DNA of 64,000 bases, from assembly GCF_904846215.1 (NCBI RefSeq), contig NZ_CAJGZK010000001.1:62001-126000 (forward strand), read 5' to 3'. This document shows, in pieces, positions 1 to 64,000 of the stretch; the first letter of the stretch is position 1; every line of letters begins with the position of its first letter. Position numbers and translations under genes: made by a program. The notes under the pieces are model-generated. The model ran no database searches. It saw only the letters and a program-made list of their open reading frames with translations, and was not told the origin of the DNA. Source of the DNA: Psychrobacter glacincola. Lineage in GTDB: Bacteria; Pseudomonadota; Gammaproteobacteria; Pseudomonadales; Moraxellaceae.

Positions 1-2340
1 CTTACTCATCAGTACCTGCTGCTGCTTTTCATCGTGCTCTATAGCAATACTGAGCGTTGATATGCTTGCTGTCAAATCATCATGTTGCAATAATAGCTCT
101 TTAAGAGACCGTTTTTGCTCAAGCAGCTTTTGTTTGGCGTTGTCTAGTAAATATAAAGGGTGCTCAATATCATTATCAATCGCATTGATATCCTCACTCA
201 GTTGATAAAGCGGATGGACACTTCCTGCAATCGCTTTGGAATGATTTTGATTGGCGTTAAAAAGTGAGAGTAGGCTATCTTGAATGTCGTTGCTCAATAT
301 CTCGCATTGCTGCTGTAACGGAGCTAACTGCTGCTGTTGGTGGTTAATGGTTTCATTTTTAGTAGCATGGTCGATATGATGTTTGGACAACGTTTGCTCT
401 AGACGCTCAATGAGTATCTCAAGCTCAGATAATTGCTGCTGGGTCTGCTGCGTCAGAGATAATGCTTGTTTATTGTCGCTCTGACTGTCTAATAGTGGAT
501 GATGCTCAGCATAAGGGTGCTCATGCGCGCCGCAAAGCGGGCAGGGCATACCGTCTTTGAGCTCCACGATGTAATCTTCAAGCCTTGCGACTTTTTGCAG
601 TAGATGAAGGTGAGTCTGCTTGTCTTGTTTTTTAAGTTTAGTGCTCTGAATATCTGCGCGATGAGTGGCAATTAAGTTGTCTAAGACCGTCAGTTCTTGC
701 TTCAATACCGGTAGCGTAAGATTGATTTTATTGATTTGACGGGTCAGATCAGAGTGCTGTGTAACCTTAAATCTCACTTGCTCAATTTGTATGATGGTCT
801 GATCTATTTGTTCTTGCTCAGCGCGCATCATAGCAAGCGGCTGCTTTTGAATGATGACTGCTTGCTGCTGTTGTAGCTTTAGCAGTTGCTCGCGCCGCTG
901 CGCTATCAATGAGATATCAGTATCTTGCTGTTTGGATAGTATCTCAACATCAGCTTGTAGCTGGCGGGCATGACGATGTTGGCCAATTCTAGCTGCTGAA
1001 AGCTCAGCGTTATCTTCTAGTAGTGCCCTTAATCTCTGACAGCTACTATCAAAGATAGTCATATCGGTATCAAGGTCGATCAGCTCTGGGTGTTTACCAA
1101 AGTACTGGTCGATATTATCTAGCTGAATTTTGGTACTATCGGCGCTTTGCTGATGGTGTTGTATTGCTTGGCGTAATATCTGTATATTGCCTACCAATAA
1201 GTCCTTTCGCTGACTGTCTTCCCCTAAGGATTGAGACTGCTGCCTTATATTATGATCTAATTCACGTACCCGTTTGATGATAGGCAAGTTTGTTTGCAGG
1301 TTGTCTGAGGCTTGCTTTTCTCGTGTATTGACATCGTCTAAATGGCGCGCAGCTTGCGTCAGCGCTTCTTGCTGGGCAGGGATTTGACTCAGCAACGCCT
1401 GTTGTTCAATATCTAGCTTCTGGACCGTCTCACGATTATAGCTAAGCTCACGAAACTGGCTATCAATCTCTAGTGCCTTGTTGGCAATGTCTAAACGCAT
1501 GGCTTCAGGAATAAAGGCTTGCTGCGCTTGCTGCGCGCTTGCAAACTCGCTCTGATAAATAGACAGGTTATTTTGCAGCTGTTGTACGTTAGTTAGCCAT
1601 TGCAGCTGCTCACTTAATGTCTTAAAGGTTTGACGCTGTGTGTTTTGCTGCTGGTTAAAGCTCTCTAAATCAGCTGCCAGTAGCTTTTCGTCTTCAACAC
1701 TTAGCAAAGACAATCCATCAACGCCTGCCTGCAATTTGCTGAGTACCTCTTCTTCAGAGCGTTTTTTCTCATGAACATTGAGTGAAATTTTGGCATAGAT
1801 GGCTGTGCCGGTTATCTTCTCCAAAATCGCCGCTCTATCACCGATATCAGATTTTAAAAAGGCGGCAAAACTGCCTTGCGCCAGCATGATGGAGCGGGTG
1901 AATTGGCTGAAATCCATGCCAATAAGCGCTTGAATATAAGCTGAAGTTTTGGATTTTTTCTCTTCCAAAATCTTGCCAGACTTGACCTCGCTAATCTCGT
2001 GCTTAATCGGTAATAAGTTGCCTTTGGCTTTTTTATGCGCACGATGTTGATACCATGAACACTGATATCGCTTGGCGTCAATCTCGATAATCACTTCAGC
2101 CGAGCACTCTCCTGTACCTTGGGTCATGATCTCATTGCTAGAGCCAGTAATATCACCAAGTCGTGGCGTTTGGCTGTAGAGCGCCAAACAAATCGCATCC
2201 AAAATAGTGGTCTTGCCAGCGCCCGTTTGCCCCGTAATGGCAAAGATACCTTCGTTAAGAAAAGCGGCGTCACTAAAATCAATGTGCCATTCGCCTTTTA
2301 AGGAGTTGAGGTTTTTAAGTCTTAGTTCAATTAGGCGCAT
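1..2340 (-). CDS. sbcC: Exonuclease subunit SbcC (N-terminal 780 codons; cut by window edge)
   Basis: Large ATPase subunit of the SbcCD (Rad50/Mre11-like) nuclease, which opens DNA hairpins and trims protein-blocked ends. The reading frame starts at the ATG at 2338-2340 and stays open to position 1, so the C-terminal ATPase half lies outside the window. Visible features are an N-terminal Walker A (GQTGAGKTT, about residues 36-44), a short downstream stretch LAQGSFAAFL typical of the family, very long Gln-rich coiled coil, and a zinc-hook CPLC near residue 598, followed by coiled coil in the return direction. It lies 72 bases downstream of sbcD on the same strand, so the two are probably one operon. 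Identification is firm; only completeness is unknown. Confidence 0.95.
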   Translation of the reverse strand, partial: MRLIELRLKNLNSLKGEWHIDFSDAAFLNEGIFAITGQTGAGKTTILDAICLALYSQTPRLGDITGSSNEIMTQGTGECSAEVIIEIDAKRYQCSWYQHRAHKKAKGNLLPIKHEISEVKSGKILEEKKSKTSAYIQALIGMDFSQFTRSIMLAQGSFAAFLKSDIGDRAAILEKITGTAIYAKISLNVHEKKRSEEEVLSKLQAGVDGLSLLSVEDEKLLAADLESFNQQQNTQRQTFKTLSEQLQWLTNVQQLQNNLSIYQSEFASAQQAQQAFIPEAMRLDIANKALEIDSQFRELSYNRETVQKLDIEQQALLSQIPAQQEALTQAARHLDDVNTREKQASDNLQTNLPIIKRVRELDHNIRQQSQSLGEDSQRKDLLVGNIQILRQAIQHHQQSADSTKIQLDNIDQYFGKHPELIDLDTDMTIFDSSCQRLRALLEDNAELSAARIGQHRHARQLQADVEILSKQQDTDISLIAQRREQLLKLQQQQAVIIQKQPLAMMRAEQEQIDQTIIQIEQVRFKVTQHSDLTRQINKINLTLPVLKQELTVLDNLIATHRADIQSTKLKKQDKQTHLHLLQKVARLEDYIVELKDGMPCPLCGAHEHPYAEHHPLLDSQSDNKQALSLTQQTQQQLSELEILIERLEQTLSKHHIDHATKNETINHQQQQLAPLQQQCEILSNDIQDSLLSLFNANQNHSKAIAGSVHPLYQLSEDINAIDNDIEHPLYLLDNAKQKLLEQKRSLKELLLQHDDLTASISTLSIAIEHDEKQQQVLMSK

Positions 2341-2412
2341 GGCAGGGTCTTATTTTTATAGATATTAATGATAATTTGCTGTTAGTTGTATCAGGCTTAT
2401 GAGTGTTAGCTA

Positions 2413-3966
2413 TTATTCAGCTTGAGTATCTGTGTGATGTAGATCATAAACGATTTGACCATAAGCTTCTCGCAAGGTGAGTCTTTGCTCATCAGGGACG
2501 TTATGAGCGGCTAGACAACGCTCAAACACTTCTTGTTCATTTAGATCCTGTAGCGTCTCAGAGATTTGCTGTTGATTGAGTACTTTGTTATAAGTGCGCG
2601 TATTTTTTATTTTTAACACCTCACAAGGTAAGCCCACTACCATCGCTTCAATACTTTCACGCAATTCGCTAACCACCTCATCACCGGTGTAAACAATCTC
2701 TAACCAGACCGATTCTGTATCAGTCAGAGTCTTAATAGTGTTATCAACTGTTTGATTAATAGTCTCCAAATCACCCGATACTTGTGCCAATCTTTGAAAT
2801 GTTGGAATAGGTAGGGAGGTGACTTGCATCTGACATAAAGTATCATGATGCAGTAGCGTAGCGGTTAAAGTGAAAGGAGTGCTTAGAATAACTTCTGATT
2901 CTTCAGAGAATTGTTCACTATGCGTTTCATTATGCAGATCACTTTCTATAGACGCTACATCAGCAAACAGGTCATCTATAAAGCTTGCTGCCTGATTGAC
3001 GGATTTTTTGGCGGTTTTTTCTATTGTTTTGTCAACATTGACAGTTGTATTGGTCAGCTGCTGAGAGATACTCTTAGACAAATTTTCCACCGTTAAGCTG
3101 GTGTTGTTTAACACTGCACCAAACTGTATAAGCAAAACTTGTTTTTGCTGGCGAGCCTCACCAAAACCCATTGCAATGGGCGAGCCTGAATAGCGAATGG
3201 TTTCACGGTCACCGACGCGCTGGGGTACGTGCAAATGCCCAAGCGCCACATAATCAAAGCTTTCACTGAACATATCGGCCGACACCTTACCAAGCGAGCC
3301 AACATATAGCTCACGTACACCATCATCATCGGTGGTGGTGCCACCTGCCGCAAACAGATGCCCTGTGGCAATGATAGGAATATGGCACTGGTGTGCTTTG
3401 GCTAATTCAGCTTGTTTAACTTTGGCAATCTTTGCAACTTCATCATAGTGCGCGCAGATACCTTTGATAACATTGGCGTCTTTGCTTTGAGCTGACTCGC
3501 CAGCACTACTACTACGCACATCACGATCACGCAGATAAGGGACAGCCGCGATAATGCAATGCGGTGTACCGGCTGCATCATCCAACACCATCACTTCATC
3601 ATTTAAGTCATCACAAGCCGTACCAACGACATGGACGTTTAAAAACTTGAGTACATTACTTGGGGCATCCAAAAATGTCGGTGAGTCATGGTTGCCTGCG
3701 ACGATGACGACATGCTGACAGCATGATTTTGAAACCTTGCCTAAAAACTCATAATACAGCGCTTGGGCTTTATTACTTGGGGTCATGGTATCAAAGATAT
3801 CACCAGCGACAACAAGTATATCCACTTGCTGCGCACTAATGGTGTCTTGTAGCCAGTTTAAAAAGGCGGCAAATTCATCATAGCGCAGACGTCCATAAAG
3901 CCTGCGTCCCAAATGCCAGTCAGAGGTGTGCAGGATAGTCAGAGGCGTAACAGCAGATACAGACAT
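2413..3966 (-). CDS. sbcD: Exonuclease subunit SbcD (Mre11-like nuclease)
   Basis: Nuclease subunit of SbcCD, a metal-dependent phosphoesterase of 517 residues. The five metallophosphatase motifs are visible in order: HTSDWHLGRRL near the N terminus, AGDIFD, GNHDS, GHLFAAG and GHLHVPQ. The family is usually about 400 residues; this one is longer because of a poorly conserved, Asp/Ser/Thr-rich insertion at about residues 290-360, before the C-terminal capping domain. It is the first gene of an sbcD-sbcC pair, behind the cysG terminator. The start ATG at 3964-3966 gives the motif-bearing N terminus directly. Confident assignment. Confidence 0.95.
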   Translation of the reverse strand: MSVSAVTPLTILHTSDWHLGRRLYGRLRYDEFAAFLNWLQDTISAQQVDILVVAGDIFDTMTPSNKAQALYYEFLGKVSKSCCQHVVIVAGNHDSPTFLDAPSNVLKFLNVHVVGTACDDLNDEVMVLDDAAGTPHCIIAAVPYLRDRDVRSSSAGESAQSKDANVIKGICAHYDEVAKIAKVKQAELAKAHQCHIPIIATGHLFAAGGTTTDDDGVRELYVGSLGKVSADMFSESFDYVALGHLHVPQRVGDRETIRYSGSPIAMGFGEARQQKQVLLIQFGAVLNNTSLTVENLSKSISQQLTNTTVNVDKTIEKTAKKSVNQAASFIDDLFADVASIESDLHNETHSEQFSEESEVILSTPFTLTATLLHHDTLCQMQVTSLPIPTFQRLAQVSGDLETINQTVDNTIKTLTDTESVWLEIVYTGDEVVSELRESIEAMVVGLPCEVLKIKNTRTYNKVLNQQQISETLQDLNEQEVFERCLAAHNVPDEQRLTLREAYGQIVYDLHHTDTQAE

Positions 3967-4041
3967 AATGAGGCTTAATGGTCAATAAAAGACAGTCATT
4001 ATTCTAGCAAGGATTGGAGAAGTTTGCTCTGTTGCAATCAC

Positions 4042-4072
4042 AAAAAAGCCCTAGCACTAAATTGGCAGGGCT
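4042..4072 (-). terminator. Rho-independent terminator of cysG
   Basis: Read on the minus strand, AGCCCT at 4067-4072 pairs with AGGGCT at 4047-4052 and is followed by six T residues (the A-run at 4042-4047 on the plus strand). It sits about 60 bases past the cysG stop and before sbcD, so it separates the two transcription units. Confidence 0.75.
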
Positions 4073-4134
4073 TATAATTAAAAAAGCTTTAAATTAAAAA
4101 GGCCTTTAAATTAAAAAGGCGTGTTAAGAGGCTT

Positions 4135-5724
4135 TTAATCAATCACCAACTGCTCAAGATCACCCTCTTTTGTTGCCAAATTAGCAATCATAGATAGCGC
4201 ATGCGCTTGCTGGTGAGCATTCGATTTCGGTGTTGTAGCCGTACCGCCGCGTAACCAGTTATTGTCAGTTTCTGATAGGTTTTCATTATGCTGCTGATTG
4301 TGTAAGTTATACCAAGCCAAATCATGGTGTAAGCTGACGACATCACCCATGATGAGCAGAGCAGGTGTTGGTAGCTGGTTTTTTTCTTGTAATTCAACGA
4401 TATTGGCAAGCGTACCCGTTAATACTTGTTGATTGGGCATACTGGCGTTTGAGACGATGGCAATCGGGGTCTCCGCACTACGCCCAGCATCAATCAACCC
4501 TTCCGTCAAGCGCGGTAGCGAATGCAGACCCATATAAAACACTACGGTTTCATCGGTGTTAAGGAAGCTCTTAAAATTACTATTAGGCGCGCCTGCCTTT
4601 AAAAATCCTGTTACAAAACGTACCGATTGTGAATGGTCTCGATGGGTCAGCGGAATACCGGCATAGCTAGCGGCAGCATTGGCAGCGGTAATACCTGGCA
4701 CCACTTGATAAGGGACATTGTGCGCCTGCAGACTTTCAATCTCTTCACCGCCGCGCCCAAAGATAAAGGGGTCGCCGCCTTTTAGACGCACCACACGTCG
4801 ACCTTCTTTGGCACTATTGACCAAAAGCTCATTGATGCCCAATTGCGCGACGGCATGATTGCTACGTTTCTTGCCGACGAAAACTTTATCGGCATCGCGG
4901 CGGCATAAATCCAATACTTGCGGTGATACCAGCGCATCATAATAGACGATATCCGCTTGCTGCATCAGACGCAGTGCTTTAAAGGTGAGTAGCTCTGGAT
5001 CACCGGGACCGGCACCAACGATATAGACTTCGCCCATCGTATTTTGGGCTTCTGTTACTGTGTCTGTAGCATCTTTTGCCGTGATATCTGCCGCTGTTTT
5101 ATCCAAATCCGCTTGCAGCTGAGCGATGGCTTCGTTTTCATTACCGGCAAACATCAATTGACTGACTTGACCTTCAAAGGCGCGCTCCCAAAACTGCCGA
5201 CGTCCAGTCAATGTCGGTATTTTGGCTTTGACTTCAACGCGAAAGTCGCCAGCAAGCTTGGCTAATTTTCCATAACCTTGTGGGATTAAGGTTTCTAGCC
5301 GTGCCCGCAGTAAACGTGCCAGCACCGGCGCTTTACCATTTGATGAGATACCAATGACGATGGGATTGCGATCGACAATGGCAGGGAAAATAAAATCGCA
5401 TAGATGCGGCGTATCGACGACGTTTACAGGGATGTTAAGTTCAGTCGCATCGGCATGAATTTGATGATTCAGCGTCTCGTCATCAGTGGCAGCGATAACA
5501 ACGCGCGAGTCTGTCATATAGGTTTTATTATAATTCTCATAAATCAGCGCGTGCTTACTATCACTTAGCAAGGCTTGTATCTCGTGGCTAATGCTTGGCG
5601 CTAGGATAGTGATACAGGCGCCAGCTCGGCTGAGCAAATCCGCTTTGCGTAATGCCACATCGCCGCCACCAACGATAAGCACTTTACGATCTTCTAATTT
5701 AAAAAATAGGGGAAAGGTATTCAT
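4135..5724 (-). CDS. cysG: Siroheme synthase CysG (trifunctional)
   Basis: Makes siroheme, the cofactor of sulfite reductase, from uroporphyrinogen III by two SAM-dependent methylations, an NAD-dependent oxidation and iron insertion. The 529-residue protein has the full fusion layout. The N-terminal dehydrogenase/ferrochelatase half starts with VLIVGGGDVALRKA (dinucleotide binding, about residues 14-27). The C-terminal methyltransferase half carries GAGPGDPELLTFKAL at about residue 237 and VRLKGGDPFIFGRGGEE. It is longer than the E. coli protein because of a linker near residues 200-230 and a C-terminal tail. It is encoded near cysH and cysI, fitting a shared role in sulfite reduction. A terminator follows the gene. 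Confidence 0.95.
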   Translation of the reverse strand: MNTFPLFFKLEDRKVLIVGGGDVALRKADLLSRAGACITILAPSISHEIQALLSDSKHALIYENYNKTYMTDSRVVIAATDDETLNHQIHADATELNIPVNVVDTPHLCDFIFPAIVDRNPIVIGISSNGKAPVLARLLRARLETLIPQGYGKLAKLAGDFRVEVKAKIPTLTGRRQFWERAFEGQVSQLMFAGNENEAIAQLQADLDKTAADITAKDATDTVTEAQNTMGEVYIVGAGPGDPELLTFKALRLMQQADIVYYDALVSPQVLDLCRRDADKVFVGKKRSNHAVAQLGINELLVNSAKEGRRVVRLKGGDPFIFGRGGEEIESLQAHNVPYQVVPGITAANAAASYAGIPLTHRDHSQSVRFVTGFLKAGAPNSNFKSFLNTDETVVFYMGLHSLPRLTEGLIDAGRSAETPIAIVSNASMPNQQVLTGTLANIVELQEKNQLPTPALLIMGDVVSLHHDLAWYNLHNQQHNENLSETDNNWLRGGTATTPKSNAHQQAHALSMIANLATKEGDLEQLVID

Positions 5725-5880
5725 ATCTTCACCAGTTATTCAATTTAATAAGGTATGTAACCATTATGAGGTATCAGGCTTTGCGTCTCACCTAGTGTAT
5801 TGGCATTAGTATATTCGTTTTTGACATGATAACGGTGGTTTTTGCGATGAAAGGGAATAGCACCTATAAACTAAATATAT

Positions 5881-5909
5881 TTGATATTAAGTAACCCTAG
5901 GGGTATAAT
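5881..5909 (+). promoter_or_regulatory. Sigma-70 promoter of hicAB with a palindrome in the spacer
   Basis: TTGATA at 5881-5886 and TATAAT at 5904-5909 are separated by exactly 17 bases, close to the ideal sigma-70 promoter. The spacer contains the perfect 8-bp palindrome CCCTAGGG at 5895-5902, next to the -10 box. HicAB pairs usually repress themselves, so the palindrome is a candidate operator; that part is inference. The hicA ATG follows 27 bases after the -10 box. Confidence 0.7.
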
Positions 5910-5936
5910 TTACTATCGATATGGGCAAAGGCTGTT

Positions 5937-6104
5937 ATGAAAAGTCGTGAATTGATAAAAGAGATACAAGCCGATGGGTGGTATTTAGCAAGAGTAACAG
6001 GCAGTCATCATCATTTCAAACATGATAATAAGCATACCGCATCCAAAAAAGGATCTTCCCAAAGAACGATTAAAAGCATATTAAAACAAGCTGGACTAGT
6101 GTAG
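5937..6104 (+). CDS. hicA: HicA-family mRNA interferase toxin with a scrambled core segment
   Basis: A 55-residue HicA-type double-stranded-RNA-binding toxin that would cut mRNA. The N-terminal helix (MKSRELIKEIQADGW), the active-site GSHHHF (catalytic His about residue 24) and the C-terminal SILKQAGLV are canonical. The middle reads ASKKGSSQRT where family members have HPKKDLPKGT. That canonical HPKKDLPK is present in the DNA one frame over at 6018-6041. One small indel just before it and a missing base in the following Gly codon shift the frame and then restore it. The toxin may therefore be weakened. An AAAGG ribosome site lies 8 bases upstream of the ATG. It is followed by hicB at 59 bases. 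Confidence 0.8.
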   Translation: MKSRELIKEIQADGWYLARVTGSHHHFKHDNKHTASKKGSSQRTIKSILKQAGLV

Positions 6105-6163
6105 TCCATTTTGTAAAATCTTAAACAAATAGAAATAACTGTATGATAACAAGAGGTAACCTT

Positions 6164-6580
6164 ATGTTATATCCAATTGCGATCGAGCGCGGCGGCAAAG
6201 ATACTGCCCACGGTATTATCGTACCTGACATTGCAGGGTGTTTCTCAGCTGCCGATAGTTACAACGATGTCTTTGAAAATGCCATTGAAGCAATTACAGG
6301 TCACTTAGAATGCCTTGCAGAAGAAGGGATGGAAATCCCATTACCAAGTGATATCGAACAGTATATCGATGATCCAGATTATGAAGGAATGACATGGGCA
6401 GTCGTCGCTGTTGACGTGAATCGTTATCTTGGTAAAACTGAGAAAGTTAACGTAACGTTACCTAGTCGATTGATTCACTTAATTGATGCTAAGGTTGCCA
6501 GTAATAAAGAGCGCTATAGAAGTCGTAGTGCCTATCTATCGAACCTAGCAGAAAAAGATTTGATTATGACTGACGCTTAA
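6164..6580 (+). CDS. hicB: HicB-family antitoxin
   Basis: Antitoxin partner of HicA; binds the toxin and represses the promoter. The 138-residue protein has the N-terminal HicB fold (YPIAIERGGKDTAHGIIVPD, with the typical DIAGCFSAAD and the FENAIEAI segment) and a C-terminal DNA-binding half ending VNVTLPSRLIHLID, typical of a ribbon-helix-helix or HTH tail. I start at 6164 because AGAGG at 6152-6156 is correctly spaced from it; an in-frame ATG at 6143 has no ribosome site and would add seven residues. It forms an operon with hicA and ends at a bidirectional terminator. The antitoxin looks intact while the toxin is altered. Confidence 0.9.
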   Translation: MLYPIAIERGGKDTAHGIIVPDIAGCFSAADSYNDVFENAIEAITGHLECLAEEGMEIPLPSDIEQYIDDPDYEGMTWAVVAVDVNRYLGKTEKVNVTLPSRLIHLIDAKVASNKERYRSRSAYLSNLAEKDLIMTDA

Positions 6581-6585
6581 ACGAT

Positions 6586-6616
6586 AAAAAACCGACTCGC
6601 TTGAGTCGGTTTTTTA
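6586..6616. terminator. Bidirectional terminator between hicB and cysH
   Basis: ACCGACTC at 6591-6598 pairs with GAGTCGGT at 6603-6610 around a 4-base loop. It is flanked by an A-run on the left and a T-run on the right, so it can end hicB from one side and cysH from the other. Confidence 0.9.
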
Positions 6617-6644
6617 TTTCTTTTATTATATCTAGGTTTTTAAG

Positions 6645-7283
6645 TTACAACTGCGTGTGCAAACCACACTCACGGCTTTCTTCTACTTTAGTCGGATCAA
6701 AGTAATCATGTTCATTTGGCAGATTATGCTCATCTAAATATTTATCTAAGTCAGCATCATTCTTTTCAAATAACGGTGCGACTTTTAAGACGCCATCTTT
6801 GGATAAGCTCAAGAAATCAAGACCTTGACGAAACTCAGTTTGATCTTTACGAATAGCGTTAAACCAAACGTCTGGCTTCAGCTCATCCAGTGCACGGCGG
6901 AACGGCTCAAGTTTAACTTGATCAGTGAACTCATCGTGCTGTGGATTATCGATACCAGGGATGCCATTCATGGTCGCATCACGATACGCTGCCGTTTGCT
7001 TAGGGATATAAGTGATAACGTTTAAGTTCAAATCACGAATGACTTTATTAGCAAAACGATACGTTGCATCGGTGTTATAGCCAGAATCTACCCATAATAC
7101 GGTGATGTCAGGACGCTGCTTGGCAACTAAGTGCAAAATAGCGGACTCATAAGGGCGGAAGTTAGTAGTAATAATAGGATTTTTAGCTTGGGTAAGTGCC
7201 CACGCCACGATTTCTTCTGGTGATTTGCCTTGCAGGTCTTGGTTGGCTTGGTCGATATCTAGATTAGGGTGTAATTGACTCAT
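6645..7283 (-). CDS. cysH: Phosphoadenylyl-sulfate (PAPS) reductase CysH
   Basis: Reduces PAPS to sulfite with thioredoxin in assimilatory sulfate reduction. The 212-residue protein has the adenylyl-sulfate-binding fold (ITTNFRPYESAILHLV, then VLWVDSGYNTDATYRFA) and the C-terminal catalytic ECGLH with Cys near residue 206. That Cys is the only one in the protein. The paired Cys residues that bind the iron-sulfur cluster of APS reductases are absent, which points to the PAPS-using class; that would require an APS kinase, not present in this window. It is third in the run cysI, DUF934, cysH, with an 82-base gap to the DUF934 gene. Confidence 0.93.
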   Translation of the reverse strand: MSQLHPNLDIDQANQDLQGKSPEEIVAWALTQAKNPIITTNFRPYESAILHLVAKQRPDITVLWVDSGYNTDATYRFANKVIRDLNLNVITYIPKQTAAYRDATMNGIPGIDNPQHDEFTDQVKLEPFRRALDELKPDVWFNAIRKDQTEFRQGLDFLSLSKDGVLKVAPLFEKNDADLDKYLDEHNLPNEHDYFDPTKVEESRECGLHTQL

Positions 7284-7365
7284 GGTAGTTTCCTTAATGA
7301 TGGTTAATAATTTAAATAGCTAAATTGATAAGTGGTTGATAGTAGGTTTTATATTTAATGCTAAA

Positions 7366-7962
7366 TTAAGCACCTGCAAACATCGGTAAGTCGGCAGCGT
7401 TACGACCGTCGTAGCTGCTAGCAAGCGCGTTAAATGCTTGACTGATATCAGAGATAGATTGCAGATCATGCTCACTAATCACAAAACTGTCTGCGCCAGC
7501 GCGCAAAAGGTAGGCAATTTGATCACGGCCAAACTTGCCAGCCATACGAATCTCACCCTCGTAGCCCATTTGACGCAGGGTTTGCGCATAGCTAAAGCCG
7601 CGTCCATCGGTGAAGACAGGTACATGAATGACAATCAAGTCTTGCTGTAATAAAAACTCGGGTATACGCGTCAGTACTTCCGTATCGCTGTCCGATGTGA
7701 CCCAAACCCCAAAACGGCTGGTATGTTCAGATAGCAATTCATATACTTGTTGTAACAACCCGCCCGCGATATTGCCTTTCGCATCTAATAAATCACTAAG
7801 TGGCAAGAGCACTTCAAGCTTTTCTTGCTTTTGCAGTAACTCAAGCAATGAGATGTGGGTTAGCGCAATACTGTCAGGCAGCTCATTGGTGCTAAGCGCC
7901 AACCACGTATCGTTTTGACTGATATCAATACCTTTGCTATTTAACACATGATGATTACCCAT
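7366..7962 (-). CDS. DUF934 protein of the sulfite-reductase operon
   Basis: A 198-residue protein of the DUF934 family, which is regularly encoded next to cysI and cysH in proteobacteria; its biochemical role is not settled. The recognisable core is FTDGRGFSYAQTLRQMGYEGEIR, typical of the family, followed by GRDQIAYLLRAGADSF. The start is the ATG at 7960-7962, not the longer in-frame codon at 7995: AAGGAG sits just upstream, and the start overlaps the cysI stop by 8 bases, a sign of translational coupling. It probably assists sulfite reductase, for example in electron supply or assembly, but that is inference from context. Confidence 0.85.
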   Translation of the reverse strand: MGNHHVLNSKGIDISQNDTWLALSTNELPDSIALTHISLLELLQKQEKLEVLLPLSDLLDAKGNIAGGLLQQVYELLSEHTSRFGVWVTSDSDTEVLTRIPEFLLQQDLIVIHVPVFTDGRGFSYAQTLRQMGYEGEIRMAGKFGRDQIAYLLRAGADSFVISEHDLQSISDISQAFNALASSYDGRNAADLPMFAGA

Positions 7963-9640
7963 AGACCTTCTCCTTAAAGGGTGCAAGGCCAACACGGTCG
8001 ACTAAATCACCAAAGCTTTCTACGTCATTCTCATTACTCACACGTTGCTCTAAATAAACGTCTATTATCTTTTGTATCGTCGTCGCCACATCATCAGATG
8101 GCACGGCTCTACCTAGTATTTTACCGAGTTTGGCATTATTACTAGAGTTACCGCCAAGGCTGATTTGATACCAGTATTCGCCTTTTTTATCGACACCCAA
8201 GATACCGATATCACCGGTATGATGATGGGCACAGGCATTCATGCAGCCTGACATATTGAGGCGAATATCACCTAAGTCATAAAGATAGTCAAGATCATCA
8301 AACTGTTTTTCGATTTGCTCAGCGATATTGTGGGTCGTTGCATTGGCAAGCGAGCAAAAGTCCCAACCTGGGCAAACGATCATGTCGGTTAAGGTATTGA
8401 TATTGGGACGGGCTAAATGTAGCTCCGACAGCTGCTGCCATAGCTCATAGAGCTGGTTGGTTTGTACATCAGCGAAGACTAAATTCTGCTGATAAGTACC
8501 ACGTAATTCACTAAAGCTATATTTATCCGCAAGGTCGGCGAGGGCGTCCATTTGTGATTCACTGATATCACCTGAGGGTACGTAGGTGCCGTCGACCAAG
8601 CCTGCCTTTAAGGAAATCACTACGGCGCGATAACCGGCGACTTTATGGGCAACGGTATTTTGGTTATACCAATCAGCAAAATCTTTATCGCCATCAAGCT
8701 TTTGTTGTAACTCTGACTGAACTTGCAGTGCATCAAAGCTAAGGTAGTCAGGCTCGGTGAAAAAACTGCTGGCAGTGGCAAAGTTGGCATCGGTCAACGT
8801 CAGTGGCCCGTCTTTGATATTGGCTTCCCATTCAGCATCGACCAATTTAGCGAAAGCAGGGCCGCCCATACTCTCAACCAATATTTTGATACGAGCTTTA
8901 AATTTATTGTCACGGCGACCGTGCAGGTTATAAACCCGCAAAATAGCATCCAAATAGCTAAGCAGGTGCTCGCGTGGTAAGAATTTATTAATAGTTTTAC
9001 CGATAACTGGCGTACGTCCAAGTCCGCCACCAACGATGACTTCAAAACCAAGCTCGCCTGCGTCATTAGCTTTTAAATGCAGTCCTACATCATGCACTTG
9101 CGTCGCTGCTCTATCATTTGCCGTGCCGATGACCGCAATCTTAAATTTGCGTGGTAAAAAGGCAAACTCAGGATGAAAGGTTGACCACTGGCGAATGATC
9201 TCGCAATAAGGACGCGGATCAGCAATCTCTTCTTTATGAATACCGGCATAAGGGTCGGTTGTGGTGTTACGAATACAGTTGCCAGACGTTTGGATAGAAT
9301 GCATTTGTACCGATGCCAATTCTGCCAAAATATCAGGCACTTCTTCAAGTTTTGGCCAGTTCAGTTGCATATTGGTACGAGTGGTAAAGTGTCCGTAACC
9401 TCTATCATATTTACGGGTAATCTCGGCTAACTTACGTAATTGATAGGTTGCAAGCAGTCCGTATGGAACAGCGATACGCAACATGGGTGCATAACGCTGG
9501 ATATAAAGACCGTTTTGCAAACGCAGCGGTAAAAATTGCTCTTCTGGCAGCTCGCCTGCCAAAAACCGTTCGGTTTGGTCGCGAAACTGTGCGACTCGTT
9601 CTTCTACCAAGGTTTGGTCAGCGTAGTTATATTGATACAT
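7955..9640 (-). CDS. cysI: Sulfite reductase hemoprotein CysI (nitrite/sulfite reductase family)
   Basis: Catalyses six-electron reduction of sulfite to sulfide using siroheme coupled to a 4Fe-4S cluster. The 561-residue protein has the two-fold ferredoxin-like repeat. FTTRTNMQLNWP and TSGNCIRNTTTDPYAG occur in the first half. The cluster ligands appear as C-x5-C (CPGWDFC, about residues 422-428) and C-x3-C (CMNAC, about residues 466-470). No cysJ flavoprotein gene is nearby, so the electron donor may be ferredoxin or a separately encoded reductase. It heads the cysI-DUF934-cysH operon and is divergent from sat across a 381-base regulatory gap. Confidence 0.93.
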   Translation of the reverse strand: MYQYNYADQTLVEERVAQFRDQTERFLAGELPEEQFLPLRLQNGLYIQRYAPMLRIAVPYGLLATYQLRKLAEITRKYDRGYGHFTTRTNMQLNWPKLEEVPDILAELASVQMHSIQTSGNCIRNTTTDPYAGIHKEEIADPRPYCEIIRQWSTFHPEFAFLPRKFKIAVIGTANDRAATQVHDVGLHLKANDAGELGFEVIVGGGLGRTPVIGKTINKFLPREHLLSYLDAILRVYNLHGRRDNKFKARIKILVESMGGPAFAKLVDAEWEANIKDGPLTLTDANFATASSFFTEPDYLSFDALQVQSELQQKLDGDKDFADWYNQNTVAHKVAGYRAVVISLKAGLVDGTYVPSGDISESQMDALADLADKYSFSELRGTYQQNLVFADVQTNQLYELWQQLSELHLARPNINTLTDMIVCPGWDFCSLANATTHNIAEQIEKQFDDLDYLYDLGDIRLNMSGCMNACAHHHTGDIGILGVDKKGEYWYQISLGGNSSNNAKLGKILGRAVPSDDVATTIQKIIDVYLEQRVSNENDVESFGDLVDRVGLAPFKEKVYG

Positions 9641-10021
9641 GACGTAATCTCAATTTTGTTTTAAACATAAAAGCTGCGACGAAAATGATTTGCGTGTGTA
9701 CTCGATTTTATTGCCAGTCGCAAGGTAAACCATTCAGATTTACATCATATAAGCTTGCGTCTATAAACATAAATTCCTTTAAGACATATCTATATCCAAA
9801 CACAGCATAAATTTTCATAACGAAAATTAGGTAGCCTATGCTTATCGAATTCAACGCCTGATTTTAATGGCCAGTTTTTAATGTGCAATTAATGTGCAAT
9901 TTTAACGTACTTCTAAATTTTAACGTACTGCTATTAGTGCTTTATTCGCCCAATCACTTTTTTACCCCATCTATCTACAGTTACTCATCTTTCTCTCATC
10001 TCTTAAGGTTGTAAAATTATT
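9641..10021. promoter_or_regulatory. Divergent control region between cysI and sat with two sets of direct repeats
   Basis: This 381-base gap must hold the promoters for both divergent sulfur operons. Near its sat-side end an 11-bp unit (TTAATGTGCAA) occurs twice head to tail at 9878-9888 and 9889-9899. It is followed directly by two copies of AATTTTAACGTACT at 9898-9911 and 9916-9929, one helical turn and a half apart. Such close repeats suggest binding sites for a regulator; a CysB-type activator is the obvious candidate, but I cannot match a consensus. No gene is seen here. Confidence 0.5.
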
Positions 10022-11275
10022 ATGACATCTATCACCCATAATCAAAAACCCTCAAAACTTGTTCCTCCGCATGGCAGTGCTGAGCTTAAGCCATTGCTAT
10101 TAAGTGGCGATGCTCGTAACCAAGCATTGAAACTTGCCAGCACATTACCAACGATTACGCTCAGCTCACGTGAGCGCGGTGATTTGATTATGCTGGGCAT
10201 TGGTGGTTTTACACCATTGAATGGCTTTATGAATCAAGCAGATTGGCAGGGCGTGGTTGATAATATGCGTCTACAAAGTGGTGATAACGCTGGCCTGTTT
10301 TGGCCGATTCCTATTACTTTATCAGCACCGAAAGCGACCGCTGACAGCTTACATGCAGGTGATAAAGTTGCTTTGGTGGCGAAAGATGGCGAGATTATGG
10401 GCATCTTGACGGTGGAAGAGACTTATACCATCGATAAAGCGCATGAATGCCAGCAAGTATTTACCACCACAGATCCAGAGCATCCGGGCGTACAGCAAGT
10501 CTTGGCGCAAGGCGAAGTGAATATCGCAGGTAGTGTCGAAGTACTGAGTGAAGGCGAGTTCCCAACCGTATATCCAGAGATTTATAAAACCCCTGCTGAA
10601 ACCCGTGAGATTTTGGACAATAAAGGCTGGCAAACAGTTGCGGCGTTCCAAACCCGTAACCCAATGCATCGCTCACACGAATATCTGGCGAAGATTGCCA
10701 TCGAGATATGTGATGGGGTATTGATTCATTCATTGCTAGGGGCATTGAAACCAGGCGATATCCCAGCAGATGTGCGCCAAGAAGCCATTAAAACCTTAAT
10801 TGACAACTACTTTAGAGCTGACACCGTTATTCAAGCCGGTTATCCGCTAGACATGCGTTATGCCGGTCCGCGTGAAGCATTGTTACATGCGGTATTCCGT
10901 CAAAACTACGGCTGTAGCCATCTAATCGTTGGTCGTGATCATGCAGGCGTTGGTGATTATTACGGTGCCTTTGATGCGCAAACCATCTTTGATCACGTTG
11001 GTAAAGACGATTTGATTACCCAACCGTTAAAAATTGGCTGGACGTTTTGGTGTAATGCTTGTAATGCCATGGCATCAGACAAAACTTGCCCGCATGACGC
11101 CTCTGAGCATGTCAAAGTCTCAGGGACAAAATTGCGTAAAGCACTCTCAGAAGACGAAGAGGTGCCAGATAACTTTAGTCGTCCAGAAGTATTGCAGATT
11201 TTACGTGATTATTATGCTGGTATCGCTTTTGATGAGCGCGCTGAGGTTAAATTGGTCGGCGCTTCTGCGGTATAG
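10022..11275 (+). CDS. sat: Sulfate adenylyltransferase (ATP sulfurylase, Sat type)
   Basis: Activates sulfate with ATP to adenosine 5'-phosphosulfate (APS), the first step of assimilation. The 417-residue length fits the single-subunit Sat family rather than the CysD/CysN pair. Key motifs are [16 protein letters not shown] (about residues 208-223, containing the QTRNP and HRSHE nucleotide-binding signatures), [25 protein letters not shown] (split over about residues 285-310) and [19 protein letters not shown] near the C terminus. It is divergent from cysI and followed by a strong terminator. Since the CysH here looks PAPS-specific, the APS it makes probably needs a CysC kinase encoded elsewhere. 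Confidence 0.96.
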
Positions 11276-11294
11276 GTCTTAAATATTGAACCAT

Positions 11295-11330
11295 AAAAAA
11301 GGGTCAGACGCTAAGTCTGACCCTTTTTTT
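11295..11330. terminator. Bidirectional terminator after sat
   Basis: GGGTCAGAC at 11301-11309 pairs perfectly with GTCTGACCC at 11315-11323. It has six A residues on the left and seven T residues on the right. It serves sat and can also end the convergent lipoprotein gene. Confidence 0.92.
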
Positions 11331-11356
11331 GTTTTCGTTATCTGAGCCTATCGTGG

Positions 11357-11875
11357 TTAGCGTAACTCTAAATCACCCGCCAGCTTTTGATAGTCACCGA
11401 CCAATGTGCCACCGCCCGAGCAAAAATAGTTAAGCGCGTATTTATCTTGGCTATCGATGGTCAATTTATCATCTTTAAATTGAAAGAAAGCCGTACTGTC
11501 ATTGACCTTACTCTGAAAAATAATGCCGTGTGCATCATCTTGACCCATCAATGTTGCCTTGCCATCAAAATGACAGGTCGGTTTTTTGACATCGCTGCGC
11601 GCACGTATCTTAATGTCAATTTGCTTATCGCCGACAGCTTTTACCATCACGCCTACCCAGTCAGAGCCTTGCGCACGCTTAGCATAACCCTCAGAAGCAT
11701 AATCACCAACGATTACTTTTACGGCAGGCGAGAGCATCGCTGTAGGTTGTGTGACGCTGTGATTATCCATATCGGCTTTTGTGGCGTTGTTACAACCACT
11801 TAAGGCAAATAACGTAGAAGCCATCAAAGAGAGGGCAGCAAAAAAACGCAAGTAACAGGAGAAAGAAGTAATCAT
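11357..11875 (-). CDS. Small lipoprotein of unknown function
   Basis: A predicted outer- or inner-membrane lipoprotein of 172 residues that I do not recognise. The start at 11873-11875 gives a clean lipoprotein signal (short polar start, hydrophobic FFAALSLMASTLFAL, then the lipobox ALSGC with Cys near residue 28) and has AAGG upstream. An in-frame ATG at 11905 would add ten residues with no ribosome site. The mature part contains KPTCHFDGKATLMGQDD and a Cys near the C terminus (NYFCSGGGTLVGDY), so a disulfide is possible. It is convergent with sat. No function is assigned. Confidence 0.75.
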   Translation of the reverse strand: MITSFSCYLRFFAALSLMASTLFALSGCNNATKADMDNHSVTQPTAMLSPAVKVIVGDYASEGYAKRAQGSDWVGVMVKAVGDKQIDIKIRARSDVKKPTCHFDGKATLMGQDDAHGIIFQSKVNDSTAFFQFKDDKLTIDSQDKYALNYFCSGGGTLVGDYQKLAGDLELR

Positions 11876-11980
11876 TAAGACGCCTTGGTTAAGTGAATAA
11901 GTCATAAAAATGGCTTTACAAAATCGATGTGGTCGATTGGAATAAACGGTGTGAGGCAGCAGGCGTTTATTTACAGCGAT

Positions 11981-12124
11981 TATAGTTAATCCACTTTTAA
12001 AAGAGTACGGAACTACTGGGGTTTATTATTCTCAGCCTCTGTCTGCTAGCTACAGCAAGCAAGCAAAATTAACCGAAGTGGTGATTGATAATATTTGTAT
12101 TTCTTTTATTAAGGACTGACTATA
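11981..12124. repeat. MITE-like hairpin repeat, diverged copy (copy 1 of 4)
   Basis: Begins TATAGTTA and ends TGACTATA, the same ends as the three closer copies at 17920, 20646 and 34372. It shares the core GCCTCTGTCTGC followed by ACAGCAAGCAAG. The arms on either side have changed in sequence but still pair roughly with each other (CTACTGGGGTTTATT on the left against a right arm whose complement is CCACTTCGGTTAATT). That suggests that folding, not sequence, is what is kept. Confidence 0.6.
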
Positions 12125-12474
12125 CAGTGCCAGCGCTGATACAGATTACACAAATACTCGTCTACTGGGCAAGCAATACCGTCACTTACTCACAAGTGAC
12201 GGCTTATCTCTATATCGCAAATAGCTGTTGAACACACCCACTATAGAATAACTAATAATAGCGTTACTAACCATCGTGCTTATGCCAAGTTCACCACTCG
12301 ATAAGCGTATTCGTCACTAAGCGTTTGTTATCTATGCTGCTAGCATATCTCTCATCAACAAAAAAACCAATATATCTCCCAAAATTCTTACCATCACTGC
12401 CTTCGTCATCCTTATTCGTTGAATCTATAACTAATAAGGACGACAAAAGCAGCCTGACATTATAGAGAGCGTCC
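12125..12474. other. Upstream region of the first sulfate-binding protein gene, with a hairpin
   Basis: This 350-base stretch contains no convincing gene. It holds a perfect 9-bp inverted repeat, CCGTCACTT at 12179-12187 and AAGTGACGG at 12194-12202, with a 6-base loop and no T-run. It may be a regulatory hairpin or protein site, and the promoter of the downstream sulfate-binding gene should lie in the remaining 270 bases. Confidence 0.45.
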
Positions 12475-13623
12475 ATGCAAATGAACAATATAACCAAGAG
12501 CCAGCCTTTGCGTCATATCTCAATCACTGACAATCAAGTGATTCAAAATAAAGTGCCACGTACCTTAATAATGGGTGGCGCGCTGACGATGGTAATATTT
12601 ATGACAGGCTGTAATCCTACTGAGGTCACGCAAAGTGAGACACAGACCGACACACAAAAATCAGCAGCGCCGTCGCAAGATATTGATCTGCTGAATGTCT
12701 CTTACGATGTGTCACGGGATTTTTATAAAGACTACAATACCTTATTTGCCAAAGGTTACCAAAAAGAGCATCCCAACAGCAAAGTACACGTCAATCAGTC
12801 GCATGGTGGCTCAAGCAAACAAGCGCTGTCGGTCGCCAATGGTCTACAAGCCGATGTGGTGACCTTTAACCAAGAAAGCGATATGAATTTGCTGGTCGAA
12901 AAAGGCTTGGTTGCTGCTGATTGGCAGAAAGCGCTACCAAACGGCGCTGTCCCTTATACCAGTACCATGGTGCTATTGGTGCGCAGTGGCAATCCAAAAG
13001 GTATTAAAGACTGGCAAGATTTGGCACGTAGTGACGTGGCTATAGTGATACCAAATCCAAAAACCAGCGGTACGGCGCGTTATGCCTTTTTGGGTGCCTA
13101 TGGCTATGGTCTGCATTCTTTTAAAGAAACGGTCGAAAACTCTACCAAAACAGATACCTTTATTAAAAAGCTTTTGGCAAACGTTGTCACTTATGACAAT
13201 GGCGCGCGTGCAGCAACGACCAGCTTTACTCAGCGCGGTCTAGGCGATGTGCTTATCACGACCGAAAACGAAGCGCATCTAGCTGCCAAGCAATTTGCCA
13301 AAGGAAAAGTCGATATCGTCTATCCAAGTTATTCAGTGTTGATTGCCAATCCTGTTGCCGTGGTGAATGCGGTGACTGATAAAGCGGGCAAAACAGAAGC
13401 AGCAAACACCTATCTAAAGGGCTTATGGGACACGCCAGCGCAAGAACTGATGGCACAGATGTACATGCGTCCTAGTAATGAGCAAGTGCTTGCCGCCCAT
13501 ACAGATACCTTGCTTGATATTGAGACGTTTGAGCCGGTCAGTGTCTTTGGTCCTTGGACGCAGATTATGGAAACGTTTTTTGTCGATGGTGGGCGTTTTG
13601 ATAAGCTGGCAAGCGTGCAGTAA
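12475..13623 (+). CDS. sbp: Sulfate ABC transporter substrate-binding lipoprotein (first copy)
   Basis: Captures sulfate (or thiosulfate) for the CysTWA permease. The 382-residue protein has an N-terminal signal ending in the lipobox MTGC, so it is probably membrane-anchored instead of freely periplasmic. The mature domain starts LLNVSYDVSRDFYKDYN and has SHGGSSKQALSVANGLQADVV (split, about residues 120-140) and the GARAATTSFTQRGLGDVL ligand-site stretch. It is clearly paralogous to the next gene over its whole mature length. The exact start among the two nearby ATGs (12475 and 12481) is uncertain. It is the first gene of the sulfate-uptake cluster. Confidence 0.93.
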   Translation: MQMNNITKSQPLRHISITDNQVIQNKVPRTLIMGGALTMVIFMTGCNPTEVTQSETQTDTQKSAAPSQDIDLLNVSYDVSRDFYKDYNTLFAKGYQKEHPNSKVHVNQSHGGSSKQALSVANGLQADVVTFNQESDMNLLVEKGLVAADWQKALPNGAVPYTSTMVLLVRSGNPKGIKDWQDLARSDVAIVIPNPKTSGTARYAFLGAYGYGLHSFKETVENSTKTDTFIKKLLANVVTYDNGARAATTSFTQRGLGDVLITTENEAHLAAKQFAKGKVDIVYPSYSVLIANPVAVVNAVTDKAGKTEAANTYLKGLWDTPAQELMAQMYMRPSNEQVLAAHTDTLLDIETFEPVSVFGPWTQIMETFFVDGGRFDKLASVQ

Positions 13624-13906
13624 AGACCAGATTGGTCAGTGATAAGCCGTTTGATTCAGACATTCATGCTTAGGTAAGCTTAGACAAGAGACTGAGTCAA
13701 ACGGTTAAATGATTGGCAGGTAGCGCAATGGCTATTAAAAATATTTGGCCTATCCATAACTGATAACGGTAAGTTATTGATAATATTATATTTCTAAATT
13801 CTTTATTCCGTTTTGGCAATAACATACACATATTCATCATTAAACATAATAACATGGCGCTGTTAGCATACTTACATTACTTATCAGACATCTTTTTGAG
13901 GCCGCC

Positions 13907-15004
13907 ATGACATTACATACCGAAGGTTATAAAAATAAAACGCTTAGCGTCCTAAGTATCGCCGGTGTGGCGCTCACTTTAGGCATAGCAGGCTGTAGCA
14001 ATAGTGAAAAGACTGAGCCAACTGCCAATGCAGAGGGCACACCCGCCGCTACAGAAGGGCAGGACATCGAGCTATTAAATGTCTCTTACGATGTGGCACG
14101 TGATTTTTATAAAGATTACAATCCATTATTTGTTGATCATTACAAAAGTGAGCACCCAAACAGCAATATTCTTATCAAGCAGTCGCATGGTGGTTCGAGT
14201 AAACAAGCCCTGTCAATCGCCAGTGGTCTGCAAGCCGATATCGCGACCATGAACCAAGGCTCTGATATTGAGCTGCTTGAGGAGAAAGGTTTGGTCGAGT
14301 CAGATTGGGAAAGCAAATTCCCAAACAATGCCGTACCTTTTACCAGTACCATCGTTTTCTTAGTACGTAAGGACAATCCAAAAGGCATCAATGATTGGGC
14401 AGATTTGACCAAAGAGGGTGTTGAGATTGTCATGGCAAACCCAAAAGTCACGGGTAACGGTCGCTATGCGTTCTTAGGCGCTTATGGTTATGGTTTACAT
14501 GCTTTTAATAAAGATGAAGCCAAAGCGGAAAACTACGTAAAAGACATGCTAAAAAACGTCAAAGTCTATGAGAATGGCGGGCGTGCGGCGACGACGACGT
14601 TTGTGCAGCGCGGTATCGGTGATGTCTTAGTCACCTTTGAAAACGAGGCCAATCTTGCTGCGACTGATTTTGGTGCGGGTAAAGTTGACATCGTTTATCC
14701 AAAATACTCAATCAAGTCTGAAAGCCCAGTGGCTATCGTAAAAGCAGTCACTGATAAAAAAGGCACCACAGAGGCCGCCAAAGCCTATCTTGATTATTTA
14801 TGGAGCGATGCAGCCCAGCAATTGGCAGCTGATTTATACTTGCGCCCAAGTGTGAAGAGCGTGCTTGATAAAAACAGTGATAAATTGCCCCCTATCGACA
14901 CTTTCCGCCCGAATGATGCATTTGGCACATGGGATGAGATCATGAGCACGTATTTCAGTGATGGTGGTTTGTTTGATAAATTGGCGGTTAACGCGCCTCA
15001 GTAA
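13907..15004 (+). CDS. sbp: Sulfate ABC transporter substrate-binding lipoprotein (second copy)
   Basis: Second sulfate-binding protein, 365 residues, with a lipoprotein signal ending LGIAGC (Cys near residue 30). The mature sequence parallels the first copy closely (LLNVSYDVARDFYKDYN, SHGGSSKQALSIASGLQADIA, GGRAATTTFVQRGIGDVLVTFENEA in pieces), which indicates a tandem duplication. A GAGG ribosome site precedes the ATG. Its own 283-base upstream gap suggests separate control from the first copy. A strong hairpin follows, before cysT. The two copies could differ in affinity or anion preference; this cannot be told from sequence alone. Confidence 0.93.
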   Translation: MTLHTEGYKNKTLSVLSIAGVALTLGIAGCSNSEKTEPTANAEGTPAATEGQDIELLNVSYDVARDFYKDYNPLFVDHYKSEHPNSNILIKQSHGGSSKQALSIASGLQADIATMNQGSDIELLEEKGLVESDWESKFPNNAVPFTSTIVFLVRKDNPKGINDWADLTKEGVEIVMANPKVTGNGRYAFLGAYGYGLHAFNKDEAKAENYVKDMLKNVKVYENGGRAATTTFVQRGIGDVLVTFENEANLAATDFGAGKVDIVYPKYSIKSESPVAIVKAVTDKKGTTEAAKAYLDYLWSDAAQQLAADLYLRPSVKSVLDKNSDKLPPIDTFRPNDAFGTWDEIMSTYFSDGGLFDKLAVNAPQ

Positions 15005-15131
15005 CACCAGTAGTACTATGAGTAACCGACGATAAAAGCCGTTACTTATTCAAGAATTTATTTGAGTACGACGACTGCATTATTTGATTATTAATCAGTA
15101 ATGCACGGCGTCATAAAATTATGTCAATCTC

Positions 15132-15166
15132 ATAAAGGACATGGCCGACAACGCTATGTCCTTTAT
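15132..15166 (+). terminator. Perfect hairpin between sbp2 and cysT
   Basis: ATAAAGGACAT at 15132-15142 is the perfect complement of ATGTCCTTTAT at 15156-15166, with a 13-base loop. There is no real T-run after it. It may partly terminate or protect the 3' end of the sbp mRNA, so that binding protein is made in excess over the permease; this is inference from similar transporter operons. Confidence 0.5.
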
Positions 15167-15269
15167 ACCATGAGCATATTCATCATCTCTTTTTATCATG
15201 CTTTTTCTTAATATCGATACGACCGAGTGCTTACGATAAGTACCATCAGCTAGGCAATAGGACACTATT

Positions 15270-16154
15270 ATGAGTGCAACAACACCTTCTACCATCAAAC
15301 CTGTACCAAAAAAAGGTTGGTTAACACGCTTGCGTCAGCGCAATGTGCTACCAGGGTTTGGACTAAGCATGGGCATCACTGTCTTTAGTTTGTCACTGTT
15401 GGTAGTACTGCCGTTTGCCATGATGGCCTATACCACAACCCAAATGGGCTGGGCTGGATTTTGGGAAACCATTACCCAGCCGCAAGTGACCGCTGCTATC
15501 AAATTAAGCTTGTGGATGTCATTTTTAGCCATGCTCACCAATATGGTATTTGGTACGCTGGTTGCTTGGGTACTGGTGCGGTATGAGTTTTGGGGCAAAT
15601 CCTTAATCAATGCGTTGGTTGATTTACCCTTTGCGCTACCAACCGCTGTCACCGGTATCTCTCTTGCGACTTTGTATGCACCCAATGGTTTGATTGGGCA
15701 ATGGTTTGACAAGTTTGATATTCAAGTAGCCTTCACACCGATTGGTATTTGGCTGGCGCTCGTGGTCGTCAGTTTCCCCTTTATTGTCCGCGCTGTACAG
15801 CCCGTACTTGCAGAGTTATCGGTTGAGTTTGAAGAGGCATCTGCGGTATTGGGTGCCAATCGTTTTACAACGTTTCGTAAGGTGATTTTACCAGAGCTAT
15901 TGCCTGCGTTATTGATGGGTGCTGGCATGATGTTTGCCCGTGCGACGGGCGAGTATGGCTCAGTGATTTTTATCGCAGGTAACATTCCGATGCAGTCTGA
16001 GATTTTGCCATTAATCATTATCAGTAAGCTTGAGCAGTTTGATGTTCAAGGCGCTTCAGCCGTTGCATTATTTATGCTGCTTATCTCCTTTGTCATTTTA
16101 TTGACCATCAATATTGTACAGTGGAAGCTGTCGCGCCGCGTAGGAGCTCGCTAA
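15270..16154 (+). CDS. cysT: Sulfate ABC transporter permease CysT
   Basis: One of two inner-membrane permease subunits for sulfate import. The 294-residue protein has about six hydrophobic segments. The cytoplasmic loop contacting CysA reads ELSVEFEEASAVLGANRFTTFRKVILPELLPAL (about residues 183-215), the EAA-type motif of binding-protein-dependent permeases. The N terminus is cytoplasmic and basic (KKGWLTRLRQRN). Its TAA stop overlaps the ATG of cysW by one base. Part of the cysTWA run. Confidence 0.95.
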   Translation: MSATTPSTIKPVPKKGWLTRLRQRNVLPGFGLSMGITVFSLSLLVVLPFAMMAYTTTQMGWAGFWETITQPQVTAAIKLSLWMSFLAMLTNMVFGTLVAWVLVRYEFWGKSLINALVDLPFALPTAVTGISLATLYAPNGLIGQWFDKFDIQVAFTPIGIWLALVVVSFPFIVRAVQPVLAELSVEFEEASAVLGANRFTTFRKVILPELLPALLMGAGMMFARATGEYGSVIFIAGNIPMQSEILPLIIISKLEQFDVQGASAVALFMLLISFVILLTINIVQWKLSRRVGAR

Positions 16155-17086
16155 TGCAAATCTCTAATAGCTATGACTACCAGAGCAACCCAGCAACCAA
16201 AGATACGCCATGGGTTCGCCGTACCTTTATTATCATTGCGGTTTTATTCATGGTTATCATGTTGGTAGTGCCACTATTGGCGGTATTTTATGAAGCTTTT
16301 AAGGGTGGCTGGGAATTATATATTGCCTCATTAGTCGACCCTGAAGCCTTACAAGCCATTAGGCTAACCTTGATTACTGCCGCGATTGTCTTACCGATTA
16401 ATATGGTGATGGGTATTGCCATTGCTTGGCTAGTGACCCGTTACCAATTTAAAGGCAAGCAGCTGGTGACGACGTTGCTTGATTTACCGTTTTCGGTGTC
16501 GCCGGTTGTCGCCGGTTTGATGTTTGTTCTATTATTTGGACTGAACTCTACCATTGGTGGCTGGCTTGAGAGTATGGGCTTTCAGGTCATCTATGCTGTA
16601 CCGGGGATTATTTTAGCGACTTTATTTGTTACCTTCCCTTTTGTGGCGCGTGAGTTGATACCGCTGATGCAGACGCAGGGTGATAGTGAGGAGCAGGCAG
16701 CATTAACCTTGGGTGCGACGGGTTGGCAGACGTTTTGGCATGTCACACTGCCCAATATCAAATGGGCGCTGCTTTATGGTTTGATCTTGACCAATGCCCG
16801 CGCGATGGGGGAGTTTGGTGCGGTGAGCGTGGTCTCAGGTCATATCCGCGGAGAAACCAACACCATGCCGCTATTGGTTGAGATTGCTTATAACGACTAT
16901 AACTTTACTGCAGCGTTTGCCTTATCGAGCTTACTTGCCGCACTTGCTTTGGTCACGTTACTTATTCAGCAAATCATGACCAAACTACAAGATCGCAAAT
17001 TCGCTAAGTCTGAACGTTTGATAAGTGCGCCTGAACTACCCGTTAGTGCTAATGCTACTGTTGGAGAATCGGTAGGCAAATCCTAG
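16154..17086 (+). CDS. cysW: Sulfate ABC transporter permease CysW
   Basis: Second permease subunit, 310 residues from the ATG at 16154, which sits in a TAATG overlap with the cysT stop; a longer in-frame reading from 16121 would run into cysT. Six hydrophobic segments are visible, and the EAA-like loop is GDSEEQAALTLGATGWQTFWHVTLP (in two halves around residue 190-213). ARAMGEFGAVSVVSGH is the typical CysW stretch following it. It forms a heterodimer with CysT driven by CysA. A 93-base gap separates it from cysA. Confidence 0.95.
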   Translation: MQISNSYDYQSNPATKDTPWVRRTFIIIAVLFMVIMLVVPLLAVFYEAFKGGWELYIASLVDPEALQAIRLTLITAAIVLPINMVMGIAIAWLVTRYQFKGKQLVTTLLDLPFSVSPVVAGLMFVLLFGLNSTIGGWLESMGFQVIYAVPGIILATLFVTFPFVARELIPLMQTQGDSEEQAALTLGATGWQTFWHVTLPNIKWALLYGLILTNARAMGEFGAVSVVSGHIRGETNTMPLLVEIAYNDYNFTAAFALSSLLAALALVTLLIQQIMTKLQDRKFAKSERLISAPELPVSANATVGESVGKS

Positions 17087-17179
17087 CGGTTCATGTGCAT
17101 AGACGCCATGTCTGCTATTTGCCATACTATCGAAACCATCTGCCACGCTACGACAAAAGATATAATAAGAGACACCATT

Positions 17180-17902
17180 ATGAGCATCGAGATTCGCAAC
17201 GTTAATAAAAAATTCGGCAACTTTACTGCCTTAGATGATATCAATATCACAGTACCTACCGGTAAATTGACGACTTTATTGGGTCCTTCAGGCTGCGGCA
17301 AAACCACCTTGCTGCGTATCATCGCCGGTCTCGAGTATGCAAACTCTGGGCAGATATTATTTGATGAGCTAGACGTCACCAATACACCCGTACAAAAGCG
17401 CCATATCGGTTTTATGTTTCAGCACTATGCGTTGTTTCGCCACAAAAATGTCGCTGATAATGTGGGCTTTGGATTGACGTTGCTACCAAAAAATGAGCGC
17501 CCAAGTAAAGCGGAGATCAATAAGCGCGTGGCGGAGTTATTAGATTTGGTACAGTTGCCACAAGTGGCAAACGCTTATCCACATCAGTTATCAGGCGGTC
17601 AGCGTCAGCGGATTGCGCTGGCTCGCGCACTGGCGGTTAAGCCAAAACTACTATTGTTAGATGAGCCGTTTGGGGCGCTCGATGCCAAGGTACGTAAAGA
17701 GCTGCGAACCTGGCTAAAGGACATTCACCATGAGCTTGGTATTACCAGCATCATGGTTACCCATGACCAAGAAGAGGCAAGGGCGGTATCTGATGAGATT
17801 GTGGTGATGAATCATGGTCGGGTTGAACAGGTAGGCACCTCAGAGGAGCTGATTCATCATCCAGCCAATGCCTTTGTCAGTGATTTCTTAGACTTGGTAT
17901 AG
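17180..17902 (+). CDS. cysA: Sulfate ABC transporter ATPase CysA, short form
   Basis: ATP-hydrolysing subunit for sulfate import. Motifs are complete: Walker [11 protein letters not shown]-loop FMFQHYALF, signature [15 protein letters not shown], Walker [17 protein letters not shown] and switch His in MVTHDQEEA. The start at 17180 gives [12 protein letters not shown], the usual N terminus; the upstream in-frame codon at 17093 would add 29 residues unlike the family. The protein ends at residue 240 (FVSDFLDLV), just after the ATPase core, whereas E. coli-type CysA continues for more than 100 residues into a C-terminal regulatory domain. There is no frameshifted remainder downstream: a MITE-like repeat and a terminator follow at once. 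Confidence 0.92.
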
Positions 17903-17919
17903 AGATCAATAAAAAGTGC

Positions 17920-18057
17920 TATAGTTAAAATATCTCAAAAACGCTACGGTGCTGCTGGTATAAATTTTTTGTAGCCTCTGTCTGCATAGGCACAGCAAGC
18001 AAGAAAAATTAATATCAGCAGTACTTGATGTATCGGTATTACTTTTCTCTGACTATA
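17920..18057. repeat. MITE-like hairpin repeat (copy 2 of 4)
   Basis: A 138-bp element with ends TATAGTTAAAATATC and CTCTGACTATA. It is nearly identical to the copies at 20646-20783 and 34372-34508. It is a long imperfect palindrome: the left arm AGTGCTGCTGGTAT style sequence pairs with ATATCAGCAGTACT on the right, around the central CTGT...ACAG. It lies 17 bases after the cysA stop codon. No open frame is seen, so any movement would need a transposase acting in trans. Confidence 0.75.
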
Positions 18058-18069
18058 TCAGTGCAGTAT

Positions 18070-18098
18070 AAAAAAGACCTCATCATGAGGTCTTTTTT
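18070..18098 (+). terminator. Terminator of the sulfate-transport operon
   Basis: GACCTC at 18076-18081 pairs with GAGGTC at 18087-18092, flanked by six A residues and six T residues. It follows the MITE-like element after cysA. Confidence 0.88.
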
Positions 18099-18180
18099 AT
18101 GCGGCTAACATAAGCCAGATTTATTGAAGAAAAAGGTTTTACGGTCTATCACAGCGACTGTTGGTACTGGTTTAGTGCTT

Positions 18181-18280
18181 TGCTAATGCTAATGCTAATG
18201 CTAATGCTAATGCTAATGCTAATGTTAATGTTAATGCTAATGCTAATGCTAATGTTAATGTTAATGCTAATGCTAATGCT
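18181..18280. repeat. 6-bp tandem array (TGCTAA) with sixteen full units
   Basis: Sixteen consecutive hexamers plus a partial unit. Seven TGCTAA are followed by two TGTTAA, three TGCTAA, two TGTTAA and two TGCTAA, so variant units occur in pairs. The array touches the stop codon of the arsR-type gene: its last bases provide the TAG. On the minus strand it reads as alternating stop codons in the regulator's frame, so length changes would not alter the protein. It has the look of a slippage-prone minisatellite. Confidence 0.95.
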
Positions 18281-18602
18281 AGGCGGATTTTAGCAGGGCT
18301 TTTTCTTTGCTTGATATCTGCGTGTAGGTAATGTCCAAAATATCTTGACACCATTCTGGCAAATCATTTGCGACCTCATACCACATCCAGGTTCCATCAC
18401 GAACACAATTTAGGATGCCCAGTTTTTTTAGGTGATTGAGATGGCGCGATATCGTTGGCTGTGGCTGATCAAGTATTTCTACTAACTCACCAACGCAGCG
18501 TGATTCTTTATTGTATAAGATTTGGAAAATCTTCAAGCGGGTAGGGTCAGATAATACTTTAAACAACTCAAGCGGTTGTATCGTAGAGTTATTATTAGAC
18601 AT
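18279..18602 (-). CDS. ArsR/SmtB-family transcriptional regulator
   Basis: A 107-residue winged-helix repressor. The core LFKVLSDPTRLKIFQIL, the recognition region PQPTISRHLNHLKKLGIL and the wing VRDGTWMWYEV are typical of ArsR family metalloregulators. A single Cys stands in the helix region ESRCVGELVEIL, where arsenic sensors have CVC, so metal binding there is doubtful; another Cys lies near residue 85. There are no arsenic or metal-resistance genes next to it. It is divergent from bfd across about 265 bases, so it could act on that gene, but that is only a guess. The stop codon overlaps the hexamer array. Confidence 0.88.
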   Translation of the reverse strand: MSNNNSTIQPLELFKVLSDPTRLKIFQILYNKESRCVGELVEILDQPQPTISRHLNHLKKLGILNCVRDGTWMWYEVANDLPEWCQDILDITYTQISSKEKALLKSA

Positions 18603-18805
18603 GGGTGAATTCCAATGGATATTTAGTTAATAGGAGGACAATATAACAGCAGTTATCCTTAAAATCGATTAAAAAATGAGCAGATTTACAGTTCGTCGCC
18701 ATTTTACTACCTTTGATACCGTCGGTTTACACATATCAGTATATGCAGTTACATGAATTAAGGAAGGTTAACATGACTGAAAAACACACCAAATACTATT
18801 GTAAA

Positions 18806-18820
18806 TGCTAATAATTATCG
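18806..18820 (+). promoter_or_regulatory. Putative Fur box upstream of bfd
   Basis: The 15 bases here (TGCTAATAATTATCG) match the inverted-repeat Fur consensus TGATAATnATTATCA at 12 of 14 defined positions. It lies 48 bases before the bfd start. Iron control of bfd by Fur is known in other bacteria, which supports the reading. Confidence 0.6.
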
Positions 18821-18867
18821 TTATTATAGCGAATAACACGTTAGTCAATCACAGTAGGAACCCGCTT

Positions 18868-19059
18868 ATGTACGTCTGTATTTGTAATGATGTCAAAGAA
18901 AAGCAAATAAAAGCCGCCATTGCTTCTGGTATCGATACGTTAGATGGTTTAAAAGACACGTTAGATGTCGCAACTTGCTGCGGCTGCTGTGAGCCTATGG
19001 TAAATGACTATCTAGAGGAGCATCATGCCAAGCTCGATGTATTGGCTTATGCTGTTTAA
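18868..19059 (+). CDS. bfd: Bacterioferritin-associated ferredoxin
   Basis: A 63-residue 2Fe-2S protein that reduces and releases iron stored in bacterioferritin. Four Cys ligands show the family pattern: CIC near the N terminus (MYVCICNDV) and CCGCC around residues 37-41 (ATCCGCCEPMV). The start at 18868 has AGGAA 9 bases upstream; an in-frame ATG at 18805 would place the Fur box inside the gene. It lies upstream of two bacterioferritin genes, giving a coherent storage and release group. Confidence 0.93.
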   Translation: MYVCICNDVKEKQIKAAIASGIDTLDGLKDTLDVATCCGCCEPMVNDYLEEHHAKLDVLAYAV

Positions 19060-19490
19060 ACGCTAAATAAATCCTCACGCTCTAGCCTTTACATGCTAAT
19101 CGTACATAATCCTTGATACACCAGTATATATTCACTATTCTGCATTTAATTATTGGTATTATACCTAAAGCGTCAGTTGCAAGCGTCCATATAATTGCAC
19201 TGATACCCCACATCAAACCTGCATCTAGCCATTTCTATGAAGGGTTTGCTATCGCACCTGTTGCTGATACGCTAATACAAATGCTGGTTGGTTATGATTA
19301 TCAGTTAGCATCTTATTCTTAGTTCATATCGTTACAAGCGTTATTCCCTCTATATGCTACTATATCTTTCTCTATATGTAAGGACTTCGTTGACTTTACT
19401 CTTTACTGATTGGTTTACGAATGGCGCTTTATATATATTCAAAATTATGAATGTATATAACAAACAATGATAAATACAGGAGTGTAGGTG
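19060..19490. other. Gap between bfd and the first bacterioferritin gene
   Basis: About 430 bases with no recognisable gene. A 69-codon open frame (19113-19322) has no ribosome site and no familiar motif, so I do not call it. The promoter for the bacterioferritin genes should lie in the AT-rich stretch 19380-19480; AGGAG at 19479 serves the first bacterioferritin start. Confidence 0.4.
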
Positions 19491-19979
19491 ATGATTGGCA
19501 ACCCTAAAGTGATTGATTATTTAAACTTTTTGTTAGGTGGTGAGCTTGCAGCTCGTGATCAGTATTTCATCCACTCTGAGATGTATGCAGAATGGCATTA
19601 CGGTAAGTTGTACGACCGTATCAGCCATGAGATGGGAGATGAGACCTTACATGCACAGGCGATTATTCGTCGTATCTTGATGTTAGGTGGCACGCCTAAA
19701 ATGAGCGTTGATACCATTAATATTGGTACTACGGTACCTGAGATGCTGCAGCTTGATTTAAATCTAGAGTATCAGGTACAAAAGCATCTTAAAGACGGCA
19801 TCGCAATTTGTGAAGAGGTGCATGATTATGTCACACGCGAGATGTTGGTCGTGCAGCTCAAAGATACCGAAGAGGATCATGCCCATTGGCTTGAGCAGCA
19901 GCTGCGCCTTATTGATATGATTGGTCTGCCAAATTATTTGCAAAGTCAGATGGCTGAAGTATCTCCCAATCTTGTTTGA
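19491..19979 (+). CDS. bfr: Bacterioferritin, ferroxidase-type subunit (no heme Met)
   Basis: Iron-storage 24-mer subunit, 162 residues. By alignment to E. coli Bfr the di-iron ferroxidase ligands are all present: Glu18 ([11 protein letters not shown]), a Glu and His in GDETLHAQ (positions 51 and 54), Glu in LNLEYQ (94), and Glu and His in DTEEDHAHW (127 and 130). The Met at position 52 that ligates heme is replaced by Thr. This subunit should oxidise iron but not hold heme. The ATG at 19491 follows a GTG; AGGAG is 9 bases upstream. It is paired with the next gene, 62 bases downstream. Confidence 0.92.
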
Positions 19980-20041
19980 TAGTAACGGATAACAGTCACC
20001 ATATAATCAGAGCAAATAACAAATAAATAGGGAGAGAGAAG

Positions 20042-20515
20042 ATGAAAGGGGATAAAGAGATTATCCGCGCACTGAATAAAGTGCTAGGTCAGTCGTTGAT
20101 AGCCATCAATCAGTATTTTTTGCATGCACGTATTGCTCGTCATTGGGGCTTAGAATCATTAAACGACAGTTTCTATAAACAGTCTATTGCAGAGATGAAA
20201 TGGTCCGATGATCTGATTGCTCGGATTTTATTGCTAGATGGTTTACCGAATTTGCAAGATTATGGCAAGATGTTCATCGCAGAAGACGTGCCTGAGATGA
20301 TTGACTGCAATTTGCGCTTAGAGAAGCAAAAATTTGATATCATCACCGATGCGATTACCTTGTGTGAGACGCAGCAGGACTATGTGTCACGTCAGCTATT
20401 GGTTACTCTAAAAGACGGTAATGAAGAGTATCAAGATTGGCTTGAGACGCAAGAAGACTTAATGAAAGACGTCGGTATCGAAAACTATATCCAATCGCAA
20501 ATGGACGAAGACTGA
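20042..20515 (+). CDS. bfr: Bacterioferritin, heme-type subunit (no ferroxidase centre)
   Basis: Second bacterioferritin subunit, 157 residues. It has Met52 in the heme-binding IAEMKW context, but ferroxidase ligands are lost: position 18 is Ser, 54 is Trp, 127 is Asn and 130 is Tyr. It is therefore the mirror image of its neighbour, and the two probably form mixed shells in which one subunit oxidises iron and the other carries heme for electron exchange with Bfd. Comparable split pairs are known in Neisseria and Magnetospirillum. The ribosome site GGGAGAGAGAAG is strong. A terminator follows. Confidence 0.93.
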   Translation: MKGDKEIIRALNKVLGQSLIAINQYFLHARIARHWGLESLNDSFYKQSIAEMKWSDDLIARILLLDGLPNLQDYGKMFIAEDVPEMIDCNLRLEKQKFDIITDAITLCETQQDYVSRQLLVTLKDGNEEYQDWLETQEDLMKDVGIENYIQSQMDED

Positions 20516-20564
20516 CCTTCTTAGTCTTCGTCGTTGTTAGATTGTTTAAATACCATCTAGTGGC

Positions 20565-20616
20565 AAAAAGCCAGTCTATGTTTTGGTCATGATCCAAGCA
20601 TAAGCTGGCTTTTTTT
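20565..20616 (+). terminator. Terminator of the bacterioferritin genes
   Basis: AAAAGCCAG and CTGGCTTTT form the base of a long hairpin (inner TTGG/CCAA pairs also fit), followed by a run of T residues ending at about 20616. Confidence 0.75.
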
Positions 20617-20645
20617 GGTCTACTATTTATCGACGCGTTATTATC

Positions 20646-20783
20646 TATAGTTAAAATATCTCAAAAACGCTACAGTGCTGCTGGTATAAATTTTTTGCAG
20701 CCTCTGTCTGCATAGGCACAGCAAGCAAGAAAAATGAATATCAGCAGTACTTGATATATCGATATTACTTTTCTCTGACTATA
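20646..20783. repeat. MITE-like hairpin repeat (copy 3 of 4)
   Basis: A 138-bp element differing from the copy at 17920-18057 at only a handful of positions. Ends are TATAGTTAAAA and CTCTGACTATA, and both ends sit in CTATAG. It lies between the bacterioferritin terminator and the MFS gene. It has the same palindromic arms and central core as the other copies. Confidence 0.8.
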
Positions 20784-20828
20784 GATATTCTTGTTTGTAT
20801 TTTCGATACAAGCTTTCAACATTCATTC

Positions 20829-22205
20829 TTAATATAAGCCGCGACCATCCTCAGGTTTTAAGCGTAAAAAATGCAATCCTGAGAGAATGGTAAACACCCC
20901 CAATATCCAATAGGTGGTTTGGAAGGCGGTCAATGTATCCATCTGTAGGCGCTCGCGTAGTAGCGTGAGCAGTGCCGCCCCAAAAGCAATACCAAAACTG
21001 ATGGCCAGTTGTTGATTGACGGCCATCAGGCTATTGCCGCTACTGGTTTGAGTGCCATGCAGGTCGCCAATGGTAATGGTGTTCATCGCACTGAACTGCA
21101 TAGAGTTACACGCGCCCATCACTGTCAAAATAGGTATAAACCACATCCACTGCGCGGCATCGTTAAATTGCGCCAAAATGATAATCAGAATGCCCATAAA
21201 AGTCGTGTTGTAGACCAATACCGTACGATAGCTATAACGCTGAATAATCTTACTCACCCAAGGCTTAATACCGATAGCACCCACAGCGATGGGCGCAAGT
21301 AGCCAGCCAGCTTGCGAGGGAGAGTACTCGAACACCACCTGCAAAAGCAACGGCAATAAAAACGGCACAGCACTGATACCCAATCGGGTAAATAAATTAC
21401 CAGTGATACCGATGCGAAAGGTGCGGATATCAAACAAACTCAATGGAAATAGCGGGGCAGCTCGATGTTTGGCGTGCCAAATATAAGCACCAAGTAACAG
21501 ACTTGCCAGCAGCCCAAGTAGCAGACCATAAAATCCACGCCCGACTTGTGCGCTAAATTCTACCGCCAAAGTAAAACCACAAGCCGCAGCGGCAAATAAT
21601 AGAAACCCTGTCCAATCTAGACGCTTGGTGTCTTCAAACAATGCCGGTACCAGTTTTTTGCCCATGATAAAACCAAAAATACCCATGGGTATGTTGATTA
21701 AAAATATCCAGTGCCAGCTGGTGTACTGTACGATATAGCCACCCAACACTGGTCCGACCAATGGTGCAACCAGAGCGGGGATTACCGCAAAATTCATCAC
21801 CGTCAACAGCTTATTGCGCGGATAAGACTTGACCAAAATTAAGCGTGCCACCGGTGTCATCATCGCGCCGCCGATAGCTTGTATGATACGAGAGCCAATC
21901 AAAAAGTCCAAGGTCTGAGAAGCGGCACATAATATCGAGCCGATACAGAATATAATAATGGCGGACAAGAACACGCGGCGTGTGCCATATTTATCGGCCA
22001 AAAATCCGCTGATAGGAATAAAAATCGCTAAAGTAAGCGCGTAGCTGATGACCGCCCACTGCATTTGCAGTGGTGATTCGCCTAATGCTTGCGCCATCTG
22101 TGGTAGGGACGTGTTTAGAATAGTAGCGTCTAAAATTTGCATAAATAACGCTACCGCCAGTACATAGGGTAGGTATTTATCTTGCGTTGGAGTCAGGGCT
22201 ACCAT
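20829..22205 (-). CDS. MFS drug-efflux transporter, DHA2 (MdtD/EmrB-like) family
   Basis: A 458-residue inner-membrane proton antiporter with about 14 hydrophobic segments. Family motifs are FMQILDATILNTSLPQMA in the first segment (motif D1), GFLADKYGTRRVFL in the loop between segments 2 and 3 (motif A), and PVLGGYIVQYTSWHWIFLIN, typical of the 14-segment class (motif C region). Likely exports toxic organic compounds; the substrate is unknown. No membrane-fusion partner gene is nearby, so it would act alone like MdtD. It is divergent from the yghU-like gene. Confidence 0.85.
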   Translation of the reverse strand: MVALTPTQDKYLPYVLAVALFMQILDATILNTSLPQMAQALGESPLQMQWAVISYALTLAIFIPISGFLADKYGTRRVFLSAIIIFCIGSILCAASQTLDFLIGSRIIQAIGGAMMTPVARLILVKSYPRNKLLTVMNFAVIPALVAPLVGPVLGGYIVQYTSWHWIFLINIPMGIFGFIMGKKLVPALFEDTKRLDWTGFLLFAAAACGFTLAVEFSAQVGRGFYGLLLGLLASLLLGAYIWHAKHRAAPLFPLSLFDIRTFRIGITGNLFTRLGISAVPFLLPLLLQVVFEYSPSQAGWLLAPIAVGAIGIKPWVSKIIQRYSYRTVLVYNTTFMGILIIILAQFNDAAQWMWFIPILTVMGACNSMQFSAMNTITIGDLHGTQTSSGNSLMAVNQQLAISFGIAFGAALLTLLRERLQMDTLTAFQTTYWILGVFTILSGLHFLRLKPEDGRGLY

Positions 22206-22539
22206 ATTGATGTCACCATATCTAGAACAGCAGCTCTTTAAAATTTATCTTAATTGACAGTGATCTGTCTAAAAAGCCATTATATGATGCGTAGTATAAA
22301 AATAACTGCCGAGCAGTTAAAGAGCAGCATAGTAACCATTCAAAAGCAACGATTTAGAGGTTTTTAAAACGCCTAGCATTATTATCTGTACTCGATACTG
22401 AATACTTAAACATCTCTACCATATAAATTACAAGATGGGACTTTAATAGCAGGATCAGTCCCCGTTATAGTGGGAAGTATATGGTAGAAACCACCATTTC
22501 TAAAATATGACAATTCATACAACAAAAATAGGTCACATT
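22206..22539. other. Divergent intergenic region between the MFS gene and the yghU-like gene
   Basis: About 330 bases with no gene. It must contain both divergent promoters. I see no clear operator or strong promoter match. Confidence 0.4.
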
Positions 22540-23382
22540 ATGAGTCAGGATAATAATTCTACGAACAGTCAGATAGAGCGCTATACACCGCCCAAAGTTT
22601 GGACACAAGATAAAGAAAACGGCGGCAAATTTGCAAGTATTAACAGCCCAACCGCTGGTGCTCGCCAAGATAAGCCACTGCCAGTAGGCGATGCGCCATT
22701 ACAGCTGTATTCATTGAATACGCCGAACGGTGTCAAAGTCAATATCTTATTAGAAGAGCTTGCTGAGCTTGGTATCAAGGAAGCTGCATACGATGCTTAT
22801 CTGATAGACATCTCGAAAGGCGATCAGTTTGGCTCAGGCTTCGTCGCTATTAACCCAAATTCAAAGATACCGGCTTTGGTTGACCATAGTAACGGCGAGG
22901 CTGGCGAGTCGATTGCTATCTTTGAGTCTGGCGCTATCTTAGTGCATTTAGCCGAAAAGTTTGGCAAATTTATTCCGATGCAGCAAGGTAAAGCGCGGGT
23001 AGAATGCTTGTCTTGGCTGATGTGGCAGATGGGTAGTGCGCCTTTCTTAGGTGGCGGTTTTGGACATTTTTACGCCTATGCTCCTGAGCCGATGGAATAT
23101 CCTATCAATCGCTATACCATGGAAGTCAAACGTCAACTTGACGTTCTCGATAAACATTTAGAAAGTAGCCAGTATATGTGTGGCAATGACGAAGCAGATT
23201 ATAATATCGCCGATATGATTATTTGGGCGTGGTATGGTCAATTGGCTCTCGGAAAATTATACGATGCTGCTGAGTTCTTACAGGTTGATGAGTATTTGCA
23301 TTTACAGCGTTGGGCGAAAAAAATTGCTAAACGTCCAGCTGTTAAACGCGCCGTCGACTTAGTGCTTGAGCCTATTGCTTAA
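22540..23382 (+). CDS. yghU: YghU-like glutathione S-transferase / disulfide-bond oxidoreductase
   Basis: Cytosolic thioredoxin-fold enzyme of the nu-class glutathione transferase group, which reduces organic hydroperoxides and disulfides using two glutathiones. The N terminus (YTPPKVWT..KENGGKFASIN), QLYSLNTPNGVKVNILLEEL, FVAINPNSKIPAL, and FLGGGFGHFYAYAPE match the YghU pattern closely. The start at 22540 yields 280 residues; an in-frame ATG at 22507 adds eleven residues and has no ribosome site. The C-terminal tail is shorter than in E. coli YghU. A strong terminator follows. Confidence 0.92.
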   Translation: MSQDNNSTNSQIERYTPPKVWTQDKENGGKFASINSPTAGARQDKPLPVGDAPLQLYSLNTPNGVKVNILLEELAELGIKEAAYDAYLIDISKGDQFGSGFVAINPNSKIPALVDHSNGEAGESIAIFESGAILVHLAEKFGKFIPMQQGKARVECLSWLMWQMGSAPFLGGGFGHFYAYAPEPMEYPINRYTMEVKRQLDVLDKHLESSQYMCGNDEADYNIADMIIWAWYGQLALGKLYDAAEFLQVDEYLHLQRWAKKIAKRPAVKRAVDLVLEPIA

Positions 23383-23480
23383 TCGGATGGTCGTATAATT
23401 CATATAGACAGCTGATTTTTTATTTGTAAGTGTTTGATATTAAATTTAAATAGTTAATGTAGTTTTATGCCTCAATGAAC

Positions 23481-23520
23481 AAAAAGGTTAATAAGCATCT
23501 GTCTTATTAACCTTTTTTTT
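23481..23520 (+). terminator. Terminator of the yghU-like gene
   Basis: AGGTTAATAAG and CTTATTAACCT form a perfect 11-bp stem with a 7-base loop, followed by eight T residues; a run of A precedes it. Confidence 0.92.
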
Positions 23521-23709
23521 GTTTTAAATATTGATAATTCCAAATACATATAGGAATATAGGCATTCGAGCTATACTTTGCTAATTACATAATGGTACAT
23601 TAGTACAACAGATAGAAACATGGATACGTTAAGATAACAGCCTCCACCCAGAAAGGGTAGGCGTTTAAACCTCTTCTATTGATGAACGATGATTATGAAG
23701 GAGCATGAT

Positions 23710-24924
23710 ATGCTTAGGAATAGACCAACCGTATTATCGATTACAAGTGGTCCTAGTAGCCAAAGCGATGTTGTCAAACCTAAATACTCAAACAACTCTC
23801 ATATCAAAGCGCCGTCTAAAAAAACAAAAAAGATAACAAAAACCATGTCAAAAAGCATTCTATTACCCATACTCACCGCCATCAGTGCAGCGCTATATAG
23901 CGCCGCCAGTGGTGCTAGCACGCCTGTAGATTTTACCAGCCAAGATTGGCAAGTGGTCTGTGACAATACCCGTACTTGCCGGCTTGCCGGTTATCAAGCA
24001 GACAATGATATCGAGTTGCCAGTGTCTTTATTATTGATACGCCGTGCAGGTGCCAATGCCACGGTTGATGCTCGGGTCAAGCTTGGCGGCGCAAGAGAGA
24101 ATTCTGCCAAAGCTTTGATGCAGTTGGGTGACCGTCACCGGATATCTTTATTTATCAATGATAAAGATTATGGCGAAGCAAGACCTTTTTCAGGTGCTGC
24201 CGGCTATGCAGAGCTCACTTCACCGCAAGTCACAGCGCTACTAGAGGCACTGACCAAATCAAGCAAGATAGAGCTGGTTATCCGCAATACGCGCTGGCGT
24301 TTGTCCGATAAAGGGGCGAGTGCAGTCATGCTAAAAGCGGATGAAGCACAAGGTCGAGTGGGCACCGCCAGTGCTTTTATTCGTACAGAGGGCGCAAGCA
24401 AATCCAATAGCAGTGTTTTATCGCCTAAGGCAATACCAGCGATACGGATGGTGATACCCAATCCTAAAGCCACGTCTGGCAATAAGAAAAAATTCGTCAT
24501 GCGCTCATCCCAGTTATCAGAGCTGATGAAAGACACCATAAAAGATGTCAGTAGCGACTGCCCAAGCTTATCTGACAAATCGTCATGGAGCGTCAATCGT
24601 CTAAACAGCAAGCAGCTGTTGGTGCAGCATAACTGCTGGACAGGTGCTTATAATTCAGGTAAAGGGGTCTGGGTGATTAATGACACCAGACCATACGAGC
24701 CAAAGCTGATCACAACCAATGCTACCGATTATGACAAGGGTCAAATCACTTCTATCCAAAAGGGTCGCGGTCTTGGCGACTGTATGTCCAAAACCGAATG
24801 GTTATGGACCGGTAAGGACTTTGAGAAAAGTCATGAGAGCAACACTGGTCTGTGCCGTATGATTGGAGCGGGCGGTGCTTGGCAAATGCCATTGTACGTC
24901 ACTGACGTGAAGCTATCGCGTTAA
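23710..24924 (+). CDS. DUF1176 family exported protein
   Basis: A 404-residue protein of the DUF1176 family, function unknown. The family core is seen at DFTSQDWQVVCDNTRTCRLAGYQ (about residues 71-93) and in the C-terminal stretch GLGDCMSKTEWLWTGKDF with KSHESNTGLCRMIGAGGAWQMP, which are hallmark family sequences. The start at 23710 has AAGGAG six bases upstream. It leaves an unusually long polar leader of about 45 residues before the hydrophobic signal (SILLPILTAISAALYSAASGAS). Another ATG at 23845 would give a normal signal peptide but lacks a ribosome site. Probably periplasmic, with conserved Cys pairs. Confidence 0.85.
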   Translation: MLRNRPTVLSITSGPSSQSDVVKPKYSNNSHIKAPSKKTKKITKTMSKSILLPILTAISAALYSAASGASTPVDFTSQDWQVVCDNTRTCRLAGYQADNDIELPVSLLLIRRAGANATVDARVKLGGARENSAKALMQLGDRHRISLFINDKDYGEARPFSGAAGYAELTSPQVTALLEALTKSSKIELVIRNTRWRLSDKGASAVMLKADEAQGRVGTASAFIRTEGASKSNSSVLSPKAIPAIRMVIPNPKATSGNKKKFVMRSSQLSELMKDTIKDVSSDCPSLSDKSSWSVNRLNSKQLLVQHNCWTGAYNSGKGVWVINDTRPYEPKLITTNATDYDKGQITSIQKGRGLGDCMSKTEWLWTGKDFEKSHESNTGLCRMIGAGGAWQMPLYVTDVKLSR

Positions 24925-25587
24925 TATCAATGTCTAAAATGTCTAAAATGCCTCATTTCTGCAGACTTTTCTTTTAAAGCTGCCATGATGGTTTGTTCGA
25001 TATGCTTTAGCGTAAATGCCTCGCAAGCGATAAAAGTTATTTGGCGTAAAAATGCCTATATTATTAATCATGTATCGCTCACCAACGCTTATTTTATAGC
25101 TGTTTTCTACAATAATCGTAAAAACAGCTACTGATTACGATTTTGTTGTGTTATACTGCGTCGCCACGTTAGCATAGTCTAATGTGAATTATGAGATTGA
25201 TAACATCGCCTGCGATTTTGGGTCTAGGATGACCGAAAGTAATTGTTGCCGATGATTTTGTGTACTTAAATAATCCTATTATTTTTGACTCATATCTTAT
25301 CTACGGACCCTTGTAGGGGCTAGATTGGTTGTTATCTACCTTTATCTGCTTTGGACAAAGCATTGATATCGAGTTTTTAGCAGACAAAGATGAGACACTC
25401 GGCACTACCACCAAAATACGTCAGACAGCACGAACGCCTTTATATAATTTTGACAAGCCTTATGGGTTTGGCATGTAATTATCATTATTTTGATAATCAG
25501 ATTATATAGGTAGCGTGATGAACGGTTATCAGTGGTATGCATCAAGTTTGCTGAATTTACAGCAACTTATACTTACCAAGGATTCTC
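24925..25587 (+). promoter_or_regulatory. Long leader region of the DEAD-box helicase gene
   Basis: A 663-base gap. It contains a perfect 10-bp inverted repeat (TAGCTGTTTT at 25097-25106 and AAAACAGCTA at 25121-25130) and a likely extended -10 promoter, TGTTATACT at 25149-25157. Initiation there would give a leader of roughly 420 bases before the helicase ATG. Long structured leaders are typical of cold-induced helicase and cold-shock genes, so thermal or autogenous control is plausible. No open frame with a ribosome site was found. Confidence 0.45.
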
Positions 25588-27267
25588 ATGACTGACATCT
25601 TATCTGCAATTGCCGCTGAAAACGGCATCATCGAAAGCACTGACACCCCAAATACTGCTCTTAATAACACCGATACTAATAATGAAGCGGCTAGCACAGA
25701 CGCTACTGACGAAAATAAAGTTACCTTTACTGAGCTAAACATCGCCAAGCCAATTCTTAGCGCGCTTGAGCGTAGTGGTTATACTCACCCAACACCTATT
25801 CAAGCAGAAGCGATTCCTTTTGCTCTAGCAGGTCGTGACCTTTTATTGTCAGCGCAAACGGGTAGTGGTAAAACGGCAGCATTCGTCATCCCTGTACTTG
25901 ATCGTTTAAGCCGCGCTACTAGCTTTGACAAACTAACCAAAGCACTTATCCTAACGCCAACGCGTGAACTTGCTCAGCAAGTACATGACAGCGTACGCAC
26001 CTATTCTAAAGATATGCGCGGCCTGTTCTGTGTACCATTAGTTGGCGGCGCACCATACAACGGTCAGATCACTGCTTTGAAAAAAGGCGTTCAAGTTATC
26101 GTTGCGACTCCTGGTCGTCTACTTGACCATATCAATGCGGGCCGCGTTGACTTATCAAGCCTAGAAATCTTGGTACTTGATGAAGCTGACCGTATGCTAG
26201 ACATGGGTTTTGCTGACGATATCAGCGATATCTTACGCGCAGCGCCTACTGATCGTCAGACAATCATGTGTTCTGCAACTTGGGATGGCCCAGTAGGTAA
26301 AATTGCTGCCAGCTTCACTAAGAACCCTGAGCGCGTATCAATCAAAGTAGAATCAGCACACATCGAAGAAAAAGTGTACTACTGTGATGATTTTGATCAC
26401 AAAAACCGTTTGCTTGATAAAATCGTTTGCCAGCAAGATATGGAACAGATCATTATCTTTGCTGCTACCAAACGTAGCACTGAAAAACTAGCAAAACAGC
26501 TACAAGAAGCCGGTCATAAAGCCAGCTTCCTACATGGTGACTTGCCACAAAGCAAGCGTAACCGTATCGTTCAAGACTTGCGTAATGGTAAAGTCAAAAT
26601 CCTAGTAGCGACTGACGTTGCCGCTCGTGGTCTAGACATCCCAGCAATCTCGCACGTAATCAACTATGATTTACCGCGCCAAACTGAAGATTACGTCCAT
26701 CGTATCGGTCGTTGTGGTCGTGCTGGTCGTACTGGTATCGCTATCAGCTTATGTAGCATGGATGACCGTCCACAGCTAAACGCCATCAACCGTTATTTAG
26801 ATCGCAAAATGGAAGTATGTATCATCGAAGGTATGGAACCTAAGAAGACTTATGTACCTAGCGAAAATAAAGGTAATGGTCGTGGCCGTGGTCGTGGTCG
26901 CTCAAGTGGTGGTGGTAATGGTCAAGGCCGTGGTCGCACGGGTGGTGGCTATCAAGGTAATCCTGCTAATGCTCGTGGTCGCTCAAGCGACAGTGCTGCA
27001 ACTGGTCAACGCGCAAGCAATGACAGCGGTTATCAAGGTAAGCCACGTGACGCGTCAGGCAAACCAAATGAGCGCTCAGGTGGCAAGCCGTATCAAGGCA
27101 AGCGCACTGGTGGTCCAAGCCGTGGTGATAGCACTGGCGTTCCACGCGGTGAGCGTGCAGCAACGGGTCGTGGTCGTCCAAGTGGCAGCCAAGGTCGTCC
27201 AGCTGGTCGTGCTGACAGCCGTGGTCAGGGTCGTTCAAGCGGTGGTAACCGTAGTAACAACTCGTAA
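25588..27267 (+). CDS. DEAD-box ATP-dependent RNA helicase with Gly/Arg-rich tail
   Basis: Unwinds structured RNA, likely in ribosome assembly, mRNA decay or cold adaptation. Ordered motifs are Q-motif TFTELNIAKPI..PTPIQ, motif I AQTGSGKT (about residue 88), PTRELAQQ, TPGRLLD, DEAD (about residue 196), SAT, then ATDVAARGLDIP and HRIGRCGRAGRTG. The last 130 residues are almost only Gly, Arg, Ser and Asn (RGRGRGRSSGGG style), an RNA-binding low-complexity tail. The family match is RhlE/CsdA-like, but I do not commit to one name. It follows a long leader and is ended by a strong terminator. Confidence 0.93.
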   Translation: MTDILSAIAAENGIIESTDTPNTALNNTDTNNEAASTDATDENKVTFTELNIAKPILSALERSGYTHPTPIQAEAIPFALAGRDLLLSAQTGSGKTAAFVIPVLDRLSRATSFDKLTKALILTPTRELAQQVHDSVRTYSKDMRGLFCVPLVGGAPYNGQITALKKGVQVIVATPGRLLDHINAGRVDLSSLEILVLDEADRMLDMGFADDISDILRAAPTDRQTIMCSATWDGPVGKIAASFTKNPERVSIKVESAHIEEKVYYCDDFDHKNRLLDKIVCQQDMEQIIIFAATKRSTEKLAKQLQEAGHKASFLHGDLPQSKRNRIVQDLRNGKVKILVATDVAARGLDIPAISHVINYDLPRQTEDYVHRIGRCGRAGRTGIAISLCSMDDRPQLNAINRYLDRKMEVCIIEGMEPKKTYVPSENKGNGRGRGRGRSSGGGNGQGRGRTGGGYQGNPANARGRSSDSAATGQRASNDSGYQGKPRDASGKPNERSGGKPYQGKRTGGPSRGDSTGVPRGERAATGRGRPSGSQGRPAGRADSRGQGRSSGGNRSNNS

Positions 27268-27339
27268 TAACGTCATATTTAATGATTAATAAAGGTTATT
27301 GGTTAAATAACCACTTACTTAATCGGATAAAATAGCATC

Positions 27340-27371
27340 AAAAAGCCAGATACTCGTTATCTGGCTTTTTT
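27340..27371 (+). terminator. Terminator of the helicase gene
   Basis: AAAAGCCAGATA and TATCTGGCTTTT form a 12-bp stem with a 5-base loop, followed by more T residues. Confidence 0.92.
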
Positions 27372-27522
27372 TGTGAGTAATCGTTTTATATGTACCCAAT
27401 TAGCATTAATAAGCCGTTCAAACGAACCAAAACTGCGCCTGTGGTCAATCGTTGCTTGCAGGTCTTTTTTGCCTTGTTTATACTGACAAGCCTTTATTCA
27501 TCGCGTGCTGCGGAGCCATTTG

Positions 27523-28767
27523 ATGCCTGAAATTTCTTACTTAGCTATTGATAGTTTGCCATTAGCCTTTGGTATCATTATGGCTGTTATCGGATTGGTG
27601 TTCTATACTCAAGGATTGCCAAGTAAGTTTTGGCGACGCTTTTATGCCGTATTGCCAGGTATTGTACTGTGCTGTTTTATCCCAGCGACGCTGAATAGCT
27701 TAGGTGTCTTTGCTGATGGTATGGGCGCACAGATTTATGGCTTTACCGCCACTTATCTGCTGCCAGCAAGCTTACTGTTGATGACATTGTCAATGGATGT
27801 GCCAAAGATATTGGGGCTAGGCTGGAAAGCGATAGCCATGTTTTTTGCCGCCAGTATTGCCATCATTATCAGTGGTCCGATCAGCTTGGGTATCGCTAAG
27901 TGGGTGTCACCTGAAATGTTTACCGATGATACATTGTGGCGCGGATTTTCAGCAGTGGCTGGCAGTTGGATAGGCGGCGCGGCAAACCAAGCGGCAATGA
28001 AAGAATTGTTTGGCGTTAGTGATGATTTGTTTGGCATGATGATTTTGGTGGACGCCACCAATGCTTCATTGTGGTTACTGGCTATTCTAGTGATGGCAAA
28101 ACACAGCGCTAAGATCGACAAGTTTTTACGGGCAGATAGCAGTAGTATTGACAATGTCATCGCCGCTGTAGAGAGTTATGAGCGTGATCATGCCCGTCCT
28201 GCCACGCTTAATGATTTGATGGTGATGTTTGGTTTGTGCTTTGCAATGGTTGGCGTGGCGCATTTTGTAGGGGCTCAGATTGCAGGGTTCTTTGCCCCTT
28301 ATAGTTGGGCGGTACAATATAGCTTTGCTAGCTCGTTTTTTTGGATGGTGGTGATAATCACCTTGATAGGGGTAATTTTTTCCTTTACTAAGATACGTCG
28401 CCTCGATCATGTTGGTGCTTCCAAAATCGGTACCGTCTTTATCTTTATATTAATTGCCGCTATTGGTATGCAGATTAATCTGGCAGGTATCGTCTCACAG
28501 TGGCGACTACTGCTGATTGGTTTACTATGGATGAGCATTCACGTGGCGATTATCTTTATAGTCGCCAGAATCATTCGTGCACCGTTTTTCTTTTTGGCAG
28601 TGGGCTCTAATGCCAATACAGGCGGTGCGTCTTCTGCACCGATTGTCGCAACGGCATTTCACCCCTCACTTGCGCCAGTTGGTGTATTTTTGGGTATTTT
28701 GGGCTATGCGGTAGGTACTTTCGGTGGTTATATCAGTACACAGATGATGCGCTTGGTGGTAACTTAA
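27523..28767 (+). CDS. DUF819 family membrane protein
   Basis: A 414-residue integral membrane protein with about eleven hydrophobic segments and short loops. The family signatures are GSWIGGAANQAAMKELF (about residues 151-167) and, near the C terminus, FLAVGSNANTGGASSAPIVATAFHPSL (in two parts). DUF819 members are thought to be permeases, but the substrate is not established. The start at 27523 has GGAG 9 bases upstream; an upstream in-frame GTG at 27505 is less likely. It stands alone between a terminator and the RhuM-Fic gene. Confidence 0.88.
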   Translation: MPEISYLAIDSLPLAFGIIMAVIGLVFYTQGLPSKFWRRFYAVLPGIVLCCFIPATLNSLGVFADGMGAQIYGFTATYLLPASLLLMTLSMDVPKILGLGWKAIAMFFAASIAIIISGPISLGIAKWVSPEMFTDDTLWRGFSAVAGSWIGGAANQAAMKELFGVSDDLFGMMILVDATNASLWLLAILVMAKHSAKIDKFLRADSSSIDNVIAAVESYERDHARPATLNDLMVMFGLCFAMVGVAHFVGAQIAGFFAPYSWAVQYSFASSFFWMVVIITLIGVIFSFTKIRRLDHVGASKIGTVFIFILIAAIGMQINLAGIVSQWRLLLIGLLWMSIHVAIIFIVARIIRAPFFFLAVGSNANTGGASSAPIVATAFHPSLAPVGVFLGILGYAVGTFGGYISTQMMRLVVT

Positions 28768-28890
28768 CCCTAAATATTTTCGAAAAACTTAAAATAATGA
28801 CGGTGTAAACTGCGCTTAATGTCATGTACTATTTATAAAGTTAAGCAATAGTCGGTCAATAACAAATAGGTATCAGTAGAGGGCAAATAA

Positions 28891-29883
28891 ATGACAGTCG
28901 CTGAAAATGATGAAAGTTCTACGGTAGAGATATATCAAAGCGCCGATGGTCAAGCACAGGTAGATGTACGTTTTGGGCAAGAGACAGTTTGGCTGTCTCA
29001 AGCACAAATGACTGAACTATTTGGTCGCGACCAATCAGTGATTTCACGTCATATCGCAAATGCTATAAACGATGAAGAGGTGTCTGAAAAAAGCAATATG
29101 CAAAAAATGCATATTGCAAATTCTGATCGACCCGTAGTCTTTTATGACTTAGATGTGATCATTTCAGTAGGTTACCGTATCAAGTCAGCTCAAGGTGTGC
29201 AGTTTAGACGCTGGGCAACCCAGCGCTTACGTGAATATTTAGTGCAAGGCTATACGCTCAACCAACAACGCTTCGATAAAAACTCAAGCGAGCTACAACA
29301 AGCGTTAAACTTGATTAGAAAAACTGCGCAAAGCCCTGAGCTGAATACTGATGAAGGGCGCGGCTTGATTGAGATTATCAGCCGTTATACGCAAACCTTT
29401 TTATGGCTACAACGCTATGATGAAGGGCTGTTAGATGATCCAGCCGGGCAGGATGGCGGTGTATTGCCCAGTCCGACGGAGGCGATGGCAGCGCTGACGG
29501 ATTTAAAAGTGCAGCTGATGTCACGCGGTGAAGCAACTGAGCTATTTGCTAAGCCTCGCGGTGATGGGTTAGACAGTGTGCTTGGTAATTTACACCAAAC
29601 GGTGTTTGGCGAGCCTGCTTATCCGACTATCGAGAGTAAAGCGGCGCATTTACTGTACTTTATAGTTAAGAATCATCCGTTTACCGATGGCAATAAACGT
29701 AGCGGTGCTTTTCTGTTTGTGGATTTTTTACATCGCAATAAGCGACTGCTCAATGACAACGGTGAAATGGTCATCAATAACACGGGACTTGCTGCCTTAA
29801 CCTTACTGGTCGCTGAATCTGACCCCAACCAAAAAGAAACCTTAATTAAATTAATCATGAATATGCTGTCTTTAGAGGTTTAA
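28891..29883 (+). CDS. RhuM-like/Fic-Doc fusion protein
   Basis: A 330-residue protein combining a RhuM-type DNA-binding N terminus (VWLSQAQMTELFGRDQSVISRHI, with RVKSAQGVQFRRWATQRL-like text following) and a C-terminal Fic/Doc domain. The Fic motif is HPFTDGNKRSG near residues 260-270, with the catalytic His and the phosphate-binding Asp-Gly-Asn-Lys-Arg. Fic enzymes modify target proteins by AMP or phosphate transfer; Doc-like members act as toxins. No separate antitoxin gene is adjacent, so any control may come from the N-terminal domain. A strong AGAGGG ribosome site precedes the ATG. Confidence 0.88.
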   Translation: MTVAENDESSTVEIYQSADGQAQVDVRFGQETVWLSQAQMTELFGRDQSVISRHIANAINDEEVSEKSNMQKMHIANSDRPVVFYDLDVIISVGYRIKSAQGVQFRRWATQRLREYLVQGYTLNQQRFDKNSSELQQALNLIRKTAQSPELNTDEGRGLIEIISRYTQTFLWLQRYDEGLLDDPAGQDGGVLPSPTEAMAALTDLKVQLMSRGEATELFAKPRGDGLDSVLGNLHQTVFGEPAYPTIESKAAHLLYFIVKNHPFTDGNKRSGAFLFVDFLHRNKRLLNDNGEMVINNTGLAALTLLVAESDPNQKETLIKLIMNMLSLEV

Positions 29884-29902
29884 GCAAAAACAAAAAATAG
29901 TC

Positions 29903-30656
29903 TCAAATAAGTCTCACGTCCCAATGCCTTAACGCCAATTTAGGTAATTCAACCAAAGTGCGACGTAGCGCCTCTGACCACTGATGACGGATGGTATTAA
30001 AGTACTCATCATGCTCATCGACCCGGCGGCCTTTGGGCAAGGTTAGACTGTCATTTTTATAAAGCACAAAATCTATCGGCATACCTACTGAAAGATTTGA
30101 GTGAATCGTTGAATCAAATGAAAGCATCAACGCGCGGGCAGCATGCCTGACATCAGTATTATAATTGACAGAACGATCAAGAATGGGCTTGCCATATTTG
30201 CTCTCACCCAACTGGAAGAAGGGGGGTATCTTCAGTGGCTCGAATACAGTTGCCCTCAGGATAAATCATATATAGCTCAGGCGGCTGGCCTTTTATTTGG
30301 CCACCCAGCATAAAAGAGCTGGTAAACGAGCCGTCGACATCCGCATTAGCGACCGCTTTTGCATGGTTCATCTTCTCACGCATACATTCGCCGACCATTT
30401 GCGCGGCGTCAAATAACGTCAACGTGGTATTGAGGTTACTCTCTGTACGCTGGTCAATATCATTTTGCAACTTGGTAAAGACCGCCTGCGAAGTAGCCAA
30501 GCTACCGGCGGTTTGTAATACTATGAAGCGCTCACCCTCGATACCATATTGATACAGTTTTCTGAATGTAGAGATATGATCAACACCCGCATTGGTACGA
30601 GTATCGCTAGCGAAAACCATACCATCTTTTAAGCGAATGGCAGCACAATAAGTCAT
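29903..30656 (-). pseudogene. Anbu-type proteasome-like protease, frameshifted at a C6/G6 run
   Basis: An ancestral-beta-subunit (Anbu) peptidase related to HslV and 20S proteasome subunits. The N terminus MTYCAAIRLKDGMVFASDTRTNAGVDHIS with the catalytic Thr at position 2 is typical; it continues to EGNCIRATEDTP. The frame then breaks at a run of six G at 30221-30226 (six C in the coding sense): with five, the text would continue FFQLGESKYGKPILDRSVNY into the second open frame (29903-30211). The upper frame ends early at 30204. It is either a true inactivation, a slippage site, or a sequencing error in a homopolymer. The partner genes upstream are intact. Confidence 0.85.
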
Positions 30657-30736
30657 AACGTATCCTTAAAGAGGCACAAGGTCAATAAACAAGCATACAT
30701 CTGATACTCAAGTATCTGACATTAACACATCTGACC

Positions 30737-31522
30737 CTATGATAGCCGCGTGACCAGCACTTGACTGTATAGGTTCTCATAACCGCCGCCCATTCTGACA
30801 CCACGTACCGGTGCGGTATCTAAGTAATCGCGTCCGATAGCCACATATACATGCGAGTTTGGTTGAAACGCTTGATTGGAGATATCAAAAGTATACCAGT
30901 AACCCTCTAACCAAGCTTCTGCCCAAGCATGACTGGCCATATGGTTTTCGGTATCGTCATACAGATAGCCTGACACATAGCGTGCTGGAATCTGCTGATC
31001 TCGTAAGAGGCTTATAAACACATGCGTATGGTCTTGGCACACGCCCGCACCAGTAGCAAAAGCTTCAGAAGCCGTTGTCCCAACATGAGTCATATCTGTT
31101 ATAAAAGGCATTTTCATGATAAGGGCATTGGCCATCGCTTTCAGGCTGTCATGGGTGGGGTCTTTTAGGTAAGGGGCTGCAAATTCGCGCATCGCCTCTG
31201 AGCATTTGGTCAAGGGAGTTTGTACAGTAAATAACAAGTAAGGGACGTTGTCCATATCCTCTAATCGCTCGGTATCGGTATTAATCTCAACGATACCTGA
31301 CGCCTGCATTTGTAAGTTATTATGCGCCTCGTTGCGGCTGAGGGTTAGCCAATCGTTGCCGAAGCCGTCTTTTTGGTTGGTCGCTACCTTTGGCAGCATA
31401 ACATCCCACCGATGAATAATTTGGTGTGGTAGTTGCATCGGGGTCATACGAATATACTGTACGCTGCGCTGCGCTAACTCGTCATAATAATAATTGGTTT
31501 GGTGGCTGATTTGAAGTTTCAT
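30737..31522 (-). CDS. Transglutaminase-like cysteine protease family protein of the Anbu locus
   Basis: A 261-residue protein with the N-terminal bacterial transglutaminase domain and a catalytic triad that can be placed: Cys162 in GAGVCQDH, His198 in SHAWAEAW and Asp213 in TFDIS. RYVSGYLYDDTENHMASHAW is the classic family stretch. Members of this family accompany Anbu and the ATP-grasp/alpha-E proteins in many proteobacteria, where they are thought to form a peptide-synthesising and -degrading system. It lies 114 bases after the ATP-grasp gene and 80 bases before the Anbu gene, on the same strand. Confidence 0.92.
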   Translation of the reverse strand: MKLQISHQTNYYYDELAQRSVQYIRMTPMQLPHQIIHRWDVMLPKVATNQKDGFGNDWLTLSRNEAHNNLQMQASGIVEINTDTERLEDMDNVPYLLFTVQTPLTKCSEAMREFAAPYLKDPTHDSLKAMANALIMKMPFITDMTHVGTTASEAFATGAGVCQDHTHVFISLLRDQQIPARYVSGYLYDDTENHMASHAWAEAWLEGYWYTFDISNQAFQPNSHVYVAIGRDYLDTAPVRGVRMGGGYENLYSQVLVTRLS

Positions 31523-31636
31523 AACATCATCCTTTTGTCGTAGCCATTGTCTGGTCTGCTATCCACTCTATTTCTATTGTCTTGTCAAATATGCTGATGT
31601 CTAATGTTCAGGGAATATCTATAATCTGCTGCTATG

Positions 31637-34006
31637 TTAAACGCCTTGCCGCAATATGCTATTGAACTCTTTGGTTATTAGATTAAAGTCACTAAATTGC
31701 TTTGATTTGATCATCTGGTTGGTCAGGCGCGTCAGTTCACGCCAGCGGGTGTTCTCTGGTAGCTCATTGATCCAACACTTAAATTCGAGACTGGCTGCCA
31801 TTGAGTCCTCATCTAATAAAACAGCACGCTCCAGCTGCTCAAAGTGCCGCCCAAGTTGCCAAAAGCAAGTCACCGTCGGATGCTCTTGTTTCATAGCAGC
31901 ATTACACGCATGTAGTTGTAAGGTTGCTGCCCGATAAGTGCCCGCGCTTGATAGGCGCTTAATCAAGTTATATAACTCAGCGGTGTCTTTACCGATCACG
32001 CCCTTAGCCTCTTGGACATTGGTCTCAATTGATTGCACCACATTTGGTATTATTTTTTGTTCCAAATCAGTCATCATCTGCGCTTTCATTACTTTTAACG
32101 ACTCATTTGCATCCGCCTCGAAGCCCAAATGACTTATGAGATGCTGTACTTGTGATTTTTTGAGATCGCCTTTGACCAGCTGTTTCATTATGCTGTCGTA
32201 ATAATAGAGCCGCTCGCTATATCTACCTAGCCAAATCAAATGACTGGCGGTAGACAGTAGCAATATCATCGGGGCATCACCCAGATGTTCATACCCGGCC
32301 TCTATAGGCTGTACACGATCATAATAGTTGGCGTGATCAGTAGCACCATGCTCTAGTGATGAATGGCTATATGAAGATGTCTTGGCAGACGCCAGCAAGC
32401 TATTATTTGAATAAGCAGTATTTAAATCACTATCATCAATGACCCAAGTGTCTTTGATACCGCCACCTTGAGAGGAGTTGACGACCAAGGAGCCTTCAAC
32501 CATGGCTACGCGGGTTAAGCCGCCAGGCACAATATCCACCGAGCCATCGCCATGACTGAGTATAAATGGACGCAGGTCGATGTGGCGCGGCGCGATACCA
32601 TCAGCGACAGCGGTAGGGTTAGTGGAGAGCGAGATGGTTGGCTGAGCAATAAACCCAGCTGGATTTTCCAATAAGCGCTTACGATAGTCGCTGATTTCTT
32701 GTTTGGTAGAAGTCGGTCCGATTAGCATCCCGTAGCCGCCTGAGCCTTGAGTTTCTTTGACCACCAGCTTGTCTAAGTTATCGAGCACATAGCTCAGCTC
32801 ATCAGGCTTACGACATTGATAGGTTTCAATATTAGGCAAGATAGGGTCTTCATCTAAATAGAACTTAATCATATCGGGGACAAAGGGATATAGGCTTTTA
32901 TCGTCTGCTACGCCAGTTCCGGGAGCATTGACGATAACCACAGTCCCAGCTCGATAAGCACTCATCAACCCTGATACGCCCAATATAGAACTGGATTCGA
33001 ATGCTAATGGGTCAATATAGGGGTCATCAATACGCCGATAAATAACATCGACCTGAACTTTACCGCGAATACCTTGCATGTAGACTTTGCTGTCTTCAAC
33101 CACCAAGTCATAACCATGTACCAGCGGTACATTCATCTCGTGCGCTAAAAAAGCATGCTCATAGTAGGCACTGTTAAAACGTCCCGGGGTCAGGATAACA
33201 ATTTGTGGATCATATTTGCTGGTCGAGCTGGCAAGACATTTTTTGAGGCGCTTTGGGTAATCACTGATGCCCAGAATAGGAGTATTCGCAAACATATCAG
33301 ACAATAGTGTCTCTGATATGCTGCGACTCTCAAGCATGTAAGAGACGCCAGAAGGGGTACGCAGATTATCCTCTAATACACAGAATCGACCCGTCTCATC
33401 GCGAATCAAATCGATACCGCTGATGTGCGAATAGATTGGCTTGTCCAGCTCAATGCCCATCATCCAAGGCTCATAGCAACCGCTGGCATAGACGTAGCTG
33501 GCAGGGACGATACCGGCCTTCATAATAGCTTGGTCATGATAGATGTCATGCAAAAATGCGTTAAGCGCCGTTATTCGCTGTTTACAGCCTTTTTCTATCA
33601 GCTGCCATTCACTAGCAGCAATGATGCGTGGAATAATATCAAACGGTATCATTCGCTCGATATTTTTAGCATCGCTATAGACGGTAAAGGTGACGCCTTT
33701 TCGGTAAAAGATGTTTTCTGCTTGTTCGTTTAGATGGTTGAGAGCATCACTGTTGATATTGTCGAGCCAGTTGCCAACCATTTGAGCCACTGGTCGATAT
33801 TGACCTTTGGCAATTTGCAACTCATCGAAGCTTTCTCGCTTTTTTTCATCTTTCTGTGGGGCATTTTTTATGGTGGTCTTGGTAGCATCTGTGGTTGCAG
33901 ACTTGGTTTGTTGTTGAGTCTGATTTTGGCTTTGGCTGCCATTTTCATCTTCATTTTGAGACTGATTCTGGGACTGACTTTGAGATTGGGCTGATTTCTG
34001 ATTCAT
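31637..34006 (-). CDS. Circularly permuted ATP-grasp fused to alpha-E domain
   Basis: A 789-residue fusion. Residues about 65-540 are a type-2 circularly permuted ATP-grasp ligase (family text IPRIIAASEWQLIEKG, then CVLEDNLRTPSGVSYMLESR, YRRIDDPYIDPLAF, VVKETQGSGGYGMLIGP and GLTRVAMVEGSLVVNSSQGG). Residues about 570-785 are an alpha-E domain (MILLLSTASHLIWLGRYSERL). In many genomes these are two genes. The start at 34006 has GAGG five bases upstream; a further ATG at 34021 lacks a proper site. The first 45 residues are low-complexity Gln/Ser/Asn. It is the first gene of the transglutaminase/Anbu operon. Confidence 0.92.
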   Translation of the reverse strand: MNQKSAQSQSQSQNQSQNEDENGSQSQNQTQQQTKSATTDATKTTIKNAPQKDEKKRESFDELQIAKGQYRPVAQMVGNWLDNINSDALNHLNEQAENIFYRKGVTFTVYSDAKNIERMIPFDIIPRIIAASEWQLIEKGCKQRITALNAFLHDIYHDQAIMKAGIVPASYVYASGCYEPWMMGIELDKPIYSHISGIDLIRDETGRFCVLEDNLRTPSGVSYMLESRSISETLLSDMFANTPILGISDYPKRLKKCLASSTSKYDPQIVILTPGRFNSAYYEHAFLAHEMNVPLVHGYDLVVEDSKVYMQGIRGKVQVDVIYRRIDDPYIDPLAFESSSILGVSGLMSAYRAGTVVIVNAPGTGVADDKSLYPFVPDMIKFYLDEDPILPNIETYQCRKPDELSYVLDNLDKLVVKETQGSGGYGMLIGPTSTKQEISDYRKRLLENPAGFIAQPTISLSTNPTAVADGIAPRHIDLRPFILSHGDGSVDIVPGGLTRVAMVEGSLVVNSSQGGGIKDTWVIDDSDLNTAYSNNSLLASAKTSSYSHSSLEHGATDHANYYDRVQPIEAGYEHLGDAPMILLLSTASHLIWLGRYSERLYYYDSIMKQLVKGDLKKSQVQHLISHLGFEADANESLKVMKAQMMTDLEQKIIPNVVQSIETNVQEAKGVIGKDTAELYNLIKRLSSAGTYRAATLQLHACNAAMKQEHPTVTCFWQLGRHFEQLERAVLLDEDSMAASLEFKCWINELPENTRWRELTRLTNQMIKSKQFSDFNLITKEFNSILRQGV

Positions 34007-34029
34007 AAATACCTCGCTCATCCTTGATA

Positions 34030-34108
34030 CTGTCGTACAGTATGGTTAATAGAACGGGCTACGATAGTCAAACTCACCAGTATAATATTTAATACCTGTC
34101 GTACAGTA
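34030..34108 (-). promoter_or_regulatory. Two copies of a CTGTCGTACAGTA operator-like repeat
   Basis: The identical 13 bases CTGTCGTACAGTA occur at 34030-34042 and 34096-34108, 66 bases apart, upstream of the ATP-grasp/alpha-E gene. Each carries the inverted repeat CTGT-CGT-ACAG. Identical sites in front of one operon suggest binding of a dimeric repressor, with possible looping. The spacing (CTGT-N3-ACAG) does not fit LexA (CTGT-N8-ACAG). Confidence 0.55.
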
Positions 34109-34371
34109 CCTGCCCGATACCTGATGTTTATTATATGTCCTATCTAGACTATACAATGTCTATGGGGTAGTACACAACAAGGGTTTGATGCTTTAAGGTT
34201 GCGTAAGCTACGTTAAAATACAAAAATTGAGGCCAATTCTCGTAATTAGATGCAATTGCTATACCATCTATTTTAATAAGCAAAAGTCTGTCACTATAAA
34301 TGTAATAAAATCGTCTCACGGAGCATAGAAAATTATATCTCTAGGCATATCTTTCGCAAAGAGCTATAAGA
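34109..34371. other. Intergenic region between the Anbu operon and mtfA
   Basis: About 260 bases, AT-rich, with no gene. Together with the operator-like repeats and the MITE-like copy it forms a 546-base gap between the divergent ATP-grasp and mtfA genes. Confidence 0.4.
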
Positions 34372-34508
34372 TATAGTTAAAATATCTCAAAAACGCTACA
34401 GTGCTGCGGGTATAAATTTTTTGCAGCCTCTGTCGGCTAGCTACAGCAAGCAAGAAAAATTGATACCAGCAGTACTTGATGTAGCGATATTACTTTTCTC
34501 TGACTATA
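34372..34508. repeat. MITE-like hairpin repeat (copy 4 of 4)
   Basis: A 137-bp element with the same ends (TATAGTTAAAA, CTCTGACTATA) and palindromic arms as the copies at 17920 and 20646. Its centre reads TGTCGGCTAGCTACAGC where the others read TGTCTGCATAGGCACAGC. The copy at 11981 also has TAGCTACAGC, so two central subtypes exist. It lies 44 bases before the mtfA start. Confidence 0.78.
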
Positions 34509-34552
34509 GGATTAATTCTGTCCAAACATTAACATTAGAGGAATAACAGAAC

Positions 34553-35308
34553 ATGTTTAGTATATTAAAAGACTGGCATAACCAGCGTGTACTCGATGAT
34601 AGTGACTTTACCAAAGCAGACTGGATACAGGCTGCTGAGCGTATTGTGATACTTGAGCGGCTAAACGAGGAGGAAATGATTCGTTTATTTGAGCTGGCGA
34701 CGTTGTTTTTGGACGATAAATCTATTAACGGCGCTCAAGGTTTTGAGATTACAGACACGGTCAGACAGTCTATTGCTTTGCAAGCTTGTCTGCCCATACT
34801 GAATCTAGGGCTGAAATGGTACGCTGGCTGGTCATCAGTGATTATTTATCCTGGTTCGTATAAAAGTGACAGCAGCACTGTAGATGAGTTCGGTATCGTC
34901 CATGAAGGCACTCAACATCGTAGCGGCGAAGCGTGGCAGCGTGGTCCCGTTATACTGTCATGGAAGGATGCCAAACACTCAGGCGAGCGTGATGGGCATA
35001 ATGTCGTCATTCATGAGTTTGTACATAAGCTCGATATGCTCAATGGTCGCGCTAATGGCTTTCCGCCATTGCAACCGGATATGGATCCTGCACGTTGGAC
35101 GGAGATTATGGCGCGGGATTTTGAAGATTTTCAGACCCATCGTAAGTCAGGGCTCGATCGATATGGCACGACCAATCCTGCTGAGTTCTTTGCGGTGCTT
35201 AGTGAAGTATTTTTTGAAACGCCTGAAAAGCTGGTAGATGCTTATCCTGAGATCTACGAGCTGATGGTGAAGTTTTTTTTGCAAACGCCACTTGAGCCAA
35301 GACTTTAG
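34553..35308 (+). CDS. mtfA: MtfA-type zinc peptidase (M90)
   Basis: A 251-residue cytosolic zinc-dependent peptidase; in E. coli MtfA binds the glucose repressor Mlc and tunes sugar uptake. The zinc site is HEFVHKLDMLNG near residues 152-163 (HEFxH plus the nearby Asp). Supporting text is GWSSVIIYPGSY, VILSWKDAKHSGERDGHNVVIHE and the downstream NPAEFFAVLSEVFFE, where the Glu is the likely third ligand. The start ATG has AGAGGAA about 9 bases upstream. It is a single gene, preceded by a MITE-like repeat. No Mlc gene or phosphotransferase genes are visible in the window. Confidence 0.93.
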   Translation: MFSILKDWHNQRVLDDSDFTKADWIQAAERIVILERLNEEEMIRLFELATLFLDDKSINGAQGFEITDTVRQSIALQACLPILNLGLKWYAGWSSVIIYPGSYKSDSSTVDEFGIVHEGTQHRSGEAWQRGPVILSWKDAKHSGERDGHNVVIHEFVHKLDMLNGRANGFPPLQPDMDPARWTEIMARDFEDFQTHRKSGLDRYGTTNPAEFFAVLSEVFFETPEKLVDAYPEIYELMVKFFLQTPLEPRL

Positions 35309-35428
35309 GATTTATTTATATCAAAAAATAAATATACGCGTTAAAGTAAAAAAAGCGCAGTACATTACAAACAATGCATTGCCCTTATCCTGTAAAATAT
35401 TTTAATAAATCAAATACTTACTCTATTA

Positions 35429-36100
35429 TTATACTGTCCATCGGTCATTGATAATACCTACCAGATAGCGCTTGCCTTGATATTCATCAAACACTAAGCG
35501 CATGCCACGCCAGTCCATACCATCATATTCAGCTGTGCCTTTATAATGAAAATCTACCACATCTGATTTTGGGTAAGCCTCATTGACGTTATTAATCATA
35601 TTGCCACGAGATTCAAACGCATTAATAGTTATACGCGCATTATTATATTTTTTAGCCTCAATCCAAGTACTTAGATATTCTGGTAGTGGTACCACCAATG
35701 CCTCGCCAGTACCGTCTTTTTCACCCCAAGTAAAGCGAATTTTTGATTGTTGTAGATACTGAGCATACTGCTCACGGCTAAAGACTTTATCCGTATCAAG
35801 ACGCACGTAGGCATACATCGAAAAACGTACGCCGCGAGTTGGATGGATATCGTCTGTGATACGAGCAAAGTCATTATTGGCAAGGGCGCGCTGGATACGC
35901 AGTGCTTGCTGTTTGAGCGTTTGCTGGCTCATGTCTGAGACTACAGGCATAGATGGGTTGCCGGTTGATTGATTGGAAGTAGCGCTGGACTCAGCAGAAG
36001 ATTGGCAACCTGTGATTGACAGTATTGAAGCAAAACCTACAGCGACCGATAGCTTATAAAGATAAGACTGAGAAATATTAAAACGAGTAGACGGCATCAT
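35429..36100 (-). CDS. Lipoprotein of unknown function
   Basis: A 223-residue predicted lipoprotein. The signal runs LYKLSVAVGFASILSI and ends in the lipobox ITGC (Cys near residue 32), followed by a Ser/Ala/Thr-rich linker to about residue 50. The mature part is mixed alpha/beta with HPTRGVRFSMYAYV, FTWGEKDGTGEALVVP and YDGMDWRGMRLVFDEY; the last is reminiscent of small extracytoplasmic domains, but I cannot name the family. Two adjacent ATGs (36100 and 36097) are possible starts, with AAGGAT upstream. Convergent with mtfA. Confidence 0.8.
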   Translation of the reverse strand: MMPSTRFNISQSYLYKLSVAVGFASILSITGCQSSAESSATSNQSTGNPSMPVVSDMSQQTLKQQALRIQRALANNDFARITDDIHPTRGVRFSMYAYVRLDTDKVFSREQYAQYLQQSKIRFTWGEKDGTGEALVVPLPEYLSTWIEAKKYNNARITINAFESRGNMINNVNEAYPKSDVVDFHYKGTAEYDGMDWRGMRLVFDEYQGKRYLVGIINDRWTV

Positions 36101-36355
36101 AACAATATCCTTATCGTAGCTTATTTAAGTCAATCCAAAACACACATTACATTATATTCAATTAAATTCATATTGACTCATTAATAGTACTAATAACTCA
36201 TCAAAGTTTATAATGGTGCTATGTAATATAATAGTGCTATGTAAACAGTATTTTTGTTTCATAAATCTGATAAACACAATTGAGCGGTAACGTAGTAATC
36301 TGTATGTGATTTAATGAATATAATACTCAAAACGTCATATTTCATGGAGGCCACC

Positions 36356-36829
36356 ATGCAAAAAATGATATTTTCCATAATCATGCTCACAATAGGGTTT
36401 TCTGCTATCACGGCTACTGCCAATCTAACGCAGCCGTTACAGACAGCTTTTGCCATGAAAATTGATACTGTCGCCAACATGTACCAGCAGGATGTGAATA
36501 ATCAAGGAATGGATAAGCCAGTGGTATTACAACAATATGCCAATCCAGAGCTAAGGGCTGCCATGCAGCGTGAGCAAGATTACTTTGCTAAAGCGAAAAC
36601 ATCCTGTCATGTGGGTTATGATGTATTGTGGAACTCTCAAGATCCTGATTATGCACAAGACAAGCTATTTTCAGTAACGACAACAGGCTTGGTTCAAGTC
36701 AGCTTAGCGCATGGTCATAAGGTTTACTATGAATTGTCCTGTGATAATTCTGCGTGCCAAGTGGCGGATGTAATCTTAGATGAGGATGGGGCATCTTTAC
36801 GAGAACATTTGCAAAAGGCTTGTCGTTAG
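36356..36829 (+). CDS. Small exported protein of unknown function
   Basis: A 157-residue protein with an N-terminal signal peptide (MQKMIFSIIMLTIGFSAITATA) and probable cleavage before NLTQ. The start at 36356 has GGAGG about seven bases upstream; an in-frame codon at 36314 lacks this. The mature part has a predicted Cys pair set (SCHVGYDVLWNSQDPDY, then LSCDNSACQVADV) and ends in a Cys, so disulfides are likely in the periplasm. I do not recognise the family. It is the last core gene before the island. Confidence 0.78.
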   Translation: MQKMIFSIIMLTIGFSAITATANLTQPLQTAFAMKIDTVANMYQQDVNNQGMDKPVVLQQYANPELRAAMQREQDYFAKAKTSCHVGYDVLWNSQDPDYAQDKLFSVTTTGLVQVSLAHGHKVYYELSCDNSACQVADVILDEDGASLREHLQKACR

Positions 36830-37365
36830 CTGAAATATTAATTGGGAAGCAATATATATTTTAGTGTTGAATCCAAGATAGAAATGAATGAGCAGATTTA
36901 CAAATAGCGCTAAATAAAATATTTTGCGCCCAACTTCTAAAACCATTACTTTGTTTTCGCATAATGTATATTATGTTAAACTAGAGCTACCGTATAATAA
37001 GTTCATGGGGTTATAATTAAACAGTAAATCGTTAGTCAGTCTGGTTGTTAATTGCTTAACCATAATATGTGTTACCTGTTTAAATAATCATTGTAATCAC
37101 CGCTAGTATAATTACTATACTGATATATCTTGAGTAATTAATGTGTAGAGTTTTAATTAATCTTAGTGTAATCGTAATCGAGCTTAACGTATTAAACCAT
37201 GTCGCTAGTTAACCTGTTTGATAAACTTGTTCTACTCATCATTGCTAAGTTTACTACCTTCATACTGCACAATAAGCCCTCTGAATAATCTGTCATTCCT
37301 AATCATCACCTAATAAACAAATTACTCATCAACCGATTGTTGGTAGCTTAGCCAACTTCATCATT

Positions 37366-37406
37366 AAGGCGAACGTGCTTGAAACACGTTAGGTACAGAA
37401 GTATTC
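37366..37406 (+). other. tRNA-Ser(UGA)-like relic (anticodon arm and variable arm only)
   Basis: After AAGGCG, as at the end of a serine-tRNA D arm, comes ACGTG-CTTGAAA-CACGT, a perfect 5-bp stem with a 7-base loop whose anticodon would be TGA. AGGTACAGAAGTA follows, fitting a type-II variable arm. The T arm (GGTTCGAATCC) and a matching acceptor stem are missing. Because it lies 0.8 kb before a P4-type integrase, it could be a leftover of the attachment tRNA. It is a pattern reading, so confidence is modest. Confidence 0.4.
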
Positions 37407-37909
37407 GCCACCAAGTAACAATCAGCTCAAAGTAAAAGTAATACCTCTTCTGAATGCATAGTACTGTGTATCATTGATAAAAGTGTATACAAGCTCTAAC
37501 AATGCTCCTACTTGGCATCTCAGTAGGTCCAAGTCTATATGTATGCACCTTATAGCTGCTATTATCATAGCTAACTACGTTGTAATACGTTTTCATTTAG
37601 AGCCACCAAAAGAGCCTTCCTGATTAGTGAAACATTCATTGGTATTTTCTAACATCTCTCGTTCTTACTGAGATATCTTAATCTAAAGCATTGAGTTGAT
37701 ACCTTCCAAATTTGCACAGAACAGCACTATCACCCTGATTAAGTTATTCTGTGCGAGTACAGGAGCATGGTTTTTCGTGCAAATATGTCGAAGAACTCTA
37801 TTGCCAATAGCAAACAGCGCTCTTACTTTTAATCTATCTGAAGTTTATTCCTTCAAACACCATATATATCAACAAAAAAATAGCTTACCCCTTCTTTCTC
37901 CACTATACT

Positions 37910-37944
37910 ATAATCATCCCCAACCTTCACTTGGGGATGATTAT
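37910..37944. repeat. Perfect 14-bp inverted repeat before the integrase gene
   Basis: ATAATCATCCCCAA at 37910-37923 is the exact complement of TTGGGGATGATTAT at 37931-37944, with a 7-base spacer. No T-run follows on either strand, so it is more likely a protein-binding or recombination site than a terminator. Confidence 0.6.
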
Positions 37945-37992
37945 ACTTACAAACCCTATATTAAAAGGTTTTATTAATTAGATAATAAATAA

Positions 37993-38013
37993 TAGTGTCC
38001 ATGTTAGTGTCCA
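37993..38013 (+). promoter_or_regulatory. TAGTGTCCA direct repeats near the integrase start
   Basis: TAGTGTCCA occurs twice within 21 bases, about 150 bases ahead of the P4-type integrase gene. Closely spaced GTGTCC repeats are often seen beside integrases of this type and may be arm-binding sites or part of the att region; this is inference. Confidence 0.4.
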
Positions 38014-38155
38014 ATATCAACCTATATCTTTCAGAAGACACTTTTTAGGATTTATAAGACATGTGCAAAGATTGCTCTAAATTTAAATCTAAGCACAGAG
38101 ATAATAAATTAACTCTCACAATTTACCTTACTTATAAAGCTTACGGATGTACCTC

Positions 38156-39424
38156 ATGGCGGTAAACAATTTAAATGATATCAACAAACTTGAATGCCGA
38201 GATAAAGATTACTCGGTCAGTGTCTCAGGTGTCGCAGGTCTAAGTATCCGTATTTATCCAAATGGTAAAAAGGAATACTACTTGCGTTACGCTCATCCAC
38301 ATATCGATGGCAAGCGTCCTAGGATGATGCTAGGTAAGATCGATGATATCAGCCTATATGAAGCTAAGTATAGAGCAGAAACTATACTTAGCACGGTCGC
38401 ACAAGGCTCTGACCCTAAGGTTATTCATAAAAAAGAACAAGTCAATAAGTATGCTCATCTAAAGAACGCTACCTTTGCTGAAATCACACAAGCGTGGCGA
38501 GACCACAAAACATCAAGTCGTCACCATAGTAAATCTAATAAGCGCGTATTTAGTGAGTCAACGCTTAAATTTTGGGATTTATGTCTAGGATATATGTGTC
38601 GCGAGATTGGCGACTTAAGAATGAACGACATCACAAGCGAGATGATATTAAGTGTATGTGAGGCGATTCAAAATAATGAAAATCAAGCAACCTTCGTTGG
38701 TGCCAGCACTCGGCTTTATACTGAAAAGGTATTTTCATTTGCTGTAGCTCGAGGGTTATGCGATAGAAATGTCGCTATTGATACGCGTGGTGAGCTTGCA
38801 CCTGCTAGCTCAGGCAATCACTTACCAGCAATTACCAAGCCTGATCAGTTTGCGACTCTTCTAAACGATATGTCCAATTTTAAAGGCGCAAGCAAAATAG
38901 CACTAGAGGCAATGAATTTACTACCGTATGTTTTTGTGCGTAGTATCGATTTGCGCTCTATGCGCTGGCAAGATATAGATTGGGACAATAAGCTATGGGC
39001 GTTTTCTCCCACTAAAGGCGAAGGTCGTGAGGACATGGTATCGCATTTAGTAGTACCGCTAGCAAATCAAGTTATTCAGCGCTTACAAGAAATACAAGCA
39101 GTCACAGGTCACAAAGAACATGTGTTTGCATCGATGCGTGCCTCAAGCAATAGCTATATTAGCAAAGCAACGCTAGTACAAATATTTCATAGGCTTGGAT
39201 ACAAAGATATTCAATGCACTCATGGGTTTCGAGCATCAGCTAAGACTCTACTTATGGAACAACCTGAATTGCGATATTCAGATATCGTAACAGAGTTACA
39301 GCTAGGTCATAGGATAAAAGATACTCATGGTGGTGCTTATAACAGACTTGATGAAATCGACATTAGGGTGAAAATGATGCAAGACTGGGCTGATTATATA
39401 GACACGCTTAGAAGTTCAACATAA
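38156..39424 (+). CDS. P4-type tyrosine integrase (DUF4102 N-terminal domain)
   Basis: Site-specific recombinase that would insert and excise the island. The N-terminal arm-binding domain has SGVAGLSIRIYPNGKKEYYLRY and PRMMLGKIDDISLYEAK. The C-terminal catalytic domain shows the first Arg in VFVRSIDLRSMRWQDID, HGFR (the H-x-x-R pair), LGHR, and the nucleophile Tyr in GGAYNRLDEI. The length, 422 residues, is normal. I prefer the ATG at 38156; one at 38147 adds three residues. It lies beside a tRNA-like relic, as is usual for this class. The active site looks complete. Confidence 0.92.
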   Translation: MAVNNLNDINKLECRDKDYSVSVSGVAGLSIRIYPNGKKEYYLRYAHPHIDGKRPRMMLGKIDDISLYEAKYRAETILSTVAQGSDPKVIHKKEQVNKYAHLKNATFAEITQAWRDHKTSSRHHSKSNKRVFSESTLKFWDLCLGYMCREIGDLRMNDITSEMILSVCEAIQNNENQATFVGASTRLYTEKVFSFAVARGLCDRNVAIDTRGELAPASSGNHLPAITKPDQFATLLNDMSNFKGASKIALEAMNLLPYVFVRSIDLRSMRWQDIDWDNKLWAFSPTKGEGREDMVSHLVVPLANQVIQRLQEIQAVTGHKEHVFASMRASSNSYISKATLVQIFHRLGYKDIQCTHGFRASAKTLLMEQPELRYSDIVTELQLGHRIKDTHGGAYNRLDEIDIRVKMMQDWADYIDTLRSST

Positions 39425-39635
39425 TAATTATTTTACGTTGATTATATCACTCAACAATAATAGTTTTTTTACTATTATGACTATCGTAGTCTTCATCAAG
39501 ATGATTAAGAAATAAATGTTTATTATCACCTATAGATTTAAGCGAATATCATTGCTTCGTAGAGAGTATTAATATAATATTAATTTATAAGAGATACCTA
39601 CATAAAAGTTCATATATTCGCAGGATTAACTTTCA

Positions 39636-40916
39636 ATGCTGAAAATAAAATCTATTACATTAAACAACTCAAATCAGCTCAGCTTGTTGTTTGATAGCAC
39701 TACTGCACTTCCTTGTCTATATCCTATGTTTTATATTAATAGCTCATTGAAATTTAAAAGTGAATCAACACAACAAGCTTATTTACAAGGCATTAAGCAA
39801 TGGTATGAATTTTGGCGAGAAAAACATAATCAATCATTCTGCAAGTATTTCCGAGAATATAAATCCAATCCAGAATTGATGATTAAAGAAGTAGATAGCT
39901 TTATATTATATTTGGAAAATATGCAAGAGATCGATCAGAAACTTATTAGATTGGGAAGCAATCCTTCAATCAATTACAATACGCTTGCACATCGTTTGCG
40001 AGCTATCATTAGCTATTTGAGCTATTTATTAGATACCTTTAGTCAAGTACATGGTAAATCTATAAGCCCTGAAATAGCTAGATATAAGTCTATACTTTCT
40101 CAAAAGTCTGATCTTGTCAAAAACCTATCCTCTAATCATCACAAAGCTCATAAAAATGGATCAAACTTCAAGAGCCTTACTGAGGAGATGAAAAAAGCTC
40201 TATATTCTATTATTTCACCTAAAGCACCAGAACCTTTATTTAAAGGTAAAAAGGCGCAGTTAAGAAATTTCCTCATTGTACATTTGCTTCTAAACTATGG
40301 CTTGAGGACTGGCGAGCTACTACTCTTAACTCTTAACTCAATTAAAGCCGACTCGAAAACACTCAATACCTATCTTCTTATAACTGATACACATGATAAA
40401 ACAGACGTTCGTACGACAAAACCACAGATAAAGAATATTCAATCTGTTCGAACCATCCTATTAGAGAAGAGTGATGCTCAATTTATTAATATGTATATCA
40501 ACAACATTAGATCCCAAGACTCTGAAAACCATATGTTATTTCTATCCTTACAAGCACCCTACTCACCTCTTAGTAAATCGGGTTTCAAAAAAGTTATAAC
40601 TGTAATGAATGAGAAGATGAAAAGTATGTATCCTCAGTATTTTGACACTAATTATATAGATTCTATTGATAAAATTTCAGCTCATACTCTTCGGCATACA
40701 TGGGCATATATGATGCTTAAACATAGCTACGAATCATATCTAAGCACTCATAACAGGGCGAAGGCAATGGAGAACGCTGTTGAAAGTTTAAGAAAAATGG
40801 CAGGCTGGTCTCGTAATAGCACTATGCCATATTTATATGCCAGCCGCTTTATATCAGAAAATGCCAACTTAGCTAATATTCAAAGAATTACAAGAGTGGA
40901 TACACATTATGAATAA
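39636..40916 (+). CDS. Tyrosine recombinase, first of an overlapping set
   Basis: A 426-residue tyrosine-type recombinase. The catalytic set is readable: Arg in LLNYGLRTGELL, His and Arg in SAHTLRHTWAYM, Trp in MAGWSRNST and Tyr in MPYLYASRF. The N-terminal half has a SAM-like core-binding region (STQQAYLQGIKQWYEFW). Its end overlaps the next gene by 8 bases, so the two are co-translated. The gene differs from the P4 integrase and is part of a four-gene module with the next three. The wider element type is uncertain. Confidence 0.88.
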   Translation: MLKIKSITLNNSNQLSLLFDSTTALPCLYPMFYINSSLKFKSESTQQAYLQGIKQWYEFWREKHNQSFCKYFREYKSNPELMIKEVDSFILYLENMQEIDQKLIRLGSNPSINYNTLAHRLRAIISYLSYLLDTFSQVHGKSISPEIARYKSILSQKSDLVKNLSSNHHKAHKNGSNFKSLTEEMKKALYSIISPKAPEPLFKGKKAQLRNFLIVHLLLNYGLRTGELLLLTLNSIKADSKTLNTYLLITDTHDKTDVRTTKPQIKNIQSVRTILLEKSDAQFINMYINNIRSQDSENHMLFLSLQAPYSPLSKSGFKKVITVMNEKMKSMYPQYFDTNYIDSIDKISAHTLRHTWAYMMLKHSYESYLSTHNRAKAMENAVESLRKMAGWSRNSTMPYLYASRFISENANLANIQRITRVDTHYE

Positions 40917-42486
40917 TACCAATCTGGTGCCCGAATTTCCTGAGCACTTGAGTCATCGTTTATTTTCTGAGGCTCAGATAGATAGAATTGACAGTCTACA
41001 TGTTCCTACTGTAATTAGGTTTATGCTTGCTGATAGGTATGATGCTAAGTTTATCAATAGCACATCTGATACTTGGGATTTTACTTACTCTGGACTTAAA
41101 AACATAATTAAATTTGACGGCTTAGATTATCACGAAGTTAAACTGTTGAAGTACTTCCTAGCGTACTATATTCAAATTAATAGTCCGTCAAACTTATACT
41201 TATCCGCTAATAAAATAAAAAGTTTGTTCAATGAACTTGCAGAAAGAGATATGGAATTTTCTTATAAGTCTTTTGAAACTATTCTTCTAGAGCAAGCGAA
41301 AGATATAAAATCTTCTCGTGATTACTATAGAGTCAAATTATTCGTAAAGTTAATGATTGTTGAAGGTTTTGATTTATTTAAAGAATCAGATGAGGACAAA
41401 TTAGAGATTTTAGAAAGACCATCGAATTTCAACTCGCAGCTTTTTTATCAAGAAGCTGAAGACGCCATCAGTAAGCCTGCCATCACAATGATACAAAATG
41501 GCTTTGCGAAACTAAATTTAGAAATTACTAAGAGAAATTTAATAACGGACAATATTATTAAAAATACCTCTATTCTAGGTCTTATCTACGTAACTGGTAT
41601 GAGACCCGTCCAATTATCTAAGCTTTCTGTTGAAGATATAAAAATAGACACCTATACAGAAGAAGGTGAACATATGCGTTATAGCATACTTGTACCTTAT
41701 GCCAAACAGGGACGATTCAATCATGCTAAGATTTCGATAAAACTACCTGAAGAAATCGCTAAAGTTATTTTGCAGTATATCAAACAGTTTAAGCTATCCA
41801 TGAATCATCAGCTTTTTGATCTAGGTGATTATGCAGTAACCTACTGCACTACCGCCATCAATGAGCAGCTCTTTGAATTCTCACCACAGAAATATCGGCA
41901 AAAAGTTTTAAATGGTGAATGGATTCAAATTAGATATACAAGCACTCAATTCCGTCATCATGTAGCCTATTCGATGGCATTATCAGGATCAAGTGCTGAA
42001 GACATTGCTTATATTTTAGGCCATTCATCCTTAGTCACCGCTAGGCATTACATTTTTTCATCGCCCAATCTTGCTCAAGTTCGAGCAATTGCACTTGGTA
42101 GAAACCCTGTTTACCAGCAAATGATAGCTATGCTAATGACTGGCGATATTATTACTCATGAGCATAGCCATGGAGAAAATATAGTAGGATTCGTTAATAA
42201 TAAGGTTCATAGCAATATAGGCAAATGTAGCTATAAAGCTGACTGTTTTCTTGAACCTGTGCGTAGTTGTTACGGATGTGTCTATTTTCACCCTTATGTA
42301 AACGGTAACCATACAGAGGTTTTAGAGTGTGTTCAAAACGAACTAGAATCCATCGTACATATCTCTGATGCTGTTTATAACTCATCAAATCCAATCATTG
42401 CTATTCACGAAGCTACTAAATTTGAAATAGAGTCGGTCGTTAGGCGCTGTGAACTAAATGTTGAGGTGAAAAATGCAGATGACTAA
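40909..42486 (+). CDS. Tyrosine recombinase with Cys-rich tail, second of the set (GmtY-like candidate)
   Basis: A 525-residue recombinase. Catalytic residues are Arg in VTGMRPVQLSKL, Arg in TQFRHHVAYSMA, His in ILGHSSLVTARHYI and the Tyr that follows. The usual first His of H-x-x-R is Thr here. A C-terminal segment, CSYKADCFLEPVRSCYGC (four Cys), looks like a zinc site. It overlaps the previous gene by 8 bases and the next by 14. Order and sizes resemble gamma-mobile-trio modules (recombinase GmtY, large GmtZ, small GmtX), but I cannot confirm the family by search. Confidence 0.82.
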   Translation: MNNTNLVPEFPEHLSHRLFSEAQIDRIDSLHVPTVIRFMLADRYDAKFINSTSDTWDFTYSGLKNIIKFDGLDYHEVKLLKYFLAYYIQINSPSNLYLSANKIKSLFNELAERDMEFSYKSFETILLEQAKDIKSSRDYYRVKLFVKLMIVEGFDLFKESDEDKLEILERPSNFNSQLFYQEAEDAISKPAITMIQNGFAKLNLEITKRNLITDNIIKNTSILGLIYVTGMRPVQLSKLSVEDIKIDTYTEEGEHMRYSILVPYAKQGRFNHAKISIKLPEEIAKVILQYIKQFKLSMNHQLFDLGDYAVTYCTTAINEQLFEFSPQKYRQKVLNGEWIQIRYTSTQFRHHVAYSMALSGSSAEDIAYILGHSSLVTARHYIFSSPNLAQVRAIALGRNPVYQQMIAMLMTGDIITHEHSHGENIVGFVNNKVHSNIGKCSYKADCFLEPVRSCYGCVYFHPYVNGNHTEVLECVQNELESIVHISDAVYNSSNPIIAIHEATKFEIESVVRRCELNVEVKNADD

Positions 42487-44803
42487 TTACAATAAGTTCA
42501 TTAATGAGCAAAAAAATTATTTTGAAAATAACTTACGCAAATCTAATGATGCCTCATGGGAAGATACCTCGTGGCTAAAGAATAATACTGGCTCAAGCTG
42601 GTTACTTTCACGAGGTAAATCAAGCATAAGTTTTGGGTTAATAGATAAATTAAAAGGCCTATCTACTACAGAGGTAGCACTAGACTATCAATATTTTTGT
42701 AAAGCGATGTTGGTATACAGCTATCGTCAAGCTAATGGTAAGGTTTCACCACAAAAACTCGCAGCTGAACTATTAGTTTTAAAACGTTGGTTCTATTCGC
42801 TAAAAGAGCTTACCGAAAACACGCAGCCAATAAATCTGTCAACCGAGATTCTTAATCATGCCTACTTTTTATTAAAGAATAATAGTAGTGCTACAAATAT
42901 CCCAAATCATGTCGGAACTTTCAAAAGATTGCAGGATATTGTAAATAAACATGGATTTACTTCTAAGAAGTTAGAGTTTGAAGTTGATTTGAAATACGCT
43001 AATAAGCAAAATAGAACACAGAAAGCAGGAATGACTAAAGAGCTTCTTGAAGGTCTGAATATTGACGAAAGCCAAATAGATGCAGAAAAGTTAATCTCGA
43101 TTCAAACCTTTATAAATATTGCTTCTCTTAAAAATCTTTGTCAGAGTGCAGGTGAAAAAATACTTTTAAACTCGCTATTTTTATCTATCGTAACAGGGTT
43201 TCGTTCGACTGAAACAATAATGTTGAAGAAAGATTGTCTAATCGAAAGGCCTATGTTAGATCCGCAGACCAATGATCCTATAAGTATTAATGGTAAAATA
43301 CAGTACATGCTTGGTATACGCTACTATGGCGCAAAAGGGGCTGGCGAGAGAACCCACTGGGTCGAACCGTCTTCTATTACACTTGTTAAAAGTATTATAC
43401 AAAATACCTTGGAGCTTACTGAAGAGTATCGAGAGCATCTAATTTATTTGAGGCAGAAAAATTTAAAAGACTTTCTTCCTAAAGGTATTGATGAAATGCC
43501 TGATGATTTAATCGAGTTAGACGATTTAATCGATCATTTATTTATCTCAAAAAAACGAACAAGAGGACGTGGTGGTCGGAGAGATTCCATACTAAAGACA
43601 TTTAGAAGCGCTCAAGTAAAATCTGACGGAGAAGGTAAGCTGAGACTCTATAGTAAGAATACCTTAAACGAATTTATTAAATCAACAGCGAATTACGATG
43701 CTGAAGAACCTATAAATAAAAAGTTCGCGTTTGAGGGTAAAATAGTCAATATCCCCTATGAGGATATCTTGTTTATTGTACAGAGTGGTAGTACTACTCT
43801 ATCTCGCAATCTTATAAATAAGACAAATATTACTCCACTGGATATAAATATCATAAATAGTTTCTTAGGTTCAACTAATAACATATCAGTATTTGAAAAA
43901 TATGGCCTTAAAGATAAGGACAGTCAAGTCTCTAAAATAAGTAGTCACATCCCTCGCCATAATATTAATACGTTCTTAGCTATTGCTGAAATTTCAGACC
44001 ACTTACAAGCAATGCTAATGGGGCGTGTTGATATTGAGCAAAACAAACACTATCAACATTTGAGTATTAAACAAATCAGCCAAAATGCCAGTTTAACTAG
44101 TAACAGTAGTCAGTTTCAGACCTCTAATGAGTTAATGGTAGCTTCACAGCATATGCAGCCTGTAAAGGATCATATAAAAAGCCCAATTGATGATATTTTA
44201 GAATATGGTTTGATGCTCTTCAACAAAGATAAAGACCTAGAAACCAATTTGAAAAACAATCTACATACTTTTGATAGTAGTAGTGAAGTATCGAATTTCA
44301 TCGAACAATCTATGGGAGATTATTACTTTGAAGATATTGCTAAAGCTTTTAATGAATTAGCTCCTACAGAGCCAGACAAAGCAAAAGAACTCATAGATAC
44401 CCATGCCTACTTACATCCCCTACCCTTTGGCTCATGCATGCGTAATATAGCGGCTCACGGCTGCCCCAAGCGACTTGCCTGCCAATCGGGTGCATCTTGT
44501 GTCAACTTTACGGTGACAGGGCGTTTGGGCGAGCTTGAAAATTTAAGGCTTACTAAAGATAGAATGATTGAGCAAACTAAAAGCTTATCTGATAATTCTG
44601 AATTTACGCTAAGGGTAAAAGAGCAAATTCAAAACATTGAGCGTTTTGAACAAAAAATCATGGTTGGCTACAGTAATGAAATTCCAGTAAATATATATAA
44701 CGTAATAGATACTGGAATTTCTCAGCCGAGGACACTTGCTGAACTGTTTTCACTAGAATATGAAAAGATTAAAGCTAATGATGAGGAAGAAGGCAAATGC
44801 TAA
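42473..44803 (+). CDS. Large tyrosine recombinase-like protein, third of the set (GmtZ-like candidate)
   Basis: A 776-residue protein. The catalytic domain is recognisable by Arg in VTGFRSTETIMLKKD, H-x-x-R in SSHIPRHNINTF, and Tyr in NKHYQHLSI; the LGH box is changed to MGR. There is a long N-terminal domain and a Cys-rich segment near the C terminus (CMRNIAAHGCPKRLACQ, then GASC), probably binding zinc. It starts 14 bases inside the previous gene and overlaps the next by 7 bases. Size and place match the large integrase of GMT-type islands and, more loosely, TnpB of Tn554. Confidence 0.8.
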   Translation: MQMTNYNKFINEQKNYFENNLRKSNDASWEDTSWLKNNTGSSWLLSRGKSSISFGLIDKLKGLSTTEVALDYQYFCKAMLVYSYRQANGKVSPQKLAAELLVLKRWFYSLKELTENTQPINLSTEILNHAYFLLKNNSSATNIPNHVGTFKRLQDIVNKHGFTSKKLEFEVDLKYANKQNRTQKAGMTKELLEGLNIDESQIDAEKLISIQTFINIASLKNLCQSAGEKILLNSLFLSIVTGFRSTETIMLKKDCLIERPMLDPQTNDPISINGKIQYMLGIRYYGAKGAGERTHWVEPSSITLVKSIIQNTLELTEEYREHLIYLRQKNLKDFLPKGIDEMPDDLIELDDLIDHLFISKKRTRGRGGRRDSILKTFRSAQVKSDGEGKLRLYSKNTLNEFIKSTANYDAEEPINKKFAFEGKIVNIPYEDILFIVQSGSTTLSRNLINKTNITPLDINIINSFLGSTNNISVFEKYGLKDKDSQVSKISSHIPRHNINTFLAIAEISDHLQAMLMGRVDIEQNKHYQHLSIKQISQNASLTSNSSQFQTSNELMVASQHMQPVKDHIKSPIDDILEYGLMLFNKDKDLETNLKNNLHTFDSSSEVSNFIEQSMGDYYFEDIAKAFNELAPTEPDKAKELIDTHAYLHPLPFGSCMRNIAAHGCPKRLACQSGASCVNFTVTGRLGELENLRLTKDRMIEQTKSLSDNSEFTLRVKEQIQNIERFEQKIMVGYSNEIPVNIYNVIDTGISQPRTLAELFSLEYEKIKANDEEEGKC

Positions 44804-45249
44804 GAGGCAACGAGCTAAACGAAGCTCTTGAAAACGAGCTTAAAGAAATGGTGCAAGAAGGCATTGGGAAATCACCTATTTCAAATACTGCTTTGCACCA
44901 GAGACTTACTGCCAAAGGACATATTAAAGGCGGTCTGAGTACGCTTAGTACGCCACAACGCAAAGCATTAATCCAAAAATATACCACAGAACAGCTTTTA
45001 CCATTGAACTTGAATGAAAAAGAAGAGCAGCTATACGTCAACAAAAAAACACGTCAGGCTCTTCTTGACACTAATAAAGGATTAAAAGAGAGAATAACTG
45101 AACTTGAGGATGAGCTTAATCAGAACACTGTCACTCTTATAGAAATTATTAATCAAGTAAAATTAAAAACTAACCTTGAGCTGGATGATTTACTTGCACC
45201 TTATTTAATATCTGAGCTCAAGAATCAGTCTAATTTAAAGAAGATATAG
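44797..45249 (+). CDS. Small coiled-coil protein ending the recombinase set (GmtX/TnpC-like candidate)
   Basis: A 150-residue protein. The N-terminal part reads IGKSPISNTALHQRL and KGHIKGGLSTLSTPQRKALI, a small domain seen in accessory proteins of recombinase trios. The second half is a coiled coil (LKERITELEDELNQNT). It overlaps the preceding gene by 7 bases, so all four recombinase genes form one translation-coupled operon. It likely helps or directs recombination instead of catalysing it, as TnpC does for Tn554. The family assignment is by context. Confidence 0.75.
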   Translation: MLRGNELNEALENELKEMVQEGIGKSPISNTALHQRLTAKGHIKGGLSTLSTPQRKALIQKYTTEQLLPLNLNEKEEQLYVNKKTRQALLDTNKGLKERITELEDELNQNTVTLIEIINQVKLKTNLELDDLLAPYLISELKNQSNLKKI

Positions 45250-45397
45250 TGAGTTATCACATTCAAACAAAGAGTATAAATGTTTAAAGCATTAATCATA
45301 TGCCCTCAGAATCTGAACTGAACCGCCGCGACTATATCCCGTAGACATTATAATTCACCACTGCTGAAAATTGTTATTTGTAATAGTAGTTAATGAG

Positions 45398-45617
45398 ATG
45401 ACTATAGATGAACGCATGCTTGCCTTTGAAAGGCGTATCCGTAAAATTTGCAAAAGCAAAGGAATACCTTAAGAAAGACTTTCAGAGATGGCAAGTATTG
45501 ATCGAAGCTACATGGGAATATAAAGCGTGGCGAAAAAATATTAAGTTGAAGAATGCGTATGAGACATGTGATGCGCTGGATATTGAGATACAATATTTAG
45601 TCCGAGGTTCGAACTAA
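45398..45617 (+). pseudogene. Decayed XRE-family HTH regulator
   Basis: A reading that switches frames gives a typical XRE regulator. MTIDERMLAFERRIRKICKSKGIP comes first, then a TAA where CAA (Gln) is expected at 45470-45472. ERLSEMASIDRSYMG continues in the same frame. A missing A then shifts to NIKRGEK, and a second missing A in a run shifts to NIKLKNAYETCDALDIEIQYLV. One nonsense change and two single-base losses are needed, so the gene is dead. A 69-codon open frame over the same bases (45408-45617) is an artefact. It lies between the recombinase set and brxL, where it may once have regulated one of them. Confidence 0.7.
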
Positions 45618-45658
45618 ATATCATGAAATCATATGCTCTCGGAAATAGATTTTCTCGT

Positions 45659-45674
45659 AGTCTATTAATAGACT
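45659..45674. repeat. Perfect 16-bp palindrome
   Basis: AGTCTATTAATAGACT is a perfect palindrome in the gap between the XRE relic and brxL. XRE regulators bind such symmetric sites, so it could be the relic's former operator; this is inference. The rest of 45618-45812 shows no gene. Confidence 0.5.
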
Positions 45675-45812
45675 AAACCCGTTATGATTGAGAGTGTTAC
45701 CTATCCTAGCAAGGCATCCACAGTTCGAGAAGAGTCCAATAATATATTACTTATATCTAAAGGGCAGTTACACAGAATTCGGGATGGGCTCGCTAACTTC
45801 TCTTCATTTAAT

Positions 45813-47882
45813 TTACTTTTTAAATATATCTACTCTAGTCTCTACACATTTTCGTAATAGTAAATTATTGCTACCGATACCAAATAGGCTGTCAGGTTTT
45901 TGATAAAAATCTAACCCTCTATCAATCTTAACAACCCATCCATTATCTATAATAATTTCATTCTCATGTAACATTTTCTCATTGATCTGTAGCTCAAGCT
46001 CAATATCCATCTCAATTAAACTCTGCTGAAGCTCATTCAATCTATCTGACATTTCTTTAACATCAGTACTTTCACCATAAGTAGTAATCAATTTTATTTT
46101 CTTAATGCTTGGTATGCTGATTACAGCTTCACAGAAACGTACAAAGTTTTGTATTTGATGATTCTCGCGAATATAAGGATCTTTGACTTCAATTGATTTC
46201 GCACCTTGTAAATAAGGGCTAAAAATTGTCTCGTAGCTATAACCTATGGCTCCGTAGTGAATTGTAAAATACTGCTCAGTCAATTCTTTGACAAGAGTTT
46301 CTCTAATATAAGGTTCATCAGCTAATTCAGAGCTAACGTGCTCAGCTTTATGAGTAGGTAAAGTGGATGAAGAGCTATTAATTTCATTATCTGCATGGAT
46401 GTTCTTTCGTTGAGGATTCTGAGTAGCATGCGCATCTTTTGATTCAGGACAATAGACTATGACCTCTTTACCCGTCGAATCAAAATAAGATAAATTTATC
46501 TTCGCAAACTCATCATCTGATTTCCGCTTATTCATTTGCTCTTTTACGCGACGACGTGCTTCTATAGCATAGCTTACATACTCTTCAAACTCTTCATCGG
46601 TTGGCGGAGCACTAGGGTGTAAGATTTTTAGAAACGCAGCAACAGTCTTTTTAATACCTTTCTCATCGCGGCCTTCGACCGCACTACCCAGCTTGATACG
46701 TCTACTCACCTCTTCATAGCGGTTGGTTTGCTTCAGCTGATAGTGAAAGGCTTCAGCTAAGTAATCAGTAATAAAACCGTAGCTACTGGTTAAGAACTCA
46801 CTACTATTCTTAGGCATTTCCCAGCCCGGTAAATAAAATGCAAATCTGTCCATTACCGCTAAATCAAATTCTTTAGGCAAAGGCTGAAATAAGTCATAAA
46901 CTTCCGAGTTTACAATTTGCTCGATAGACAAATCCAGATTACCAACGAATGCCATAGAGGCATCAGCAATTACTTCAACTCCTCGTGAGAACCTTCCATT
47001 CGCCATGAAGTCTTTCATGATCTGAATAGTGTCTTGGTCTTTAACTTTGATACCACCGACTTCATCAAACGCCACCGTATCCCAAAAACCAACCAGACCA
47101 ATTTTTTTGCGCTGGTTATTGTAAAATAGTGTTGCCTTGGTAGCTTGACCGCCACTAATCAATGTTGAGTAAGGAGAAAACTCACTAAAGAAGTAAGATT
47201 TACCAGTGCCACGTGGGCCAAGTTCAATGAAATTAAAGTTAGGTTCAACCAAAGGAAGCAAACGTGCAATGAAATGCATTTTTACGCGCTGGCTCAGCTT
47301 ATCTGGCTCTAACCCAACAGTTCGTAAAATGAAACTCATCCATTCATCGCGACTACACTCCTGCCGGCCTTCACAGTAATGCTCAAAATTAAACCGACTA
47401 AGCTGTATAGGCCGAAGATCCTCAATATAAAAAGTATAATCGTCTTCTTCTATTTCGTTATAGGCAATAGTAACTTCAGCCCATAGCCCACCCTGTAATA
47501 ATCGATCATGATCACGATAGAACTTATCGCTAATAGCTACTTTCCTGGAATCAAAGTTCTCTAAGGCTGCCCAGTGTCTACGATCTTTTTCACTGTAATT
47601 TACATGTACTTTGTCAATAAATCGGTATTTACCTTTGGTCGCTACTTTAGACTGTGCCATATTCGATTCATTAGGACGCACATAGTTATCATTCAGTGTC
47701 TCTAAAACCGCTTCCATACCTGCTTGGATTTCAGCTTCATCATCACTAGCACAGTAACGTGCCAGCAAAAACTCAAGAACAAAAGTAGGAACGTTAGTCC
47801 CCTTTTTTATTCTATGTACTAAATCTTTTCTGACCACTTTTCCATCAAACAATCTGTTCAACTGTATATCTAAAGCGTCCAT
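45813..47882 (-). CDS. brxL: BREX effector BrxL, with MIT_C-like C-terminal domain
   Basis: A 689-residue AAA+ protein of the BREX phage-defence system, needed for restriction. The N-terminal BrxL domain is followed by the AAA+ core: Walker A GPRGTGKSYFFSEF (about residue 225) and Walker B DTVAFDEVGG. The canonical type I protein is described as Lon-protease-like. Here no Lon catalytic text is visible. After a Ser/His-rich linker near residue 500, the last 150 residues end in IDNGWVVKIDRGLDFYQKP and CVETRVDIF, which matches the MITD1 C-terminal phospholipase D-like (MIT_C) domain. It is the last gene of the operon, 3 bases after pglZ. Confidence 0.9.
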   Translation of the reverse strand: MDALDIQLNRLFDGKVVRKDLVHRIKKGTNVPTFVLEFLLARYCASDDEAEIQAGMEAVLETLNDNYVRPNESNMAQSKVATKGKYRFIDKVHVNYSEKDRRHWAALENFDSRKVAISDKFYRDHDRLLQGGLWAEVTIAYNEIEEDDYTFYIEDLRPIQLSRFNFEHYCEGRQECSRDEWMSFILRTVGLEPDKLSQRVKMHFIARLLPLVEPNFNFIELGPRGTGKSYFFSEFSPYSTLISGGQATKATLFYNNQRKKIGLVGFWDTVAFDEVGGIKVKDQDTIQIMKDFMANGRFSRGVEVIADASMAFVGNLDLSIEQIVNSEVYDLFQPLPKEFDLAVMDRFAFYLPGWEMPKNSSEFLTSSYGFITDYLAEAFHYQLKQTNRYEEVSRRIKLGSAVEGRDEKGIKKTVAAFLKILHPSAPPTDEEFEEYVSYAIEARRRVKEQMNKRKSDDEFAKINLSYFDSTGKEVIVYCPESKDAHATQNPQRKNIHADNEINSSSSTLPTHKAEHVSSELADEPYIRETLVKELTEQYFTIHYGAIGYSYETIFSPYLQGAKSIEVKDPYIRENHQIQNFVRFCEAVISIPSIKKIKLITTYGESTDVKEMSDRLNELQQSLIEMDIELELQINEKMLHENEIIIDNGWVVKIDRGLDFYQKPDSLFGIGSNNLLLRKCVETRVDIFKK

Positions 47883-47885
47883 ACA

Positions 47886-50408
47886 TTACACCGTATAATC
47901 TGTTTCTAAATTGATTTGGCAGAAAATTGCCATCGTAGATGGATTCAGTGCTTTCACTGTGAACTTACCTTCAAAATCAAGCTGCATTTTTATTGTAATT
48001 TGATTTTTATCGCCAGGTTTTAGGTGAATGGTTCCAGTTGCAGGATTGACCGCACCGCCATGCTTGGCTTCACCTACGACTTCGCCAGCCTTATTGTGAG
48101 CTTCTATGAGTATTTCAAAATCGCTATCCATAGAGAACATATCCTGGCTTTCAAGTGATATCTCAATTACAGGCAAGCGTGTAGTAATGCGCTTAGCACC
48201 ATTTTTGTAGTTCAATACAACACTTGCCTGCGCAACCGGTGTTTGCTCTATAGCTGATAACTGAAGAGTAATCACAGGCACAACACACTCTTGTAGCGAT
48301 GCTCCTCCATGATAATAGAGCATACCTGACTTATAAGAAGCTAAAGACAATGGACCCGCTACTGTAGAAAAATCACCCTTGATACCTGCTTTTTCACAAG
48401 AAAGTTTATAATGATTATTATCAACATCTCCCTCTCCTAATAGGCAGCGCTCATGCACGTTATTCCAATTGCCTTGCAGTTTGCTACAAGTATCTCCCGC
48501 TGCCGCATGCGTATTCATAAAGAAACCGTGATCAGTGGCTATCACAACTTCATTAAACCCAGCATCTTTTAGTTTATGAACAGCCACACGAATACGCTTT
48601 AATGCGTTAATAATTTCGGTAGGTGCAGTGTCGGGATGGTTTTCAAAATGACTATCTATCTCTACTGAGCGTAATATAAGTAGCTCAATATCATCCTCAA
48701 TCTCAAAGCGACCACGTACAAACTCTTCAAGCCTTCCCTCTTGGAAGCGATGTCCATAACGCTTCTTAACTAGATTCATACGCTGTACAACTGTTTTAAC
48801 TTCCTGCTCCTGAATATAGGGTACAAAACCATTCTCAGTTTTAACCAAACGGAAATCAGTACTAGCTCCTGGGAGTAAACTTGCCATACCGACTAAGGTG
48901 ATACTAGGTAGTTGAGCCAGAGCAGTTATAAGCTCTACCTTCCCATCTTCAGCAAGCTGTTGCGCTAAAGCCACACCTAGCTCATAACGCAAAGCGTCAA
49001 CCATAAAGTAAGCAACTTTATTGCCGCTTTGCATCAGCTTAGGAGCAACCATCTGATCGAAAACTTCCGTATTAGCACGTTTACTCGCCAGCGGCCACCC
49101 GCTCTGCTCCAGATGACTGGTAAATATAATCTGTACTTTTTCCATCAGCCTGCCGTATTGCTTACGGACTTGCTGTTGTAATGGCTTCATTAAGCCTTGA
49201 GTATCTTGCCAATCATAATCGCTAACCGCCTGCTCAAACTCACGATGTGAGCGATCTACCTCATGTAGCTGGCTCACATAAAAGTCTATTAGCATTTCCA
49301 TGCTATTCTTATGTTCAATTATTAGTCGCTCGTTGTCCTGGCAGGCTTCCACTAGAGCTAAAGCGGAACGTAGCAAATCCCACTGTATTTGGCTTTCGCC
49401 TTTACCTGTCCATACAGACTGTGCATGACGTGATAAAATCAACCGTACTTTATCAGTGTCATTATGATTTAAAGAATCTATTGCCTGTAATAGAAAAGTC
49501 CGCTCTTCGAACGGGAAGGTATCTCTTTCACCTAAGTCAACCATATGGCTACAGCTGTCTTTAAGATTTAAATCATTTTCAATAGCTTCAGCTTGCTCTA
49601 TATATATATCCTGTGTGCGCCTATCACTACGTAAACGTTCACAAATATCTTCAACTAACGGTTGAGCACTATCGCCTGCTCGCGGCACATCTAGCAAATC
49701 CGAAGGTAGCGACTCCGGTAAGTCAAAGGCAAACTCGCTAAACAACATAAATCGCCATAACTCATCAGCGATAGCAGACCAACTCTCAGCCCGACTCTTT
49801 AAAGACAGACCGATACTATCCTTAAATAGCTCTTTAGCCTCACCTACCCAAGCATTGGTTTCTTTTAATGCAGCTTGCTGTATGGCACTAGGTGCTAGTA
49901 AGGCAAAAATAATGCCTTTGGTAGATTCTACCCCGAGTTGTGCCTGCAAATTAGGCCAGCTCTGCCCATCACCAATGTTATTTATAATGGCAAAGCTTGG
50001 ATTTGAATCAAGAGCAAAAGCTTTACGTATATCAGTAGTATGGTCAGGCTTAGCTTGCAAGCATAAATCCATATAACTATCACTATCCCCATCGGGAAAT
50101 ACAGCACCGCACTCAGCATAAAGCGAAAAGGGATCTATTTGCTTTTCTTCATCCTCTATCGGTTTTGAAGATGGCACATAGACAAGCAGTTGTTCTATCT
50201 CTTTACGACCTAACAGACCTAAAGCCATAATTGCATCTGCACGACTTTTTATACTCGTTTCAGTAGCATCTACAACCACGCGTTTTTCATTAGCCATACT
50301 AGAGCAGATATCGCGATAGCGCTGATCTGGATCATATACTACTAACACTTCACTATGGTTCAGGCGTGGTATGAATATTTGTTCTTGTATGAATTGCTGA
50401 ATAGTCAT
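47886..50408 (-). CDS. pglZ: BREX alkaline-phosphatase-like protein PglZ
   Basis: BREX core protein, 840 residues from the ATG at 50408, of the alkaline phosphatase superfamily. Metal-binding text is VAYFMVDALRYELG (Asp of the first site, about residue 475) and VVIATDHGFFMNT (Asp and His of the second, near residue 630). Needed for BREX methylation and defence, though its substrate is not settled. Alternative starts are an ATG at 50417 and a GTG at 50435 overlapping the pglX stop; I choose 50408 because GGAG has a better distance to it. Operon neighbours are pglX and brxL. Confidence 0.93.
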   Translation of the reverse strand: MTIQQFIQEQIFIPRLNHSEVLVVYDPDQRYRDICSSMANEKRVVVDATETSIKSRADAIMALGLLGRKEIEQLLVYVPSSKPIEDEEKQIDPFSLYAECGAVFPDGDSDSYMDLCLQAKPDHTTDIRKAFALDSNPSFAIINNIGDGQSWPNLQAQLGVESTKGIIFALLAPSAIQQAALKETNAWVGEAKELFKDSIGLSLKSRAESWSAIADELWRFMLFSEFAFDLPESLPSDLLDVPRAGDSAQPLVEDICERLRSDRRTQDIYIEQAEAIENDLNLKDSCSHMVDLGERDTFPFEERTFLLQAIDSLNHNDTDKVRLILSRHAQSVWTGKGESQIQWDLLRSALALVEACQDNERLIIEHKNSMEMLIDFYVSQLHEVDRSHREFEQAVSDYDWQDTQGLMKPLQQQVRKQYGRLMEKVQIIFTSHLEQSGWPLASKRANTEVFDQMVAPKLMQSGNKVAYFMVDALRYELGVALAQQLAEDGKVELITALAQLPSITLVGMASLLPGASTDFRLVKTENGFVPYIQEQEVKTVVQRMNLVKKRYGHRFQEGRLEEFVRGRFEIEDDIELLILRSVEIDSHFENHPDTAPTEIINALKRIRVAVHKLKDAGFNEVVIATDHGFFMNTHAAAGDTCSKLQGNWNNVHERCLLGEGDVDNNHYKLSCEKAGIKGDFSTVAGPLSLASYKSGMLYYHGGASLQECVVPVITLQLSAIEQTPVAQASVVLNYKNGAKRITTRLPVIEISLESQDMFSMDSDFEILIEAHNKAGEVVGEAKHGGAVNPATGTIHLKPGDKNQITIKMQLDFEGKFTVKALNPSTMAIFCQINLETDYTV

Positions 50409-50434
50409 ACGTTGCATTTCTCCATTGTAGTTCA

Positions 50435-53400
50435 CTACTTACTACCTATAACAGTTTGCTTTATCAAAGCTGTTAGTTCAGTATCGGTAAGATTTTTTGG
50501 CTGCCATTCAGTCTTTGTATCACCAGTAGGCTTCTTACCACGCATTATAGGTATTTCAACTTCATGCCAAAAGATATCCTCAACGTCATGTGCGATCGCT
50601 AGGCTGCGGTCTTGATGACATTTACGCAATACACGTTCGGGCCAAATGCTCCCCGCTAAATGCGCCCAGTCGTATTCACCATCTTCAAGTTTTTCCCAGG
50701 TTCCTTTTAACTTTTTCTGCCAAGCTTTATGTTGGAATAACTTCCATAGCGGTGCGGCAGTAATTTGCACACCATCATTTAAGTTTGGCTTCCAGAACTT
50801 AGCCAAGCGCAGTAACTCATCACGGAAGTCTTTGAGTTCAGCTTCTAAGTCAGTTAACTGAGCCAGTTCTTTTTCTTCCTCAGTACTACGAGCAGATTTA
50901 TTTCGCAAGGTATTTAAATCTGCTGTGACGATAGCTAGTTTGGGCTCGACAAAATCGTTGATACAGGTATAAAGAGTTTGCTCATTTAGACGATGGTAAT
51001 AAATCCAAAGTGTGTAAGAGCCTGATATTGTTTGAAGTGGCCAATAAATAGGCGTATAGCGCCTATTTTGCGAATACTGATCGTAGTGAGTAGAAAAAAA
51101 CTTTGAAGACTTGCCCAAATAAGCTTTCCAATCCGAAGCACCCAATAAAGCCAAGCATTTCTCCGATAGGTCAGGATTCGCTATTACATCAAGTGCTTGA
51201 ATTAATGAATCAAGATCAGCAATACCAGTCCGCCCAAGTTTATTCTGCGGGTTTTCAAAATTGAATGCAGGTGGTTGCTTTGGTAGTTCTGCGTAAATAT
51301 CATTAGTTCTTACTGACTGCACTTGCTCTTGCCAACGACCAAAAGCGCGGCCAACCAACCAGGACAAATGGTTTGTAGCGGCTTGTACCCCAAGCTCAGC
51401 TTCTTCTGTTTCCTCATGGACTTTTCTTAAAGAGACTGCTTGCTGAAGATCTAATTGTAGTTCTTCATACTCTTCTGCTGTTAGCCCATAGCAATGCGCT
51501 AAAGACAACTCGTTTTCATGACCCAGCAAAGTGCTAAAATTAGTTTTTGGCTGATATTTTATAGTTAAGTCAGGGCTACCAATGAAATCTAATGTTGTTT
51601 CATCGGTGGCATAATAGTCTTTCGCTGAATTTATAGCACTAGTAATTGTATTGTTTAAATTATTGTTAAGCTCACTACTGAGTTGTATAAAAGGAAGCTG
51701 TTGAATCATACCTACTTGAAATTTAGGCCTTCCAAAATTTTCTCCACGGAAGCGGGCAACTGCACTACCAACATTCGATGCGCAGATTGCAAGTGCATCA
51801 ATCTCTCTTCCCTCGTATGGAAACGCTTGAGACCTTCCAGCTGAAGGTATACAACCTTTAGGTACTAAATATGGCACAATACGTGAAGACCGGTTCATAT
51901 AGCTAAACCCAGGTTTAAAATATGCATCGATATTCTGGGGCCTAGATCTTAGCTTGCCTTTGGAATCATAAAAATTCTTAACTTCATAACCTGAACTAGA
52001 CCAATTTACAATAAGATTAATTGGTGAATGCCATGGTATTGCTTTTTCTGTTTTGGAATAAAAAACCCAAGAATCTGCTACTAACTCAGGACTTACTTCC
52101 CAATAATTTCGTAAGAAACGAAAGTCATCACCTGTTTGTAAGCCTACTTTTATTGTGGCACCAGCCTCCTCCAAAGTAGATAGATTGATTTTATCTATTA
52201 CTTTATGGTCAACCCAGTAACAATATGGAGAATCTGTTAGCTTACGAAAGTTTTGAGCATTACTAATAAAAACCTTTTTATTGCTTTTATTGATATTACA
52301 GCACTCTTTTAATAACTCCTGTTTATTCGAATCAGTTACTAAACGATAAAATAATGAAGTGGACTGAGTAGGAGCGATAACATAGGCTGATGTTTCAACC
52401 ATTGCGTCAAGCACTCCATCCCCCAAGTCTGCACACAGTGCAATTTCATTAGTATGGCCAAGCACTTTTTCTCTTAGCCCACTCATTGTTGGCAAATATA
52501 AGCATGTTCGACTAGTAATTGCTCCAACTCGACTTTGTGGGCTTCCAATACAAATCCCACGCTCAACAAAACTAGCTAAAATATTACTTTTAGTATGTGG
52601 ATAGTTATGTTCAATATACTTCTTAGAGTTTGATGAGGCTTCGCCAAATGGTGGATTCATTAACACCACATCAAACCGCTTACGGCAGAGATCAATGAAT
52701 GCAAACCCCTTAGCAGCATCTTCAGCAAACAGTCTTTTTTGATCGGTATCAAATTCTGCTCGATCAGCATAATCATTTAATGCCTTTAAGATTAGCTGTT
52801 CAGCATCATCCCAAAATGTCTCATTATCTATACCATATAGGTCAAACCCTAACTCTTGCTGCGGTGTAGCAGCCTCTAGCTCATCCTGAAACAAATCACT
52901 GATGCTATCACTGCCTTTTTTAGTTTCCCATTGAGCACGTGCATTATCTATAGCAGTTTGAATTTCTTCTTCAATTTTTAATAGCGTACCAGCCTCGCCT
53001 GCTAGCTCCATCTTATCGAAGATAACTTCTACCAACTGACCTAATGCAGGCGGATGAAGCTTTCCGGTGAACTCTTTTAATAAGTCTTTATCACCAGGCA
53101 TCGGTTCAGCACATACGATATTTGACTTCACAATCACTGGGCGCTGCTGCGGCTTCACACCTTGCTGCTGCCAGGCACGCTGAGCACGTTGCCATAGGCT
53201 TAGACCTGCTATCTGCACTGCTCGAGGGTCAATATCAACACCATGAATGTTATTTTCAATAATGAGCTTAGGGATTTGCGCTTTAAACTCATCTATATTG
53301 GCAAAGCTAGTTTGTAGAGCGTGTTGATTGGCCTCACGCTGAAAGGCATCTGGTCCCAGCTCTTGCTCTAATTGCCAAGCTTCCAAATAAATCTGTTCAT

Positions 53401-54424
53401 ATAAATCAAACGCATATAGTCCAAAATGCATAGAACCACAGGCTGGGTCAAGCATACGGATGCTACGTGGGTCTTTAAGCTTGCGGTACGGGATATAAAC
53501 GGGTTGTTTTAGTAACTCTTCCTGACTTAAAGACTCGCCTTCAACGCTATCAGTTTCAGGTAGTTGCTCAGCAGACTTTAAAAATACCTCAGTAGGTCGA
53601 CGCACCAGATAACTGCAACTGTCAATTAACGCCGTATTACCTTGAGTCATTTCATACCAGATACGCCCTAGGGTATTATCTGTTAAGAACTCCACTACAT
53701 AACGTGGCGTAAAAAACTGGTTACGTACTGCCATCTCTCTACTATTTCTAGGTGCTCGTGAAGCTGAACGCATTTTATCGATTTCATCACGACCATTCCA
53801 AAACTGGTAAATCCAACCAATAGTTTCATCCTCAGCCCAAAGCGCTTCAATTTCGTTATGGTTGATTTCTGCTAGTAATTCTAATAACGCTGTCTCTCGA
53901 GGAAACAGTCGACCTTGTGTACTATAACGATCAAACAATACCGCCAGATCTATACTGAACTCATCGAACAAACTAAATAAATAGTTACGATAAGCATCGC
54001 CTGTCTCGCCGTGGCTAGTACCAGCCAATTGACGATATAGCTGAAAGCCTTTCGAGCTTTGCCCTTTACCAACAGATTCCAATAAAAAATCGCGAGCCTC
54101 TGCCATACGCAAAGCAGCCAAGCGATTAAGCACAGTAAATGCTTGCTCTCGTACGATACGGCTTAACACTTGCTTGACTCTATCTTTATCGCTTTTGCCC
54201 GGTGTAGTGGCTAAATAGTGCTCTAAAGTTTCACGTAATATATGAGCCGTTTGGCGCTGACTATTATTCAAATGTGTCAAGGAACTGATATCTGCCACGG
54301 TGCCCTGTTTTGGGTCCATACCGTAAACTGCTTGCAACTGACGTGTGAACTCATCACTTAAAATTTCGCGTGCACTATTAACAAATCGTTGTAGTCGATT
54401 TCGGGTAGTTTGATCAAATGCCAT
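50435..54424 (-). CDS. pglX: BREX adenine-specific DNA methyltransferase PglX
   Basis: A 1329-residue methylase that marks host DNA at a non-palindromic adenine site so that BREX spares it. Motif I for SAM binding is LDPACGSMHFGLYAF and motif IV is VLMNPPFGEAS, of the N6-adenine N-P-P-F class. A target-recognition half follows and runs to the C terminus. The start at 54424 has AAGGA 8 bases upstream and follows the brxC stop by 10 bases; a longer frame from 54520 overlaps brxC and is not real. The recognised site cannot be read from sequence. Confidence 0.95.
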   Translation of the reverse strand: MAFDQTTRNRLQRFVNSAREILSDEFTRQLQAVYGMDPKQGTVADISSLTHLNNSQRQTAHILRETLEHYLATTPGKSDKDRVKQVLSRIVREQAFTVLNRLAALRMAEARDFLLESVGKGQSSKGFQLYRQLAGTSHGETGDAYRNYLFSLFDEFSIDLAVLFDRYSTQGRLFPRETALLELLAEINHNEIEALWAEDETIGWIYQFWNGRDEIDKMRSASRAPRNSREMAVRNQFFTPRYVVEFLTDNTLGRIWYEMTQGNTALIDSCSYLVRRPTEVFLKSAEQLPETDSVEGESLSQEELLKQPVYIPYRKLKDPRSIRMLDPACGSMHFGLYAFDLYEQIYLEAWQLEQELGPDAFQREANQHALQTSFANIDEFKAQIPKLIIENNIHGVDIDPRAVQIAGLSLWQRAQRAWQQQGVKPQQRPVIVKSNIVCAEPMPGDKDLLKEFTGKLHPPALGQLVEVIFDKMELAGEAGTLLKIEEEIQTAIDNARAQWETKKGSDSISDLFQDELEAATPQQELGFDLYGIDNETFWDDAEQLILKALNDYADRAEFDTDQKRLFAEDAAKGFAFIDLCRKRFDVVLMNPPFGEASSNSKKYIEHNYPHTKSNILASFVERGICIGSPQSRVGAITSRTCLYLPTMSGLREKVLGHTNEIALCADLGDGVLDAMVETSAYVIAPTQSTSLFYRLVTDSNKQELLKECCNINKSNKKVFISNAQNFRKLTDSPYCYWVDHKVIDKINLSTLEEAGATIKVGLQTGDDFRFLRNYWEVSPELVADSWVFYSKTEKAIPWHSPINLIVNWSSSGYEVKNFYDSKGKLRSRPQNIDAYFKPGFSYMNRSSRIVPYLVPKGCIPSAGRSQAFPYEGREIDALAICASNVGSAVARFRGENFGRPKFQVGMIQQLPFIQLSSELNNNLNNTITSAINSAKDYYATDETTLDFIGSPDLTIKYQPKTNFSTLLGHENELSLAHCYGLTAEEYEELQLDLQQAVSLRKVHEETEEAELGVQAATNHLSWLVGRAFGRWQEQVQSVRTNDIYAELPKQPPAFNFENPQNKLGRTGIADLDSLIQALDVIANPDLSEKCLALLGASDWKAYLGKSSKFFSTHYDQYSQNRRYTPIYWPLQTISGSYTLWIYYHRLNEQTLYTCINDFVEPKLAIVTADLNTLRNKSARSTEEEKELAQLTDLEAELKDFRDELLRLAKFWKPNLNDGVQITAAPLWKLFQHKAWQKKLKGTWEKLEDGEYDWAHLAGSIWPERVLRKCHQDRSLAIAHDVEDIFWHEVEIPIMRGKKPTGDTKTEWQPKNLTDTELTALIKQTVIGSK

Positions 54425-54434
54425 CTGTTTTTCC

Positions 54435-57400
54435 TTACCCTTTATCAGTAATAGAATGATTACTATGCGAACCATCAAGTGAAACAAGCAACTCAAACTC
54501 TTCAGCATGACGCAACTCACCGCGCAGTTGTTCTAACTTTGTGATAAGTTGATTCAGATCAGTCATATTCGTGATATAGGCCTTTGCTTGTATATTACGA
54601 GTAATGAGTGTCTTTCCCTCTTGTTTTTGTACCTCTTGTTCTTCATCCAACTTAGCTTTTAGACGCTGCTGGCTAGTACGCTTGATATTTCTTTTAATCT
54701 CCTGCAGCTGATTCTGAATACTATAATCCTGATTGACCAATTTGCGCAGCCCAATCAAGTCTTCACTAACAGATATAGACAAGTTTTCCAAATCTAAAAA
54801 TACAGTATGTTGTTCTTGCTGCGTTAACTCTTGCCATTCCGCTATAGCAGTTACTTCTTGTTGAGCTTCTTTAATACGTTCAGCTTGCTCAGTTTGCATG
54901 ATCACAACCGTATTACGGACATGACTCTTAATACTGGTTAAGTAACTAGCAAACTCTACGCTGTATTTAAAAAATTCAGCTTGGTTGAGGCGCTCACTCA
55001 TATTATCGAGCACTTCTGCTAAGTCCATTTTTAATATACTGGGAGTTCCACTATCTGGTAACGAGTTAATCTCATTACGATGCTGCTGTAGTTTTCTTAA
55101 ATCAGTCTCTAATCCTTGCTGTAGAGCAAGTGTGAGATCAGCCGACCATTTCAGACTATTATAAAATTCTGAATCCTCTCCCCCTAGTCGCGCTGATACA
55201 TCAGACCCATCAGTAGAGAGTACTTCTGTAATATTATTAGTTAACGCTTCAATACGATCTGATCCTGGTAAATCCATGCTTTTCAGTTTTTCTGTTAAAG
55301 GGGCATATTTACGCTGTAATAAAGGAAATAGCTTAATAGCCGCCTTGCTTATTTCATCTTCTAACGGTACTACAATATCACCGCTTAGTTCAGTCAAGCG
55401 ACTAGCCGCATTTGCAAGAACTTCCATACTTGGACGCTCTTCACGCAAAGACACACCTATAGATTTAAACGTATTATTAGTTTTTAAGGCGTCAATCGCT
55501 TTTTGTCCATTAACAGTCACTTCGCGCCCGGCAACTTTTAGTTTAATTTCTCCTGCCAACAACATAGCAGAAATTAGATAACGCACAGTATCTGGCGACC
55601 AACCATAAGGAGCGTCGGTAAAGATATCACTGAGGCGCTTGCCCTCAATAGAACCTTGGCGTTCGACCATGTCACGGATACTTGTAATGGCCTTATGATC
55701 TGTATTAATCGTAGCATTACCACTAGTACGCTGTATTAATCCAAGCGGGTCAATATCACTGGTAATACCTGATAAGCTATTAGTACTAAGGAATTTTTCT
55801 GCTAGGTTGGTATTCACTCGCACAGGCGCCTCACTGTAACGTTCAAATACTTGCGCCGCCACAATAGCTAAATGTTTACGTCCTGCTTCAATAAGATCTT
55901 GGTTAATACTTTCAACAGCCGTTACTTCTCCACGAAATACAAAAGACCCTTGCAATAAGCTACGCTTAATTAAGCGTACAAGTTCACTAAGCTTACGTTT
56001 AGAGATTTCTATCTGGCCTGCACAATACTCTTTAACTTCTTGATCTGGCTCATTACGATACTTACTAGCGATTTCACGACATCGATAAATATCTCTAGTG
56101 AGATCTATCATCTCAGGCGTAGTGCGACCGACAATGAAAATATTGTGCTTTGCAAGTTTCTCACGGCTTTCACTGATTAAGCGTGCTTTTGTAGCCTCGT
56201 AGTCTTTAGGATCAACTAATTCAGCTATTGTTTGTACTGCATTACGCTCACCTAATAAAGACGCAGGAACCCCATTCTCATTTTGAGATTTTAGACCGGT
56301 TTGTACTGATAAGGAGCCATTTAATTGTGTTGATGGCAAAGGTGAATATGCTTCTTTCAAACACTCGTTTTGAATACGACTTAGCTCGATAGGCCGTAAA
56401 GGTATGGTTGCACGCTCTTGCTCTATGTTATTAAGCTTTTCACTAAAGAAGCATAGATTACCTTCTTGCTCACCAAAAGGAACAATGGCATCGTTAATAA
56501 GCTCATCAACTGCTTTTTTCACTGCATCAGCATTAGATGCCGACATAATATCTGAATGCATAAGGCTGGTTATATTTTGCAATGAAATTGGTAAATTACC
56601 TAAAATTTGCAACACACATACAGTCTTAGCAATATCTTGATGTAACTCTGAGTCTGAAAAACGAATTTTAACTTTACCAACTGATTGATAAAGTGCTGGA
56701 TAACCTTTTTCAATATCTTTTTTCAAAGAGTCAAATAAAGTAACCGTATTGGCTAACCAACCTACCGGCTGATTTGCAATAGGCTTGGTGACATCAGTCC
56801 CCTCAACCAAAATATCTTGGACGACTTTAATCGCTGAACGTAAACCAATACCCCCCGTCGATTTAGCTAAAGAGCCTAACAGATGTAGCAAAATATCAAA
56901 ATGTGCTGGCAAGAATGGATAGAGATTAATAAAAGTCTGCTTATCAAAGTCAGCGCCGTAAGCGCGTGCATCTACAAGCTTTGTATGGTTACGTAGAGCT
57001 TGACCATGATTATCAAATAGATTCCCTAGTGTTGTTTCACCTGCTGGTGACTTACTGAGCAGACGACTATAACAAATCTCTTTGATGTCATTAGCTTCGA
57101 GATCTATTTGTATCGGGAAGCGGTCTTTCAACTTATATAGTTCAGGAGAATTAAGCGAAGCTTTTGGGTCATCTTCTGTGAGTGTTTGCTGTGCGGTACC
57201 GATTACCCAAACCTTACCATTACCAATATTTTTTAAGTTTTTGGCCAAGCCGTCCAAGTTGAGAATGAGGTTTTGTCGGGAGCCAACGTACTGACCTACT
57301 TCATCGATAATAAAAATGATGTGTTCTTTACCCGAAGCCTCACGGGCTATTTCAATCATTTCCTCTACACGATCATTTTCAAAACGGATTACTTCGCTGT

Positions 57401-58094
57401 CCTCAGTGTTAAATGATGATGCCGTTTTGAATAGTGTTGGATACATCTGGTGTGCTATTTCAGGAATAACACTATCAACAATCAAGTCATCATTGCGATA
57501 ATCATCCCATTCCTCTCCTTCAGTGTAATCCCTAAAAATTTGTAAAAACTCATCATGACGTTTTTCTTTTTTTAACTTTCTTTCAAAAGCTGCTACTTTC
57601 AAATTACGAGAATAACCTGCCCATTGTAGAACTTTGTAGTACAGGACTGTAGATACCTCTTCCATTGTCGCACCAGCCAGCTGCTCACTAGCTAAGTCAA
57701 GCATAAGGACAGCCGCAGGAAATCTTTTTGACACAGAAGCTAGCAAAGCCTTCGTGGTTGATTTTTTAAATCTATCCTGAAGATGCTGGATAAAAGGAGT
57801 GCCATCAATCTTAATATTATCGTCAAAAGCTAAACCTAAATACTTTGTAAAAGAGCTCTTCCCTGAACCATAGAAACCTGAAACCCAGACACCTACCTCA
57901 TTCTGCCCGCCTGCTTCCATAGCTGCTTGCATTTTACTAAGTAGTTTTTCAAATTGCTCTTCGATGCTCTCAGTGACAACATACTCAGATATCTCAGCTT
58001 TTAAACGTTCCTCTTGAGATACCCCATAAGTAATGACCTTTTCAATAGTGCGGTAAATATCTTTATTATTATCAAATAAGCTTTTAATTTCCAT
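54435..58094 (-). CDS. brxC: BREX P-loop ATPase BrxC
   Basis: A 1219-residue ATPase, a core BREX component. Walker A is FYGSGKSSFTKYLG at about residues 69-82, and Walker B is IIFIIDEVGQYVG near residue 262. The C-terminal third is mostly helical coiled coil, ending in LDEEQEVQKQEGK and an Asn-Ser-His tail. It follows brxB by 40 bases and precedes pglX by 10. It is thought to bind nucleic acid and to associate with BrxB and PglZ or PglX in a defence complex; that is family knowledge. Confidence 0.95.
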   Translation of the reverse strand: MEIKSLFDNNKDIYRTIEKVITYGVSQEERLKAEISEYVVTESIEEQFEKLLSKMQAAMEAGGQNEVGVWVSGFYGSGKSSFTKYLGLAFDDNIKIDGTPFIQHLQDRFKKSTTKALLASVSKRFPAAVLMLDLASEQLAGATMEEVSTVLYYKVLQWAGYSRNLKVAAFERKLKKEKRHDEFLQIFRDYTEGEEWDDYRNDDLIVDSVIPEIAHQMYPTLFKTASSFNTEDSEVIRFENDRVEEMIEIAREASGKEHIIFIIDEVGQYVGSRQNLILNLDGLAKNLKNIGNGKVWVIGTAQQTLTEDDPKASLNSPELYKLKDRFPIQIDLEANDIKEICYSRLLSKSPAGETTLGNLFDNHGQALRNHTKLVDARAYGADFDKQTFINLYPFLPAHFDILLHLLGSLAKSTGGIGLRSAIKVVQDILVEGTDVTKPIANQPVGWLANTVTLFDSLKKDIEKGYPALYQSVGKVKIRFSDSELHQDIAKTVCVLQILGNLPISLQNITSLMHSDIMSASNADAVKKAVDELINDAIVPFGEQEGNLCFFSEKLNNIEQERATIPLRPIELSRIQNECLKEAYSPLPSTQLNGSLSVQTGLKSQNENGVPASLLGERNAVQTIAELVDPKDYEATKARLISESREKLAKHNIFIVGRTTPEMIDLTRDIYRCREIASKYRNEPDQEVKEYCAGQIEISKRKLSELVRLIKRSLLQGSFVFRGEVTAVESINQDLIEAGRKHLAIVAAQVFERYSEAPVRVNTNLAEKFLSTNSLSGITSDIDPLGLIQRTSGNATINTDHKAITSIRDMVERQGSIEGKRLSDIFTDAPYGWSPDTVRYLISAMLLAGEIKLKVAGREVTVNGQKAIDALKTNNTFKSIGVSLREERPSMEVLANAASRLTELSGDIVVPLEDEISKAAIKLFPLLQRKYAPLTEKLKSMDLPGSDRIEALTNNITEVLSTDGSDVSARLGGEDSEFYNSLKWSADLTLALQQGLETDLRKLQQHRNEINSLPDSGTPSILKMDLAEVLDNMSERLNQAEFFKYSVEFASYLTSIKSHVRNTVVIMQTEQAERIKEAQQEVTAIAEWQELTQQEQHTVFLDLENLSISVSEDLIGLRKLVNQDYSIQNQLQEIKRNIKRTSQQRLKAKLDEEQEVQKQEGKTLITRNIQAKAYITNMTDLNQLITKLEQLRGELRHAEEFELLVSLDGSHSNHSITDKG

Positions 58095-58134
58095 TATATA
58101 TCCCTAAGTAAATCTCATTAATTAATTCAGATTA

Positions 58135-58746
58135 TCAGCCACCGACATGTACTGAACGGTAGTTACCATCTTCCGGATAAAACCCTAAAAACTTAAGTTG
58201 GGTTTTACCTGTCCTCATACCTGGATAAAAAAATATAGTAGGTACATGAAACTTACCTTGAAGTTGGCTTTCCATAGACCCTATACGGAGATAAGGATGA
58301 AGGGCTTCAATATCTGACACTAATAAAATTGAGTTCGGTTTACCTTCAAGATCGGATAACTTAGCTTCAAGCTTATTTTGTAATGCGTTTTTTTTGGTAA
58401 GTGCTTCTGCTAATGATTTATTGGTTTTTTGCCACTGCAAACCTAAGTTTTCTGCTGAATCTCTATTCTCAAGAGCTGCTGAATCTTGCTTTTCCCAAGT
58501 TTTCTTAATAAAAGCAGGCATTTCATCAAAGACTTCTTGTACGGCTTTAGCCATAGAGAAAATATGCACGTCCCAACCTTCATTTCGGAGTTTTGCTGCC
58601 CATGCAGGAAGCTGCCGCTTTATTTTTAATATTTTTTGTGGATCAAAGATTAAATAAAAGATAGGCTCGAAGCTGGCATGACCAAACTCTCGGCCTACTC
58701 TCACTCGCTCCATTAACTCATTAAAATCAGTATTGAGCGATGACAT
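58135..58746 (-). CDS. brxB: BREX protein BrxB (DUF1788)
   Basis: A 203-residue protein of the DUF1788 family. Recognisable text is GREFGHASFEPIFYLIFDPQKIL near the N terminus (split) and, close to the C terminus, VPTIFFYPGMRTGKTQLKFLGF followed by NYRSVHVGG. It overlaps brxA by 20 bases, so the two are co-translated. BrxB is needed in type I BREX but has no known enzymatic activity. The position between brxA and brxC is the standard one. Confidence 0.93.
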   Translation of the reverse strand: MSSLNTDFNELMERVRVGREFGHASFEPIFYLIFDPQKILKIKRQLPAWAAKLRNEGWDVHIFSMAKAVQEVFDEMPAFIKKTWEKQDSAALENRDSAENLGLQWQKTNKSLAEALTKKNALQNKLEAKLSDLEGKPNSILLVSDIEALHPYLRIGSMESQLQGKFHVPTIFFYPGMRTGKTQLKFLGFYPEDGNYRSVHVGG

Positions 58747-59521
58747 CTATTACCTCCTCCATTTTTTTAAACTGCCAACTGATGCGAGTCACATCACCTG
58801 CTGACTGCACAATTAACCAGTTATTTTTTGCTAGTGTTCTTAACTCATCACGTACTTCATTAGGCTCCATACCAAAAAGCTTCCAGGACTCATGACTAAT
58901 GATTGCGTTATCACCTAGACCGTTAAAATGTAGAAAGTGAGCTAAATATAAAGAAGTGTTTAAATGAATACGGATAGGTTGAATGGTTCGCGTAGGCGAT
59001 CTACCTGACGACAATAGATTATAGTCAGCACAGCAACCAATAATATAAGAAGATACACGTTTAACAACCGAGTCTGCCCATGGTTTTTGCGTTTTCCCTT
59101 CATCTATAGCATGGGCCATAAAATCCCGAGCATCTTCAGTAGTTATTGTATCGTGACCACCTAAGTAACGGTTCCAATATACTTCTATAATAAAATCCTG
59201 TAGGACTTTATTGGCTTGTGCAGTGTGTATCAAAAATAGCTGATTAATATCTTGTGATGATAAAACTGGAGCCAGTTTTTTTAAATGAACAGCTACATTA
59301 GTTTTAATATATCGGGGTGAGAAACACTCAGCAATAATATTGCGCAGTCGACGTGCCGTGACCATTGGAAACAAACCAGAACTTAGTGCCTCTTCATATA
59401 ACTCAGAAACCGTCATACCATGTTGGTATATCTCCAATAGAAGCTTAGTTTCATTAACGAGGCCTAGGCCGGCTCCCAGTTGCGTAGTATAAAATTGATT
59501 TCGAGAAATATCTGAACTCAT
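58727..59521 (-). CDS. brxA: BREX protein BrxA (DUF1819)
   Basis: A 264-residue protein of the DUF1819 family, with winged-helix-like DNA-binding structure known for its homologues. Typical text is GAGLGLVNETKLLLEIYQ, TARRLRNIIAECFSPRYI and VYWNRYLGGHDTITTEDARDF. Its ATG overlaps the brxE stop in a TAATG, and its end overlaps brxB by 20 bases, so the first three genes form one coupled block. The start is well set by that overlap. Confidence 0.93.
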   Translation of the reverse strand: MSSDISRNQFYTTQLGAGLGLVNETKLLLEIYQHGMTVSELYEEALSSGLFPMVTARRLRNIIAECFSPRYIKTNVAVHLKKLAPVLSSQDINQLFLIHTAQANKVLQDFIIEVYWNRYLGGHDTITTEDARDFMAHAIDEGKTQKPWADSVVKRVSSYIIGCCADYNLLSSGRSPTRTIQPIRIHLNTSLYLAHFLHFNGLGDNAIISHESWKLFGMEPNEVRDELRTLAKNNWLIVQSAGDVTRISWQFKKMEEVIDVIAQY

Positions 59522-60009
59522 TATGCTTCCTTCATATAAGGAAAGCTTTTATAGCCTTTTTTAAAGGCATTAAGATAGTGACTCGCTGCTACTTTCAGCA
59601 TAAGCTCTAAACCCTCATCATTAAATACACCTACATTGACAGGCCCTTCAGACTTTTCAACCTCACTGTAGACCAGCTGTTCCAATGCTTCAACAGCACT
59701 ATCTTTACTTAGCAGTCTTTCTTTCATATCGATATTTTGCACTGCTTTGGAAACTTCTCTTTCAAGTGAGTCTGGTAGCCTGTATAGATGATAGTTTTCA
59801 CCTACACCGATATATTCATCGTGTACCAATAATGCTGCCTCACACACTCCATGATACTGTGCTAACAGCATTGTTCTAGGATATGGATACATAAGGAAAG
59901 CTGGACTAGATGCACCGAGAAAATTACTTCCCCACCAATCGAATTGACTCTTTTCACCCAGATAGCCAATTAAAAATCGATAATTCAATACTAAGTCTAC
60001 AATTGGCAT
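59521..60009 (-). CDS. brxE: BrxE family protein, first gene of the BREX operon
   Basis: A 162-residue protein. The text FLIGYLGEKSQFDWWGSNFL, PYPRTMLLAQYHGVCEAALLVHDE and YHLYRLPDSLE fits the BrxE family. BrxE is the hallmark first gene of type 6 BREX, while the rest of this operon ends with BrxL as in type I, so the layout is mixed. It overlaps brxA by one base (TAATG). GGAA lies upstream of the ATG. The role of BrxE is not known. The promoter should lie in the AT-rich gap to its left in transcription order, 60010-60110. Confidence 0.78.
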   Translation of the reverse strand: MPIVDLVLNYRFLIGYLGEKSQFDWWGSNFLGASSPAFLMYPYPRTMLLAQYHGVCEAALLVHDEYIGVGENYHLYRLPDSLEREVSKAVQNIDMKERLLSKDSAVEALEQLVYSEVEKSEGPVNVGVFNDEGLELMLKVAASHYLNAFKKGYKSFPYMKEA

Positions 60010-60523
60010 TTTTCAAAATTCCATAAAATTCATATTTATTATTAAAATAATCTATACATGCTAACATTCTTATAAACATACCTAACAAGCAATTGTCTAA
60101 TTTTTCTGAAAAATTGTTCAATATTGCTCTATTACACTATCCGTCGTACCAAACGAATAGTGAATAGTCTCATAAAGTAGTGATCAAGAGCATAAACGAT
60201 GGATTATTTAAACTGTTCCGCCATTAAAAAATGATAAGTATTAGCTTTTATTTCGGGCTTACTTTTTAGATGTCCTATTATATAGTGCATTTTTCTACTC
60301 ATAGTATAGGATTTCAAAGCGTCCTAACCTTGTCGGATTTCATGTACTATATGCTATCGCATTAGTAATATTCAGGATAACTCTCCGAACTGCTTTTCGG
60401 TAGCTGAAATATTGCCATTTTGATTTTATTGATGGCTTCGGCTTTAAGTGGTGTACTGTATTAGGTTCTTCATTTTTTGTCCATGATAAACCTTACCTAT
60501 TACGCTTAGTTTAATAGGTTTGA
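60010..60523. other. Gap between brxE and the IS630 relic
   Basis: About 510 bases, AT-rich. No gene is seen. An imperfect inverted repeat around 60271-60311 (TCCTAT...ATAGGA) could be a mobile-element end or a hairpin. The BREX promoter should lie just outside brxE. Confidence 0.4.
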
Positions 60524-60903
60524 TACTATGGTGTCTTCAGCGTAGCTCAGTTTGCGCTTGATTACTTTGAGCACAACATTAACAGCAGCATATTCTACCA
60601 ATGATGCAAATACACGCTAATTCCAAGTCTTAAAACCAAATGCGTGATTGTCATTGATAATGCTAAGTTTCATAAAAATAAATGCATTCAAAAGCTATTG
60701 AACAGACATGGCTATCGTATCCTATGGCTGCCGCCTACAGCCCAGACTTGAAGCATATCAAAAAGAAATGGGCACAAGTGAAGTTTCTACGCCAAGGCTG
60801 GATGCAAAATGACTTATCTAAATTAGTTTATGATACTTGCCCTAGACATAACAATTTTATTTTGAACCGACTATCTCACGAGAGTCATTCAGCAATTATA
60901 TAA
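60524..60903 (+). pseudogene. IS630-family transposase relic (C-terminal part)
   Basis: A decayed DDE transposase. From 60551 one frame reads FALDYFEHNINSSIFYQ, an in-frame TGA, then TLIPSLKTKCVIVIDNAKFHKNK (contains the second catalytic Asp of the DDE core), ending in ILWLPP. It shifts at about 60722 into a second frame with AAYSPDLKHIKKKWAQVKFLRQGW and ends near 60903. IS630 proteins have CVIVMDNASFHK and LPAYSPDLNPIEKKWA here. The N-terminal half is missing, so it is an inert fragment. It may mark the join between the BREX and ATPase/HNH modules. Confidence 0.85.
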
Positions 60904-61100
60904 TCAAGCAAAAAATGATTACGATGATGAAACACTGGAGTATTATATTGATATGCAGGATGAGCTTTTGGCTAGTAATCACTCGTTTGTAAGAAATATG
61001 ATTGAAAAATTGGGTGGTGGATTGCTAGCATATTTTTTTGAATTTAATATACTATTGAACAATAATCCTTTGAAATTAAACTGAAGAACTTTGGAAAAGT

Positions 61101-63044
61101 ATGAAAAGTTTACAGCTCGCTAAAAATATAAAATTAGAAATCTTAAGACTTCTTGCTCAACAAGAAGAAAAGCTATTCAATAAAATTGATTCTGTAAGTT
61201 TTTTCGACTCAATATTAGATTTACGGACTAAACCATCTACGGACCCTAGGTTTGCAGATGCTAGACTCGACTTGCAACAGCACTACGTAAATAATAATGA
61301 TTGGACACTGGAAGAAATATTACTCGATAGGTATGATTTCACCAATTCTGATGAAAATTTTTTCAAACTTCTTAATCTAGTTATATCCCCTACTGTCAAT
61401 AATACGGAAGAAGAAGTAAAGTTTTTCTATTACACCCTAAATCCAATATTTAACAGCCACTCACTTGAATATCGCTTAAAAAGCATTAATGAACATGGTA
61501 TCTCAATATTTGAGTTAGATACTTTGGATAGTGAGAACCAATTCAAAGATATAGTTGATAATCATATCCCAATTTTTGTTAATAAAGATAAAGATGTTAA
61601 TATAATAGAGAAGCTAAATAAAAATCACCCTTTTTATATCTTGCTTAATCCAACAACATGGGATGATTATTCAAATAAAAATCAATTCACATTGTCAGTT
61701 CAATATAAAGATCAACACACAACATTAGGATCGTTGAAAATAATATCAATTGACTCCAAAAGTACAACACTGAGCTTGTCATACCAACTTACAAAGCTAG
61801 AAAAAGAATATTGTTCATTGGGAGAGAAAATTGACTACTATAAAAGCATCAAGGATTTTTTCGGAAACGATTATTTAAGTATCTTAAAAGCTTTTAATGA
61901 TGTTGCTTTTTTTCCACAAATAAGTGAGTCTTTTGAGAACTCTTCGGATTTCAAAAATAGTTTAATCAGGTCTGATGGTCAAGAGCAGTTAATGCGTCAA
62001 GCACGTTATATTATTGATGGTTATGATCTAAGTAATCTTTATTCGTTTGAATATCTCTACAAGCCCAATTACTCAAATGATATTGATACTTTAAATATAC
62101 CTTTTAATTTTAATGATAACTCTATCCTTCCTAATAGGATTTATGCGCTTATTGGTGAGAATGGTGTCGGTAAAACCCAATTAGTTTCAAAACTACCGAT
62201 AGATTTAGCTAGTCACGTATTAGATACTTTCACTCCTAAAACACCACTTTTCAGCAAAGTTATTGCTGTCTCTTATAGTGTTTTTGATGATTTTAAAATC
62301 CCAAAAAGCTCATCAAAAATTAATTATATATATTGTGGTTTAAGACAAGAAAGAAACGGTGAAAAATATACGCTTACTAAAGGTGATTTAAAGGAAAGAT
62401 TTTTTAGCTCCATTCAAAAAGTTCAAGAAAGTAAAAGGTTCGATAGTTGGTGTGAAATTGTTGACAATTTCTTTCCAAAAAATACAGTCGATCAATGGAA
62501 AATATGGAATGAATCTAATCTTGAATACGAATTAAATATTACTGAAATTAGTAATTCTCTCAATAACTTCAGTTCAGGTCAGTCAATTTTTATTTTTATT
62601 TTAACGGAAATATTAGCGAATATTCGCTACGATTCATTAATTATATTTGATGAGCCAGAAACGCACTTGCATCCGAATGCTATTTCTCAGCTCATTAATA
62701 GTATTCACCTATTAGTTAAAAAGTTCCAATCGTACTGTATTATTGCAACTCACTCTCCAATCATTGTACAAGGTATTCTGTCTAAAAATGTTTATGTTAT
62801 AAGAAATGAAAATAATATTTTAAGTGCCAAACATCCTTCCATTGAAACATTTGGAGAGAATTTAACCAAAATTACAGATGATATCTTTGGTGCCAGAGAT
62901 ACAACCTCTCAATTCAAAAATGAATTGCAAATATTAATTAATAAAGGTTATCGTTATAACGAAATTATAAATTTACTTAAAACGAACAATGTACCTCTTA
63001 GCTTAAATCTTACTATTCTATTAAATAGTATGGTATCGAATTAA
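61101..63044 (+). CDS. SMC/ABC-like ATPase of a Septu-like defence pair (extended PtuA-like)
   Basis: A 647-residue protein whose C-terminal half is an ABC-type ATPase: Walker A GENGVGKTQ near residues 352-360, a signature-like FSSGQSIFIFILTE near residue 492, Walker B SLIIFDEPETHLHP and a switch His in ATHSP. About 345 residues lie in front of Walker A and do not match a motif I know; PtuA of Septu normally begins with the ATPase. The gene is very AT-rich, unlike the core genes, and sits in a defence island. It is followed at one base by an HNH nuclease gene, the typical PtuA-PtuB order. It probably senses phage or DNA and licenses the nuclease. Confidence 0.82.
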   Translation: MKSLQLAKNIKLEILRLLAQQEEKLFNKIDSVSFFDSILDLRTKPSTDPRFADARLDLQQHYVNNNDWTLEEILLDRYDFTNSDENFFKLLNLVISPTVNNTEEEVKFFYYTLNPIFNSHSLEYRLKSINEHGISIFELDTLDSENQFKDIVDNHIPIFVNKDKDVNIIEKLNKNHPFYILLNPTTWDDYSNKNQFTLSVQYKDQHTTLGSLKIISIDSKSTTLSLSYQLTKLEKEYCSLGEKIDYYKSIKDFFGNDYLSILKAFNDVAFFPQISESFENSSDFKNSLIRSDGQEQLMRQARYIIDGYDLSNLYSFEYLYKPNYSNDIDTLNIPFNFNDNSILPNRIYALIGENGVGKTQLVSKLPIDLASHVLDTFTPKTPLFSKVIAVSYSVFDDFKIPKSSSKINYIYCGLRQERNGEKYTLTKGDLKERFFSSIQKVQESKRFDSWCEIVDNFFPKNTVDQWKIWNESNLEYELNITEISNSLNNFSSGQSIFIFILTEILANIRYDSLIIFDEPETHLHPNAISQLINSIHLLVKKFQSYCIIATHSPIIVQGILSKNVYVIRNENNILSAKHPSIETFGENLTKITDDIFGARDTTSQFKNELQILINKGYRYNEIINLLKTNNVPLSLNLTILLNSMVSN

Positions 63045-63045
63045 T

Positions 63046-63915
63046 ATGATTAATTTAAATCCATTACAAGATCCTAGTGTAGAATTTCTTAATGAAGTAG
63101 TTTCATCAAAGAAAAAGAAGAAAAATGAAATACCTCCATTTTATAAAGATAGAGTTATAGCATTATCTCAAATAATGTTGCCGGCATATCAAGTGTATGA
63201 TGTTGCTTTCTTACAAAACACATTGCACAGAGTCACAGCAAGTATAACTTTTACCTCGAATCAAAAAAATGATTTACTTAATTTGTATAATTACAGTAGT
63301 AAACCATTTATAAAATTAAAAAACAAAATTATTTCACGACCTAATAATCATGAAGTTCATACTTGTCAATATTGCACTATAAACAGCATTAACACGTTAG
63401 ACCATATTATGCCTAAAGAGAATTATCCTGAATTTGTAGTTCATCCGAAAAATCTTTTTCCTACATGTTCTCAATGTAATAGTTATAAATCGACAAAATG
63501 GATGACAAATGGTGTTTTTGAATTTTTAAATCCTTACCTTCATTATTTACCAAATGAACAATTTTTATTTGCAAATATTAACTATGTTAATGATACTTTT
63601 GATGTTCGTTTTTACTTAGGTAATCCAAATCATTTGATACCATCATATTTATTTGATGTTATTCAAAATCATTACAGGAATCTTCATCTTTTAGAGAGAT
63701 TCACAAATGAATCCTACAAAGTTATTTCTGAATTTGATAATTCTATTCAAGGCTCGCTTACGACACAAAGTCTTGATAATTCTCTTAATAGTGCTCGAGC
63801 TTCTATCCGATTAAATCAAGCTACGTTTGGCTTCAATCAATTTGAAAATATTCTTAAGTTGGAGCTATGTAATGGTTTAGCTTTTAGACAATATTGCCAG
63901 GTCTCGGGGTATTAA
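63046..63915 (+). CDS. HNH endonuclease of the Septu-like pair (PtuB-like)
   Basis: A 289-residue protein with an HNH motif: CQYC near residue 107, LDHIMPKENYPEF (catalytic His), then NLFPTCSQCNSYKS near residue 140-152, giving two CxxC zinc pairs around the His/Asn core. The first 100 residues and the last 130 are not identified. Its ATG begins one base after the ATPase stop, so it is translationally coupled. By family knowledge the nuclease would cut DNA when the ATPase is released or activated. The pair could be Septu or a related ATPase/HNH system. Confidence 0.82.
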   Translation: MINLNPLQDPSVEFLNEVVSSKKKKKNEIPPFYKDRVIALSQIMLPAYQVYDVAFLQNTLHRVTASITFTSNQKNDLLNLYNYSSKPFIKLKNKIISRPNNHEVHTCQYCTINSINTLDHIMPKENYPEFVVHPKNLFPTCSQCNSYKSTKWMTNGVFEFLNPYLHYLPNEQFLFANINYVNDTFDVRFYLGNPNHLIPSYLFDVIQNHYRNLHLLERFTNESYKVISEFDNSIQGSLTTQSLDNSLNSARASIRLNQATFGFNQFENILKLELCNGLAFRQYCQVSGY

Positions 63916-64000
63916 ATAGCCCTGCCCCTTTATAGCTAGTGAACTATGCTGAAGAAACCGTAGAGATAAACTTGGTAAACTAACGACCCAATAAGGAGTT
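63916..64000. other. Right edge of the window
   Basis: The last 85 bases hold no gene that I can see. The right border of the island lies outside the window. Confidence 0.4.

Follow-up and report, generated by a model that had tools for sequence, protein, structure and literature searches.

The two-gene cassette found in a 64,000-nucleotide stretch of the Psychrobacter glacincola genome (contig NZ_CAJGZK010000001.1, positions 62,001 to 126,000; termed here the window, whose own numbering is used below) is, as judged from its sequence, a new member of PDC-M01, a little-studied candidate defence system already catalogued by PADLOC, belonging to an NTD3-bearing branch, and not a new system. The cassette is constructed by an ATPase subunit of the PDC-M01A/Ea59 type, which resembles PtuA and occupies 61101..63044 on the forward strand (647 aa, ATG start), and an HNH nuclease subunit of the PDC-M01B/Ea31 type, which resembles PtuB and occupies 63046..63915 on the same strand (289 aa, ATG start). 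Only the single base 63045 separates the ATPase stop from the HNH start, and both frames are open with their key motifs kept, which bears out the original prediction of an ABC-type ATPase gene and an HNH nuclease gene one base apart. The ATPase was assigned by its PADLOC match together with a structural match to PtuA, and the nuclease by its PADLOC match together with Pfam HNH (E 1.8e-4, 22 bits against a cut-off of 21.4).

The ATPase matched the PADLOC model of PDC-M01A (PDLC04240) with an E value of 4.3e-129, residues 24-643 aligning to positions 29-637 of 639, and the nuclease matched that of PDC-M01B (PDLC04266) with an E value of 8.9e-55, residues 1-284 aligning to positions 1-275 of 281. 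These whole-protein values confirmed that the pair is genuine rather than a product of chance. The adjacent, co-directional (+) genes follow the PDC-M01 gene order, and with both subunits covered nearly end to end no difference in layout from PDC-M01 was found. Moreover, PDLC04240 (639 positions) fits an NTD3 protein of Tenacibaculum end to end with 1339 bits, so that the NTD3 architecture is already contained in the PADLOC model. The proposal of a distinct ATPase/HNH defence system is thus withdrawn, since a family that already bears a name and has this architecture takes in both proteins, the NTD3 length included. The extra N- and C-terminal parts ascribed to the HNH protein exist relative to canonical PtuB (about 216-223 residues or positions), but not relative to PDLC04266, which matches residues 1-284.

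The ATPase is composed of NTD3, a family-wide middle stretch, a PtuA-like head and a C-terminal part. The ABC ATPase head and the PtuA-type C-terminal part (residues 311-647; 62031..63041, +), delimited by VIA-align superposition on 8eea_C, harbor Walker A GENGVGKT (residues 352-359; 62154..62177, +), the ABC signature SSG (residues 491-493; 62571..62579, +), Walker B LIIFDEPE (residues 513-520; 62637..62660, +) and the switch His at residue 551. G352, N354, G357, K358, S491, G493, D517 and E518 were retained in 44 of 44 rows of alignment A5, which comprises 48 rows, four NTD3-only fragments being left out of the counts. The HNH core, located by alignment of HNH frames, is formed by C107xxC110, D119-H120, N136, C141xxC144-N145 and K148 (63364..63489, +), among which C107, C110, D119, H120, N136, C141 and C144, together with L137, are invariant in all 82 rows, namely the window protein and 81 HNH frames over 80 bits. 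The window protein has F266, a position occupied by W in 75 of the 82 rows.

The front of the ATPase had been described as about 345 residues before Walker A without a recognizable domain. The length was nearly right (351 by count, Walker A starting at 352), but the idea of a single, wholly unknown domain was rejected, because the front consists of AbiJ_NTD3 (residues 8-147; 61122..61541, +) and a stretch common to relatives (residues 178-310; 61632..62030, +). AbiJ_NTD3 (PF18860) was matched with E 4.8e-22 and 78.6 bits against a gathering cut-off of 32.5, and its signature motif PSxDxR..A..D..QH..NN.DW, shared with AbiJ and its relatives, is kept. D48, R50, D57, Q60, H61, N64, N65 and D67 are invariant in all six rows of alignment A6, and this cluster of polar residues suggests a putative binding or catalytic site. 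Fusions of AbiJ-NTD3 with ABC ATPases were already noted in 2013, in a description that places NTD3 ahead of various other effectors. Among eight other NTD3 frames scanned, Abi_C follows the domain in six, while one of the remaining two has a sub-threshold DUF559 nuclease match and the other was scanned as the domain alone. The occurrence of NTD3 ahead of several unrelated effectors is more in line with a trigger held in common than with a common substrate. The window pair differs from AbiJ in lacking the HEPN/Abi_C part, no Abi_C match being found in either protein by Pfam at E <= 1, and in having a separate HNH protein as its effector.

NTD3 was poorly predicted in the full-length ATPase model (pLDDT about 36-60), and a model of the domain alone, which rests on six sequences, was better (mean pLDDT 73.7). 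No Foldseek match for its fold was obtained at E <= 0.001, an absence that is no proof of a new fold. Assignment to a known fold was likewise abandoned, for the best VIA-align matches, stretches of Cas13a (Z 4.5, rmsd 3.9, 97 aligned), were too weak. The domain occurs in seven of 398 genomes of the phylum; in the other six genomes, two scanned proteins end in Abi_C, and the four read by eye include none with a window-type ATPase.

The middle stretch, assigned from alignment A5 and predicted with confidence (pLDDT mostly about 90), precedes the part that resembles canonical PtuA. It is filled in 42 of 42 NTD3-less relatives, and W187, D189, S239 and R290 are identical in all 44 counted rows, which makes them as constant as the Walker residues. 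For the full ATPase model, the top solved match in Foldseek was 8eea, the E. coli Septu PtuAB (E 1.3e-9, TM-scores 0.28/0.38, rmsd 9.9). VIA-align placed residues 313..647 onto 8eea_C 1..453 (Z 16.3, rmsd 7.0, 274 aligned) and gave Z 16.5, rmsd 6.7 and 285 aligned residues for a retron PtuA, likewise reaching residue 647; some retron PtuA rows align from residue 269 on. The lead of PtuA is modest, as Z is still 14.7 for a generic ABC exporter. When PDB sequences were searched with a profile built from ten relatives, retron PtuA ranked first (E 7.7e-16), and profile-profile comparison linked the ATPase to PtuA with a probability of 99.0 over 157 columns, confined to residues 487-647, and the nuclease to PtuB with 98.4 over 82 columns, confined to the HNH core. 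Searched against BFVD, the full ATPase model matched mostly generic ABC and MutS-like proteins, lambda Ea59 being absent among the 50 matches listed.

The designation of the pair as Septu-like holds in part: PtuA is the top-ranked solved match, the pair lies in a defence island and its front part is indeed absent from canonical PtuA, but in layout it departs from canonical Septu. For the head and C-terminal part of the window ATPase, the closest resemblance is to PtuA of Septu and of retrons Ec78 and Ec83, and the core of PtuB aligns with the window HNH core. In contrast, the ATPase head of canonical PtuA stands at the very N-terminus (Walker A at 34-41 in the PtuA of L010, and K43 in PtuA of Septu EcB88, as given in an excerpt of PMC13096335), without the two front parts that precede the PtuA-like head in the window, and the window HNH protein exceeds PtuB in length. 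In the proposed check with PtuA and PtuB models, the PADLOC PtuA1 model PDLC00282 matched ATPase residues 180-625 (E 6.9e-70), whereas the NCBIfam PtuB model NF041761 (14.6 bits against 150) and TIGR02646 (17.3 against 52.15) both stayed below their cut-offs on the HNH protein. PDLC00282 is itself close to Ea59, which it matches with E 5.4e-184. According to the excerpted text, immunity by Septu EcB88 needs both Walker and HNH residues and is accompanied by impaired growth of infected cells (PMC13096335), and toxicity of retron-Eco7 PtuAB requires both members together (PMC11555353). A retron (type I-A/Septu type II) identity, for which a reverse transcriptase gene would be expected beside the pair, was rejected, as none was recognized among the scanned neighbours, the frames between them that were unscanned or unmatched being at most 171 aa.

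The kinship of the pair reaches to the lambda genes ea59 and ea31. When phage records were searched with the protein, 24 of them matched at Ea59, and the majority of these were lambda-like. Lambda Ea59 aligns to residues 169-647 of the window ATPase (27% identity, 521 columns, E 5e-48), and Ea31, encoded by the next gene with a four-base overlap, aligns over the HNH core (30% identity, 128 columns, E 1e-12). Both lambda proteins match the PDC-M01 models (E 3.9e-201 and 5.8e-113, respectively), and they retain the invariant residues of alignment A2. The same families were hit among the PHROGs, with E 6.1e-77 for the window ATPase and 2.5e-263 for Ea59 against PHROG 8066, and 4.8e-19 for the window HNH protein and 4.9e-152 for Ea31 against PHROG 10378. 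The lambda pair shares with the window pair the order of ATPase then HNH and the same middle stretch, but it is phage-borne and Ea59 lacks AbiJ_NTD3.

Single-sequence scans yielded one weak relative in the genomes and none in the viral contigs, while an alignment-based scan of the viral contigs, which are IMG/VR predictions and need not all be phages, disclosed 122 relatives, of which the best 80, representing 79 distinct loci, were kept. An ATPase frame counted as testable if it scored at least 150 bits and was followed by 800 bases or more, and the HNH frame was sought within 60 bases. In all 80 such frames an HNH frame directly follows the ATPase on the same strand, the gaps ranging from -50 to +12. 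These frames were taken from L045 and L047-L133, and L044 (weak), L046 (interrupted) and six without room were omitted; the relatives were fetched by the ATPase alone, and some of the contigs are nearly identical and a few of the ATPases incomplete. A front extension on the relative L127 was judged by eye to stem from a misplaced start in a G+C-rich frame, and Pfam found nothing there.

A tree of 84 ATPases unites the five NTD3 proteins in a single clade (SH-aLRT 100), which lies within the Ea59-like proteins and is separate from four canonical PtuAs. This tree was built by a quick method with SH-aLRT as the only support measure, and proteins below 430 aa, below 150 bits or repeating the last 150 residues of another were dropped. 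The HNH partners of the five also group together (98) in a tree of 79 HNH proteins. In both trees the NTD3 row L047 was flagged for odd letter make-up, and a long-branch warning applies elsewhere. Because the ATPases and their partners each form one clade, the simplest reading is that NTD3 was probably gained once and then spread. The clade is made up of the window genome, Tenacibaculum and Bacteroides plasmids, a faecal phage record and a viral contig. Interrupted copies were met in the Proteus record L046, perhaps by sequencing error, and in L002, from another genus of the window's family and 63-72% identical. With the window ATPase at E <= 1e-20, matches were obtained in six of 199 genomes of its family (self included) and two of 369 genomes of the class, and with PDLC04240 at E <= 1e-15 in six of 398 genomes of the phylum. 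This kind of pair is uncommon, and the core ATPase family is mostly devoid of NTD3, which indicates that the core mechanism can do without the domain.

BREX does stand beside the pair, as had been predicted: BrxL, PglZ, PglX, BrxC, BrxB and BrxA are encoded at 45813-59521 on the reverse strand, to the left of and divergent from the pair, and a BrxE-family protein at 59521-60009 adjoins them. On the right, the pair is flanked by transposase remnants and then by dynamin-like genes. A possible transposase remnant on the left (60682-60903) was noticed by eye and has no Pfam match. A promoter and terminator scan performed no better than on shuffled sequence.

It is fairly probable that the pair is a PDC-M01/lambda Ea59-Ea31 module directed against phages (or mobile elements), which would act like Septu PtuAB and carry NTD3 as an extra trigger or recognition module. 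The ABC ATPase would bind the HNH nuclease and restrain it in an oligomeric, ATP-bound complex; infection would alter the state of the ATPase, and the freed HNH protein would then cut nucleic acid, by which the phage might be stopped directly or the cell disabled. We infer such an ATP-gated nuclease from the fold of the ATPase head, the gene order and the intact motifs. AbiJ_NTD3, probably added once, would most likely supply an additional trigger or take part in target recognition, and a sensor role is plausible. The PDC-M01A/B matches, the PtuA ranking, the profile matches to PtuA and PtuB, the gene order, the intact motifs, the Ea59/Ea31 homology, the Streptomyces title cited below, the residues needed by Septu EcB88, the place of NTD3 ahead of other effectors and the BREX adjacency speak for this mechanism, and the modest PtuA lead, the PtuB models below cut-off, the partial profile alignments, the lack of NTD3 in most of the core family, F266 and the differing substrates of PtuAB systems speak against it.

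Alternatively, the pair might be a suicide (abortive infection) module instead of one that restricts DNA; the HNH subunit would then be an RNase that, once activated, cuts host tRNA, and NTD3 would set the trigger. The excerpts state that retron-Eco7 PtuAB leads to degradation of tRNA-Tyr (PMC11555353) and that Septu EcB88 cleaves tRNA-Tyr (PMC13096335), and NTD3 is typical of Abi proteins, with Abi_C behind it in most of the other frames scanned; however, PtuAB of another Septu is reported, again in the excerpt of PMC11555353, to target nicked DNA, and a host-tRNase is considered rather unlikely. NTD3 might also be no sensor at all, but bind nucleic acid or protein and so guide the nuclease to what it cuts, or else have an enzymatic activity itself. 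The invariant polar residues, close in sequence and constant in six of six rows, are more conserved than a linker would need, whereas the fold searches gave no enzyme or binder match and the range of effectors behind the domain agrees with a shared trigger, and this role appears unlikely.

That the pair is an ordinary type I Septu, its extra parts being a lineage decoration without separate function, is improbable. Such a classification could draw on the PtuA1 model match and on a Bacillus cereus survey (PMC11811056, in excerpt), in which 41 PADLOC duplicates between Septu and PDC-M01 were settled by dropping PDC-M01 and keeping the Septu name. Against it stand the closeness of that very model to Ea59, the start of the PtuA match at model residue 313 opposite PtuA residue 1, the residues identical in 44 of 44 rows ahead of that match, and the separate position of the four canonical PtuA rows in the ATPase tree. 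A still smaller chance, a very slight one, is given to the cassette being a transposition passenger in the island rather than an active defence pair; transposase remnants lie on the right and, by eye, on the left, but both window frames are intact with their key motifs, and the interruption is met instead in L002, the relative with 63-72% identity.

Returning to the favoured module of the PDC-M01/Ea59-Ea31 family, a broader proposal is advanced tentatively, at somewhat less than even chances: the accessory ea59-ea31 genes beside the integrase gene, together with their kin on phages, plasmids and chromosomes, may represent a third PtuAB-like immunity branch after Septu and retrons, with a conserved middle domain of its own, and NTD3 may be a plug-in sensor, also used by Abi proteins of the HEPN and other kinds, that this machinery acquired once in the window's clade. 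If so, lambda lysogens would carry a Septu-like exclusion system that was not recognized as such in the literature searched, where no paper joining Ea59/Ea31 with Septu was found, the ea59 and ea31 literature being judged mostly by titles and the beginnings of abstracts; searches for HAU3 and AbiJ_NTD3 found nothing. The title of Zhou (1994), as cited in PMC2653506, describes a gene for phage resistance in Streptomyces (S. lividans) as similar to lambda ea59, and one Streptomyces plasmid carries a PDC-M01A/B pair. By our reading of two titles together, the enzyme of Benchimol (1982) is Ea59. Since gene order, motifs and fold agree, PDC-M01, the two poorly understood lambda genes, the Streptomyces resistance gene (as far as its title tells) and Septu look like one mechanistic group. 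Taken alone, the window pair is one more catalogued candidate, and its value lies in the link to lambda, the Streptomyces gene and Septu, while the NTD3 branch serves as a natural experiment in which the contribution of a front domain to a common ATPase-nuclease core can be studied.

The kinship with ea59-ea31 makes a simple and cheap lysogen test in E. coli possible. Both genes were scored as non-essential for lambda in a CRISPRi screen, according to an excerpt of PMC10695390. In a near search with the lambda pair, 91 of 5426 complete E. coli genomes matched, all with at least 99% identity, and 68 of these hold at least 80% of the pair; among the 15 matches listed, the four shortest, BLR(DE3) and BL21(DE3) included, hold only the first 870 bases.

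To the left of the BREX genes, a tandem integrase region was located at 38147-44803 of the window, which encodes an arm-binding-domain integrase, two more Phage_integrase proteins, and a 776-residue protein for which no Pfam match was obtained. At BREX itself, a BrxE-family protein was recognized at 59521-60009 (NCBIfam NF033447, E 2.5e-43), and the rest of the set adjoining it was composed of BrxA/B/C-PglX-PglZ-BrxL. Beyond the right end of the window, the DNA of the same genome (L140:9994-13894) harbors a pair of genes for dynamin-like GTPases and, after them, a gene for a 298-residue protein. The dynamin-like pair matched PADLOC LeoBC with E values of 1.5e-21 and 4.4e-17, and Dynamin_N was found in these GTPases by Pfam, which returned no match for the 298-residue protein. 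These three genes possibly constitute another defence module in the same island as the ATPase/HNH pair.

In a genome from another genus of the same family (L002), the AbiJ_NTD3 ATPase, 63-72% identical to that of the window, is divided into two frames with a stop noted, and the HNH frame is still open; this locus is a decayed copy. Among the listed E. coli matches to the homologous lambda pair ea59-ea31, BLR(DE3), BL21(DE3), and two more strains (H62-H65) retain the first 870 bases alone, and these strains would therefore be without ea59-ea31 activity, if any exists.

AbiJ_NTD3 was also observed with other effectors. In locus L058, AbiJ_NTD3 lies between another segment in front of it and a DUF559/DUF2726-like nuclease after it. 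A DUF559 match in Pfam, below its cut-off, was seen in L058 alone, and L039, L040, and L042 were judged by eye to share this arrangement. Finally, an IMG/VR contig labelled 'viral' (L069; 110,713 bases) has the same size as the record of Acinetobacter baumannii plasmid pA52-1 (L052), and the ATPase and HNH frames are of equal lengths and scores in both.
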